From Antedon mediterranea (Eukaryota; Echinodermata; Crinoidea; Comatulida; Antedonidae): DNA of 64,000 nucleotides. The stretch is from NCBI RefSeq assembly GCF_964355755.1, contig NC_092679.1, positions 17,474,932 through 17,538,931 of the forward strand, given 5' to 3'. Shown here in pieces: positions 1 through 64,000 of the stretch (position 1 is the stretch's first letter; each line of letters starts with the position of its first letter). The notes under the pieces are model-generated. The model searched no databases, was not told the DNA's origin, and was given only the letters and a program-made list of their open reading frames with translations. A program made the translations under genes and the position numbers.

Positions 1-649
1 AAAATAAATAATACTCTCAGAAACTGAGTAAAATATTTGGCAAAATGCAGAAGGCATGCTATTTAATATTTGGTCCTTATTAAAGATACAGATATTGGGT
101 TTGTTGATATATACAGATACAGTAGCTATTTGCAAAAAAAACGAATTGAAAATTGTGAATGTTATCATGCAATCAAACTATAGAATCATACACAGCAAAC
201 ATGTGGTTCTTACAAACAAGGAGACAAATTTGAGATTCTAGACTGAATTTCAACTTTGGCACAATTGTTTGGCACACATGGCATTTCATACGTGAGCTTG
301 AAAGACAGACCAAAATTGAAACACCCAGGTAGAACCCTCAAACCCCTTACTATGACATTAGCATGAATTAATAAATTATAAAAACTTCCTATTGGTATTT
401 GTTGGCATCTTATTTCAGTAATTAGGGAGACATAGTTGTATATTAATTCAGAATAAAATATAAAAGAATAAAATATAAAAGAAGAAAAAATTTACTCACA
501 TAAAATAAATTTAAATTTGTAAAAGAAAAGAAAGTTCATTTAAAATTAAAATATTTTTAAATGAACTGTTTCATATTTTTGCAAATAAAAGGCTGAGAAT
601 ACTTATGTTCCATAAGAAAATTGTTGTGTTTGTGTTTATAACCACTTAC
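1..649. other. TXNDC16 intron at window edge
   Basis: AT-rich sequence left of the last visible TXNDC16 exon. No further exon with convincing splice sites was found, so the next coding exon is expected outside the window. Confidence 0.5.
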
Positions 650-3600
650 TGTTCTCATCGTCATTAATTTCTTCATCATCAAGTTGATCATCTGGTACCG
701 TTTCTCCAAGAACATTCTCAATAAAATCTATAACCTTCCCCACTTCCGTAACACCTTCATGCATTTCAAAAAATTCTCCCTGTATAAATGTAAATTTGTT
801 TTTAGTTTGAAAGCAAGCAAACTATATACACATATAGTTATAAGCAAAAGCTTGTGAGTACAGTACTAAGATGAATGTACATGCATACATGAGCGTCTAT
901 TACTCCACGTCTCTGTGATATGCATCTGCATATCAGTTTAAAACTACATTGTTTGAAAATTGTATTAGTCATTAATGTCCTTCATGGGTTAGGGTTTTTT
1001 TGTCACATAAAGTTTGATAGTGTAGACAGAGCTTTATAGTGCTGTGAGACATCAGTATAAAGAGTAATAGGTTTAACTCTTTATACAAGAGAACGCAATG
1101 GTATTCAAATTTATTTGTAACATTATATTAACTTTATATTAACATTGGGTAGTTGACATTTATCGATCGACATAGACCATCTTGACCACTCCTGTTGCCC
1201 TGATTACTCGATTGGGTTCAATCAAGAAGGAATTATTTCCTCCATGGTTTAATCAAGTTGAACAGTCCAGCACTATACATGAAAATCATAAATACTTACG
1301 TTATACGAGTGTCCAGGATCCATTATTAAATAAGGTAATTTACGTTGCTGACCCAGAAGAAATTTTATTTTCAAAGATGGAATTTTCTGTAGCTCAACAA
1401 AGTTCCTGGAAGATAGACAGGGAGTTTAGTTTATAGGGTACAAGTAAGAATTATATATTTGTTATCCTAGACCAGTTAACTTTATATTAATATTATATAT
1501 TTTAAGTTAGTGTGAGCAGTTCTATTCTGATCTGGTAGGTGCTGCACTGCTGGCTGCTGTGGGTCCGTAGAGGGCCTTACCCGAATTTTCTCAATTTCCA
1601 GTTAAGCTTGAGGACCAGAATAAATACTGTCAATTTACCTTTAACCCATTTTTCACAATTTACTGGCATTTCACTGACATCAAGGTGAACTTAAGGTTGA
1701 CTGATTCATAATCAGGATTTTGTTGCAGGCTACGATTTTTTAAAATTTGTCCTCAAGCTTAACTGCAGCCAGCAGTGCAGTGCCTACCAGATCAGCACAC
1801 CAGGAGACGAATAGTGTACTTTTAACGTGCGTTATGTACATGACCAACGAGGCAATGAGACATTGATGATATTGATAATGTTTGTCAACTTACATATCAA
1901 CTATTACAAATCCAACGCTGCCAAGGAACATAGGAGACACCTGCTCAATAACCTTTTCAATTTCCGGAAATTTCTCGCATTTTGTTATCAACATTACTGT
2001 CGGCATCTTCAATTCCATGTGTAAACTTTTCCCACCATTGTCAATCTTGCTCTAAAATGGAATACATATGATACAATATGAATGAATGCAAACAGTATTA
2101 AGTTTTGTCATCAGTGATATGATAAATTGTCTGTATACTCGTAGTGTATACTTACAATCAGTGGTATATCCAGTGCTTTCATAAATGCTGGGAATTCATT
2201 CACACGAAGGAGTCCTTGATATCTTATACGTTTACACTCTTCATTGAGCAGAGCTTGGTGACACTGAAACAACCAAACACCATCTCGTGTTTCTTCCCAC
2301 ATTTCAACATCACTTGAAAGAAAAACCATTCAGTGTTTAAAGAAATGTAGCACATATGCAAATCTTAAATTTGATCACAATCATATAATAACAGCATAAA
2401 GATATTGATTTGGATAGGAGAAGATGGAGATTAGTAATTACCAATTGGAAAATGGAATTATCCATTTATGGGGTCTCATTGAAAACTAATCACTAGATAT
2501 TCTGTACAGTGTGTAGGAGTATGATTTGGTTGAACTTACCTTTCCTTAAGAACATTCTTTGAACTTGTGGTTACTAAAAATTTATAGCGATGTCCATATG
2601 CAAAAGCAGCTTCCATAAACGCCCTATGTTCTGAGAGTAATAAAAAGGTAGAGTTGAAGTAATGGTCTAGGGGCTTTCTATTGATATTGATTTAATACTG
2701 AGATAAAGATAATTACCTGGCGTTCCAATAGCCAACACCTTAGCAAAGATGACATCTTGTTTAGCTCTTGACTTGCGTAGTGTTGTAAATAGCTCATCAT
2801 GGTTCTGTACGATTGGTACTTCTTGTAGAAGGGCGAGGCTAGATTCAGAAAAAGATGGTTATGGTACAATAGTTAATCTATATAATTTAACATTTTATGG
2901 AAATGTAAGTGGGAGAGGACGACTCAAAAGTGCTGGTTTTGCCCAATTGGTACATACTTTATGAAAGGGTGAGAGGATTGCAAAACATTTTAGTATATAA
3001 ATATATACTATAAATGTTACTGGTAGTGCAAGATTATAATCAATGCTCATAGATTGTTCTACTTTATAAGGGCTTTATAGTATTGACAAAAACACCCTGA
3101 TATTTGATATTTTAACCTACAGATAAAGATAAGATATGGGCATACTGCGGTGAAACACTGTTTTTTGTCAGATCCCCGAAGTTAATCAACACTGAGCCCG
3201 GCTGCGTTCTGGATGGGAGACTGTATGGTGAGAGTGATGGTGTAATGATAATATTGGACTAGCATGTGATAGGCATGGGTTCAAGCCTATCTGTGTACCA
3301 TACTGATTGCTTCCTTAGGCAAGATACTTAACTCTCATTGCCTCGTCCTTCGAATGGGATGTAAAGCCGTATCGTGTACATATAATACACGTTAAAGAAC
3401 TTTGTACACTATTTGAAAAGAGTAGGGGATTGTCTCCCAGTGTGCTGATCTGGTATGCGCTGCACTGCTGGCTGTCCTGGGTCCGTAGAAGGCCTAATCC
3501 GATTTTCCTTTATTTCCAGTTAAGCTTGAGGACCAGAATAAATACATTTACAAGGTAGAGTGCCACTCTAAGATACTTACTGTAAAGAACTGGAAACAAT

Positions 3601-6600
3601 TGAATTGATGTCAAACAAAGTATCTGTTGCCAAATCTGTTAGAGATTTACCATCCCTATAAAATACATACAAATTATATCAGTATCTACAAAAGGAATCT
3701 AATATCATCATATGCTTTAATATGGTAGTGATATGACATCATCATGTCCATATATGGGCACATCAAATTGTTTTGTCACATAAAGTTTGATAGTGTAGAC
3801 AGAGCTTTAATTTAGACAGATCCCATTTGGCCTAGAGCAAACCCTCCATTCCCGACCACCATTTTTTAAAATAGGCAGGAACACTAGGTAAAATTTACCA
3901 CTTTTTTTTTGGTGAACTTTTTATTTGAACATCCTTTTATTAACTGTTAAAGTAAATTACTTCCTTATTATTTAGCGTGTCATAGACAAAAGAACGTTGG
4001 ATGGTATTCAAAATGTTCAAGTGACCTACTGCATATCCAGGAATAGTAATAATAATAGTAATAGTAACTTATTTGTTATAGTATACTGTATATGATACGA
4101 TTATTATACAATGTGGTACTACTACTATTATATTAAATTGATTAACAAACCTAAAAACAAACACCTTTGTCCTCAAATCCTCTGGTTTTTGCGTGCAGTA
4201 TTCTTCAATGTAATTAATGTTACAATCAACCTGAAAAAATGAAATGATAATAGTGATAAATAAGATTAGGAACTGCAATGTTAAGATAGTGTAGCTAAAG
4301 TGAGGCACATCAACTTGCACTACATGGTAACATAAATTTGCCCCAACCATCTCCCTGCCCTAAGTCTGTAGTTATTGTCTTTTTTATGTTAATTGTTAGT
4401 CGGCTTTTCAATTTTTGACTGAAATGAGTTTACGAGCTCAAGTAGTATGAAGTGCCATATGTGCCAAAATATTATCAAGTCAAAATTCCATCTAGAACAC
4501 AGACTACATGGTAACCCAGAGTTCTCAACATACTATAAATCATTTCTAAAATTCATTTAAATACAACATAAAAAAACAACATGAAGAGGAGCATTTTAGA
4601 AAAACATTAAAACATATTTATGGAATGCAAACATGAATTCATCAAAATTATCAATGTACATAACAAGTATTAGATACTGTAGATATTACAACCCAACACA
4701 ATGACAGCTCAAAAAGCGAACCAACATGGAAATAGAATGGCTACATCACATTGGCATTGATCGGCGTATGCCAGTCATGCACAACTATACATGCGGTGAG
4801 GCATGTTGAGCATACCAGTGCAGAGCATATTCCATCAAGATCCCTCATATTCAAATTTGTCATTTTATTGCCATTTTAGTACTAGTCAATAAAATGTGTT
4901 CTAATATGTTATAATATTCACCTAGTTGACACACACCTTGATAGTACTATTTTGTATTGAAGGTAAAACCAAATTTGATACCCTTGTTATTATCATTTAA
5001 TTAATTTTAACCATGGAGCATTGTGGATATATGTTTAAACTGTATATTTGGATGTTTGTTGCAAATTCATCTAGTTTCAATCCGTACTTTTACTTTCTCT
5101 TGCATAAAAAACATGTGCAATATATATCAGTAATGGTTCTTAATGGAAAAATCCTAGAATATTCTTACTCCATAGTAATATCAGGGTAATTAATTAATAA
5201 CTCCCTGGTGATAAATAATCACTTTATTATGAACTGGTCAGAATGATATTCCATGATTTGAAGTAATCATCAAAGCATTAAAATAGTAAATTGTGGCCAT
5301 TTTTAATTTATGCTAATTTAAACACTTTCCGACCTTCGATTTTGGGAAATTTTGTATATGATATTCATTTAGACCATATCGACAAACAAATTACAGCAAT
5401 TTGTTCGTCTGGTCGACCTGGATACTTTTACTGTTGGTAATTACTGCATGTAGGTATAAAACCAGAGTGAGAATTGTATGTACAGTACTGTGCACAGCTT
5501 TTCTGCTTGTGAAATGCATGCTCTAGTTCTAATCATTAGCACACAACTAGTATGAAATTCTAATCTATGCATGTTGGCACACACAAAGGTATTTTCACAC
5601 CTTTTAATTTTAATTATAGTAACAATCAAAACGTTAAAAAAATTAATAAATAAAACAAAATATATAAATAAAGCTGTCAAAATTTTTGTTTCATTTATTT
5701 TAGTAGGATTATAGTAGGCAACAATGTATAAAATAATATAAATACAAGTTTATCTATAACAGGTGTTTTTAATATAATAGTCATCAATACAAATCAATAA
5801 TTCATTGACATGATCCTATGACCTTTTGTTAGCAAATTATAATACTGTACTGATCAGAGCATTTTACCATGGGAATATTTATTATAATTATTGATTATTG
5901 ACAGAGTGTTGACTTTCATCATTTTGAAATACACAAAAAGAACTGTTGCATCAATTCTAAAGCTTTGTCTACACTATCAAACCAGGGAGGTAACTTATTT
6001 TTATACCTCACTGATCAAACTGTATGCGACAATAAATGTGGTGTGCCCATATATGGACATGATGATGTCATATTACTACCATATTTATGCATATCACTAT
6101 CATATTTGGGCACAACACACTTTTTTGTTGTCAAACTAGTTCGATAGTGTAGATAGAGCTTAAGTTTAAAAAAAAAGTAGAGATTGGTATACCATCCTAT
6201 CCTTTATGCGCCAAGATAAACACTGCATTTATTTTTACCAAGTTGATTTTGTAAAAATTAAAAAAATAATTTAATTAAAAATTTAAAAATCTTACCACTC
6301 CAAGTTTGATCCTAAAATCAACAAGATATTCAGATGCTTCAAAAAATCCATTTAGAAATTCTTGATATTCATTATCTGAGAAAAGAAAAAAAAACAATAA
6401 TGGTAAATTATTGTGACTCCTGAAATTGAACTTTTTATTACATTAGACACATTTGTACAGTTTCAATCAATATCTACATTAAATTCCTGTTTATTGGATG
6501 TTCCAAATACAGTACATCCATTTTGTTCTTTTTCCCCCTTTGCTGATAAATTAATTTGGTGTATTTTCAAACATATGGTTTATAATAAATAAAATAAAAT

Positions 6601-9040
6601 AAATAAAATAAAACATAGTTATTATTTAATGTAACCATGGAGAGTGTAACCAAGTACAGTATATAATTGTCCATACAGTAATTGATATGCTAATTAAGTG
6701 TCCACTGGTATGAATGTGGTGGGTTGCATTTTAGAGAATATCTCCATGGCTGCATTCTGTTTCTACATACGTTGATTGTAAGTTTTGTTTAGTGGTGGGT
6801 GGTATTATTTGTTCTTACAACTCCCTGAAAACACAATGTTTCGAGGTCAAACTGCATTATAATTAAAATGGCTCATCCTACCAACCAGTGGTTTGTATTA
6901 CCTGGGACAGAGTGGAGAAGAGTTTTTCACTATAACTTTGTATTACCATGGAGGTATACAAATACAGTACTGAAATATTGTTACTGGTTAATAGTATCAG
7001 TATTTTATTGGCACTCACTTTAGAATTTATAGTGGTACTGTACCATGAATCTTTCAATGGTGCGTCCATCAAAATATAAACAAAGGGAAAATCAATCTTT
7101 TATACAATAGCTTAAAAAGGGAGAAAATATATACTATATTAATATACACAATCAAATTTTAAAAATACCATGAAAGTGGTCTAATGGTTAGGACATCTGC
7201 AAATCAAGCAAAAGTTTCTGTGTTCGAATTTTGGTTCGGGCAACTTTTTCTCATCCTCACATATTTAATCACCTTTATTGTTTCAAATTAATTAATTTTC
7301 AGTTATCACAAGGCTGTTTATAACTTATTCTGTGCCTGTGATGTATAAATATATACAATATAAATATACTGTATGTATACAGTGGTTAGTGATTATTCTT
7401 AAACATCTATGGTTCCATCATTCTGGAAATCTGGTGAAGACATTAAAATTGAGTGATAAGCTTAATGATAATTCTCAAGTTAGATGCTGATAATTCCCAA
7501 TAACTTCCTATGGGAAGTCTGCATGGGTGATACCACTGGGTTAATTCTTGCGGATCTTTCTCAGGGACAGTTAGTAGAGTAGTAGTACTTTTATCTATAG
7601 AATTTTACTGGCCTGGGAATTAATTGGAAAATGATTAATTAAGGTTTTATGGTAAGGGATTTCTCGTTCCTAGAACACACAATTATCATTTTAGTTTTCT
7701 TCCGGACTTATTTTGGTTCATTCAGGAACATTTTGATTACAGAATAATTCTACTAGGATTGTAATCTTATGTTAGATACTTTAAATTACATATGAACAAT
7801 GTAATAAACAAGAAAACCAGGTCTTCATTCATTATCATTTAAAAAAATAAATCATGCAAATGAACAGTGATTCAAGCAGCATTTGGTCTGTCACGATAAA
7901 TATGGTCCGGGGCCAAAATCGGTCCGGCCGGACCAGTTTTGGCTCTAAAATTGTGGCCAAAAGCAGTCCGCCACTGCCAAAATCGGTCCGGGCTTTTCTT
8001 CTGTCGATTTTAATTGAATTACTAGGCCTATGATGCTGTTTTAAGTTGTTTATGGCTAGAAAAATATCCCATGATATATATTAGTAAGTTATCCTGTCGG
8101 ATAAATACTATAAATAAATGTATTTTATCTAAAAACATGACTTAGGTGTTCACTCATATTTCGGCCTGCCACACACTCACATAAACGGGTATGAGACGCT
8201 GATATTGCCAGCTAGATTTTATTTATGATTGAGGCCTTTTTCCTTCCTCAGCCTAATCAATATTGGATAATTGTTTTATAATAATTGTATTGAATTGATA
8301 TATTGATTGATTAACCATAAATAATTAATAAATTAAATTGTTTTTAACATCCATCATGGGGAAACGAAGATGTTAAAAAAGAAAAAATGGATTAAAAACA
8401 GGCAGAGATACATATTGTATACAAAAAGCTTAACAATTAGTATTAATTATTGATGAGTTACTACTAATAATGATAATAAAAAAAACAGGCTTAATTTATA
8501 ATATTAAAATAACAAATAAATCCCCGTAGTTTTCAATAATGACTAATCATGGCCTTTTTTTTATGATATATACATTATGACTCATTTTGCGCACCATATA
8601 TTTGTAAGACCGGACCATATTTGGCGGCCAAAAACAGTCCTACTGCCCGGACCGATTTTATCCAGGCCGGACCAGTTTTGGCGGCCAAAATTGGTCCGGC
8701 CGGACAGGTTTTGGCAGCCATAAATGGTCCCCCGGACTGATTTTGGCAGCCAAAACTGGTCCGCCGGACCGATTTTGGCCCGGACTGATTTTGGTGTGAC
8801 AGGTCCAGCTGATTTCTGTTTAAAAAAATAAAATTATACTCTCTGAAAGAATTAAAAAAAAACAGCTCATATTATCTACTTACTTGCATTTTCAATATGA
8901 AAGTGGATGAGTGAAATTTGACTGGAAGTTATAGCCTCTTTGAACTCAATTTCATTTATATATTTTCTATCTGCTTCTCCATTTGTTAATAATACTAATT
9001 GAGCAAATAACAATAGAAGCAGGCATTGAATTGACAGCAT
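650..9040 (-). CDS. TXNDC16: TXNDC16 orthologue, N-terminal part (3' end outside window)
   Basis: Thioredoxin-domain protein 16 is a lumenal/secreted protein with thioredoxin-like folds. Ten coding exons join in frame on the minus strand: 8884-9040 (ATG), 6296-6375, 4151-4230, 3581-3655, 2717-2838, 2540-2630, 2156-2312, 1894-2051, 1300-1405 and 650-779, giving about 385 residues. The N-terminus is a signal peptide (MLSIQCLLLLLFAQLVLLTN). Family-like segments are VDCNINYIEEYC (about residue 80), DLATDTLFDINSIV, IGTPEHRAFMEAAFAYG (about 169) and a Cys-containing block WLFQCHQALLNEEC. The last exon is acidic (DDQLDDEEINDDEN), as in vertebrate TXNDC16 at this point. ATG 9040 is chosen because it lies just after an acceptor and heads the signal peptide. 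I saw no CxxC active site in this half. Vertebrate proteins are about 825 residues, so roughly half is present. The family call rests on remembered similarity, but exon phases all agree. Confidence 0.88.
994..1036. mobile_element. Hairpin MITE, right-end fragment (copy 1)
   Basis: Only the terminal TTTTGTCACATAAAGTTTGA through TAGTGTAGACAGAGCTTTA remains. Confidence 0.8.
1530..1800. mobile_element. Inverted pair of SINE-tail fragments
   Basis: Bases 1530-1630 match the tail of the SINE at 3440-3545 (GCACTGCTGGCTG, AAGCTTGAGGACCAGAATAA). Bases about 1744-1800 carry the same tail inverted (CAGCCAGCAGTGCAGTGCCT). The two arms make a hairpin in the TXNDC16 intron. Confidence 0.65.
3134..3545 (+). 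mobile_element. Composite SINE: 5S-like head, tRNA-like part, Deu-type domain
   Basis: Bases 3134-3226 match 5S rRNA internal promoter sequence (TCAGATCCCCGAAGTTAA and TTCTGGATGGGAGACTG). About 3235-3300 reads like a tRNA with a box-B-like GGGTTCAAGCC. About 3310-3400 matches the Deu domain (GATACTTAACTCTCATTGCC, CACGTTAAAGAAC). The tail ends GGACCAGAATAAATAC. It lies in a TXNDC16 intron, opposite to the gene. Confidence 0.7.
3719..3811. mobile_element. Hairpin MITE, truncated (copy 2)
   Basis: Keeps the core TGGTAGTGATATGACATCAT, the centre CATATATGGGCACATC and the right terminus; the left terminus is missing. Confidence 0.85.
5960..6162. mobile_element. Hairpin MITE, full length (copy 3)
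   Basis: Both termini are present (AAGCTTTGTCTACACTATCA and GATAGTGTAGATAGAGCTT) with TGTGCCCATATATGGACATG near the centre. In a TXNDC16 intron. Confidence 0.9.
7168..7320 (+). mobile_element. tRNA-derived SINE fragment
   Basis: A box-A-like TGGTCTAATGGTTAGGAC and a box-B-like GTGTTCGAATTTTGG are spaced as in a tRNA, but the acceptor stem does not pair. A degenerate SINE head in TXNDC16 intron 2 is likely. Confidence 0.5.
7887..8809. mobile_element. Nonautonomous DNA transposon with GGTCCGG subterminal repeats
   Basis: Both ends carry clusters of CCGGACCRATTTTGGC and its complement (left 7905-8000, right 8608-8795) around an AT-rich core. The outer ends are short inverted repeats, CTGTCAC at 7890 and GTGACAG at 8797. 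There is no coding frame. It resembles hAT-type elements with subterminal repeats, though target duplications could not be fixed. It lies in TXNDC16 intron 2. Confidence 0.6.
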
Positions 9041-9335
9041 CTTTAACTGTAATGATAAAAACAAACAAGTCCCATAACAAATATGTGTCGCTATCTAAAA
9101 GCCTATACTGCACTCTCCCCGCAGATAAATAAGTAGCTAAAGCCTAACAATGAAGGTAAGTACCTCCATCCTGTCATGTCCCTACTGATGATATACCTAG
9201 CTAGCTGGGCCAACAAGGCCTAGCCTAGTAGTAGTACATTGCACAAAGCCTAGCTAGGCTAGTCACGCAAGACGGTAAATGCTTAGCTAGTATCAAATTG
9301 TAAGTATTACAATTAAAACAAATGTGTTTTCTTAC

Positions 9336-9500
9336 CAATAAGCCTGTGTTTAACAGAAACTCTTATCACCTGGAAACACCACTAACACAAAAATGAAGCG
9401 GATGCAATAAAATTAAAATCCCATACTATTTATTTTGAAAACAGCGCCACCACAGTTTTCCCAGGGGCGTGTTTTATGTTAATCAATCACGTGACAAGGT
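9336..9500 (-). promoter_or_regulatory. TXNDC16: TXNDC16 5'UTR exon and putative promoter
   Basis: A good minus-strand donor (GTAAG, reading leftward from 9335) ends a noncoding leader exon that could splice to the acceptor just upstream of the ATG at 9040. Upstream sequence contains a palindromic E-box in the context TCACGTGAC at 9487-9495 within a locally GC-richer stretch (9440-9500). The start site is not visible, so the exon's 5' boundary is approximate. Confidence 0.45.
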
Positions 9501-10038
9501 GGCTGGAATCAAAGATAGTGTACTATCTCTTTGCTGGAATCATCATTTAATAGAGCATTCATCATATCGTCACACGGGCGGAGGATCTCAGTCTAATATA
9601 AATATATCGCAAAAGTAATAATTAAACTTTGTTGGAAATAATATAAATATATTTCGACGGTAATAATTAAACTTTGATGTACTTTGCTGTTCATTTATTT
9701 CCTCCATGATTTTTTTTAGTGTGGGGGTTTTGATTATATGAATGATTGACTCTGACTCGATAACAACCTGGTTTACCCTATGAAAATTGAGAGTGAGTAG
9801 TCTAGTCAAGAATAGCAAATTCAGTTTTACACCAATTTATTAAGATAGATATGTTTTAAAAATATACAATTTCAATAATATATAACATTAGTCTGCAGTT
9901 TCAAACTTATCAATTAATTTGTAATGACCAATACTTATATTAATAATGTTAATACAATAGAAAAAGAAAATATGAAAGAATACAGAATACTTAGATGTTC
10001 AACTGTCTAAATAATAAATATGATTATTTAAATATTTA
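9501..10038. other. Intergenic: TXNDC16 5' side to HAO copy A 3' end
   Basis: This AT-rich spacer separates the TXNDC16 promoter from the 3' end of the hydroxyacid oxidase gene; both genes are on the minus strand. An AATAAA-like signal overlaps the HAO-A stop codon (complement of 10035-10040). Nothing else was recognised. Confidence 0.5.
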
Positions 10039-13000
10039 TTACAGCTTGCATTTTCTGTAGTAATCTTCATGTACCACCATAGATGGTTCTATTTCATTGA
10101 CATTTCTACATCCTAAAAAACAAAAAATAATTTTGAAATTTCTGTTTAGTATGCAAGGGTAATATCCATATACCACTTCTATTTGCTATACCTGTGCCCT
10201 TGTCAAATTATAGCAATTATACAGAATTTTCACTGTTTTATTATTATAACCGACCTACCCATGAAAGCCATCACTTTCTCCACCTCATCCTTTAAAATAT
10301 CAAGAACTTGTTTGGCGCCCTCATATCCCTTAAAAAATAAAAAAAGTTTTACAAACAAACAAGCATAAATCACAATGGATATACTGTATTTTGAATAAAT
10401 TGTGATAAATGTTTATTTTTTTATTTTTTTTTATTATTATATATATATAATTATAAATTGTGATAAAATGCCTCAGGATTTGAAACCACAAAGTGAGTGT
10501 CATAACCATTTGACCACAGAGGCTTTCTGGTTGAAGTTCTTTACGGTGTTAATGGCACCTTTAATATGAGTTATCTATATTCTGTTGAATTTTAATTATA
10601 AAATTATAAATGAGACATTTTATAATCTGTGTTATAACTAATTAGTAAAAGAGAGTTCAATAGGTTTTTTAAATATTTAATACAATCTCATTTTCATGGG
10701 CAATTAAATTTTACATGATCATTAAAGATTATTAATCACTGGTCAAGCATTATGGTCAAACCTTAAGCAACTATCAAATATTGGACTTAATTCATACTAA
10801 CTACAGCCAAACCTCCAGCACCACAATTAATCTAGGAGAGAACACACATAATTATTCCTGACTGTGTACATACATTGCATGTCAAACCCCATATGATTGG
10901 TCTACCAATGAAAACAGCTCTTGCTCCACGGGCCAATGCCTTGAAAACATCAGTTCCATGTCTTACACCACCATCCATGTAAACCTCAACACCAGAACCT
11001 GCAACAGCAGCAACAACCTCTGGTAGGGCATCAATCTAGAAAAGTAAAATGTACTCATTAAGTTAGAATCATGTTTTTATTATGATAGTAATAATTTATA
11101 CAGAAGATGGCATGTGTATTAGCCCGGTATACACCATTCTGTATTTAGTCAAAAAGAGAGTAAATGGCCGAGTGGTTATAGAGCCAACAGTATTGGCATT
11201 TGTTCGAGACCGACTCGCTCCTAGTTCTGGTGGAGAAACAAGTCTTCTCGGATAAGGACTACAAACCGTAGGTCCAGGGTCCAACCACCCTCTTAAATTT
11301 GCGCCATATTCAAGAGTTGATGTAATTATCAAGAGGGGCTTATAGGCATAGCCTAGCCTCGACTCCGGACCCAGCATTGCTGAGCTCCGGAAACAAGTAA
11401 AGTAAGTAAAGTAAAGTTATAAACTGTATGCACTTTAAAGAACCCAGTTCATCATATGAGATGAGTAGAGGATTACCCCAGTGAACTGGTTGACAAATTA
11501 GCCCCTGTATCAGGGGGATTACCACCTATTGATAGCACAGTGATTAATTTACTATTGGTAATCCTTGGCCATATGTGCCTAGGCATACAAACAAAAATTT
11601 AAAAAAAATAAATAAAATTTACAACTATATTCTATCTAACTACCTATAGCTACCTATAATAAAAAAACTCAATAGCAGGGTAGCTATATCATTTGAGTTA
11701 AAAGGAACTTTGCCTAAGCTGCCCCATCCCGGAACTTTTCTTTTTACGAGGTAATGTCATTATACTGGTAGAATAAAGTTGGCATTGGTTCTAGATTGAT
11801 TCTTGGCTTCTTTTCACATTATATTGTACTATTTATTTATGTATGATGTGAATAAAGTTGGTATTATTATTATTATTATTATTATTAATATAAAACAATC
11901 ATATCAGTGGCGGATCTAGGATTTTGAAATATCTTTTGCATTACAATTTGGGCTGGCAGCCTCACTAACCCCAACCCCTTTGACCTGTCCCTAAATATGA
12001 CATCAGATCCACATTCAGCTGCATTTCTGGCTTAGTAACCTACAAAAATAATAGCTCATTGCAAACCATGTCTAGCCTAAATTAGTTTATTTGTATGTAC
12101 GGTTGCTGGCAGATAATCTAGTTGTCGCCCGCCGTGGTTAGAGACCAATATACCATCAACTCCACACTCTACTGCATTTTTTGCTTGGTCACCTGTGAAG
12201 TGAAGTTAGAGTACTAAGATTAGGTCAACACTTTCAGGTTTCCATCACATAATAGTTATTCACTTTGACCAAAAACTGGGGGAAAAAAAATATTTACCAG
12301 AAAAAAATGTAATTTAAAGCAAAAAGTCAAATTGACTGGAAGTCAATTGAATTTAACAGTTTAGTTTTTCATTTTATAAGTGAAAACTTTTTTTGTATTT
12401 TATTTTCTACACAAGTGATTACCTTTTTTAAATATATTAAATAATCTTCATTGTTGTTTTATTTACATTGCCAGTTAAACATATTGCAAATAAACACGCC
12501 ACCAGAAATATATCTATTATTTCTTACTATTTACAAATATAGCATAATGTTTCTTACCTGTTGTTATACCTTTAAGAACCAATGGTAATTTTGTGAAATA
12601 TTTCAGCCATTTCACATCTTGCCAAGTTGCTGAATCGTCAAATTTTGATATAATCTCATTCCCATTTGTATAGTTATCTTTAGGTAGATTAACTGGCCTG
12701 CAATGAAGATACACAGATATAACAATTGTTAATCAGCTGTTTTTAATCATGGCAGGACACTGCCTTGTCAAGATAAGAACTCGCAGCAGTCCTTTAATCT
12801 TACGTCTGGCTGGGACAAATACCACAGTACTGTACTATATACAATTTGATAATGTGCCCAAATATGGTAGTGATATTCCTAAATATGGTAGTGATATGAC
12901 ATCATCAAGTCCATATATGGGCACATGACATTTTTTTGTCACATAAAGTTTGATAGTGTGGACGGTAAGAGTAAAAACTAACTTCTCATGGTCCTGAAGC

Positions 13001-14241
13001 TGAAATTGTAAAGCATTCTTAACCCTCATAATGCTGTATTTATCTCCGATTTTTGGTTGATCAACAGTCACAAGTAACGCTGTGAATCCAGCCTTTTCTG
13101 CCCGTTTAATGAGAACCTCAAGTTGTGCTCGTGGCTTATAGAATTGCACCTGCATCCATCGAACACCACGAGGTGTCACGGCGGCTACGTCTTCTATTGT
13201 ACGTGTTGACACGCAACTTAGTGCCATCGCAGACCCAACAGATGCCGCAGCTATATTTTAAGATAAGAGTTATATGTACTTGGGAATCATGGAATACAAT
13301 CATTACCACAAATAGCTAAAACTAAAAAAAAACTGTATGCATTGACATTTAAAAATAGTATAGCATAGCAGCATTTTATTGACTTGATAGGGGCCTTGAT
13401 ACACTGTACAAAACATGTAAATACTGAATATTCAAATAACACATAATCTAGTATATTTTATCCTTTAAATGTTAAAATTGCTGACAGATTAACAATATTT
13501 TCAACTGGGTTTTCGTCGAAAATTTGCATCTGCCCGCTGCTACTTCTTCAATTGTGTGCAAGTCGAAAAAGAATTTAAAACAGATCATAAGGATGAGCGT
13601 CTACAGTATATAATAACAATTGGTTACAGAATTTATTGACCCAGATACTTAATTTTATTACCTCTAGCAGTTGCAACTTCACCTTCATTATAATCAGCCA
13701 TCCTGTGAAAAGCTGTTGGTGATAAGCAAACTGGCCAAGAGATACGCTCACCCAATATGGTCGTGTTCAAATCTATATTGGATACATCCCGCAGAATCTT
13801 TGGTCGCAATCGGTATCTGTATTGTATACAATTGAAATAAACAATTTTTTGTGGGTTTAAACAAAATATTTACTCGCCATTGGCCTTACTCGTCATTTAC
13901 CTACTCTACTACTAGCTAGGCCTAGGCCTTTACTAGCCTAGGCAAGAGAAGAGATAGGCTAGTTAGGCTCTATCTAGTATACTATATAGTATAGGCCTAG
14001 GCCAGGCCTAGCCTAATTTAGGCCTATCTAGCTAGGGCCTAGCTAGTAGGCCCTAGCTAGCTAGTAGGCTACTACGACCCCTACTACCTAGATTATACCT
14101 TTTGAATGCCTCTCGATTTTCTTTCAATGTAAACTGTTCGTTACAGCCATCTGAAAAATAACTAAATCTTGATGCTTCTAATATTTCACGGCTATCATTC
14201 TCAAAATCGTCTAAACACACATACTTATTTTTGTCAGCCAT
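10039..14241 (-). CDS. HAO1: 2-hydroxyacid oxidase (HAO/glycolate oxidase family), copy A
   Basis: FMN-dependent peroxisomal oxidase family: 2-hydroxyacid plus O2 gives 2-oxoacid plus H2O2. Exons on the minus strand: 14099-14241, 13662-13816, 12983-13250, 12558-12697, 12101-12192, 10874-11035, 10259-10328 and 10039-10112, giving 367 residues (family about 370). Family marks are [13 protein letters not shown], the FMN-site segment [20 protein letters not shown] (Asp163), LVLKGI (Lys231), [11 protein letters not shown] (His255, Arg258), [10 protein letters not shown] and [15 protein letters not shown]. Tyr28 matches the first substrate Tyr (spinach Tyr24). The second active-site Tyr (spinach Tyr129) is Gln135 in [10 protein letters not shown], and the loop Arg (spinach 164) is Lys170. 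The C-terminus CKL fits the PTS1 pattern. HAO1 versus HAO2 orthology is not resolved. An in-frame upstream ATG at 14331 exists, but an acceptor-like TTTATAG separates it from the chosen start. Confidence 0.9.
10462..10540 (-). mobile_element. tRNA-derived SINE head fragment
   Basis: On the minus strand CTCTGTGGTCAAATGGTTAT resembles box A and GGTTTCAAATCCT resembles box B. It lies in HAO-A intron 6; no full cloverleaf is possible. Confidence 0.4.
11160..11540 (+). mobile_element. tRNA-derived SINE
   Basis: TGGCCGAGTGGTTATAGAGC (box A of a Leu/Ser-type tRNA) and TTGTTCGAGACCGAC (box B) head a roughly 380-bp element. Its body holds CTTTAAAGAACCCAGTTC, reminiscent of a Deu-type domain. It lies in HAO-A intron 5 on the opposite strand to the gene. 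Confidence 0.6.
11949..12039 (-). pseudogene. Degenerate duplicate of HAO exon 5
   Basis: In HAO-A intron 5, immediately downstream of the real exon 5 (12101-12192), the minus strand again shows an acceptor followed by a recognisable exon-5 copy. It begins GTTACTAAGCCAGAAATGCA, against GTGACCAAGCAAAAAATGCA in the real exon, and runs about 90 nt to a conserved CTGGCAG. In the required phase the second codon is TAA, so it cannot code. Several positions resemble copy B exon 5 more than copy A. Confidence 0.7.
12843..12964. mobile_element. Hairpin MITE, truncated (copy 4)
   Basis: Contains two AAATATGGTAGTGATAT units and the right terminus. It lies 18 bases past the HAO-A exon 3 donor. Confidence 0.85.
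13905..14090. repeat. CTAG/AGGCCTA-rich low-complexity stretch
   Basis: The stretch is dominated by CTAG and TAGGCCTA-type words in HAO-A intron 1, immediately downstream of its first exon. It is distinct in composition from its flanks. Confidence 0.8.
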
Positions 14242-15166
14242 TCTTTTGTCTATAAACAAATACACATGGTGACCCTTGACATGGTACCCTGGATATAATA
14301 AACCAGAGATTCTCGATCTGGTATTGGGCACCTTGCACCGTCCAGCCTATCATGTTTCTGAACCCCAATGGAATTTAAAGTATTTTACTTTTGGATACTG
14401 TATCCTTTTAACTCGAGTCTTGTGTACCGATTGTTTATAATTGTATATTGTGACTAATAAAGTAAAGCAATACCAATCTGAATCTCCCCAGCCTCACCTC
14501 AATTATTATTAGATACAAAATGTTTTTTCTTTATAATAGTTTATGGTGTAAAAAACATTCGATATACCACAATTTGAAAATTAGCAATTATGACTATTAA
14601 GAATGTTTTAAATAGTTTAATTCCCAACAATGGATCGATAGAAGCTATCCCTCCCATATTTGGTAATATTATTAACCATTGGAAGTTAGGTTTCTGTTTC
14701 TTCATGTTTTAATCCACTTCATTGTAATATCATCTGTTTTTCATTTCAACTGAATTAACATGTTTATTAAAACTTTAAAATCAGAGAATATTATATCTAG
14801 GCCTATAGGCCTAGTTAAAGATGTATTGTCCCCATTAAAAAAATGTTTTTGTTGAATACGCTATTTTCATGTCATGACAGTTATCCACTTTGTCGAAAAA
14901 ACATTTATTTACATGAAAAAACTGTAATTTAAAGCTGAAAATATTCAAATTGTGGTTTTGGTTGAATTTAACCATTTATTTGTCATTTTATAACTAAAAA
15001 CATTTTCCCCCGTTTTTTTTTTCTACGGAAGTGATTAACTTTATACCCTTACAATGTTTACACTGACTACTTAGCACCAACCAAGCATCCGATAATATAA
15101 TATCATCCCGTCAAATTTAACTAATTTTAAATTTAATATATTTCAACAAGCGATACGTGATCGGTA
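14242..15166. other. Intergenic spacer between HAO-A and HAO-B
   Basis: It holds the HAO-A 5' region (about 14242-14400), where an acceptor-like TTTATAG just upstream of the ATG hints at a leader exon, and a repeat fragment from about 14815 beginning TTAAAGATGTATTGTCCC. The rest is AT-rich with no recognisable gene. Confidence 0.5.
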
Positions 15167-18100
15167 TTATAACACTGTTGGCTGCCTGTAGTAATCTTCA
15201 TGTACCACCATAGACGGTTCTATTTCGTTGACATTTCTACATCCTAAAAAATAAATTGTATATGTTTCAAGTTTATTGTTTCACACAATACAATACAATA
15301 TGAACAGAAACATAAATTAATAAATAAAATTGTGTGAGGAGGAGGACGCATTAAGCCAAGGCTTTAAGTTTGGTCCTCCAGATATATTTAAGTAAGTAAT
15401 ATATTTAATTATTCAATTTAAGTGAGAGAACAAAAAACACTTCTTTCTTTCAAATTCTTTCTGTCAAATTGACAAATAAAATTAAGCAAAAAGGCACAAA
15501 AAAGAGAAAAAAAAAACAGTCTTAAGGAAATTGTGAATTACTAATGTTCTAAATAGTTTGAAATAAGTGTTTGTATTTCGTTTTAAATGTATTTATGATG
15601 GTTATTGCTTTTAGATTGAGCGGTAAGTTGTTCCATATATACGGTCCATTGTAAATAAAAGATGTTCTTCTAAGTAATATGGTATGGTTTTCGTATATTA
15701 GATTTTTTGCAGTTGAAGATCTGGTGTTATTCTATTAAAGTCAGATTCAGTTAGTTAAATGCACTTACAGTTTTTTTTTACGGTTTATTTGTCCAACGTT
15801 GTATTAGTGTAGCATGTATTATTTATATATTTAGACGGAGCAAACTATCCACGTCTGTTCACTCACTTAGCATTGTCTCGTGTGTTAATGTGATATAATA
15901 GTTCTATTGTTATATAGTGAAGTTAAGTTAATTGTTAGACTGTTTTGTAATTGAATAAGATTACCCATTAAAGCCATCGTGTTCTCCACCTCAGCATTTA
16001 AAATTTCAAGCACTTGTTTGGCGCCTTCATATCCCTTAAAGATTAAATTTAAAGACTTAAAAGAAAGATAACTATGTTACATGTATTAAAACATGGCTTG
16101 CGATCCTCAGACGGCACCCCCGAAGTTTAATGTATTTTTTGGAAATAGTTCACGTTGTTTCCCATACCTTACACGTCAAGCCCCATATGATTGGTCTACC
16201 AATAAAAACAGCTGTCGCTCCACGGGCCAATGCCTTGAAAACATCAGTTCCATGTCTGACACCACCATCCATGTAAACCTCAACACCAGAACCTGCAACA
16301 GCAGCAACAACCTCTGGTAGGGCATCAATCTAGAAAAGTAAAATGTTGGCGCACTTTAGGATGAAGAGATGTAATATAATATTTATGACAGGGAATGACG
16401 CGTCTGATTTTTGTTGTTGTTGCATACATACAGTTGCTGGCAGATAATCCAGTTGTCGTCCGCCGTGATTGGATACCAATATGGCATCAGCTCCATATTC
16501 AACTGCAATTTTTGCTTGGTCACCTACAAAGTTAATAATAATGAGACATGACATAAGCAAACCACGTAGAGACTAGTGAGGTTATAATTAATTTAATAAT
16601 GTAAGTTCGTGGGTAAAAAAGAGGCAAAAGTTAATTTTTTTAAATTTATTTATTAAATTTTCTGCCATATACAATACAAAGAAGACAAAACAAATACAAA
16701 AGGCAAGGAAAGACCAAACAGGTGTTAAACACCTATGCTAGTTGGTCAACCCAGAACAGAGCACAGAAATAAACCCCAACAAAATATTACATTCTACAAT
16801 TAAAGCATCTAGGCCTACAAGAAAGCGACTACTCACATTTTCAATATCAAAATTATTAAAAAAATAAATATTGAGATAATTTATAATTTGGTTAATAAGT
16901 TCGAGGCATATTCCTGAAAGTGTTTACTGAAAGTCTTGTTCGTTGAAAATAGTATGAGAAACATCGAACAATGCTCGCCTGCCATGCGCATGTAATGACT
17001 GTCCCCACAATCATAATGGCGACACTCTCCCCATATTTCGAGACATCAAGTGAACGCTTAAAATGTAATTGAGAGGTCTTCCCTGCTATCTGTTACATTT
17101 ATTGTATTGTTGAAAAAGATGTGAATTTTATTAATAAAATAAACAAATAATAATAACTCAATTAAAAAAAATTCTCACCAGTAATTATTCCTTTAAGAAC
17201 CAATGGTAATTTTGTGAAAGATTTCAGCCATTTGACATCTTGCCAAGTTGCTGAGTTGTCAATATTGGTACTGCTTATATTAACTGGCCTGAAAATAATA
17301 TATCCACATACTTGAAAAGAAGTTTATGACATTTGAGATTGGGTTCTTTTTGAGATTCTTTTGCAATCTCAAGAGGGAGGCGAGGGATTCTTTTCGAAAT
17401 GATTGTGTTAAACGTTCAACCTGAATGGTTTTTTTTCTTAAAGATGTATTGTACCTTGAAACACAACAAATGTCGAATTAATTCGAGCCAAAAACAACCC
17501 ATTTACGTATTAACAAGTAAATTAATATGATTACATTTCATCTGGAAAATCGTCACGAGCGAATTGAAATTAAACAAAGATTTCAAACCATGAGTATGCA
17601 TTATGCATGATGCTAATTAGGATTGTTTACCCGTCGCGGTTGAGAAGATGTTTTCACACAGATCGCGAGGAAGTTTTATCATTATGCATACAGAGTAGCC
17701 AAACAAGCGCGTTGCATTATGAGATATGTTTTGATCAAAAACTTTGACTGGAAGTCAAAGTTTTTTTTTTGAACAAAAAAACTTCTGTATCTCAGTTAAA
17801 TTTTGTTTTTTTCGACAATTTTTTGGTGAAAGTTAATAACTATTATGATAATTGAATTGAACCCACTTTTTTTTCGAAATATTAAAAAAATATTTTTTTT
17901 TAATTAGTCAAAGGGACAATGCATCTTTAATTTTGAAATTACGTGACGAAAATTTGTGTACTACTAACTTTGCATGAGCCGTGAATAATGGTGTTTTGCC
18001 ATCTTCCAAAGTTCTTTGTTTCTGTTTACAAACTGGTTGATCAATCGTTACAACTAACGCCGTGTATTTCGACTTTTCTGCCCGTTCAATGAGATTCTCC

Positions 18101-20932
18101 AGTTGTTTTCGAGGCTTATAGAACTGCACCTGCATCCATCGAACACCATGAGGTTTGACAGCGGCTACCTCTTCTATCGTACGTGTTGATACACAACTTA
18201 GCGTCATCGCAGACCCAATAGAAGCCGCAGCTACAAAACAAGTAAAGCTTGTTCTACGAATGGTGGAATAACACTGGACATGTTTTACCGCCATTACTTC
18301 TGTTAACGTTTGTTCAATGTTATTTTTGAAGGATGTATCGTACCTAATCCAGTAGAGTCTTAATATCTTAATATAAATTTTTTTTTTAATCTTAATTCGA
18401 AACAAACATAATCTGGAATTGAATTCATTTCCCTTTAAGTGTTGTTATTATTGGTCTTATGTTTATATGAACACATTAACATATGAGCCGGGTTTTTACG
18501 GGTATCATTATGTTTGATTACATACAGGGCGCGCCTTTTAGTAAAGAACATCTCGAGGAGTCTGAATGAAAATGATATCATACAATATTAAACAACAGTT
18601 AAACGAATAATTATAAAATAACTTAATTTATTAAAATATACTTACCTATAACTAAAAATGGAATAATCTCAAGCGCAAAATGGATAGAGGGCGGAACTAC
18701 ATAATATAAATCTATGGACAAAATGTCCTAAACTAAAATGGTACAAAGATCATTTTTTTTCCTGTGTAAACTTGTCTACACGGTTAAACGTCACGTTATC
18801 ATCCCAAATTTTTAACAAAGCACTGGTTGATTTTCCTGAAAATCGATGACGTCTATCTATCTAAATTTTTTCGCGTAATTTTACGTATTGTACCGGTATC
18901 TCATCCAAGGTCGAGCTCGCATTTGGCAAACTTTTCTTGAGGGGCCGCACACGATAGGCTAGATCACTTTCCTGAATTTAATAATAAAGACTAAAAAAGG
19001 CAAAAAATAGCAATTTAACCGTAATTTTCTAAAGCGTGATTCCCACTAGCGACGTAACGCAACGCAACGACGTATTGACGCAAAGTGCTGTATTGCGTAA
19101 TCACAAGTGGGAACCGACGACACAACAATACTGCTAACATTGCAGGTTTGATTTCACGCAGGCGGGGCAAACACAATTGTTGGAAGAGCATTTTCTTACG
19201 TTGCGTAGGCCGCATTGCGTCGGTAGTGGGAACCAATCGTGCATGGTGGGCATGTTTCGCGAGTTGTTACGTCACGTAACTACTCAACCTCCTCTGTAGT
19301 GTACCACCCCCATGGCCATATCTACAAATACCATGCCAGACCGCCAAATTAAAACAGTGTTTAGTCTTGGCAGCCGGCCAACCAAATTACTTAAACCTAT
19401 CCTTTTCGTACATCACGGCTAGTTCAGTAGTGAGAAAAACGCCGTGGCAATTGATATCAATGCTTAGTACATTCGAGTTCGACTCCGCGAAATGTGTAAA
19501 AAAAAAATCAAAACTAGACCATAATTTAATCATAAAAGTAGGAAAAAAAATAACAAAGTTCCCACAACAAAATAGCAAAATATCAAAAACCATTGAAATA
19601 AAAAAAATGTAAATTAATAAAAATAAACACACACAAAACGGATCCACATATTACGGAAAATGTGTATAGGCCGTGTTTTTTCATTTTATTGATTATTGAT
19701 CTAATTAACAAACAAAATATCAAATAATAGGCCTACACCCATGATGTTTCCGCGCACCGCATCATCTAATTTCGACTACCACCAAAATGTGTATTTTTGT
19801 GTGTTTATTATAAGTCCGTAAGCAGCTGTAGTTTTATTATTCCAATACTGCATATCTTATTTCTATGAATTACCAATTCACATTAATTGAAATATTTAGA
19901 ACTCCTTATCCTGATTGACAGACTGCAACGTGTATGTCTCTCTCATGCACGTCGTAACTTTCTGATGCGCACCCTAGATTAATATTCACACGGCACCATT
20001 TTTCTTTAGCGTCTTTTATATTCGTCAAGTCCCATATCCAGTATTCATTTTTTAGCTTACTTTATAACTAAATCAATGACCGTAAATAATTTCAAATTTC
20101 ATTTTTGACAATTTTGTCTTTTTTTGTAATAATTTGTCAGAGTACTTTTATCAGGGAAGAGTGTGCTTTTATACATACTCATCCCAAGTGAACTAGTATA
20201 ACCACATATTACGGCAGAAATAACCTTGCGTAGCACGGATTACTCTTAGACTAAATTTGATTTTACCTCTAGCAGTTGCAACTTCACCTTCTTCAAAATG
20301 AGCCAGTCTGTGAACAGCCGTTGGCGCTAAACAAACTGGCCAAGAGATACGCTCACCCAATATGGTCGTGCTCAAATCTATATTGGATACATCCCGAAGA
20401 ACCTTTGGTCGCAAACGATACCTGTACAAATGTAATACATTTTATATATGAATAGATATTATTTTTAGAAGAATGTTCTAAAAGCTCTGTCTTCACTATC
20501 AAACCTTCATTATCAAACTGGTTTGAAAAAAGTGTGATGTGCCCAAATATAGTGATATATATGACAGCATCGTGTCTATATATTATGGGCACATCACATT
20601 TTTTTGTCACATACAGTTTGATAGTGTAGTCAGAGCTTAATTATTCTCACATCGTACCAGGGATTCATTGAGTTTTTTTCCCGCCCATGAATTATTTTTG
20701 CTCTCCAGTCTACCATATCAACTTAACTACCTTACCTACTTTCTTTCCCATAATAAGCAAATTACTTCTGCCATACACACCTTTTAAACGCCTCTCTGTT
20801 TTCCTTCAATGTAAACTGTTCGTCACAGCCCTCTGCAAAATAGCTCCATGACGAACTTTGTAACCGTTTATTTGCAACTTTTCTGAAATCTTCTAAACAA
20901 ACATAATCTTTTTTTTCGCGAATTGAATGCAT
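15167..20932 (-). CDS. HAO1: 2-hydroxyacid oxidase (HAO family), copy B, atypical C-terminus
   Basis: Paralogue of copy A with the same eight-exon structure: 20781-20932, 20267-20421, 17969-18230, 17179-17288, 16432-16523, 16168-16329, 15965-16034 and 15167-15243, giving 359 residues. It conserves Tyr31, Asp166 (TIDQP), Lys222 (LVLKGI), His246 and Arg249 ([10 protein letters not shown]) and the phosphate-site GRPIIWGL. Like copy A it has Gln (residue 138) for the active-site Tyr. The loop after Asp166 differs ([13 protein letters not shown]), and exon 4 is 30 nt shorter. The C-terminus is YYRQPTVL, so the PTS1-like CKL of copy A is absent. Intron 2 is unusually long and contains a second, decayed exon 1 with leader (18395-18720), so exons 1-2 and exons 3-8 may derive from different copies. 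All frames are open, but function may differ from copy A. Confidence 0.85.
15250..15725 (-). mobile_element. LINE 3' fragment (C-terminus of ORF2 plus 3'UTR)
   Basis: The minus strand encodes [20 protein letters not shown] followed by [17 protein letters not shown] and a stop at 15549-15551. This is the typical C-terminal tail of non-LTR retrotransposon polymerases (GPxIWNNLP...FK). A 3'UTR ending in AATAAACTTGAAAC follows down to about 15260. It is a 5'-truncated copy in HAO-B intron 7. Confidence 0.7.
17438..17930. mobile_element. TIR element TTAAAGATGYATTGT
   Basis: The left end TTAAAGATGTATTGTACC (17438) and the right end GGGACAATGCATCTTTAA (to 17930) are inverted repeats. The interior has a palindromic TTTGACTGGAAGTCAAA. 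No coding frame. A related left end occurs at 14815. It is in HAO-B intron 3. Confidence 0.6.
18395..18720 (-). pseudogene. Decayed HAO exon 1 plus leader/promoter duplicate
   Basis: Inside HAO-B intron 2 this stretch parallels 20905-21300. It keeps the same order of landmarks: an exon-1-like start MNSIPDYVC (live copy [12 protein letters not shown]), a shared AGTGTTGTTATTATTGG-like upstream block, an ACGGGTATCATTA block, and a leader exon with donor ending TTATAG|GTAAG (exon side starts 18646). The exon-1 frame runs into a stop after about 20 codons. This is a remnant of a third tandem copy. Confidence 0.7.
19031..19240. mobile_element. MITE with TTCCCACTA terminal repeats (second copy)
   Basis: The left end GCGTGATTCCCACTAGCGAC and the right end TAGTGGGAACCAATCGTGC resemble the termini at 35777-35957. 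The interior carries CGTAACGCAACGCAAC. It lies inside HAO-B intron 2. Confidence 0.7.
20481..20640. mobile_element. Hairpin MITE, full length (copy 5)
   Basis: Termini AAGCTCTGTCTTCACTATCA and GATAGTGTAGTCAGAGCTTA. In HAO-B intron 1. Confidence 0.9.
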
Positions 20933-21320
20933 TGTCCCTTTAAAATGGTGTTATTATTGGACTTACGTATGTCCATGAACCTATAGATGTGCTGTGGTTT
21001 TAACGGGTATCATTAATATGATAATGTTTGATTTTAGACATTATAGTAGGCCCGCCTACTAGTAAAGTACATAGTCGAGAAGTCTGAAAGAAAATTACAT
21101 CATACAACTTAAGCAACAATTAAAAGAATAATTTTCATTTGTAAAAAAAGACAATTTATTAAATAATTTGATGAATAAAAATAGTATCACATTTCTTTCG
21201 GTACAAGTTTGTTTGAGCGATAATTTAAGAAAGAGCTTACCTATAACTAAAAATGGAATAATCTCAAGCGCAAAATGGAAAGAGGGCGGAAATACTGAAA
21301 TAAATATATCGCGGAATATA
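20933..21320 (-). promoter_or_regulatory. HAO-B leader exon and promoter region
   Basis: A leader exon (3' boundary 21241, donor GTAAGC) could splice to the acceptor-like TTTTAAAG just before the ATG at 20932. The segment CTATAACTAAAAATGGAATA is shared with the remnant at about 18646, which argues that this block is the conserved promoter/leader. The transcription start is not determined. Confidence 0.5.
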
Positions 21321-22199
21321 AACTAAAACTAAACATGACGTTCAATAATGAGTTATGTCCATCCATGCATACAACATCTTGTGAACTCCTGATCGCCCCT
21401 CAGATACAATTAACAAATCGCAAAAGGTTACGTAATGGTTTCTAAATTAAAAAAACTTTATAGTTATTTTTTAGACCATTAGAACACATCATTTTTTGTA
21501 ATATTTGTACACTTGAATGTAAAAGCATATAATATAATTATCCTAACTTCTCATTCATCGTCATAACCGTCGTCATCGTCATCGTCATGATCATCATCAT
21601 CACCACTATCATCATCATAACCGTCGTCATCATCATCATCATCATCACCATCATCATCATCGTCATAAATCATCATCATCATCATCATTATCATCATCAT
21701 CATCATCATCATCGTCGTCATAAATCATCATCATCATCACCATCATTATCATCATCATCGTTACAGGGAAACCCACGAGTTTTGTACGCGCGCGTCAACT
21801 TTGTGTCTGAGAATTATAATTCATAATATTCCGGTACTAAATAAAGGAATGTGAAACTAACTAGTGATCAACGTACTGTAGGCCAATCAACAAACACGTA
21901 ATGCGGCATACATGTGATTATGGGTGTTTGTCGAAATCAACATGCAAATATGTACGTATGACCTTAATAATTACTGATGAATCGATGAGAATTTTACGCG
22001 TTTACACCTACATACAATCAAGCAATTAAAACAATAAATAAATTGTTTACACCCAAAACGCATGAATCAAAATATTCTGATAAATCTAACAACCGAATGA
22101 CTGCATGTTTTTGTGTCGATAAGTTAGAATATTGTATTTAGATAAATCGTCTGCCTGCTTAATCTTTTAACCACCTGTGTTGTTCACGCCTCCAATGCT
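21321..22199. other. Intergenic, divergent space between HAO-B and EML
   Basis: HAO-B points left and EML points right, so this interval carries 5' sequence for both. A CAT/ATC-type microsatellite fills about 21556-21763; its translation is a low-complexity His/Ile string, not a gene. No other feature was recognised. Confidence 0.6.
21556..21763. repeat. (CAT)n microsatellite
   Basis: About 200 bases of near-perfect TCA/ATC trinucleotide repeats with interspersed CGTCGT and CACCAT variants. A smaller related tract occurs near 23526-23552. Confidence 0.9.
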
Positions 22200-22626
22200 A
22201 TGTTTGATCAAGAGGCGGAATACACAGACGACGACCACAGTGCTCTAAGCATGGCTAGTACGTTTACGTTCTTTTCAAAGTCTGTGGACAATTCCACTAC
22301 TGACGCGCCGCCGAAAACCGAGCCGCCAAAAACAGATAATGACCACGTTGAGGATGACGACGAAGCGGGACCATTTCAAAAATTAGCCGCCAGGTTGTTT
22401 TCTAGGAGTAGAACTAAATCACAAGAGGAACCAGTTCCACCACCTCCCGTTCAAGATGAGCTCAGTGTCGACCGTGAATCCTCGGCTTATGATAGCTCAC
22501 CCGAACCACCTGTGTTCGATAGCGATCAAATCGGGACGGACAAACCTGCAGGAATACTTTTAAATGGATTAGCTTCTAAATCAAAGAAAACTTCTACTAT
22601 AAAGTGGAAAAATCCAGATGGCACAG
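22200..22626 (+). CDS. EML: EML alternative first exon 1a (142 codons)
   Basis: The exon opens with ATG (MFDQEAEYTDDDHSALSMAS) and stays open for 427 nt to a CACAG|GTATTT donor in phase 1, matching the acceptor phase of the coiled-coil exon at 33339. The peptide is acidic and Pro/Ser-rich with no domain I recognise; a basic GLASKSKKTSTIKWKNPDG lies near its end. It could belong to a different gene, but no other compatible acceptor was found and phase and strand fit EML. Confidence 0.6.
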
Positions 22627-25600
22627 GTATTTTATTTGTTGCTGTATTATGCCTCTTTTATCTATGATCTATTTTATTATTACGTTTCAGAGTCGGATAC
22701 TTATTACTTATATGTCATATATTGATTTGATAAAAGTCCAGTCAAGTAGAATAATAATAGAATCGGGGCCCATATGGCATTTTGATTATCTTACGACAGG
22801 GATCAGACATATCTAATTTTAACTGCTTGTTTATAGTAATAATGTTTTTACATTATTATTGTAATATATGATTTAAGCCTTATATTATTAACAGAAAAAA
22901 CTTAAATCAACTTTAAAGGTTTATTTGTGTTTCCTTATTATGACCCAACTAGGGCCGGCCTTTCGATAAATACAATGAGACTTAGTTTATTGGGCGTGTA
23001 TAAAATTAAACAAACAATTTTTTAATAATAAAGAGCTTTTAAAAAGTACACTTCAGTAAAATGTCATATAATAACCAATTTTCATTTAAAAAAACCGGTC
23101 ATTTTTGTTAACAACGCTCTGAAACTAAAATATATTACGATTTTTAAATAAATAATAAAATGCTAATTCCATCCGCTGCATCAAAAGGCTGGTAGAAATT
23201 AATTAGTAATATAAATTCCAATGCATTAATTACTATACAAGCGTCCATTGATTATTGACAAAGGGATCTGCTAATATAACAATAGACCTGTCTACCTAAA
23301 TACAACTGTTCACACAGCGGATGCGTTTGCATATTTTGTGCATGATAATTATAATTGTTATGAAATCACGTTTTATGAATTACCATAATTCAATATTCAC
23401 AATTTGTTTGTTCATTAAATCATGGAATAATAATTATCACATGGTCACCATCGTCAACATAATCCTCGTTGTCGGTTATCGTTGGATCATAACTTAATTA
23501 TTATCCTCATCATTCATTCTCCTCCTTTCTCATCATCATCATCATCATCTGACAGACATACATCATTATCTGTTTTATTTCTTATTCTCATCATAATATT
23601 CATCATCATCATCTTCATCTAACCATCATTGCTACAACCATTAAAATAAAAACCAATGAGTTTCTAGAGATTGTACATCGATGATAAAATCAAAACGACG
23701 GAATTTTTATTATTATCTTCCAAGTCAAAGTATTTAGAGAGCGCGCCCTCGTTTTTTAATCCCGGATACACAGTTCGTACAGTCATCAAAAGTCGAGTTG
23801 ATCCGTAGGTCCTCTTGTCCCGTTCCGTAGTGTATTTTTCACACGAGTGAAAAAATCAAAATCATGGAGGCCAACGTAGAACAAGGACCTGCCGGTGATG
23901 TTGTTGAAAACACTCCTGGTGAAAAAATAGGTAAATATGTAATGTCAATCACTATGCTAGGTAGATATAATATCTGGCATCTGTACACGTGTGATGGTAA
24001 TTGAATAGAATAGCATAAAAGGCTTTTTCTGCTTGAATTGGCGCGGTCCTTCCTAGGCCCCAACCTGTTCCATCGATCTGTTGTGGATAAAAAAGCCCGG
24101 GATTTACCAACTTTGGGGTGCGTCAGGTAGTTTCATTGATGGAAGTTTAGTAACACGTTTGCGGCACATAGTAGCCTAGATCTTTAAATGGATAGCAATG
24201 TGTACTCTATTCACATTTTATTTTTTAATAAAGTATTTAGTCTTTTGATACTTCTATTGTTTTTTTGACTAGGAGGCCTATCATATACAAATTTAACATT
24301 TAACAATGATGTGATTTTTTATGATTTAATAAATAATATTAATAATATTATTAATAATGAAAAATGAATAAACAAAAACATACAGGGTAGGGGGGTACAG
24401 TATATATTTCATTTTCAATTGAAATAATAACTAGGTAGGCCTGCCCTAGCTAGTCTATTTCTAGCCAGATACAGCTAGGCATCTTCTCAAAAACCAAATG
24501 AAATCTCTCAATTATGTAAACATGGTTTTAATATTTTATTAATAAATTGTCTGTCCTGCAGAAAACTGTTTGTTTATTTATTCTCTTTGTGATTTTAAAT
24601 CTTTTAAAATCTAAATAGTTAGCTTACCTGGATAAACCGACATAGGCCTTTTCCCCTTCGAGGGGAAAACATTTATAAGTAAGTTTAAATAGAACAAGTT
24701 ACCCACCCCTCCATTGGTTTGTGTAATTTAATTTGAAAACGCCACACAAGATGCCACTTAAAATATTTGACTAATTTGTATTTTGCTAAACCATATTCAC
24801 GTCGTCAGGTAACATTAAACAATTAATATAATAATAATAATGTATCTTACTTAAGGTGTTTACGCTTGACCTCAGATGTTTAGTTTGATTTAATCAATGT
24901 TATTACAGCTTGAAAGCAAATAAGGGTATTTTAATGATTTTGTGCTTTTTTTTCAATCTTTCAATTCATCTTCAATCCAGAATTATTTTTACACAGTATT
25001 GGATATATCTTGCTTTTTAAAAAAATGTAAGAAATTGTACTATTGACGACAAGATTGAAGGAGTATATGTATTCACAATGCGATGACAATCCCACTTCCA
25101 TAATTTTCAACATAATTCATTTTGTAGATTTTTAAATTAATTATCTGTACAGTAGTGTGATTTATATAACCTTTCCCTAGATCCCCATTTTCCCCACTCC
25201 TCCCCTTTTCAACCTGACTCAATTTCGTATGACTCATAGTTGTATGAACTTCCAGTCATACAGTATGATGTTACACTGAATTAAAATTTATTTTAAATTA
25301 AGCTGTATTTAAAAAAAGCTTCACATTTAACTAATAAAATACATGCTAATTTTTTATATTTGTTAATATGCCTGTGATGTGTTGTTGTGATGCTGTACAG
25401 ACATCCCGTCCATCCCCTTCCTGTTTCTTACTAAATGAGTTTCCTGGGTCTGACATAACCGTATCTCCTTCCAAATTCCTGCATAAATTTATAAATTTTA
25501 TTTGAATCATCGGTTTCCAGTTCCTGTGATCGAGCCCATGACAGCTACAGTAATAAAATACAATCCAACTTTATAAGGAAAATGTTTAATTTGAATAGTA

Positions 25601-28600
25601 TCAATATCAGCTGCTATTAGTAATTAGAATTGACTCTACTGTAGTATAGGTCATCTCAAACTGAAAAAGCTTGCAATTTCTATTCTATGAATGGTATCTA
25701 TTTTCACGGTCTGCAAAAATATCGACCGGCCGCATGATTTCTGTTGAATATCAAAAGATTATAGAAGGTTAAGTTCAGTTATTAAGGGGTTAGCTGGAGA
25801 TTTAGGTACAGTAGGAGCGACTGATTTCATTGGCTATAAGCAATGTAATCCCTTTCATTCACAACAGTATTCTACTGTACTGTATGTCTAGCCCGGATTC
25901 CTCCAAGAAAAATATTTGAAAGTCTCATATTTTTACCCTGTCAGACACAAGCAATCTCTAGAGTAACGCGATGAACATGTCGGCCTAACAAGCAATATCC
26001 TTTGCAATCATTGTCTTTCTATTAAGATGTACATAGATTCCTAACGATCCGGATGTAACCATAAAATTATATTAATTCAACATCCCCCTATGCTCTGCTC
26101 CATTATTCGATGCCAGACAGTTACTCATCAATGTAGCTGATTTACTTTATTGGCTGGGCTGTACTGTATGTTGTGCACTCAAGTTAAATAAATAAACATG
26201 GCTTTTTAGATGACACTTGTTAATATTTTGGTGTCTATTTCAATGTTTAAAGGTCATTTAGTTTACATGCTCAGTTATTTTCTATGGCAAGAAGGATCTA
26301 TCTAGATTATAAAATCTTCACACTTAAATTTATGTAGATCACTTTGAAATTAAACAATGATGATGATATCACCATAACACATTCTTAACAAAAAATAAGA
26401 AGCTTGATGCATTATCTAGAATATAATAACCAAATTAATTTTAGATCTACAGTATTATGTTCCCACTTTCAAAAATGATTCTCATGAAAAAAATAAATAC
26501 TCCACTATGCCCTAAACGTAATATCATCAGCAGCTCGTGAAAATTGTTGCCCCTTTTGTGAAAAAAAAAGAATCCAACCCTCCCCAATTGTGTTTTTATC
26601 GTTGCAGTTTCTTTACAGTTTCGAAATACTATTAAATAATTTCAAGTAGTATTGTATACAATATCCCTCGGAGCACTTGATCTATTTCATATCCTGATAA
26701 TCTTCATTCAGTAGGTTGGTATCTTTAACAGGAAATAAGAGAGGTCATCAATAAACAGACTTGACATCTTTATGCCATGTATAAAATAGTATTGAAAAGG
26801 TCAGTTGTAATTATTTACGATTTGATCATAAAAAATTGAAAATGATAATGGTAACATAAGTAGTAATTTTTAATAAAGGTATTTTGTTTTTAACAAAACT
26901 ACAGTACAGTATTCAATTCAATAAACTACATATAATTACAGTACAGTGCAATAGGCTTAGTGTTAAACTACAAATAGAAAATTAACAACAAATGTTAAAT
27001 GTATTCACCCATATTTGATTTTAAGGCTTTTATCCCACCTTAGTTTTCAACTAATGTATAGCACATCCTCAAGATTTCTATAATTTCCTTCCTTTATGTT
27101 CAGTTTCATTGCACCCACCTATTAACTTAGAATTCATCCTAAGCATATTCTGCGCTTAAAATCTCTGGAAATTTACTCAAGTCATAGTACTTACTTTAAG
27201 TTGTAACCAAGAAGACAGTAGTAATAGTATACTGTAGTTTAATATTGGGTACTGTACATTTACTGTACAGTACCCAAGTCATAGTACTTACTTTAATTTG
27301 TAACCAAGAAGACAGTAGGTTAATAGTGTACTGTAGTTTAATATTGGGTACTGTACATTTAATATACAGTACTCAAGTCTCATAGACTGAGTACTTACTG
27401 ACCCAGCAAAGACACTCTTTCATAGGTGTAACCCAATTTCTAAAACCCTCTGTGCTTTAGGTACAGACCCTCCTCAACCCTTGACTAAATTCAGCACTAA
27501 TTAAAATGAATATGCACCGAAATGTGGCCTACAGTAGTAAGTTTACAAATAACTAGCCTAATAATAGTACAAAAATAATAATAAAAAAAATAAAATAGAA
27601 TTTATGAATGAATAAGTGACATCAAATGTTCTGCCCGCGGCTCACTGTGGCACAATTTTGCATAATAATCGCTATATAACATTGTTTATTAGTTGGCAAG
27701 CATGCTGAATGTAGTCATTTTGTTGTCGCCATCAAAATAAATTAGATATTGGATTCACGTACAATCAGCTAAGTAGTATATTTTGTTGCCATATTGGAAG
27801 TTGGCTAGCATGATGGATACATGGACTGGTAAGACAATCTCTATATAATTCAGTATGATTATCATACTCGTGGATTAAATCTTTGTAATCTTATGTAGCA
27901 ATACTATAAGTCTGTTTAGCTTGTGCCACTCTAGATTGAAAGTTCTGGTTATACTGTACAGCTAGTAGCCTAAATAATATTGAACAGTTCAAACAATTAA
28001 TTTTACTGTACATGTGGCTGTGTACAGTATGTTTTTAAACATTTTGTTTGTGGGAATATAAGGAATAAAATGATATGGTATTTGAATGTAATCGGATGGT
28101 TAAATCGGCAGTTGATGATTTTTGCAACTTGCATAACCGTAATTAATTTAAAGTGCCAATGTTTAATGGCCTTTCCTCTTATTCAATATTAGCAAAAGTT
28201 GAAATAATGTGACCATAAGTTGTTAACATACTGGCACTGACAGTAGATTACTACAAAACGTATTATCTGTATCATTTCTGTATAAAAGAAATTGATATTA
28301 CACCATTACTGTACATTACCTGGTGGCTATTAACAGTATAGTAGTAGTAGTAGTAGTAGTAACTTTCATACTCAGTACAGGTTTTACATAATAATATGCC
28401 ATAATACCACTGCCTACTATTTACAGTAGTCCAGCCCTTTCTTTAGTTGTCTAGAAACTGTAATACCATGCATGCTAACTGTAATAATACTTGGCTAAGT
28501 ATCTATAATATAAAGCTCAATCAGTCAAAGCAATTTGAGCATGCTAGCTTTTAGTGGATTGTAGTACAGTTTAGCATCAAGGCCACTGGGTGTATTCAGT

Positions 28601-31600
28601 GTTTTTTAACAGTGACTGATTGTCTTCAAATCTTCACCATTCATGAAATTATTTCACTCTTCTCTACCTACCTTTTGGGACAAGGACTAACAATTGGTTA
28701 GTCTATGGAATGCACATTTTCGGAATCACAAACATGATATAAAGAAAAAGTGAAAATATAAATTTAATAATATTAAACAGTAGTTACTGAAACTTTGAAA
28801 GGTACAATAGTGTTTTCTAGAAAACTAAACTTAAAACTACTGTAGGGTCCACATTTTACATTATTTTTAAAAAGAATATATTTAATTTTTCTACTATATT
28901 ATCTTTATTTCTTATGTTTTTTTTGAATAATAAAATCTTTACTTAAATGGTTTAAATAACAATTTTGTATTTTTGGAATGCCATTTAATGATTATTATAT
29001 GTCCAGTTCAGTTTCAATTTTTGCAGTACTGTAGCTTAAACCTTCCATGCTTTAAAACAGACATTCATTTAGCATAGACTGTTATGTATGGCGACAAACA
29101 TTATTTAAAAAAAAAATTCATTTCTCTAGAGGCTAGTTAAATACTGTAATGTACAGATAATGCAATTAATCCAATAACATGGAATTTCTAACAAAACAGT
29201 AATCCTGTTTTGGAACAGAATTTTAAGCGATTTCTAAACATTTTGTTGCAAAATATTAAATGTTAGTTGATCATTAGCCTATTCAGTTTCCCTTTAGGAT
29301 GTAGGCCAACTTCTCTTTTCCTGTATTGGTTATAACTCATAGAAAAAAAGGAAGTTAAACCTTTGAGTTGACTGCAACTATACAAGCTCTACACTTTAGC
29401 CAAATCAATAAGATTTTTAAGGTATAAGAACTGGGGATGATCATACCTATGCAAATGTCGCGTTATAATCAACAAAATATACTATTATTATATTCAATGT
29501 TTGCTCATGATTGTGCTAACTATTCACACTTTTTGGCCCCATGTGTTTTGCATTTGACCCCATGTGTGCTCCATTTGACCTTGTGAATATCACTAGGGAT
29601 ATTCAAATAGGGTACAGGATAGAAAACTGGGGAATTAGATAATGAGTATGATGGTAGCCTTGTATTCTTTATTTGTACAACACACCACAATACATAATGC
29701 CATTGGGGCCAGCTAAATATCTACTACTGTACATACAGTAGGGCCTACACAGTAACGTTCAGCCGTTTTATCCCAAGAAACTAAAAAACTGATGCAAACT
29801 AAATCTTTATTGATATTGATGGCCTATTCTTGACTATATTTGCGAATTAAAACCTAGACTGATACTGTAGCTAATATAATACCACCACAATATTATACGA
29901 ACTTTTATTTTAATTGTACATACAACACTATCGCATGCCATTTAGTTCCTGATAACATTCAATGTCGGTTTAGGTATGACAATAGATTGTTTTTCCCATT
30001 GAATCACATTGTAAATGTACAACTTTTAAAGTCTACTGGCCTTCAAATGTAAAGTTTGTATTAAATCTAAAAGGATATCGTCATTACATTTTAAAAACAA
30101 TTTCCGAATGCCTGGTTGCAGTTAGGCCCACTGTATTACTACAGTACAGTAGTCTAATATAGTTTAAATACTAGAGATAAAACATATTACACTACGGTAT
30201 TTAAAAAATCGGTAATTTATAGTAATAAAAGATATTCTTCTTCCACCAAGAAATCACTACCTATCCCTTAATATTAAAACATTGGTGAACGTGAAGCACA
30301 TACTGTACAGTACTATTACATACAGTAATACTGTAATAACTAGACATGTAACTCGTCACTTTGACGAGTTTGGTTATCCGCCGCGCAAGTGGTGCAACAT
30401 TAACATTAAGGGGATAGGTTGAGGACAAAAGGAAGTGTTCACGTTGGCATTATGACCTGAACTGAAGAATATGATATGTTGTTATTGCTGAATTTTATTA
30501 TTTAAATTCATATATAGTATACACAGTATAATCTGTATCCATATCACATACAGTGACATACATAGAATAGGCGAAATTACGGGACCCGTTATTTATTGCA
30601 ATTTTTAACATGTTGACGGTTTTAAAATGAAACGCGAAGGTAGCAATTCCGAAAGGAAATTATCTCAGCAACAACGTATTAGCGTGTAGAAGAAATTTGA
30701 ATACGTGAAATATTGATGCGCGCTCGTTTAAATGTAATGAATTATGACGCAAAAGATGAAAATACGACCTTTTTTATTTTACTGGCCATATGATGACGTC
30801 ACAACATCCGATTGGCAACATTTTTACATAATTTTGTATCTACAATCCAATAGCTTCCAGAAAAAGTTTTAATCGTGATTATCACATTTTATTCTTACGA
30901 GCTATAACAGATTAAAATTTACTGTAAAGATGAAATTAATGCCACACGTGATTTAAATTTTTAGGCATGATGACGTCAAAAAAATTAAAATATTTTTAAC
31001 TCATGCGAAAGATACTTGATTGACCTAGACAATATTAAAATCGGGGTGAAAATGGAAAACGGATAAGTGGAGATGCGCTCTATTCAATGTGATGAGCTAT
31101 GACGAAAGATACAAAAATCCTAAATTTTATATTCGCGTGGCCATACGATGACGTCACAATGTCCGGTTAGCCATATTAGTACCTGATCCGACATCTACAA
31201 CTCATCTACTTCTAGAATATGTCATCCACAAAAATTTGACCGTCTAGTTTAGAAAGTACGACTGTTTTAAAAAAGGCATATTTTAAACGAATTTTTTAAC
31301 CTTTTCATAAAAAACGCGCGCAAATTGTCCAATTCGACGTGCTCGTATGACGTATCTTTAAGTCGAAATTGTTTAAAATTTTGTAAAATTACTAGAAAAG
31401 GCTGGAAAAACATAAATCACGCGAAAAAAATACGTTTTCAATGCTACGTGCGCACCGCACACGTAAAAATGTGCGCACGCGTGGGAATTTTTGACATGCT
31501 TAAACCGACATGAAACGCGTAGAAAGTTGATTAGAAATTAATTTTGCGCATTCTGAAATTTTAAATGCGCGTGCGCGCGTAACTTTGTGTAAAACACGGA

Positions 31601-34600
31601 ATTTTTTTTCAACAGAAAGTTAGCGCATGATATAAATTAAACTTTTGCAAAGTTTCAAGTTGAAATGTTATTTGGTTGTCGAGCTATGTTAAATACGACA
31701 AAATCGTTAAATCGCGCGTAAGTCACGTTGCGCAATTGTAAACGTCATGAAAAACTTCGCTTGACGACGTTACGTAAATGTCAATATGTTAAGATAGTTA
31801 CCGAAATGTTATGTTTGCGAGTTTTAGAGAAAAGCGTTACACAAAAATCATACAGAATGATTTCGTACAATCACAAGAGGTTATCCTGCAACTTCGTTGC
31901 GGATAACCAAATACAGTACTGTAAATATGATTTAATTTGGGCAATGCTTACAGTACTTCACTGTCTGGTATATATGATTGATGAGGAAGTTCCTTTATTT
32001 TTGAAAATAATTGACCTTACCACAAGATTTATTCATGAGAATTAAATTAATTGTGTATTTGTTTAATAAGTATAACTAAGAGATAATAATTGGTTGAACC
32101 ATGGGTTATTATTGAATGGAAATCAATGACTTAATAGGAATGTAATGCATTTATGTACAGTCAGTACTGTGATTCATGTAATAAAATATTTCACTTAGCA
32201 TTTTATGTGGTATTTTTTTGCATATTTTATACTGTATTTTGTACAGTGTCGGTTACTCTTAAAATGCGAATATTATGTATCAACAACAATCTTTAATTGA
32301 AACAAAATAATAAATTAAAGGTATACCATAAAAGTAATTAAACATGAACTAATTATGCACAGATTAAACTTATAAAGAACACAACAATTACTTACAGTAT
32401 GTCATCGAAAATTATGTTCGATATCAATCATCAATCAATAAAGATTCTTTAAGACGTTTTTTTCCATGTTCTGTAAAGTACTATGGTAATAGTATATACA
32501 GTAAGTATGTTTTCCTATGATGTTCCTCAAGTGGTTTATAAATACAGGAGCAGAATGAACCCATATTACTTGGAGAACATAAGAACAAAATCACCGTAAT
32601 AATAGGGCTTTGTTTTGGGAGTGGTTTTTTCTAGTGTATGATACTCAATGTATGTTGCCTTTTTTTTGGTTCATTTCTTTTGAACCATCTGTGCCTATTG
32701 ATGTTGCTCCAAATATGTACATTACACCAAACGATATGGGTGACATCACAATATCATCTGCTCCACAACACTAACACAACTCCAATGCTGCAATTAAAGT
32801 GAAATTCTTGCTTATGGCCGACCTAACAAATACAACAAACTGGAAAATAATATCATAAATGATTTATCAATTAGAACTTTTCGTTTGTGAAGGATTTTTA
32901 TATTTAATTGTGTTCTGATGTCTAAAGCATGTTTGGTAATAAGCAATATTTTGTTTATGAAAGATCGGAAGATTCAGATTTATTTGAGGTTGATTCTCTT
33001 GAAAATAATTCTCAACTGGAATCATTGGTATATGAAGGTATTGGTTTGGTTACTTTTTAGATAATTAATTACAATTAATTTTATTCAATTAATTGTTAGT
33101 TTCTCAGATTTACAGGTTATAAAAAATAATTTTTGATTATTGTTCCAATGGTCTAGCAAGAATCGCAATACAAACAATGTTTCCTACTCCAAATTCAGAT
33201 TTATTAGTAATTATGGCTAATCATTTTTAAAAAAAATCATATCTCTTTTACTCATCTTCCTCCTCTCTATCTCATTTTTTGTGGTCTTTGTCAAATATTA
33301 ATCTTTTTTGTTTGATTTTAATTCTTATTCCTCTCTAGATGATCTTTTGTACACCACAAATGACTATGGACTGGACCTCCATGAGCGTGTCGTTGAACTG
33401 GAGAAGAAGGTCAAAGAGCAAGGAGACGAGCTGATGTGTATGAGGACGGCAATGGCTGATGTTGTCCGTCGTTTAGGTGATGTTGAGAGCAAAAAAGATA
33501 CAAGAAAAACTACATCTAGAGGTAGGTATAAGTAAATGGTGAAAACAGAGTACACCAAATTCTTCACATGGTATTGTATTGTATATGAACAGTGTCATGA
33601 GCAAATTCTGTAATACAGTGTCATATATCACGCGCCTGTATTATGTAGGTTAAGGTTATTATGACCTATGATACAGGCATCACATGTGATACATATGTGA
33701 CAATGTATTACAGAATTTGCCTATGATACTGAACAAATAATTAAACATCCTATACATGGTGGTTACTGAGAATCGGCTTCTATCTCAGTATTTAGTATAG
33801 AAGTAGATCTTTACTGAAATTTTGTGGGAGGGGGATGAGAAGAAATTTATAATAAAATCAGCAATGGCTGATGTTATCCGTCGTCTAGGTGATGTTGAGA
33901 ACAAAAAAGATACAAGAAAGGTTACATCTAGAGGTAGGTATTTAAAGTATAAAGGTAAAAATGGAGAACATTTATCTTTCTAATAATATCATCACACACC
34001 ATCTTAAGATGTGTACAATAAAGTAGGCCGTTTCTATGTATATTATGCTATCCTTTTGGGAAAGGTGAGTGAAATGTTGGGGAAATCTACAGTCACTCAA
34101 AATGTAGTGTACTGTTTAATATCAAACTAACTACACTATCAAACTAGTTTGATAAAAAAAGTGTGATGTGCCCAAATATGGTAATTATATGACATCATCA
34201 TGTCCATATGTGCACATCACATTTTTAGTTCACATAAAGTTTGATAGTGTAGACAGAGCTTAAAGCAGATACTATATTAATTTTAAAAGATGTCAGATTC
34301 ATTAAATATCTTTTCATTGAGTTTGCATTGTGGATTCAAATTATTAATGCATTATTGTATATTTATTATATATTATATTAATCTAAACATTATCAATACT
34401 TTATAATTTAAAACATGATTGTATTGATTCTATTGTTTGTGGTTGTTTTTATGATTGTGATTCATTTTGTGAACTAACATTCAAATTTGCACAATAATAT
34501 TATCGATATTTCTTTTTTCTAATGCAAACACTAATAATGAAGCTTTTATTTTACTAATATTGTTTTTTTGGGTGTTAAGCTCTGTCTACACTATCAATCT

Positions 34601-37600
34601 AGTTTGACAAAAAAAAGTGTGGTGTGCCCAAAAATGGTAGTAATATCCCCAAATATGGTAGTGATATGACGTCATCATTGTCCATATGGGCACATCACAA
34701 TTGTTTGTCTTATAAAGTTTGATAGTGTAGACAGAGCTTTAGAAATGTACTGTGTCTGTCTGTCTCCTTGTTGTTTTATGCATAGAAATCATCGGTCTTC
34801 AGCATTATATCATAAATATTCAACAAGCTGTCCACTCATGCGTATCATCCATGGTACTGTATATTAATTATGAATGTTGTTTTGTAAATAATGTATTCGC
34901 GAAGCGGCCATTTCATGTTAAATATTGTGTCTTACATTCTGTGTTTGTGTTTCCTTTGTAAATTGTATTTCAAAGTCGGGTTTTACGTTGTAGTATTTTT
35001 CTGTGTGCGTACTGTAAATTAATACTGGCGTAGAATTTGAAAGTAATGTTGTAATATGCTCATAGTAATAGATATAGGGACCCTCTATCGTGGATGCCTA
35101 CCCCAATGTCTATTACATAATACAGTTGTAATTTTGATAATATATTTACAACAAATTGCAATTGTACCACATTTAGCGTTTTCTATCTTTTTCTGTTTTC
35201 AAGGTATCCTATCATATTTTATTTGTGTGGATGTGGCAAAGTGAAATCAAAGAGCTATATAATTTTAGGCATTTGCTTTTTTCAATAAGAATGTACAGTA
35301 CTACATTACTGTATACTATTTATCCTGCCATGGTGTACACTTGAGTATAGATGTGCACACAAGTTTGAGACAATCTATTTGCATTGGCAAGTTTGGTCAT
35401 TTTTTGACTATTACAAACAATTCAAATGCTGACCAAAAAAATTTAAATTTTTATTGGTAGTTTCCATCAACATCTATATGCTTACTGCCTGTTTTGTTTT
35501 ACAGTTTAGTATGTCCGATTTTACTATCGTATGTTATCAGTGTAATTTATCAACCAGGTTAAATCAATATTCACTAGTATTTGACTGGACCGGTAGATTA
35601 GTGTTTCCTATTGATTTTTACAAATTCCTGTATCACTTTCCATCCCTATAAATTTCATAAAACAAAGCAATTATGATTGGTTGATTAAATTTCACCTACG
35701 GTACTGTACTATAGATAATGTATGCAAGTCAAGATTGACTAATTGTCCTAGTAGTTGATAGTGTACTGTACTACATAAAGCTTGGTTCCCACTAAAACGT
35801 AACGCAAGGACGTAAACGCAACGCAAGCGTTTTAACCAATGACAAGCGAAGTAATACAGTTACCAGTCACAAGCGAATAAGCCATCGCTTGTGATTGGTC
35901 AATTCACTTGCGTTGCGTTACGTCCTTGCGTTGCGTCGCTAGTGGGAACCACGCTTAACACCTTGGGATGTATAGTAGTAGAGTACAGAAGCAACAAAAT
36001 AGTATTTTAAACTATATGTAGTTTATTAAAGTCAATATCGTCTCTCGTTGTCCTGGTATAGCAGTATAGTAGTACTGGGATGTACAATAGGAAAAGAAGC
36101 ATTATGGGTGGGGCCAGCGTGAATTTTAAACTAATACTATAGACCTTTTTACGATAGGCAACTAGTACTACTACAGTCAATCTTCTAATAGTAACCCATA
36201 CTCTAATAGTAACCCCCCTTATAATTAGTAACCCACCTTTGTCAATCTATAATAATAACCCACTACTCTAAGTAACCAATGGGGGTTACTATTAGAGTCA
36301 CAAAACTATTGACAAAATGATTGGTCGTTTTTGGTGCAGCCGTATTTTTAAAATAAGGAGATAATGCATGTTGATCTCGGGAGTGGGGAAGATTGAGTGT
36401 TTTTAAATTAAGTTCAAGTTCAACCAAATTTGTTTATCCGTACTGTTTTATTATTTTGCTATGAGTTGCTGACCAGAAAAGTTGGGGTGGGTTACTATTT
36501 TCTTGTAATTGATTTCCTAAGCTAGAAATTCATTAGCATCTATGTTAGTTGCAATGATAGTAACGTGATGTATGGGAAGTCATTAAGAATTTTAATCTAC
36601 AATATGTGATGAATGATGCGATCAATGCGTGTATTATTTAGCTTCCCTACTGATTCCATAGTTAATCAGCAAAGTAATTCACCTTTCAACAGTTGTCAAT
36701 CTGGTATGACATGGCTTTATCTAAATTGACATATAAAGTAAAATAAATAAATAGAAATGTTTACCGTTTATTGCCTCAAATCATAATAGATTGTTTGATT
36801 TCACTCGATATAAGTTCTACTGTATTACTAATAATTATTGTGTAATTGTAGTTAAAAATAATGAAAAGATTACAGTAACCTTCATTAAATATCTTCTTCT
36901 ATACAACAATAGATTTAGTTTCCCCCAAAAAACAAAAGGTATGTCTACTTGCTTATGTCAGATGAAAAAGAGCAGCAAAATTATAATATACATATATAGT
37001 ATTACCTCTAAAAAGAGACCTTGAAAATTTTAACCTCTGCCAACGCCTTTCAACTTTTTTTTGTTTAACTACTGTATGTCTACTTGAAAAGTTTATAACT
37101 TTAAAGTTATTCTGCAGTGCAGTGCGGTGTGTTAGAGAGTATAGTACCATATAACATAACACAATCTCTACACTAATCTAACATTTCACAATTAGTATAC
37201 GTTAATACCTATTTTTAAATTAAAATTGTTAACATTAGATCAACCTTTAGTCCATGGAACAACTCCTGCATGCTACTAATATCACTATGAATTTGACGTT
37301 TATTCACTATTTTTGTAATTCTATTTTAACCCTGCAAATAACTTGCATCAAAATAAAAATGTCTGCATGGTATCGCCGTCATTTCATTTGCTTTATTCAA
37401 GTGCTAACCTCGCAAAGTGTCCGTGTCGGAATTGTGATCTTTCCAATTGTTTCGCAAATGATTTTTACGGAGCTGTTTTTTCCTACAGGTGGTTCGGCAC
37501 CAATGCGAGCTGTGAAAGATTCATCAGGTATGGTGACTCATAGACTATAGTTTAGTTTTGCAGTTTTGTTTGTTTTTTTTCCAAATCCTTTGATGAAGAT

Positions 37601-40600
37601 GTGCTTATATTATATGCTTTTTAATAGATGAATTTATCAATTGAAGTTTTGAGTATTATGAGATTATTGTTTATTTTGGATGTTTACAATCTTGTTCTTT
37701 TTATTAATTAAGTTTTTAATGTCTTTATGTTGTGTTATATTTGTAATTTTCGCTGCTATTGTAATTAAATGTTTTTGTTTTCAATTACTGTAAAACATGT
37801 TTATTATATTTTGGAAACCCAGTAATTTAATGAGTTGTGTTAGATGTGATAATTTTTGACCATTACGAAGCCATTCATCTTGGACGTTTAGTGAGGACAG
37901 ATTATAATTTTTGTTCTATTTTAAAACATAACCATATACACAATAATAATAATAATACAAAAAATACTTTATTTATTTGTGCTTTATATGTTTTTATAGG
38001 AATGCTAAATCAGACCCTACCGTCCAAACTGTCCGTTCCTAATGGCACATCACGCCATAAACGACCGCCGACTCCAGATTCAAAGCGTCGATCATACGGT
38101 GGCGGCAGCTCTTCGGGTAGTGACAAGCTAAAGAGGTGGAGCTCAGCTGATAGTGGCAGTTTCCCAGCCGGGTAAGACCTCCTAGAGTACACTTGCATGA
38201 TGTAGCATGTCATTTATTATGCAGAGTTGGGGAACAGCTCTCTGACTTGGCCACAAACATGAATATTTAACATTTATTCAGCAATGTTAGATTTTTTATA
38301 CAATGCTCAATTAATAAATTTTGCCAATGATTTGCAATTAGTGTTAATAATGTCAGAAAGCTGTTCACTAAAATGTTGCAATACATTACACAATTTTAAA
38401 GTATACTAACCAATAATAAATGGAAAGGTTTTATTTTCATGGCATATAGGATAGGTTGCATGTCATAGCTGTTACATCAGTTGGTAGTACCCACAACAGC
38501 TTCACACCATTGCATTATGAAGAAATCAAAATTAATAGATTATAGATCACATGTCCATGTCACCTACATAGTATGCTTAAACATTGCCATCATTGGTGTG
38601 TCATTATTTTTTCTCAGATAAAGATCTATATACTGTAGGTCTTGCATTGCATATGATTCTAAAGAAATGCCTTTGTTGTCTTTCTGTTGTTAAACTAGAT
38701 TCTTTATCCTCATTGCATCATCCTTTTGCTGTCGGTCCTAGACTAAGTGCTCTCTGGCTTCTAAAGGTTTATTTTTCTCTCCTCGTAATTCAATCTCATA
38801 TCATTCATAGAGTTTTAAAAGTATATCATCATAATATACCACATCATATTAAATAATTCACTATAAGGTAGTTGGTAACTGTGCTTCTATTTTTACTAAA
38901 CAGTCCATACTATTTTGACTATTTTGGTTTCTGGAGACCTACTATAAGGTATGATGCAGTGAATTCGAAAATTGTTTATCCATGTTTCTAATTTGGTGAT
39001 TTGCTTTTTACTAGTTGGGTTTATAGAATTTAAATTTGAATCAAAGCAAAATATAAATACATTCAAACATATTTAGATATCTATGAAAATATAAGACGAA
39101 CCAACTACAGTAGTAAGAATAAGGTATGCCTGTAATTAAGGTACTTTAGTTCCTGGTTTGATCTATGCAGTTCTGAATCTCAAACTCTCCCAGCTGGTAC
39201 CAATTTTAACACAATTTAATGTTCCTGCTAAAGGAAACCATAACCTCATGCGTCATCTATATATAAATTATTAAGATCTCACTTTCTTAAAAAATGTACA
39301 GTATATAAGTACATTGATATTTATAGCTAGCAAAGTACTAGTAAACTAATACATACATTGATTGATATACAGTAGAACCTCTTCTTGGGACACCCCCTAT
39401 TCAGGAAACACTTTCCGTTAAAAGTGAAACGACTATATAAGGCAAAACTTCTGACCAATTACTCAACTTCCTGACGCAAAACTATTCCACAGTAGTTACA
39501 TACAATTATCATCCTGTACAGTACTCACTGTTAAATTGGGCTCAAATCTATTCCCTAGCCATCAGCGCAAGCTCAGTGGTCTAGAGTATGAACGCCAGGC
39601 TCCAGTGATCGGGAGGACGTGGGTTCCAGTCCAACTTAAGAATTCAATGTACTTTAGTGTGTATAAAGTACAAAATTATTTCAGAGTGTGGCAAACATCT
39701 GAAAAATGTATATATTTATATATGGCCAACCCATACTCAGGGGAAACCCTTATTGAATTGAAGAGATACTTTGTTGGGTCCTGAAGGTCTCCATTTAAGA
39801 GGTTTTACTGTAGCTACCATTTTCAATATCTATCAAGCAAGTAGCGAAGCACATATAATAAACTTTCCAATCTTTCCTGTGTATTAAAAAAAGTAATTAT
39901 TTTACTGGTTTAACCATGGAGGTATTATACCTCCAGGGTTTAACTGACCTGTTTAGCATGTCCAAAACAAATGCCTTCAATCTCATAATCGACTAACAGC
40001 ACAGTTAAAAGTGGAGGTGATGCATATGTCATATTATATATAGCATTTGCATGAAGTAAAATTAATAGTGTGCATGTTGTGTAAGCTATACAAGTTTATG
40101 TTGCACAAGTTCCTTATTGAATATTACTGTGGGGATTTTAAGGTTCAGTAATGGTGAATACGCTATAGTTGCTTGAGCTGTATGATTTTACATTTGTTAA
40201 TAAACTTTTGTTGTAGATGATGGGTAGCGCTCAGCGATATTCTGCTTTTACATTGCGTATGATGACGATGCAGCATATTTAAAAACAGTGACTGGTTTTA
40301 AAGTGTGTATAAAAAATACAATTTCAATAGTTACCACAATGAACATTTTTAGGCATTTAGGGTAAATCATTGAAATCGTAATTGTAGTTATTTAGATAAT
40401 TTGGACTGTGTGGTACCAAGTCGCAATAGAGCAAAATTTGAATGTCATCAGCCTAAATTCAGAGGCTATAGCTTTAGATGCTTTGGATGAAAAAGAGTAG
40501 ACAATACACAATTCTGGTGAAGGTTCGTGTGTCAAAGTTCGAAGAATGTTCCAATTGCATGAGACTGTTATTTATAAATCATGAATTAATAATTTGTGAA

Positions 40601-43600
40601 ATGATTTTTTAGTAGTGAAATGAAGAGTATAGATGTACAAACGACAATTTCCTATCCATCTAATGCTACCATCAACACTGTTGATAAGTATGACCAGCTT
40701 TCAATTGATACCTACCTAACTAAAGCAAAATCAATGGATACTGGTATCTTCCCAAGCATACCACATGCTACTATGGAACGAAATGCATCAATATCAGGTA
40801 TGGCGTACCAGGTGAAGCATTCAAAGCAATGGAAGTCTGAAGCTCGTGTTGATCAACCAGAAGCCATACATAGAAAGCACCATCATAGAACTGGTGGACA
40901 TAAGTATACTGCTGATAACTTAAAAAGGAGCAAGTCAGAAAATCAGGTATGTGAACGAAAGCGTAGTTCCATGCGGCCAAGCTTCTCCGAGGAACTTCCT
41001 GGTCTCCCAGGAAACAACATGAGAAAATGGATGTCTCAATTGCGTGTTTATACGCCGAAAGAAATAACACCGAAAGAAACTAAAGGTCGACGAGAGAGCC
41101 TGTCTGAAACGCAACCAATGAGCAAAATAAGAAAATGCAAATCAGAAGTGCAGGTAAATGCATCGCCGCAAAAAGAATTTCCTTCATTAAGTACGCCTTA
41201 TGTTGCCACTTTACCATCTGCTAATGAGAAGAAATATTCACAGCATTGGAAATCTGAGGTTGCGAGTCAAGAGAACAAAAAGTCTAACATTGTTCAGAGG
41301 TATTTAGATTGTTTACCAGGTAACGAGTCCAAACCACCAACTACACAAAAAAAGCTGAACAGAATGTGGTCCACGGAGACATACACAAAAGATACATCTT
41401 CACGTAGATCTTCAAGAGCTGGTAATTTGAAAAAAGCACGATCAAGTATAGATCTGACAACATCCAGTAAGGAGAAGAAAGTGCAACTCATCTTGCCAAC
41501 TAAGGAAAATATGAGTATAAGTAGAAGAGTCCGAGGAGAGACGGTAACGTTAAAATCTAACAAGTGGCGAACTGGAGGAACGTTTAACACCCACAAAAAA
41601 TGGTAAGAACGGAGAAAAGTGAAGCGCAAATATTAGTTTTCTCTGCTTGGTTATAGAAGGTTATGGGAATATTTTATTGCTGACTTAAAATTAAGTGTGA
41701 ATTGCGGTTGCCTATGTCTAGGCTGTGTAGTGTGAGCTTTTAGATTTAGTTTTTAAAAACAATCCTTGAATATTTCTGATTGGTAGCTTATCTGTGCCAA
41801 ACTGACTTTTTTTACATATTTTAGTTACTGTCTTATAACTATATCTTTGGTTAGGTTTGGAAACTGCTTTATTTAGAAGGAATAAGCATCTTAACAGAAT
41901 AGTACAGTCAAATATCGGAATACCAGATTTTGGTTTAATGCTCTAAAGCTCTCCAATTTCATTGCTTAGTTTGTATTACACAAAACAAAGTATTCTGCAA
42001 TGCAAAGGTTTTGAAATATATGCTGCATAAAGAAAAGCAATGCTTTAAGTGTTAAATGCAAATTCAGAGAAAGAATGTTTTAAAATAGTATGCAATGAGA
42101 TGTGGTAATAAACATAGTCAATAGAAAGTAGTTTAAATTAAGCTGGCCTGGAAATGTAGTCTGTGAAAGCCAACCAACAGAGGGCAGCATCTAGTTATCA
42201 AAGCTAAAGTGCTCTTACAGACTGTTACTATTTTTCCGGTTGAATACTATAGTTGAAAGCAATAAAAGTTAAATGACCTTCATCATATCATCATGATTGT
42301 TGAAGGTGTGGTATTGTGATAGTATTAGTTGTAAAGACCAGTCACTGTTTTAGCTACTGTGTTGTTGATTGTCTGCCGCTCTCTTCTCACTGAACAGTTT
42401 GCAGAAACTTTTTGTTGCATGTGATTGTGAAAAAGCTTTCCCAGTGCAAGTTATTTTTCTGTGATTTTAAGATGCCGCGCACCTCTGCATCTCCTCGGCC
42501 AAATTCTGCTCGCCCATCATCGGCTTCAAAAGCACGAGCTGCAAAATCGCGCTTTCCAAAAAGGTTAGTTAATCTTTAATAACGGTAAATCATTTTTGGG
42601 TATTATTTACATTTTTCATATTTATACCAGCAAAATTGGATGATGCAGTGTACAATGTTTCTTGGCACGCTGCCAACTGTTGAGTGATAACACTTTGTAA
42701 AATCAATTTACTGCCAAAATCTGTCACTTTCAACAATACCGGTGTATTAAAACAATTTGGATTAAAATCTGTTCATAGCTTTAAGTTAATTCTAACATTT
42801 AAATTCCTAAATCATTCATCCTGAAATGATATACTTTCAGCAAATATGAACTTGAATATTGCTATTCTCTGTTTGCTATCTCTATTTGTTGACTTTTGAA
42901 TTATTTAAAACAACATTCAATACCAGAGTTCTTTTCATCTATCTATGTAATTCAAAATGGTCTCAATAAGATATGGTGCGGTATTTACCATCTCTAAGAA
43001 CTCTTAGTTAAGTAAGTCACTTGAATTGAGTCATTTTCAAATCTAATCTAACAAAATTCAAAATTGTTCACAAAGTTTTAAACAAAATTGCGCAAAGATT
43101 GCACAGTGTTTATTAGCAACAGTTGACTAGCGGAACAAGATCATTAGGTCCCGTAAAATCTGGGCGGAAACGTTTAACCGAAGGATTCTTTTTCAGTTCT
43201 GCTAAGAAGAGTTCTTCTTTGACAAATTTATCTGGACGCAGATCGTCCACATCTGGGTGAGTTTTAGTTGTGAAATAAAAATTTATTTTTTGCAGGAAGG
43301 TAGTGCTATATACATTATAATGTAGTGTTTGTTTTTTGTTTTATATTTAAATTTGGTTATTTTTACAGAATTATTATGAGTTGCCATTTACTGTTGTTTG
43401 TCTTTGGTCATTTTTTTATATACAAATGTTACTATGTACTATTCTATGGTTACAGTTTTAGCTTAAAAAACTAAGTTTCTAATATATTTTTTTTCAAATT
43501 TGGTTTTTACTTGCTTGTTTATTTTGCATTTTTTTAAATGCACCTATCAGCCATTTTAATATGTCATTACTATATTATAGACCAAAACACTATTTTGTTT

Positions 43601-46600
43601 GCAGGAGATAAAAATTGAGAAACAAATTCTCAAGTATTGAATTGAACATTCAGTTTAAACTCAGAGTAGAGTAAACTTTTTACTTGACTGTAAGCTACTT
43701 TTCATTAGTTAAATTATCATCCTGTTTGTGTAGTACCCACTACTTCCTTGAGCTTAGCCATCAGTGCTAGCTTGGTGGTTTAGAGGTATGAATGCCAGAC
43801 TGTTGATCTAAGGGATGTGGGTTCAAGTCACACTCAAGAATGACTTGCAAATATTTTTGCAAAGTGTTCCCAATGTTCCGAACATTTAGGAGTGGGATAA
43901 AACATCTGACTTATAGTTGTGTAGTACTGAAATTTGATAGTACTTTATGTCAATTAAATTTCCTACAGTTAAACAATCTTAGGCTCATTAAAATTAGTTA
44001 CAACCAAAATAACAAAAGAACATCTCATCCAAATAGCTTCATTTAAGTAAAACTTTACCTTGATCTTTCACTTGATATGAGTTGTGTTTTGACAGACAAC
44101 ATAAAGTTCAAACAAACTTAAGGATGCATGATAAATGATAAAGTCTGTGCTTAGGTATAACTAACAATCGGCCACTATTGATGGTATGTGAGTTGTGTGC
44201 CCATATTGCCAGGTATCTATTGTCCCAACTGAAATGTACACTAGCATACGGCCTAGCAGATATGGCGACAGCTTGGTTTTGATATGGTTATTTGGTGTTA
44301 CTGAAGACAAATCAGTTGATGAAATGAAATATTATTGTTTAGATGATAAATAGGTAATTCAGAAAATTCATTGGAATGAGAAAGAACAAATTGTTACCTA
44401 ATTAAATCAATATAATTAAACTTATTTTGCATTATATGAAATGTTACCAATTGTTGCCAATTTAGCAGAGTACTGTAGGAGTATTGTTAGAAGTTGAATT
44501 TAAGCCATTATTTGCACAAAGCATACTTGTTATGATAATTAATTCATTAATTCTTTTTATTGGTATTGTTATTCATAAAATATTATTAAATTAGAATGTA
44601 ATGATTATATACACAATGTGACATTCCAACTGAAACTCAAATTTAGAATATTGCTTTAACTGTACTTTTTTGTAAAAGCACCATCATGAATTAATGTGGT
44701 ATACAGTAGTCAATATAAACATTGATGGTATACAGTAGTCAATATAAAGAATAATATATAAACATGTGTGAGGACACACCCATTTGACTTGCAAGTAGTA
44801 AATAGATACTATACTGGTAATTAAATAATTTCCATCGGTAAGGTACAACTGTACTTATGTAAAAGCACCATCACGTATTAATGTGGTATACAGTAATCAA
44901 TATAAACAATGATATATTAACATGTGTGAGGACACACCCATTTTACTTGCAAGTACTAAATAGATACTATACTGGTAATTAAATAATTTCCATCGGTAAG
45001 GTACAACTGTACCTTATGTAAAAGCACCATCACGTAGTAATGGTATACAGTAGTCAATATGAACAATGATATATTAACATGTGTGAGGACACGCCCATTT
45101 GACTTACAAGTAGTAAATAGATAATATACTGGTAATTAAATAATTTCCATCGGTAAGGTACAACTGTACTTATGTAAAAGCACCATCACGTATTAATGTG
45201 GTATACAGTAATCAATATAAACAATGATATATAAACATGTTTGAGGACACGCCCATTTGACTTACAAAGTACTAAATAGATAATATACTGGTAATTAAAT
45301 AATTTCCATCGGTAAGGTACAACTGTACTTATGTAAAAGCACCATCACGTATTAATGTGGTATACAGTAATCAATATAAACAATGATATATTAACATGTG
45401 TGAGGACACGCCCATTTGACTTACAAGTAGTAAATAGATACTATACTGGTAATTAAATCATTCCCATTTGTAAGGTACAACTGTACTTATGTAAAAGCAC
45501 CATCACGTAATGTGGTATACAGTAATCAATATAAACAATGATATATAAACATGTGTGAGGACACGCCCATTTGACTTGCAAGTAGTAAATAGATAATATA
45601 CTGGTAATTAAATAATTTCCATCGGTAAGGTACAACTGTACTTATGTAAAAGCACCATCACGTATTAATGTGGTATACAGTAATCAATATAAACAATGAT
45701 ATATAAACATGTGTGAGGACACACCCATTTGACTTACAAGTAGTAAATAGATACTATACTGGTAATTAAATAATTTCCATCGGTAAGGTACAACTGTACT
45801 TATGTAAAAGCACCATCACGTAGTAATGGTATACAGTAGTCAATATGAACAATGATATATTAACATGTGTGAGGACACGCCCATTTGACTTACAAAGTAC
45901 TAAATAGATACTATACTGGTAATTAAATAATTTCCATCGGTAAGGTACAACTGTACTTATGTAAAAGCACCATCACGTATTAATGTGGTATACAGTAGTC
46001 AATATAAACAATGATATATAAACATGTTTGAGGACACGCCCATTTGACTTACAAGTAGTAAATAGATACTATACTGGTAATTAAATAATTTCCATCGGTA
46101 AGGTACAACTGTACTTATGTAAAAGCATCATCATGTATTAATGGTATACAGTAGTCAATATGAACAATGATATATAAACATGTTTGAGGACACGCCCATT
46201 TGACTTACAAGTAGTAAATAGATAATATACTGGTAATTAAATAATTTCCATCGGTAAGGTACAACTGTACTTATGTAAAAGCATCATCATGTATTAATGG
46301 TATACAGTAGTCAATATGAACAATGATATATAAACATGTTTGAGGACACGCCCATTTGACTTACAAAGTACTAAATAGATACTATACTGGTAATTAAATA
46401 ATTTCCATCGGTAAGGTACAACTGTACTTATGTAAAAGCATCATCATGTATTAATGGTATACAGTAGTCAATATGAACAATGATATATAAACATGTTTGA
46501 GGACACGCCCATTTGACTTACAAGTACTAAATAGATACTATACTGGTAATTAAATAATTTCCATCGGTAAGGTACAACTGTACTTATGTAAAAGCATCAT

Positions 46601-49600
46601 CATGTATTAATGGTATACAGTAGTCAATATGAACAATGATATATAAACATGTTTGAGGACACGCCCATTTGACTTACAAGTAGTAAATAGATAATATACT
46701 GGTAATTAAATAATTTCCATCGGTAAGGTACAACTGTACTTATGTAAAAGCATCATCATGTATTAATGGTATACAGTAGTCAATATGAACAATGATATAT
46801 AAACATGTTTGAGGACACGCCCATTTGACTTACAAAGTACTAAATAGATACTATACTGGTAATTAAATAATTTCCATCGGTAAGGTACAACTGTACTTAT
46901 GTAAAAGCATCATCACGTATTAATGTGGTATACAGTAATCAATATGAACAATGATATATTAACATGTGTGAGGACACGCCCATTTGACTTACAAGTAGTA
47001 AATAGATACTATACTGGTAATTAAATAATTTCCATCGGTAAGGTACAACTGTACTTATGTAAAAGCACCATCACGTATTAATGTGGTATACAGTAGTCAA
47101 TATAAACAATGATATATAAACATGTTTGAGGACACGCCCATTTGACTTACAAGTAGTAAATAGATACTATACTGGTAATTAAATAATTTCCATCGGTAAG
47201 GTACAACTGTACTTATGTAAAAGCATCATCACGTATTAATGGTATACAGTAGTCAATATGAACAATGATATATAAACATGTTTGAGGACACGCCCATTTG
47301 ACTTACAAAGTACTAAATAGATAATATACTGGTAATTAAATAATTTCCATCGGTAAGGTACAACTGTACTTATGTAAAAGCATCATCACGTATTAATGGT
47401 ATACAGTAGTCAATATGAACAATGATATATTAACATGTTTGAGGACACGCCCATTTGACTTACAAGTAGTAAATAGATACTATACTGGTAATTAAATAAT
47501 TTCCATCGGTAAGGTACAACTGTACTTATGTAAAAGCACCATCACGTATTAATGGTATACAGTAATCAATATGAACAATGATATATTAACATGTGTGAGG
47601 ACACGCCCATTTGACTTACAAGTAGTAAATAGATAATATACTGGTAATTAAATAATTTCCATCGGTAAGGTACAACTGTACCTTATGTAAAAGCACCATC
47701 ACGTAGTAATGGTATACAGTAGTCAATGTGAACAATGATATATTAACATGTGTGAGGACACGCCCATTTGACTTACAAAGTACTAAATAGATAATATACT
47801 GGTAATTAAATAATTTCCATCGGTAAGGTACAACTGTACTTATGTAAAAGCACCATCATGAATTAATGTGGTATAGTCATATGAACAATGATATATAAAC
47901 ATGTTTGAGGACACGCCCATTTGACTTGCAAGCAGTAAATAGATAATATACTGGTAATTAAATAATTTCCATTGGTAAGGTACAACTGTACTTATGTAAA
48001 AGTACCATCATGTATTAATGTGGTATACAGTAATCAATATAAACAATGATATATAAACATGTTTGAGGACACGCCCATTTGACTTACAAAGTACTAAATA
48101 GATAATATACTGGTAATTAAATAATTTCCATCGGTAAGGTACAACTGTACTTATGTAAAATCACCATCATGTATTAATGTGGTATAGTCATATGAACAAT
48201 GAAATATAAACATGTTTGAGGACACGCCTATTTGACTTACAAGTAGTAAATAGATAATATATTTATAGATAATACCCATCTATAAGGTACATATGCATTG
48301 AACTAGGTCCTGCCGAAACTGTTGCCAATGGAAAAACAATTTTGTCAATATGCAATTTTCGTTCACCTGTGTCTGGACCTTCACCTGACATGTGTCAATA
48401 TACAAAACCAGGTTTAGGTCTACCAGTCAAAGTGTAAATAGTATATTACTCTGGATTTCTATGTTGTTTAAAAATAAATGTTTGTATTAAAGGATATAAT
48501 ATCATCTTTTGACTGTCAATATACACTGGTTTCCAAGAGCAGGTCCATCAATTAGCTACAACTCATCACCAAATTAAGGCTTATTTGTTATGCATGATTT
48601 TGTTTTGTAGAAAGATTAGTGGAATAACTCATTTACCTAGCTAATCATTTTTGGCTTTTAGAAAGTGTTCGATCAGATGTGTGTGAAAGCGGTGTTAGTT
48701 AAAATGCATAGAATATTCACATCTGCTGGTATTGAAGGTGATTGCTATTGTTAAATTGATATTGTTTGTGAGTGGTATTTGCCGCATACATTAGGGATAA
48801 CCTAGCATAACATAACTCTATCCAGCTAGTTCTAGACATAATGGTGTCGAGACATGTAGTATTACTGGTAGAGATGGTAACACTACATGAATTTGTTTCT
48901 CCTAGGCCCTAGTTTATTTCAAAATGATCTAATTCAATTTTAACGTCTAGTATAAAAAGCTCAGTTTATCTTTCCAGAAGCATGATATGATCTTGTAACC
49001 TACTGTAGCTTTGTTTTTCTCCTGGTTTAAATTTTTTTTTTTTTATATGAAACATAAAAGTAAAACGATAGACAAAAACTGTAATGGACCAAAAAAAAGG
49101 GCGTGTCTCCAATCTCAACTAACAAAAATATAAATACATTATTTAAAAAAATGTATAGGCCTATAGGACAAATTATGTACAATACAAAATAACATTATAC
49201 CTTTGAAAGAGAAAATGTTTGTGTTCCAACGGGTTCTACTGTTATTATTTATAAAGAGTAAAATCAAAGTTTTTAATTTTATTACAAATTTCCAACATGT
49301 TTAAAGAATACCGTTTATCATACATTTTTTTTTACTTTCGGTAAATTATTCATATTATTTGAATATGCAATACTTATTTCCCTAACCACACATTTAAAAA
49401 TCTTTAAAAATGTAGTCTTGTGCAATTACGACATATATGCATATCTTGGTGCCTGGATTTCCAAAGCCATTTAACGAAAATTAGTGGGAAAAAAAATTCC
49501 ACAAATTGAGTTATAAAAGCTTTCCTGTGGAATAAACCATTCAAAGTCCAAGGTTTTTTGCTTAGAAACATTCCAAAATTAAGATATTGAAAAGAAGATT

Positions 49601-52600
49601 ATTTTATTTTAATTTTCACATAACTATTATTTAATTAACAGTTTAGAGTATTACCACTTTTCATAGAGGTGTTACCCATTATTAAAATAGTGAAAAAACT
49701 ATGGCAAATCATTAAATCTCCCCAATGATAAAGTGGTTGAGGCCACTCCGTCAGGTCATGGTGCCTTATATTAGGAAGTCCCAGCCCAAAGGGTGATCAT
49801 GGTACGTTGATTGTTGAATTTTTATCGTATTTTATATCGAAGAATAAAACATTTTTAAAGATGTATGGGAGAAAAAGGTAATATTTTCTATAATATATTA
49901 TTATACGTTTATATTAGTATTATCCCAATGGTTGTGATTTGTTAAATTAATAAATTAGTAACGGAAGTGTTTGATATTTGAAGTATTTTTCCTTCGGTAT
50001 ACTTTGAATTAGCTCATTACTGTCATCTATGTGTAAAATAAATTTAAATCCAAAAGAAACATAATTTAGTTATGGTTTCTTTTGGAATATTTTGTCAAAC
50101 AAACATGTTTTCATTTTGTTTTTGCTTTATATCCATTCTTTATTTCAGGAATTTTAGTCACTAAACACAGATTATGGCTGATTCTTTTGTTTTAAAATAT
50201 ATATATTTGTTAAATTCTGTGATTTATATTGGGTTTTTTTTATGCTTAATATTGCTATATATTTTGTTGTTTCAATTGTACTGGGTTACCACTAATTGTC
50301 ATCAAAATTATTTTATAATTTTTTAATTTTTTTTTTACCAGTAAAAATATGAAAATCCCCTTAATCTAAAAGTTTCATGAACTTCTACATGTCAATAGTT
50401 CTATTCTATGGATGGATCACCAAATCTAATATTGATTTTGATCACCATTTGGAAAATTACCTTGTACAAAAGATTTACCAACTAAACCACTTATTTGGGG
50501 ATGAACCTATATCATAATGAAAACATATCCACATTTAAAAACACAAACATTTATGATTTTTTTTTTATTTATTTCACAGACCCAACAAAGATGCAGAATT
50601 CAATGCAGGTAAATTTATATCTTTTGATATGTTCTAAAGCACTGTCTACACTATCCAACTTTATGTGACAAAAAAAAAAAAATGTGATTTGCCCATATAA
50701 TATATGGACATGATGAAGTCATATCACTGCCGTATTTGAGCATATCACTACCATATTTGGGCATATCACTACCATATTTGAGCATATCACTACCATATTT
50801 GAGCATATCACTACCATATTTGGGCACATCACACTTTTTTAGTTTGATAGGGCAGGGAAAAATGTCCATGTAGTGTAGACAGAGCTTTGTATTTCTTATA
50901 ATAAATCAATTTTCATATTCAAATTCACCAAACATTTATTTCTTCAATAAATACATATTAGGGTTACCTTAAAATAAACTTGATTGTGAGAATAATTTGT
51001 AATATGCCAAGTATGAGTCATATGATATGATATATTCAGTCATTATTCTTTATGAACTCTTCATTCTATCTCGGATACTAATCTCTCTTTTTTTTGGTGT
51101 TTAAATTGTGATAAGATCTTGTGTACTTTTAATATCCACAATTAGTATTTTGTTCTACTTGCTTGCTCTTGGCTTAATAATAGTCTTTTGATAACATGCC
51201 TTCTGTCTACACATGGTCACTCTTGTTGCTCTTTTTTTCCTAGTTCCTTTATTGCAAAGTTACAAAAATAACATAATTTTATGGCACAGAAAACCGAATG
51301 AGCCAGTTAACAGGGTATACGAAAACAAAGCTAACATTGTATTGCTTTAAAGCTTGCGTTTTCCACATTATTCGGTTGTAAATTTTAAAAGTATGAAAGC
51401 GTATTTAAATAATGTAATGTTATCTTTAATGCATAAAGCATACTCCAGAGAAGAGAGTATTTTCAGACGTTTTTTGTTGAACAAATAAATGAAATGACAC
51501 AGGAATCATACTCTAGGTGTTCCTATTTGTTCACTTTAACTTTGATATTAGGTCGATTTAAAAAAAAAACTAAGAGAGGAAAGAGCATTTTAAAAATGTA
51601 ATGTATTTTGTTGATACATGACAAATATTTTGATGTTCTTCGTAAATGACTTTAGTTTTAGATATTAGATAAAAAGCCTTGATAATTTCTTGTGGATTTT
51701 GCATAAATATTATTCTAATGTTCCACTTGCCTGGTCTTTGCTTAATGGCGATGTTGTTTCTCTATGGATTGCATCTCTGGCGTGAACCAACATGCATCAT
51801 TAATCATCTGTAATAATATTCTACTTATACTAAAAATGCTATAATTCTATGGAGAAAAAAGTGCAATGCTTTAAGCTCTGTCTATCAAACTATTTAAAAT
51901 AAAAAAGGTGTGATGTGCCGAAATATGGTAGTGATATGCCCAAATATAGTAGTGATATGACATTATGTCCATATATGGGCACATCACATTTTTTTGTCAC
52001 ATAAAGTTTGATATTGTAGACAGGGCTTAAATTTGACAAGTGGAATAACATGGCAGATACAGATTGCGTATTTAAAATGTTAAAAATTACATTATGAACT
52101 GGCACCAAAATTTAAAAAATGTAATTTAAAATATACAATAATATCAATTGATATAAGAGGTCAATGATGCTATAAATATTATTTTACGTTAATTTTGCAG
52201 AAGAAGGATTGGTTCGCATATACATGAGAGGGCGCCCAGTTACCGTTTACGTTCCATCTGACGTAGAGAATTTTGACATTGGATCCAAGATATCAGCTCC
52301 TGCTGAAAAGTTAAAGATGGAGTGGATGTATCCTTGATGTATTTGACCTGTAAAATCAAAAAGGTCAACTTATATGTTGTTGACCATATTAATGTGTTTA
52401 AATGAAAGGGGTCGAAGGGGTGGGAGGATCTGCCCTTGACTTAACCAGTTTGATGGAGTTTACTCTACCGAAACATCTCATCAAACAATGAGGCTTTGGT
52501 TAGTTTTTTTTTTTTATTTCATATGTCTATTATCTTTTTTCTAATTTCTAGTACATGTTGTTCAGTTTATTCTGAACCATTAAACCAGTCACAGTATCTA

Positions 52601-55600
52601 GGCCATTATGAGATTTCACAGCATGTGTCCTACTACTGCGCTATGAGTTTCAACGCACTCATAAATTGAGTTTTACACAAATTGCTAAATGCATTTTATG
52701 ATTTATCACTTCCATTATAGTAATTTATGTATAGTATCCTCATAAAATTATGAAATTTTACTAGAGACTCTCTTGGTTCATAGTGGTGTGGTGGAAAAAG
52801 TTTTCTCGCGTCCATTGTACACATGACTTGTGTGCACTAAAAACCCAGTGTGGTATGTAAATGTTTCCCCGGCATTGTGGTTCAATTTAGCGCCTCATTG
52901 TTACAATAGTTCTAAGGGCCTGCAGTTCATTTAAGCCCTAGTATCACCATAAGTTCTGGGGGCCTGCTGTACCTATTAACCCCTATCACCATAAAATCAT
53001 AGTGCAAAACCTTTGGGCTAGAAGACTGCAAATGAGAGAGAGATACACACTATTCACAATCATTCTATATTATTATACTCTGGTGTAATTTGTACTTTAT
53101 ACTATTAGTACATTAAAAATACAAGTAATTCTTGGGTGGGACTCGAACCCACGGCGCCCAGATCACTTGCCTGGCGTTCATACCTCTAGACCACCCGGCT
53201 GAGCTTGTGCTGATGGCTAGGGTTTTTTCCCTCAATCTTGTTATGAGAAGAGGTGCACTAATAGGCGATAAGACAAATCTGTTATTGGATTTGAACCAAG
53301 AAAGCATGTTACCTAACTAATGTATATTGGCACTAGTTCAACCAGTCATTTTCAAGATTTTCCTTAGCATTTGTTATCAGGTATGGTTATCGCGGACGTG
53401 ATTGTCGCAGTAATCTCCATCTACTACCGACCGGTGAAATTGTATACTTTATGGCTGCCACTGTGGTCTTGTTTAACGTTGAAGAGGGTCTGCAACGCCA
53501 TTATATGGGCCACAATGATGATGTTAGATGGTAAGGATGCACTGTGTTTAAAGACACTGAAATGCATATCAAAAAGTGCATACTGTATTAAAATATTAAA
53601 AATTATTTAATTCACAATTTCATACTTTGTGTTAACAGTATTGCTGTCCATCCTGACAAAGTAACTATAGCAACAGGACAAGTTGCTGGACATGACAAAG
53701 TTGAAGGAAAGGTAAAAATGTTTGTCTTAATTTACAACATAACAATTTTAAAGAAGATAAATTATACATTATTTCCAATTACAATACTGTATGTTATTAA
53801 TAATTACAATACTGTATGTTATTAATAATTACAATACTGTATGTTATTAGTAGACAAGGCTTCAAAACAGTAGTAAACCTCTTTCTATTGGACTAATGTT
53901 ATATTAACATAACCCTCATTTATTTTTAACCACACCATAATAATGATATGAACATACATGTTTGTAAGTGTTCATTTTACATATTTGTATAAATAAAATA
54001 AATTATAACTTTGTTCCATTTATTGATAGCGTTGGAAAGTTAGGCAAGGTGCAGAGGTAATTCTTGTGTTCCACACATAAAAACATCACTGTTTTCCCCC
54101 TTGCTGTCATTTCAACCAAGCTTCCCATGTCATGATTTATGATGCTATAGTTATTCTTCACAATTTGAATACTTTCAATAGATATCACAGTAAAACAACT
54201 GGTTATAAGCTTTAGTTATGTAATAGTATTTGTTGTTTTATAATTTACAATTGTTTTATGAATTATGGGAAAACAGATAACAGTTTACTACCTGTTCTTT
54301 CCCCACAGTTTCTATTTTAGTTTCCTTTTCCATGTTATATTTTTGGGGCATTATTTAGGGTATTAAGTAAAAATTTCCATTTTTCTTTCCCTTTTCTTCA
54401 TCCCATTTTATTTTTTCGTTACCTTCTGTAAACAAAACACAGTTCAAATTCACTAAAGCCCAGAAACAGATATTAGAAACACTCTGTAAATATTAATGAT
54501 ATGCGATGGAATTATTTTAGTGGCTTTCCTAAATAATCTTCATGGAAGCCTACTGTATGTGAGAAGTATATTCAGTTGTAGCCTTAGTATTTTTGAATAA
54601 ATTCTGTATTATTTTGTAAAAGCAACACATCATTTTTGTCACAATATTGTTGGCTTCAAAGTATTAAGCCCTGTTTACACTATTAAACAAAAAAATGTGA
54701 TGTGCCCATATATAGACGTGATGTCATATCACTACCATATTTGAGCATATCACTACCATATTTTTAGGCACATCACACTTTTTTTTGTCAAACTAGTTTG
54801 ATAGTGTAGACAGAGCTTTAGATCTCACCATTATTATCACCTATTATTTTACAATCTGTTCTTGATCTTCTTTACAATGCAATATGTTTCAGTAGCTGCT
54901 TATTGTGCTAAAAGTGCTTTGTGTTGTGGTATTGAAATATATGTAAAACACATTTCATATGTAGTCTTGGACATGGTTTATGTAGTGTATGGGCCTAGTT
55001 GTATTTGAGGCGAAATTGGTTGGAGAATAGACACTCTGTGCCTAAATTGTTTCTACCATTTCCCAGCTCCATTTTACAACAGTAGAAGCAAATTGCCACA
55101 ATTATTAGGATCAAAAGAGACGTCATCCATTCAATTATAAATAAAAATATTATTTTTCCGATTGTAAGAAATTTTTTCCACGAATAAAAAAAGTTAAACA
55201 AAATGATAACAAGCCCAGTGATTTACTGGTAGTTCTAGTCTTGGTTTCACTTGAAATAGCTTTTTTCATACTGTTCACAATATTAGGATATGTTGTTTTA
55301 AATTTAGAAAAACTGAAGTTGCTTTTTTTTTGTATGTGTTTGTTTCAATAGAGGTATCCAGTGTAGTTTACTAGATCATCAAAACGGCCATCCATAACCA
55401 CTTCTCAAAAAACAGTCAAACAAATCACTTATTTTCATTTTGCTTTTAGCATTTTGTATATTGTTGTGGCTCATATTATTTTGATAGATACTTTTAAATC
55501 AAGTATTTTTTATCTTTAATTAATAGCCTCATGTTCGCATTTGGGATTCTGTAACTCTCAACACCCTCCATGTAATTGGTGTAGGCTCCTTTGACCGCGC

Positions 55601-58600
55601 TGTCTGCTGCGTTGGATTCTCTAAATTTGTAAGTATTTTCAATAATATCGTATACAGGTATACAATATTTTTTTCTAGCATCACTAAAAATATGTTAAAC
55701 ATTAATTATTAGTGATAAACCTTAGTATTTAAAAAAGAAATTGTTATTTCTATCAGGTTAATAGTGGACAGTAGATAGTTTAAAACATTAATAATTGTTT
55801 ATTGTTGTGACTTTTAATGCATATTTATACTTTCTCTAATTGAACCCATGACTACATCAAATATTGTTGGGACTTATTTCCTTTTTAATGTGATTATAGA
55901 TTTATTGTATCTATATATAAATTTACGTAAGAGCAATATTTGTAACTTCTAGAATCTTTACTCAATGGTATAAAACGTTGGTACATACTTTCTGTACTTA
56001 TTTTAACCACCTAATGTAACCCTGTTTAGGTAATTAGAATAAATTAAATTCAAATAATTTCAATTCAAATAAATGTATTTCTCAAAAAGAACAATAACTA
56101 ATATCTTGAGAAAATGATATTCCACTTTAAGCATAGCTTTAATTTTGGCCTCCAAGCAACATTATTATATGAGAACAGACGAAAAATATAATTTGTAGCA
56201 TTCTTTATAGTGTTTCACCACAGGTTTGTTGCTTATTCAACGGTATCACAGCCTTTTTTCCACAGATCACATGATCCTCCCATGGGAAACATTTCTGGAT
56301 AATTCCATGCTTATGTTAATATAGATATGAAAATATTATTAACATAACTAAGTAGATAAGAATATGTATTCCAAATCAATAATTCAAATTTATCACAAGA
56401 CTAAGTATAACTTAAAATAACAAAAGCTGGATTACAAAAACCCGATTTTTTTTTTTTATATTCACTTATCCATTTATATATCCAATTTTGTCAAAACAAA
56501 ATTCTATACACTACAGTATTGGATGAATAAGAAACGAATAAAAATCTATTAAAATATCTTTATTGAAACTAAATTGTATTGCTATATATATAAATAAATA
56601 TTGTGCTTTTAACAATAACATTCATTGTTTTTTTCAGTTGGCGGAACATGCAATAATTGTTCTTTTATCATTACATTTAAAACTATTTTGTTTTTTTACT
56701 ATGAATATGTACTTTGCAACAAGTTTCATATTCAATGTGTAATTTGTTTTTTTACCTATGAATAACTTTTTGAACACTCTAAACAAATTACCACACCATG
56801 TAGGATGGTGGTAACACATTAGTAGCAGTTGATGAAGCAAATGACCACTGTATGTCTGTGTGGGACTGGAGCCGCGAGAAGAAACTCAGCGAGAGCAAGG
56901 TAACACGTTAGAGGTCACGGACACGTCGTCTGTGTTCCTCTCTTTGTATGTTGCATGCTGCTTTGATTTAGAGTGTTGTTTTCTTTTTTTGCATTTTGCT
57001 TGATTCGTCAAGGACGAAGGTGTTTCCCTCTTAGCGTTGGATGAATCCAACGATCATGTTATGTCCGTTTGGGACTGGCGCAAGCAAAAGAAGATTTGTT
57101 CGACTAAGGCAAGTTTTGTGAACCTTTCTATTGGTTTTGGTGGCTGTGTTTTTGCAAACTTTTTCCACCTTCATCGCCTTCATCTCGAGGAAATGAGACG
57201 CTTGTTTTCAATTCCTCGTCATCTAACTCATTTCAATATCACCGTTTGATCGCACGCTAGTGGCTCGCCCACGTAGCAGCAGCTTTGCTATCTGAAGCAT
57301 GTTGCGCAATGGTCAAGTGTAGACTTCCTACCGTTAGTTGATAAATTAAAACAGTAGTGGCTGTATGAAACATTTAATGCACTTAGCTGGTTGATATTTT
57401 TACTAATCCTAGTTTTAGTCTGACCTCACGACCTCACCAGGTTATTTTTAAATGTTGACAAAAATCCTAGATTGATTCGGAATACATTTTTTCCCAGGGT
57501 GTTAAAAAGTTAAGGATGGGTAGTGGGGAAAGAAAGTACCTATAAGTCTTCAGAAGTTATTTGGATGGGTACTTATGTTGGCATTAGGCTGGGCAAAAAG
57601 CGTTATGAATAAGCTAGCCTAAGTGGAGGATTTTGAAGGAAGCTATCCCTGCTTAATGCCACCCAGCAGTATTTGATTCAAGGGTTTAATGTCTTCCAAA
57701 TATTAGTAAATATTTAATTGTTGGTTGGTATTAGAGAATTACAAATATTTCAAAAGCTGCTGGACAAAAAATGGTACTGGTATTTACATCAATGATAGAT
57801 AGTTTAATGTAGAAAAGGTGTAATTGAGTTTTAAAAAGCACTGCCTCCAAAATTATTTCCTGAAGTAACTCCTCAATTCAAAAGGAAAGAAAAGAGTTTA
57901 TGTAGTAAATTATAATAAATGTAATTTTAAATAAAGCAATGGATTCAATTGGTTTAACCAATTCGTAAAATTGTACCCATTGGCTAATTATAAATGCATG
58001 AAAATTTTGGGATGACCTGATTGGACCTACACTTGCGTCTGAACAAATGTTCTCTTTGCACATATTACTAACACTCGATGAACTATTACAAATTTATTCT
58101 ACTGCAGTACGATTTTTACAACATAATGTTACTTAAACTTTATTTCCAAATGCATATCATGAAATCTCTGGCCTCTTTAAATTAATGTGTTTGGCATGTG
58201 TTGAATTAAATGTCTTGATGTGCAAGCTTAAAACATAAGAGCCACAAATAAAAAGCTTACTTTGAGAAATAAGGTACGTTGATGTCTAAAGCCTTATGTA
58301 CACTATCAAACTAATGTGATGTGCCCATATATGGAGGACATGGTGATGTCATATTTGGGAATATCAATTCCTTATTTGGGTACATCACACTTTTTTTTTG
58401 TTAAACTAGTTTGATAGTGTCAGACAGATATGTTTGAAATTGCATGGCTTTATGCAGCTTCAAGCATTGTCTGCACTAAATGCTATATGTGTATACAATA
58501 TCCATACATTATTTACTGCATCAACTGATTTAATTTACTGCAGAAACTGCAATAGAATACATTTGACATAGTCATTGGTAACAATTCTTCAGTTTAGATT

Positions 58601-61600
58601 TGTGTACCAGTCTTTACTTCAATTCTATTTTTTTATAACATTTTTACATTTCAGATTTTCAAGAGAAACTAAACGGTTCAATATTATAAATTGATTTATA
58701 AAAAATGTTAAATTAGATTTATTTTGCTAAAAAGGTTATCAGTTCTTCAGAATGATCTAACAGTAGTTTTATTGGTTGAATATTTTTTTTATACTAATAT
58801 GATTGGCTTAGCACTTAATCTATCAATTTAACAATGATTTCATTGGATCTTTGCTTTCTGCCTATAATTTACCTAATACAAAAAGTACAAATATTTGATT
58901 ATGATTGGCTTAGCACTTAATCTATCAATTTAACAATGATTTCATTGGATCTTTCCTTTCTGCCTATAATTTACCTAATACAAAAAGTACAAATATTTGA
59001 TTATGATTGGCTTAGCACTTAATCTATCAATTTACCAATGATTTCATTGGATCTTTCCTTTCTGCCTATAATTTACCTAATACAAAAAGTACAAATATTT
59101 GATTATGATTGGCTTAGCACTTAATCTATCAATTTAACAATGATTTCATTGGATTTTTCCTTTCTGCCTATAATTTACCTAATACAAAAAGTACAAATAT
59201 TTGATTATGATTATGATTATGATTGGCTTGCTTTGATTTGAAAAAAAAAAGCTAACAACCATGTTTTCTTTGAATTATTAATATTGCTATTATAACATTG
59301 ATTAGCTTTTTGAAAATAAACACAAACAATGCACATAAATACCGGTAATCAATTTTTATTATTAAATTTTAAACGTTTAAATAGTATACAACACATTTTC
59401 ATACCAACTACAATTTTAATCTATCACTTACAATATCATATTTTAAAATTAAATTTTAAAAATAATTATAAATTCCTAGTACATAAAGATTCTTCAATTC
59501 GTTTTTTGCATAACATTTGTATACATTATATTTGGACTTTCACTTCACCAATTTTTCATTTTTCATACAAACAGTTTTTCATAATTAATCACATTATTTA
59601 ATGTTGGACTTCATAACATTAAGGTTAACATCAACTACCATCCTATATCATTTACAATATCATATTTATCTTTTTTAACATTTTAAAATATATAATATTA
59701 TATTTAAAGTAAAACAATATTTTTTACATTACATTTTTTATACATTTTGTTTATATAAACATTAGTTTACCTATTTCTATACATTAATAAACATTATTTA
59801 ATTTAGTTACAGAAAGAATTTAATTTCTATTCTTAACTATAATCCATCATTTTCCAAAAATCATTTATAAATGAAAATTCAGATTATATTACATTACTTA
59901 TAATCAATATAAAAAATGACAATTAAAAAATTCACTCATATAATTACAATTATATTTTCCATTGCTTTATTTTTTTCACAGAAATTTACTTTTTCAAACA
60001 ATATATTTCTATTCTAACACAAAATATTCAATTTTTCAATATTTATAAATTTTTTTTTACGATTACTTTGATATTTTATAAACCTTAGACCATTCAAGAG
60101 CCAGTTCTCGCTGCCGAGTTTCACCCACTTAGCTCAAACCAAATTATTACATGCGGCAAGAGTCATATCTATTTTTGGACGCTGGATGATGGAAAACTTA
60201 CTAAAAAATCTGGTATCTTTGAGGTAACCACTTTTGTTTGTATATTTGTTATGGTTTTAATTAAAAAAATTTGATAGGAATTAATTTAGTGATTGTTACC
60301 CACTTTTATAGCAATATGTAGTATATAATATGTATTTTTATTTGTCATATCTTCATCCATACTTTGCCTCAAGTGTAGTGTATGTATTGTCTGTAACCCC
60401 TTTTTGTCCCTGTATATGAACCTTGATCCACTACTATTTTTTACTCATGGTGGAACCAGTGTTAAAGCTCTTTGAGCTTATTTGGTCTCTCCACACACAA
60501 TGGCAAAATTATTTACTGCATTATGTTTATCATATTTATGAATATTGTTTTGTGCGAATAAATGAACTTGAACTTGAAGATTGTTTAATTTCTCTTTCTA
60601 GAAACATGATAAGCCAAAGTATGTTCTATGCATAGCATTTGCCGATAATGGTGATGTCATCTCTGGTGATTCCAACGGTAACATCTACATATGGGGTAAA
60701 GGTAAGTATGAAGGACAAAAACCATGTAGAGCCAACTATCCTAAGACACCTTTGGGCTGGATTAATATGTCTGGCTTACCAGAAATTCTGGTGCTACAAA
60801 TGTGTTTTTAATGTGAAAATCTGTGAACTTTTGAACATCACAGAAAATGTTGCTTTTGGAGAGTTTTCCTATTTTTAGAAAGTTAGGTATTACAAGAGTT
60901 GAGTTGTATTTATTTTGCAAGTCTTCTACTTTAATAATCTTGCATTAAGTTTTTTACAACGTATTCCTCAAAGTCAAATCAATTTTCATTATGTTTATAT
61001 ATTTATATTTTATAGTATTTCTTATACTGTGCTTATGTGTGTTATTGGTGGTACTGTTATTGGCTTTTTCTGTAGTTTATCATCAAACAACAAATTTCCA
61101 ATATTTATTTTTATATGAATTATTAGAAAATAAAAGTTTTTTAAATTTTAATTTGTGTACATGTCTACTAATTTCATGGTAAAAGGTTTCCTACTTTCTA
61201 AGAGTTTTATCAGATAATCTATATTGTTTTGACAACACTTGTAACATGACAACAGTGCTGATTTTGACATTTTTCCCCTAACTGCATACTTTATACAAAT
61301 GTCTCGTTATGTTTCTATTTATAGGCAATAGTCGTATTCAGTATGCTGTCACTGGTGGACATGAAGGCCCAATCTTTTCCTTGTGCACTCTTAAGGATGG
61401 AAGTGTTCTATCTGGTGGAGGAAAAGATCGCAAAATTAAACAGTGGGACAGAAACTACAGCTCCACAAGTGAAACAGCTGTGAGTTAATTCATAACAAGA
61501 ATTGTGTAACATTTTCGTGATTCGGAATCCTATGTTCCTACAGTAGAATCTTTTAATAAAGCATGGTTCCAACAAGAACCCAGCACAGTGCAATATTGAG

Positions 61601-63404
61601 TAATCACAATTGGTAACAGTGCTGCAAACATTGCTACAGGAAATCAAATCGGTTTGGGTTAGAAATCAAATTGGTTTGATTTTTCACAACATACACAACA
61701 TAGTAAAGCGCATAGTTAAGTATGTGGGTGAACCAGGTCAAAGTCTACAGCAACTAACGTTCTTCTAATCTTTAGAAACATTTCAAAATACTGATATGTA
61801 CTATATTTGAATTCTATTTGTCTTTGTTTTTGTGTAGATCCCAGAGGCCACTGGTCCCGTACGTGTGCTATGCCAAGGAAAAGGGGATGACATTTATGTT
61901 GGAACAACACGTAACACCATTCTACATGGGGATATTGGTGGTGACTTTGTTCCAATTGTGCAGGTAGGCTGTTGACAAAAGTATTGTTCATGGCGCGATA
62001 AATATTATAATACCCTCCATTGTTGTAACCTAAACAAACGTATATGTTCGATAGAATCGTCGGTATTTTATTAGATAACTATATTAAATTTGCTTTGTTA
62101 CTTCATTGATATACAATAAATGTATGCAGTAGCATCAATAATTTATGAAATAAATTTGTACCAATTGTAGGCACACACTGATGAACTGTGGGGAATGGCC
62201 ATTCACCCAACCCAGCCTTTGTTCCTCACCTGTGGACATGACAAGACAATTATAATGTGGGACAGTGAATCCCATCGACCATTATGGACCAAGACAATTG
62301 AGGTATGTCTCAAGCTCTGTCTACACTATCAAACTTTATTTGACAAAAACAATGTGATGAGTCCATATATGGACATGATGATGTCATATCACCACCATAT
62401 TAAGCATATCACTACCATATTTGGGCACTTTTTTTTCAAACTAGTTTGACGAATTGACAGAAAATAGCTTATGTATCCCATGTGACCATATAGTCTGTTC
62501 TCTATGTATTTGAAAGAAACTAATACAGTAATGACCTTATAGTATGTGTTAAAATTACAATATTATCTTATATATTTTGCATTTGTAGGATTCTTGCCAG
62601 TCTGCTCACTTCCATCCTTCTGGTGAGGTCTTTGCAATTGGAACCACCACAGGCCGTTGGATTGCATTTGATACACAGAGTAAAGACCTTGTCACTGTCC
62701 ACACTGATGGCAATGAGCAACATGATATTGTCCGATATTCTCCAGGTATAATTATTTGCTTTTTTGAGAGGAACTTAGTGCAGTGGTCACTGTACAGCCT
62801 AAAAATGTTATCTGTTTTTTATATTAACTATCTGTATATAATTCTTTACGCTAAACCATTTATGAATACATACGTGTGCGACGTTTTGACTTGTTTTCAA
62901 CAAATCTTCATCTGGCAATGACTAGATGTTAGTGAAACGTCACACATGTATGTATTTATGAATGGTTTAATGTAAAGAATTATATACAGATAGCCTAAAA
63001 CTTATTAGGATTGTTTGTGGTTGAAAATGGATCTATTGCCATTGTCCCTACATGCATGTAAAAATTATGTATATACTTTACATCTGCAATCACAAAGTAT
63101 ATTTTCTTGTTTGTCTTTTCAGATGGAAACTACATTGCCATCGGTTCTCACGATAATTACATTTACGTCTACGCAGTCACCGAAAATGGCCGAAAATACA
63201 GCAAAGTAGGCAAGTGTAGCGGACACTCTAGCTACGTTACCCACTTAGATTGGTCAGCTGACTCGCAATGCCTTCAGAGTAATTCTGGAGATTACGAGAT
63301 TCTTTTCTGGACAGCATCCACCTGTAAACAAATCACTTCATCTTCATCGATGAAGGACACTGAGTGGGCAACGTTTACTTGTACTCTTGGATACCCAGTC
63401 ACAG
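22200..63404 (+). CDS. EML: EML (echinoderm microtubule-associated protein-like), 3' end outside window
   Basis: EML proteins bind microtubules through an N-terminal trimerising coiled coil plus basic linker and a C-terminal HELP/WD tandem propeller (TAPE). Core exons: a first exon, then 33339-33521, 37489-37527, 38000-38171, 40613-41602, 43197-43256, 50580-50608, 52201-52327, 53381-53530, 53639-53711, 55527-55628, 56804-56899 or 57013-57108, 60089-60223, 60602-60701, 61325-61479, 61838-61963, 62171-62302, 62589-62745 and 63123-63404. All phases agree. Diagnostic strings are YGYRGRDCRSNLHLLPTGE (HELP), HNDDVRC, GQVAGHDK and CGHDK. The last exon ends in phase 1 after GYPVTG, and the remaining propeller exons should follow past 64000. 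Similarity fits the EML1-4 class; the exact orthologue is not resolved. Extra exons are listed separately. Confidence 0.92.
23864..23930 (+). CDS. EML: EML alternative first exon 1b (22 codons)
   Basis: ATG follows a relatively GC-rich leader (23740-23863). The peptide starts MEANVEQGPAGDVVENTPG and ends at ATAG|GTAAAT in phase 1, compatible with exon 2. It is short but sits in a promoter-like context. Confidence 0.6.
23931..27809. other. EML 5' intron, no gene seen
   Basis: Low-GC intron. It holds a CTAG-rich patch around 24430-24480 and a two-copy 97-bp tandem duplication at 27178-27371. No coding exon was recognised. Confidence 0.5.
27178..27371. repeat. Two-copy 97-bp tandem duplication
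   Basis: The unit starting CAAGTCATAGTACTTACTTT occurs at 27178 and again at 27275 with a few differences, and ends in ACAGTAC-type sequence. Confidence 0.85.
27810..27828 (+). CDS. EML: EML candidate first exon 1c (6 codons)
   Basis: ATGATGGATACATGGACTG followed by GTAAGA gives MMDTWT plus one base, phase 1, which would join exon 2 in frame. It is very short, so the match could be chance; the strong donor and the phase are the only support. Confidence 0.35.
27829..30368. other. EML intron, no gene seen
   Basis: AT-rich intron with a short TAG microsatellite near 28338-28360 and frequent TACTGTA/ACAGTA motifs. A perfect 9-bp-arm hairpin (AACTCGTCA CTT TGACGAGTT) at 30350-30370 abuts the TIR element that follows. 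Confidence 0.5.
30369..31911. mobile_element. 1.54-kb TIR element without coding capacity
   Basis: The ends are imperfect inverted repeats: TTTGGTTATCCGCCGCGCAAGT at the left (30369) and its near reverse complement ACTTCGTTGCGGATAACCAA at the right (31891). The interior is CpG-richer than its surroundings. It contains a divergent tandem duplication of about 356 bp, each unit carrying a GATGACGTCACAA block (30791 and about 31147). No transposase-like frame was seen, so a nonautonomous DNA transposon is likely. A hairpin TTATCC..GGATAA lies at the right end. Confidence 0.65.
32929..33037 (+). CDS. EML: EML alternative first exon 1d (36 codons)
   Basis: ATG starts MFGNKQYFVYERSEDSDLFE. The frame remains open to TATGAAG|GTATTG, phase 1, and then exon 2 lies only about 300 bases downstream. 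The peptide is acidic, without a known domain. The tight spacing to exon 2 and the matching phase support use as an alternative N-terminus. Confidence 0.55.
33339..33521 (+). CDS. EML: EML exon 2: N-terminal coiled coil (trimerisation domain)
   Basis: The exon begins at CTCTCTAG|AT and encodes DDLLYTTNDYGLDLHERVVE and onward. The heptad-like stretch VVELEKKVKEQGDELMCMRT leads into AMADVVRRLGDVE, which matches the EML1/EML4 coiled coil (ALADVVRRL in vertebrates). The exon boundary at DD also matches the vertebrate exon start. Phase is 1 on both sides; it ends in TSRG. Confidence 0.9.
33589..33731. repeat. Fold-back (hairpin) element
   Basis: Arms of about 43-46 bases, 33589-33633 and 33686-33731, are near reverse complements (core GCAAATTCTGTAATACA against TGTATTACAGAATTTGC). 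The loop is about 50 bases. Likely a MITE. Confidence 0.75.
33862..33933 (+). CDS. EML: Candidate duplicated EML exon 2b
   Basis: A 72-nt near copy of the 3' part of exon 2 encodes AMADVIRRLGDVENKKDTRK followed by VTSRG. It is open, ends at the same GAG|GTAGGT-type donor as exon 2, follows a CAG, and has phase 1 on both sides. It could be spliced in place of exon 2 or after it. The upstream polypyrimidine tract is poor, so it may be a silent duplicate. Confidence 0.45.
34131..34262. mobile_element. Hairpin MITE (copy 6)
   Basis: The left end starts at CTACACTATCAAACTAG; the right terminus is intact (AGTGTAGACAGAGCTTA). Confidence 0.9.
34576..34741. mobile_element. Hairpin MITE, full length (copy 7)
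   Basis: Starts TTAAGCTCTGTCTACACTAT and ends GTGTAGACAGAGCTTTA, with TATGACGTCATCATTGTCCA inside. Confidence 0.92.
35777..35957. mobile_element. MITE with GTTCCCACTA terminal repeats
   Basis: The left end AAGCTTGGTTCCCACTAAAA and the right end TAGTGGGAACCACGCTTA are inverted repeats. Internal ACGTAACGCAA-type arms also pair, making a 180-bp hairpin. A related element is at 19031-19240. Confidence 0.8.
36201..36297. repeat. Perfect 17-bp inverted repeat
   Basis: CTCTAATAGTAACCCCC at 36201-36217 is exactly inverted at 36281-36297. Further TAGTAACCCA motifs lie around it (36187 and the complement near 36490), suggesting a small palindromic element. Confidence 0.7.
37489..37527 (+). CDS. EML: EML linker exon (13 codons)
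   Basis: The exon follows TTTTTTCCTACAG and ends TCATCAG|GTATGG, phase 1 on both sides. It encodes GGSAPMRAVKDSS across its junctions, part of the basic Ser/Thr-rich linker between coiled coil and HELP. It may be alternatively spliced because it is symmetric. Confidence 0.65.
38000..38171 (+). CDS. EML: EML basic linker exon
   Basis: The exon enters in phase 1 after TTTTTATAG and leaves in phase 2 at CCGG|GTAAGA. It encodes a Ser/Pro/Arg-rich stretch including TSRHKRPPTPDSKRR and SGSDKLKRWSSADSGSF. This composition is typical of the EML basic region that helps microtubule binding. Confidence 0.8.
38172..40612. other. EML intron, SINE only
   Basis: It holds a tRNA-derived SINE head at about 39553-39646. 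No other coding or structured element was recognised. Confidence 0.5.
39553..39646 (+). mobile_element. tRNA-derived SINE copy 1
   Basis: GCTCAGTGGTCTAGAGTATG (box A region) and GTGGGTTCCAGTCC (box B) match the elements at 43751 and 53130. In an EML intron, sense orientation. Confidence 0.65.
40613..41602 (+). CDS. EML: EML long cassette exon with degenerate ~35-residue repeats
   Basis: The exon enters after ATGATTTTTTAG in phase 2, stays open 990 nt and leaves at AAAATG|GTAAGA in phase 2, so it can be skipped without a frameshift. It encodes 330 basic, Ser-rich residues. A motif of basic residues, then K/M-S-E/Q and V recurs: AKSMD, QWKSEARV, RSKSENQV, KWMSQLRV, KCKSEVQV, QHWKSEV, RMWSTET and KARSSIDL. 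Its Ser lies at about 38, 73, 106, 139, 175, 212, 251 and 276, counting from the first in-exon Met. LPG/LPS-N segments often precede it. I recognise no known domain. It sits in the linker between coiled coil and HELP, where basic Ser-rich sequence usually adds microtubule affinity. Confidence 0.75.
41603..42471. other. EML intron, possible internal promoter
   Basis: No repeat or exon was recognised apart from the leader of first exon 1e (about 42350-42471), which runs into its ATG. Confidence 0.4.
42472..42563 (+). CDS. EML: EML internal first exon 1e (short isoform without coiled coil)
   Basis: ATG opens MPRTSASPRPNSARPSSASK and the frame ends CCAAAAAG|GTTAGT in phase 2, matching the next exon (43197, phase 2). 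Read as an internal exon from a phase-2 donor it would give a different, less EML-like frame, so an alternative start is preferred. The peptide is basic and Ser/Pro/Ala-rich. A transcript from here would lack the coiled coil, resembling the known short form of mammalian EML2. Confidence 0.6.
43197..43256 (+). CDS. EML: EML linker exon (20 codons, symmetric)
   Basis: Bounded by TTTTTCAG and GG|GTGAGT, phase 2 on both sides. It encodes SAKKSSSLTNLSGRRSSTS, a basic Ser-rich segment continuing the microtubule-binding linker. Confidence 0.75.
43751..43842 (+). mobile_element. tRNA-derived SINE copy 2
   Basis: GCTTGGTGGTTTAGAGGTAT and GTGGGTTCAAGTCAC correspond to boxes A and B of the same family. 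Leading sequence GCCATCAGTGCTAG is shared with the other copies. Confidence 0.65.
44657..48285. repeat. Satellite-like tandem array, ~157-bp unit, about 23 copies
   Basis: The unit contains GGTATACAGTAGTCAATAT, GAGGACACGCCCATTTGACT and CATCGGTAAGGTACAACTGT, and recurs every 151-161 bases. Copies differ at a few positions. A diagnostic ACAAAGTACTAAAT variant recurs near 45893, 46363, 46833, 47304 and 47774, an almost exact 470-base period, so the centre is a trimeric higher-order repeat. Edge units diverge and the first has an internal duplication near 44700. It lies in a single EML intron and has no coding potential. Confidence 0.92.
48286..50579. other. EML intron right of the satellite array, no gene seen
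   Basis: AT-rich intron sequence with poly-T runs near 49030 and 50320. No exon, hairpin element or tandem array was recognised before the exon at 50580. Confidence 0.5.
50580..53530 (+). CDS. EML: EML HELP-motif exons (three exons)
   Basis: Exons 50580-50608, 52201-52327 and 53381-53530 encode PNKDAEFNAEEGLVRIYMRG and onward, RPVTVYVPSDVENFDIGSK, EKLKMEWMYGYRGRDCRSN, LHLLPTGEIVYFMAATVVLF and GLQRHYMGHNDDVR. This is the hydrophobic EML (HELP) motif that joins the two propellers. Phases are 2/1, 1/2 and 2/2 in order and all agree. Intervening introns hold two MITE copies and a SINE. Confidence 0.92.
50635..50887. mobile_element. Hairpin MITE with expanded core (copy 8)
   Basis: The core unit CATATCACTACCATATTTGR is repeated about five times in tandem, making this copy roughly 90 bases longer than the others. 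It begins 27 bases after the exon 50580 donor. Confidence 0.9.
51872..52030. mobile_element. Hairpin MITE (copy 9)
   Basis: TTAAGCTCTGTCTATCAAAC at the left and ATTGTAGACAGGGCTTAA at the right; EML intron. Confidence 0.9.
53130..53228 (-). mobile_element. tRNA-derived SINE copy 3 (best preserved)
   Basis: On the minus strand GGTGGTCTAGAGGTATGAAC and CGTGGGTTCGAGTCCCACCC form clean boxes A and B with a good T-arm. The upstream GCCATCAGCACAAGCTCAG is shared with copies 1 and 2. An anticodon loop with the expected T33 is not evident, so it is not called a tRNA gene. Confidence 0.65.
53639..55628 (+). CDS. EML: EML N-terminal propeller exons
   Basis: Exon 53639-53711 encodes CIAVHPDKVTIATGQVAGHD and ends in phase 0 after VEGK. 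Exon 55527-55628 continues PHVRIWDSVTLNTLHVIGVG then SFDRAVCCVGFSKF. These match WD blades just after HELP in EML1/EML4. A possible 27-nt exon lies between them at 54030-54056. Confidence 0.92.
53778..53852. repeat. 25-bp tandem repeat, three copies
   Basis: The unit ATTACAATACTGTATGTTAT plus TAATA occurs three times consecutively; the last copy has one change. Confidence 0.9.
54030..54056 (+). CDS. EML: Candidate EML microexon (9 codons)
   Basis: TATTGATAG precedes CGT and GTAATT follows GAG. The 27 nt encode RWKVRQGAE in phase 0 on both sides, exactly between VEGK and PHVRIWD. It would insert nine residues into a propeller loop where EML proteins vary in length. The acceptor is weak, so the call is tentative. 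Confidence 0.4.
54664..54820. mobile_element. Hairpin MITE (copy 10)
   Basis: TTAAGCCCTGTTTACACTAT at the left and GATAGTGTAGACAGAGCTTT at the right; EML intron. Confidence 0.9.
56804..56899 (+). CDS. EML: EML propeller exon, mutually exclusive version a
   Basis: Follows CATGTAG, ends GAGAGCAAG|GTAACA, phase 0 on both sides, 96 nt. It encodes DGGNTLVAVDEANDHCMSVW then DWSREKKLSESK, equivalent to the EML1 segment with NDHVLSVWDW. A 96-nt homologue lies 113 bases downstream. Confidence 0.88.
57013..57108 (+). CDS. EML: EML propeller exon, mutually exclusive version b with GC donor
   Basis: Follows GATTCGTCAAG, phase 0 on both sides, 96 nt. It encodes DEGVSLLALDESNDHVMSVW then DWRKQKKICSTK, identical to version a at about 18 of 32 residues. 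The donor is ACTAAG|GCAAGT: a GC donor in the otherwise ideal AAG|GCAAGT context known for GC-AG introns. No in-frame GT donor is available. Including both versions would duplicate one strand set, so one-or-the-other use is inferred. Confidence 0.8.
57109..58286. other. EML intron after the duplicated exons
   Basis: No exon or repeat recognised. The open frame of exon 57013 continues some 130 bases past its donor, but this extension has no EML similarity. Confidence 0.5.
58287..58429. mobile_element. Hairpin MITE (copy 11)
   Basis: AAGCCTTATGTACACTATCA at the left and AGTTTGATAGTGTCAGACAG at the right, with a shortened core. Confidence 0.85.
58801..59208. repeat. 102-bp tandem repeat, four copies
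   Basis: The unit beginning GATTGGCTTAGCACTTAATC starts at 58801, 58903, 59005 and 59107 with only single-base differences, followed by a short GATTAT run. Confidence 0.95.
59209..60088. other. EML intron, very AT-rich
   Basis: Extremely AT-rich sequence with TTA/ATT strings; the 90-codon open frame here is low complexity. Nothing else was recognised. Confidence 0.5.
60089..63404 (+). CDS. EML: EML propeller exons (seven exons)
   Basis: Exons 60089-60223, 60602-60701, 61325-61479, 61838-61963, 62171-62302, 62589-62745 and 63123-63404 continue the TAPE region. Strings include TIQEPVLAAEFHPLSS, KPKYVLCIAFADNGDVISGD, LSGGGKDRKIKQWDR, GPVRVLCQGKGDDIYVGTTR, AHTDELWGMAIHPTQPLFLT, DSCQSAHFHPSGEVFAIGTT, HTDGNEQHDIVRYSPDGNY and KVGKCSGHSSYVTHLDWS. 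All phases agree. The final exon ends in phase 1 after TCTLGYPVTG; the remaining blades lie past the window edge. Confidence 0.93.
62311..62450. mobile_element. Hairpin MITE, right end decayed (copy 12)
   Basis: Starts CAAGCTCTGTCTACACTATC only 8 bases after the exon 62302 donor; the right end stops at AACTAGTTTGAC. Confidence 0.88.
62829..62993. repeat. Fold-back element with ~60-base arms
   Basis: The left arm 62829-62890 (core TGTATATAATTCTTTAC) and the right arm 62932-62993 (core GTAAAGAATTATATACA) are near-perfect reverse complements around a 41-base loop. It sits in the intron before the exon at 63123. Confidence 0.85.
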
Positions 63405-63411
63405 GTGAGTG

Positions 63412-63568
63412 TAAAGCGCTGTCTACACTATCGAACTAGTTTGACTAAAAAGTGTCATGTGCCCAAATATGGTAGCGATATGCACAAATATGGTAGTGAT
63501 GTGACATCATCATGTCCATATATGGGCACATTACACACATATAAAGTTTGATAGTGTAGACCGAGCTA
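63412..63568. mobile_element. Hairpin MITE, full length (copy 13)
   Basis: Starts TAAAGCGCTGTCTACACTAT 7 bases after the exon 63404 donor and ends ATAGTGTAGACCGAGCTAAA. Confidence 0.9.
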
Positions 63569-64000
63569 AACGACTATAAATTGAGATAGATAAACTACAT
63601 TGACCTTTTTCACATCTGTACTTGTAACCAGGTTTGATCTCCTGATTTATTACATGTTTTCATACACATATGCAAACCATGAGAAATCTTGGGAGAAAGC
63701 ATAGTTGCGCGCTGTTTGATTACTGTGATTGGTCAGTTTAATACCAGGGAAATACATGCTGCGCAGTAACTCGGGACATCTCGGAACAAAAATAGGCCTT
63801 TCATCGTTTCTTTTTTACAGGGACAATTTCCTGAAAATTGTCTTCACACTGAAGGCAAGGGTAGCATCAGTTGGGGACAGCCCCATGCAGGAAATTGATT
63901 GGGGGGTGGGGGAAATGTTTAAATGATACATACGTTTAAGTAACCACAAGCATCATTTTCAGGTACTGTGTCAGTATAATGTTGGCCACCAGGCTATTTT
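63569..64000. other. EML intron at right edge
   Basis: No EML exon is recognised. An acceptor-like TTTTCAG precedes 63963, but in the required phase it meets TAA after five codons. Confidence 0.55.

Follow-up and report, generated by a model that had tools for sequence, protein, structure and literature searches.

The 64,000-nucleotide stretch of Antedon mediterranea DNA analysed here (the window; C10:17474932-17538931 of a 354-Mb assembly comprising 18 contigs) carries on its + strand an EML1/4-type gene with a coiled-coil exon, a HELP motif and WD40/TAPE exons. The coiled-coil (trimerisation domain) exon, of phase 1/1, lies at window positions 33339-33521, with edges placed by AG/GT dinucleotides and frame, and its best PDB matches in a phmmer search (33341-33520) are EML4 (4cgc, E 7.3e-5) and EML2 (4cgb, E 1.9e-4). 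The chain of compatible frames continues through a basic linker exon, A (38000-38171, phase 1/2), which contains LKRWSSADSG, the exon under study, R (40613-41602, 990 nt, phase 2/2, with 329 complete codons as well as split ones), a second basic linker exon, C (43197-43256, 60 nt, phase 2/2), a linker exon, D (50580-50608, phase 2/1), and an exon running into HELP (52201-52327, EEGLVRIYMRGRPVTVY...), all on the + strand. The HELP motif at 53361-53468 (C10:17528292-17528399) matches PF03451 above cut-off (E 7.9e-14), and the TAPE/WD40 exon at 63119-63406 has human EML1 (4ci8) as its top PDB match, with an E value of 2.9e-44 over 63062-63436. The features that define the EML1-4 type, an N-terminal coiled-coil trimerisation domain, HELP and TAPE WD40 propellers and a basic linker, are all present, and the linker exons R, A and C have pI values of 10.0-12.0 and a positive net charge. 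Judged from its sequence, the host is an EML1/4-type gene in which exon R sits between the coiled-coil/linker exons and the HELP/TAPE exons, and its placement between coiled coil and HELP in the original prediction is borne out by the 4cgc and 4cgb matches upstream and by PF03451 downstream.

Several further features accompany this gene. Two candidate upstream first exons, at 22200-22626 (MFDQEAEY...) and 23864-23930 (MEANVEQG...), both end in phase 1, by manual count in the second case, which is what the coiled-coil exon needs, so that they may mark alternative promoters. About 0.4 kb downstream of the coiled-coil exon, at 33861-33935, part of that exon recurs (AMADVIRRLGDVENKKDTRKVTSRG, then GTAGGT); this second, partial copy has no convincing acceptor and is perhaps a dead or alternative exon. 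In the TAPE region, two adjacent 96-nt exons of the same phase, 113 nt apart (56804-56899 and 57013-57108, the second with a GC donor, gcaagt), align to the same residues of human EML1 4ci8 (about 178-207) and are candidates for mutually exclusive exons; no report of such a TAPE exon pair was found in a literature search. A dispersed repeat of CATATCACTACCATATTTG-like units occurs at 50700-50830 and at about 3730, 12870, 20560, 34160, 34640, 51910, 54690, 58310 and 63450, and also in the paralogue loci. A search of the assembly for COX1, meant as a guide to genetic code and phylum, gave no match. On the - strand, two related open frames with common sequence (12835-13257 and 17908-18444) are what we take to be 2-hydroxyacid-oxidase-like.

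Exon R is enclosed by a single open frame of 333 codons (40605-41606), the edges of which coincide with an AG acceptor (ATTTTTTAG) at the 5' side and a GTAAGA donor at the 3' side of the exon; GTAAG occurs 55 times in the window. The acceptor and its pyrimidine run lie exactly at the 5' edge, in a phase that matches the donor of exon A. Among 20 intron-like 64-kb sequences simulated with the third-order composition of the window's introns, the longest stop-free run per sequence was 108-159 codons. The synonymous codon choice of exon R is unlike the intronic expectation, being reached in one of 2000 simulations, and its score of -18.1 is also far under TAPE-like coding usage (simulated mean +50.3, s.d. 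9.7), which suggests weaker codon selection or a younger sequence. The length of the frame relative to the simulations, the AG/GTAAGA edges, the phase of 2 on both sides and the setting among EML exons together indicate that 40613-41602 is very probably a real exon.

The spliced chain 33339-33521/38000-38171/40613-41602/43197-43256/50580-50608/52201-52327 is open over 519 residues with no stops, which upholds a 990-nt exon of phase 2 on both sides, and the chain that skips exon R is likewise open, with 189 residues and no stops. The exon is therefore optional as far as the frame is concerned, as had been predicted, and it is probably skippable in the EML gene. A direct join of 41602 to 50580, at first considered as an alternative, is not supported, since it creates an in-frame TGA that would truncate the protein; inclusion of exon R thus implies inclusion of exon C.

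The encoded segment has a net charge of +30, compared with +7 for exon A and +4 for exon C, and contains 22.2% Ser and Thr. It is predicted to be mostly disordered: AlphaFold2 with a single sequence as input, a mode that lowers scores generally and frequently yields poor models, returned a mean pLDDT of 43.7 and two short helices. Exon R is single-copy in the genome, as it matched only itself both in a protein search (one match among six scored candidates) and in a DNA search, a result that tells against its being a transposon or a domain that has been duplicated. A Pfam search of the segment gave no family at E values up to 10 and a PDB sequence search a single chance match (E 1.1). Exon R was not described in the literature searched for a repeat-bearing or MARK-linked EML module.

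Within this segment, an unbiased Gibbs motif search located five repeat cores on Ser75, Ser108, Ser141, Ser177 and Ser214 (numbered along the translation of the exon R frame, P0001), spaced by 33, 33, 36 and 37 residues. The cores are SKQWKSEARV (core 1, 40821-40850), LKRSKSENQV (core 2, 40920-40949), MRKWMSQLRV (core 3, 41019-41048), IRKCKSEVQV (core 4, 41127-41156) and SQHWKSEVAS (core 5, 41238-41267), all on the + strand. For five sites, the same set was recovered in eight of eight runs at a width of 10 and in eight of eight at a width of 9. With the search effort kept equal for exon R and 400 shuffled versions, the motif information was matched by four shuffles at width 10 and by one to three at width 9, the regularity of spacing by none, and strength and regularity jointly by none. 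Each core, when left out, was the top non-training site of 320, a result that is partly circular, the five having been picked for likeness. Three of the five Trp residues of exon R fall in cores (73, 139 and 212), and LKRWSSADSG of exon A outscores every exon R site except the five cores. A five-core profile run against the PDB gave 11 weak matches (best E 1.4), none of them a tau chain.

The five-core repeat is significant and narrower than first claimed. The original prediction described a basic Ser motif recurring about every 33-39 residues, often preceded by LPG/LPS-N. Its recurrence holds for the five cores, but the outer serines that it listed (38 and 251, here Ser40 and Ser253) score under several non-repeat positions; the spacing holds at 33-37, and any further sites are irregular, as were those added by a search for seven sites (eight runs, 200 shuffles). 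Seven or more copies are accordingly rejected. The same applies to LPG/LPS-N as part of the unit, since the LP dipeptides (128, 131, 200, 234 and 294) keep no register with, and no constant offset from, the cores. Self-alignment, proposed as a check, gave a divided answer: the score summed over lags 31-40 is raised (p 0.002, 500 shuffles), but no single self-alignment stands out (p 0.22 for the best), which counts against the array reading, and lags 65-79 are not raised (p 0.14). A period test over all [KRMWC]S dipeptides of exon R was not significant (p 0.32).

It could be argued that exon R is a real coding exon and yet a mere disordered Ser/Lys-rich spacer, born of slippage or exonisation, with the cores as decayed, functionless remnants. 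The predicted disorder is compatible with such an origin, as are the shortness of the cores (about 9-10 residues), the unrelated and poorly conserved sequence between them, a codon usage weaker than that of the TAPE exons and the sizeable open frames of low complexity that precede the HELP motif of a C2 paralogue, where a linker may likewise have grown. Decay of a tandem duplication, however, predicts likeness along the whole unit of about 35 residues, whereas only a core of 9-10 residues at near-constant spacing has stayed alike, and we regard the spacer as unlikely, though as a serious contender. The C2 frames lie in locus L011 (about 10.458-10.459 Mb), upstream of another HELP gene of which they are candidate parts, and comprise SRPGSSTPGQ-like repeats (locus positions 5865-6269) and a charged stretch of 219 residues (6380-7036); EML-type linkers may thus expand repeatedly in this genome. 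A coiled-coil-like pattern, sought by regular expression, was not found in the four paralogue loci L007, L009, L010 and L011.

Considerably less probable is that exon R serves as an alternative first exon or an independent transcript, starting in the intron just upstream and encoding, from the ATG at 40620, an EML without the coiled coil. That ATG, the first of the frame, stands 7 nt inside the exon, and a human EML2 short form without exons 1-4 has been described (PMC12182296). A neighbouring segment, candidate exon S (42472-42563, + strand, placed by frame fit), starts at an ATG (MPRTSASPRPNSARPSSASKARAAKSRFPK), has a phase-2 end and can be spliced in frame to 43197. Read from that ATG, it can be accommodated solely as an alternative first exon; the candidate short EML starting there would lack both the coiled coil and exon R. 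Both human EML2 and EML4 occur as long and short N-terminal splice forms that differ in their effects on neurites (PMC12182296). The 5' edge of exon R nevertheless bears an acceptor with its pyrimidine run in the phase of the exon A donor, neither of which a first exon needs.

Some of the cores resemble sites of basophilic kinases. The preferred site of MARK and AMPK-family kinases is LXRXXSXXXL; MARKs additionally use KXGS-type sites in tau and MAP2/4, where phosphorylation displaces these proteins from microtubules (PMC6890249). Read by eye, the exon R translation contains neither a literal LXRXXSXXXL nor K-x-G-S, and no EB-binding SxIP motif. When hydrophobic positions were relaxed to [LMIVF] and basic positions to [RK], classes chosen after the sequence had been seen, five matches were obtained (Ser59, Ser108, Ser141, Ser177 and Ser277) against 0.25 expected, a count reached by none of 20,000 shuffles. 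The six-frame background of the window and other loci has the same density, with 66 matches in 86,093 residues (0.25 per 329), and the two open frames upstream of the HELP motif of the C2 paralogue have one match and none. Three of the five matches coincide with repeat cores (2, 3 and 4), while Ser59 and Ser277 lie outside the array; cores 1 and 5 lack the hydrophobic residue at -5, and core 5 also that at +4. Three KA1 domain matches occur in the assembly, which is what the presence of MARK-like kinases would lead one to expect. The proposal of a microtubule-binding or phospho-regulated array survives in qualified form: the basic, Ser-rich, spaced cores and the five sites against 0.25 fit it, with the reservation that the relaxed classes are post hoc.

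The same serines might instead form a 14-3-3 docking array, in which AMPK-family phosphorylation of basic Ser sites recruits 14-3-3 and masks the linker. Core 2 does contain R-S-K-S, but the Pro at +2 of RSXpSXP is missing from all five cores, and such an array appears improbable. That exon R is no exon at all, but a chance open frame, agrees with its lower codon usage relative to the TAPE exons and is scarcely credible in view of a length of 333 codons, where simulation gave no more than 159, consensus splice edges and matching phases.

We tentatively favour, at slightly less than an even chance, a skippable EML exon that lengthens the basic linker and adds kinase-switched microtubule contacts; splicing in vivo, binding to tubulin, the kinase and the phospho-switch are the parts that we infer. 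With exon R included, the disordered basic stretch that links the coiled coil to the HELP/TAPE propellers would become 330 residues longer and gain about +30 in net charge. The five spaced basic Ser cores would offer repeated contacts for the acidic tails of tubulin and could double as basophilic-kinase sites of the AMPK/MARK type. An unphosphorylated trimer with exon R would then grip the lattice more tightly than a trimer without it, and phosphorylation of the cores would lower the affinity, in the manner of NEK6/7-site phosphomimetics of human EML4 and of MARK acting on the KXGS repeats of tau. Microtubule binding by human EML4 requires its trimerisation domain as well as its unstructured basic region; the latter binds the acidic E-hooks, and S144D/S146D variants lose microtubules (PMC11639804). 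The resemblance of some of the motif copies to MARK/AMPK sites hints at an optional, phosphate-switched grip on microtubules. A bolder version, namely an independent tau-like, kinase-switched array inside an EML linker, by which one gene would yield through splicing a weak and a strong MARK/AMPK-regulated binder, is distinctly doubtful.

The closest precedent for exon R, and a small one, is exon 5 of C. elegans ELP-1, an optional exon of 27 residues with more than 46% Ser and Thr that is described as conserved in nematodes only (PMC2642796). Both would be optional linker exons of an EMAP-like gene, the skipping of exon R keeping the frame; the nematode exon is short and Ser/Thr-rich, whereas exon R encodes 330 residues with 22% Ser and Thr, is strongly basic and carries the five-core repeat, its optional splicing being deduced from the frame. 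The original claim that no such module is known in EML linkers is softened by ELP-1 insofar as an optional exon is concerned; the repeat array is not part of that precedent. With the basic region of human EML1-4, exon R shares a position in an unstructured basic linker behind the trimerisation domain, E-hook binding and phosphomimetic release being properties of EML4, but it has no sequence relative in Pfam or the PDB, and the available portion of the EML4 account makes no mention of a repeat array (PMC11639804).

Like the repeat region of tau, MAP2 and MAP4, the exon R segment is disordered by prediction, basic and built of regular units with one phosphorylatable Ser each. The repeat period of these proteins is 31-32 residues, that of exon R 33-37. 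The latter differs in having no KXGS, no PGGG and no match to the PF00418 profile. Direct homology to tau was rejected on the empty Pfam search and on the failure of the core profile to find a tau chain; the best reading of the comparison is that exon R may be tau-like in action and not homologous to tau. A separate gene region of the tau/MAP2/4 type is present in the genome, with 11 PF00418 matches at C2:9437374-9445446, many for an invertebrate.

The linkers of EML proteins hold microtubules and decide the behaviour of EML4-ALK variants (PMC11639804). Exon R would more than double the positive charge of the linker and add spaced kinase-like sites, and would thereby offer a natural experiment on the part that charge, valency and phosphorylation play in tuning an EML. 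Should the array bind microtubules and be switched, it would show that the principle of tau can arise in an unrelated protein through the gain of an exon; if true, this would represent a convergent second origin of the tau design, in a genome that also carries a true PF00418 gene.
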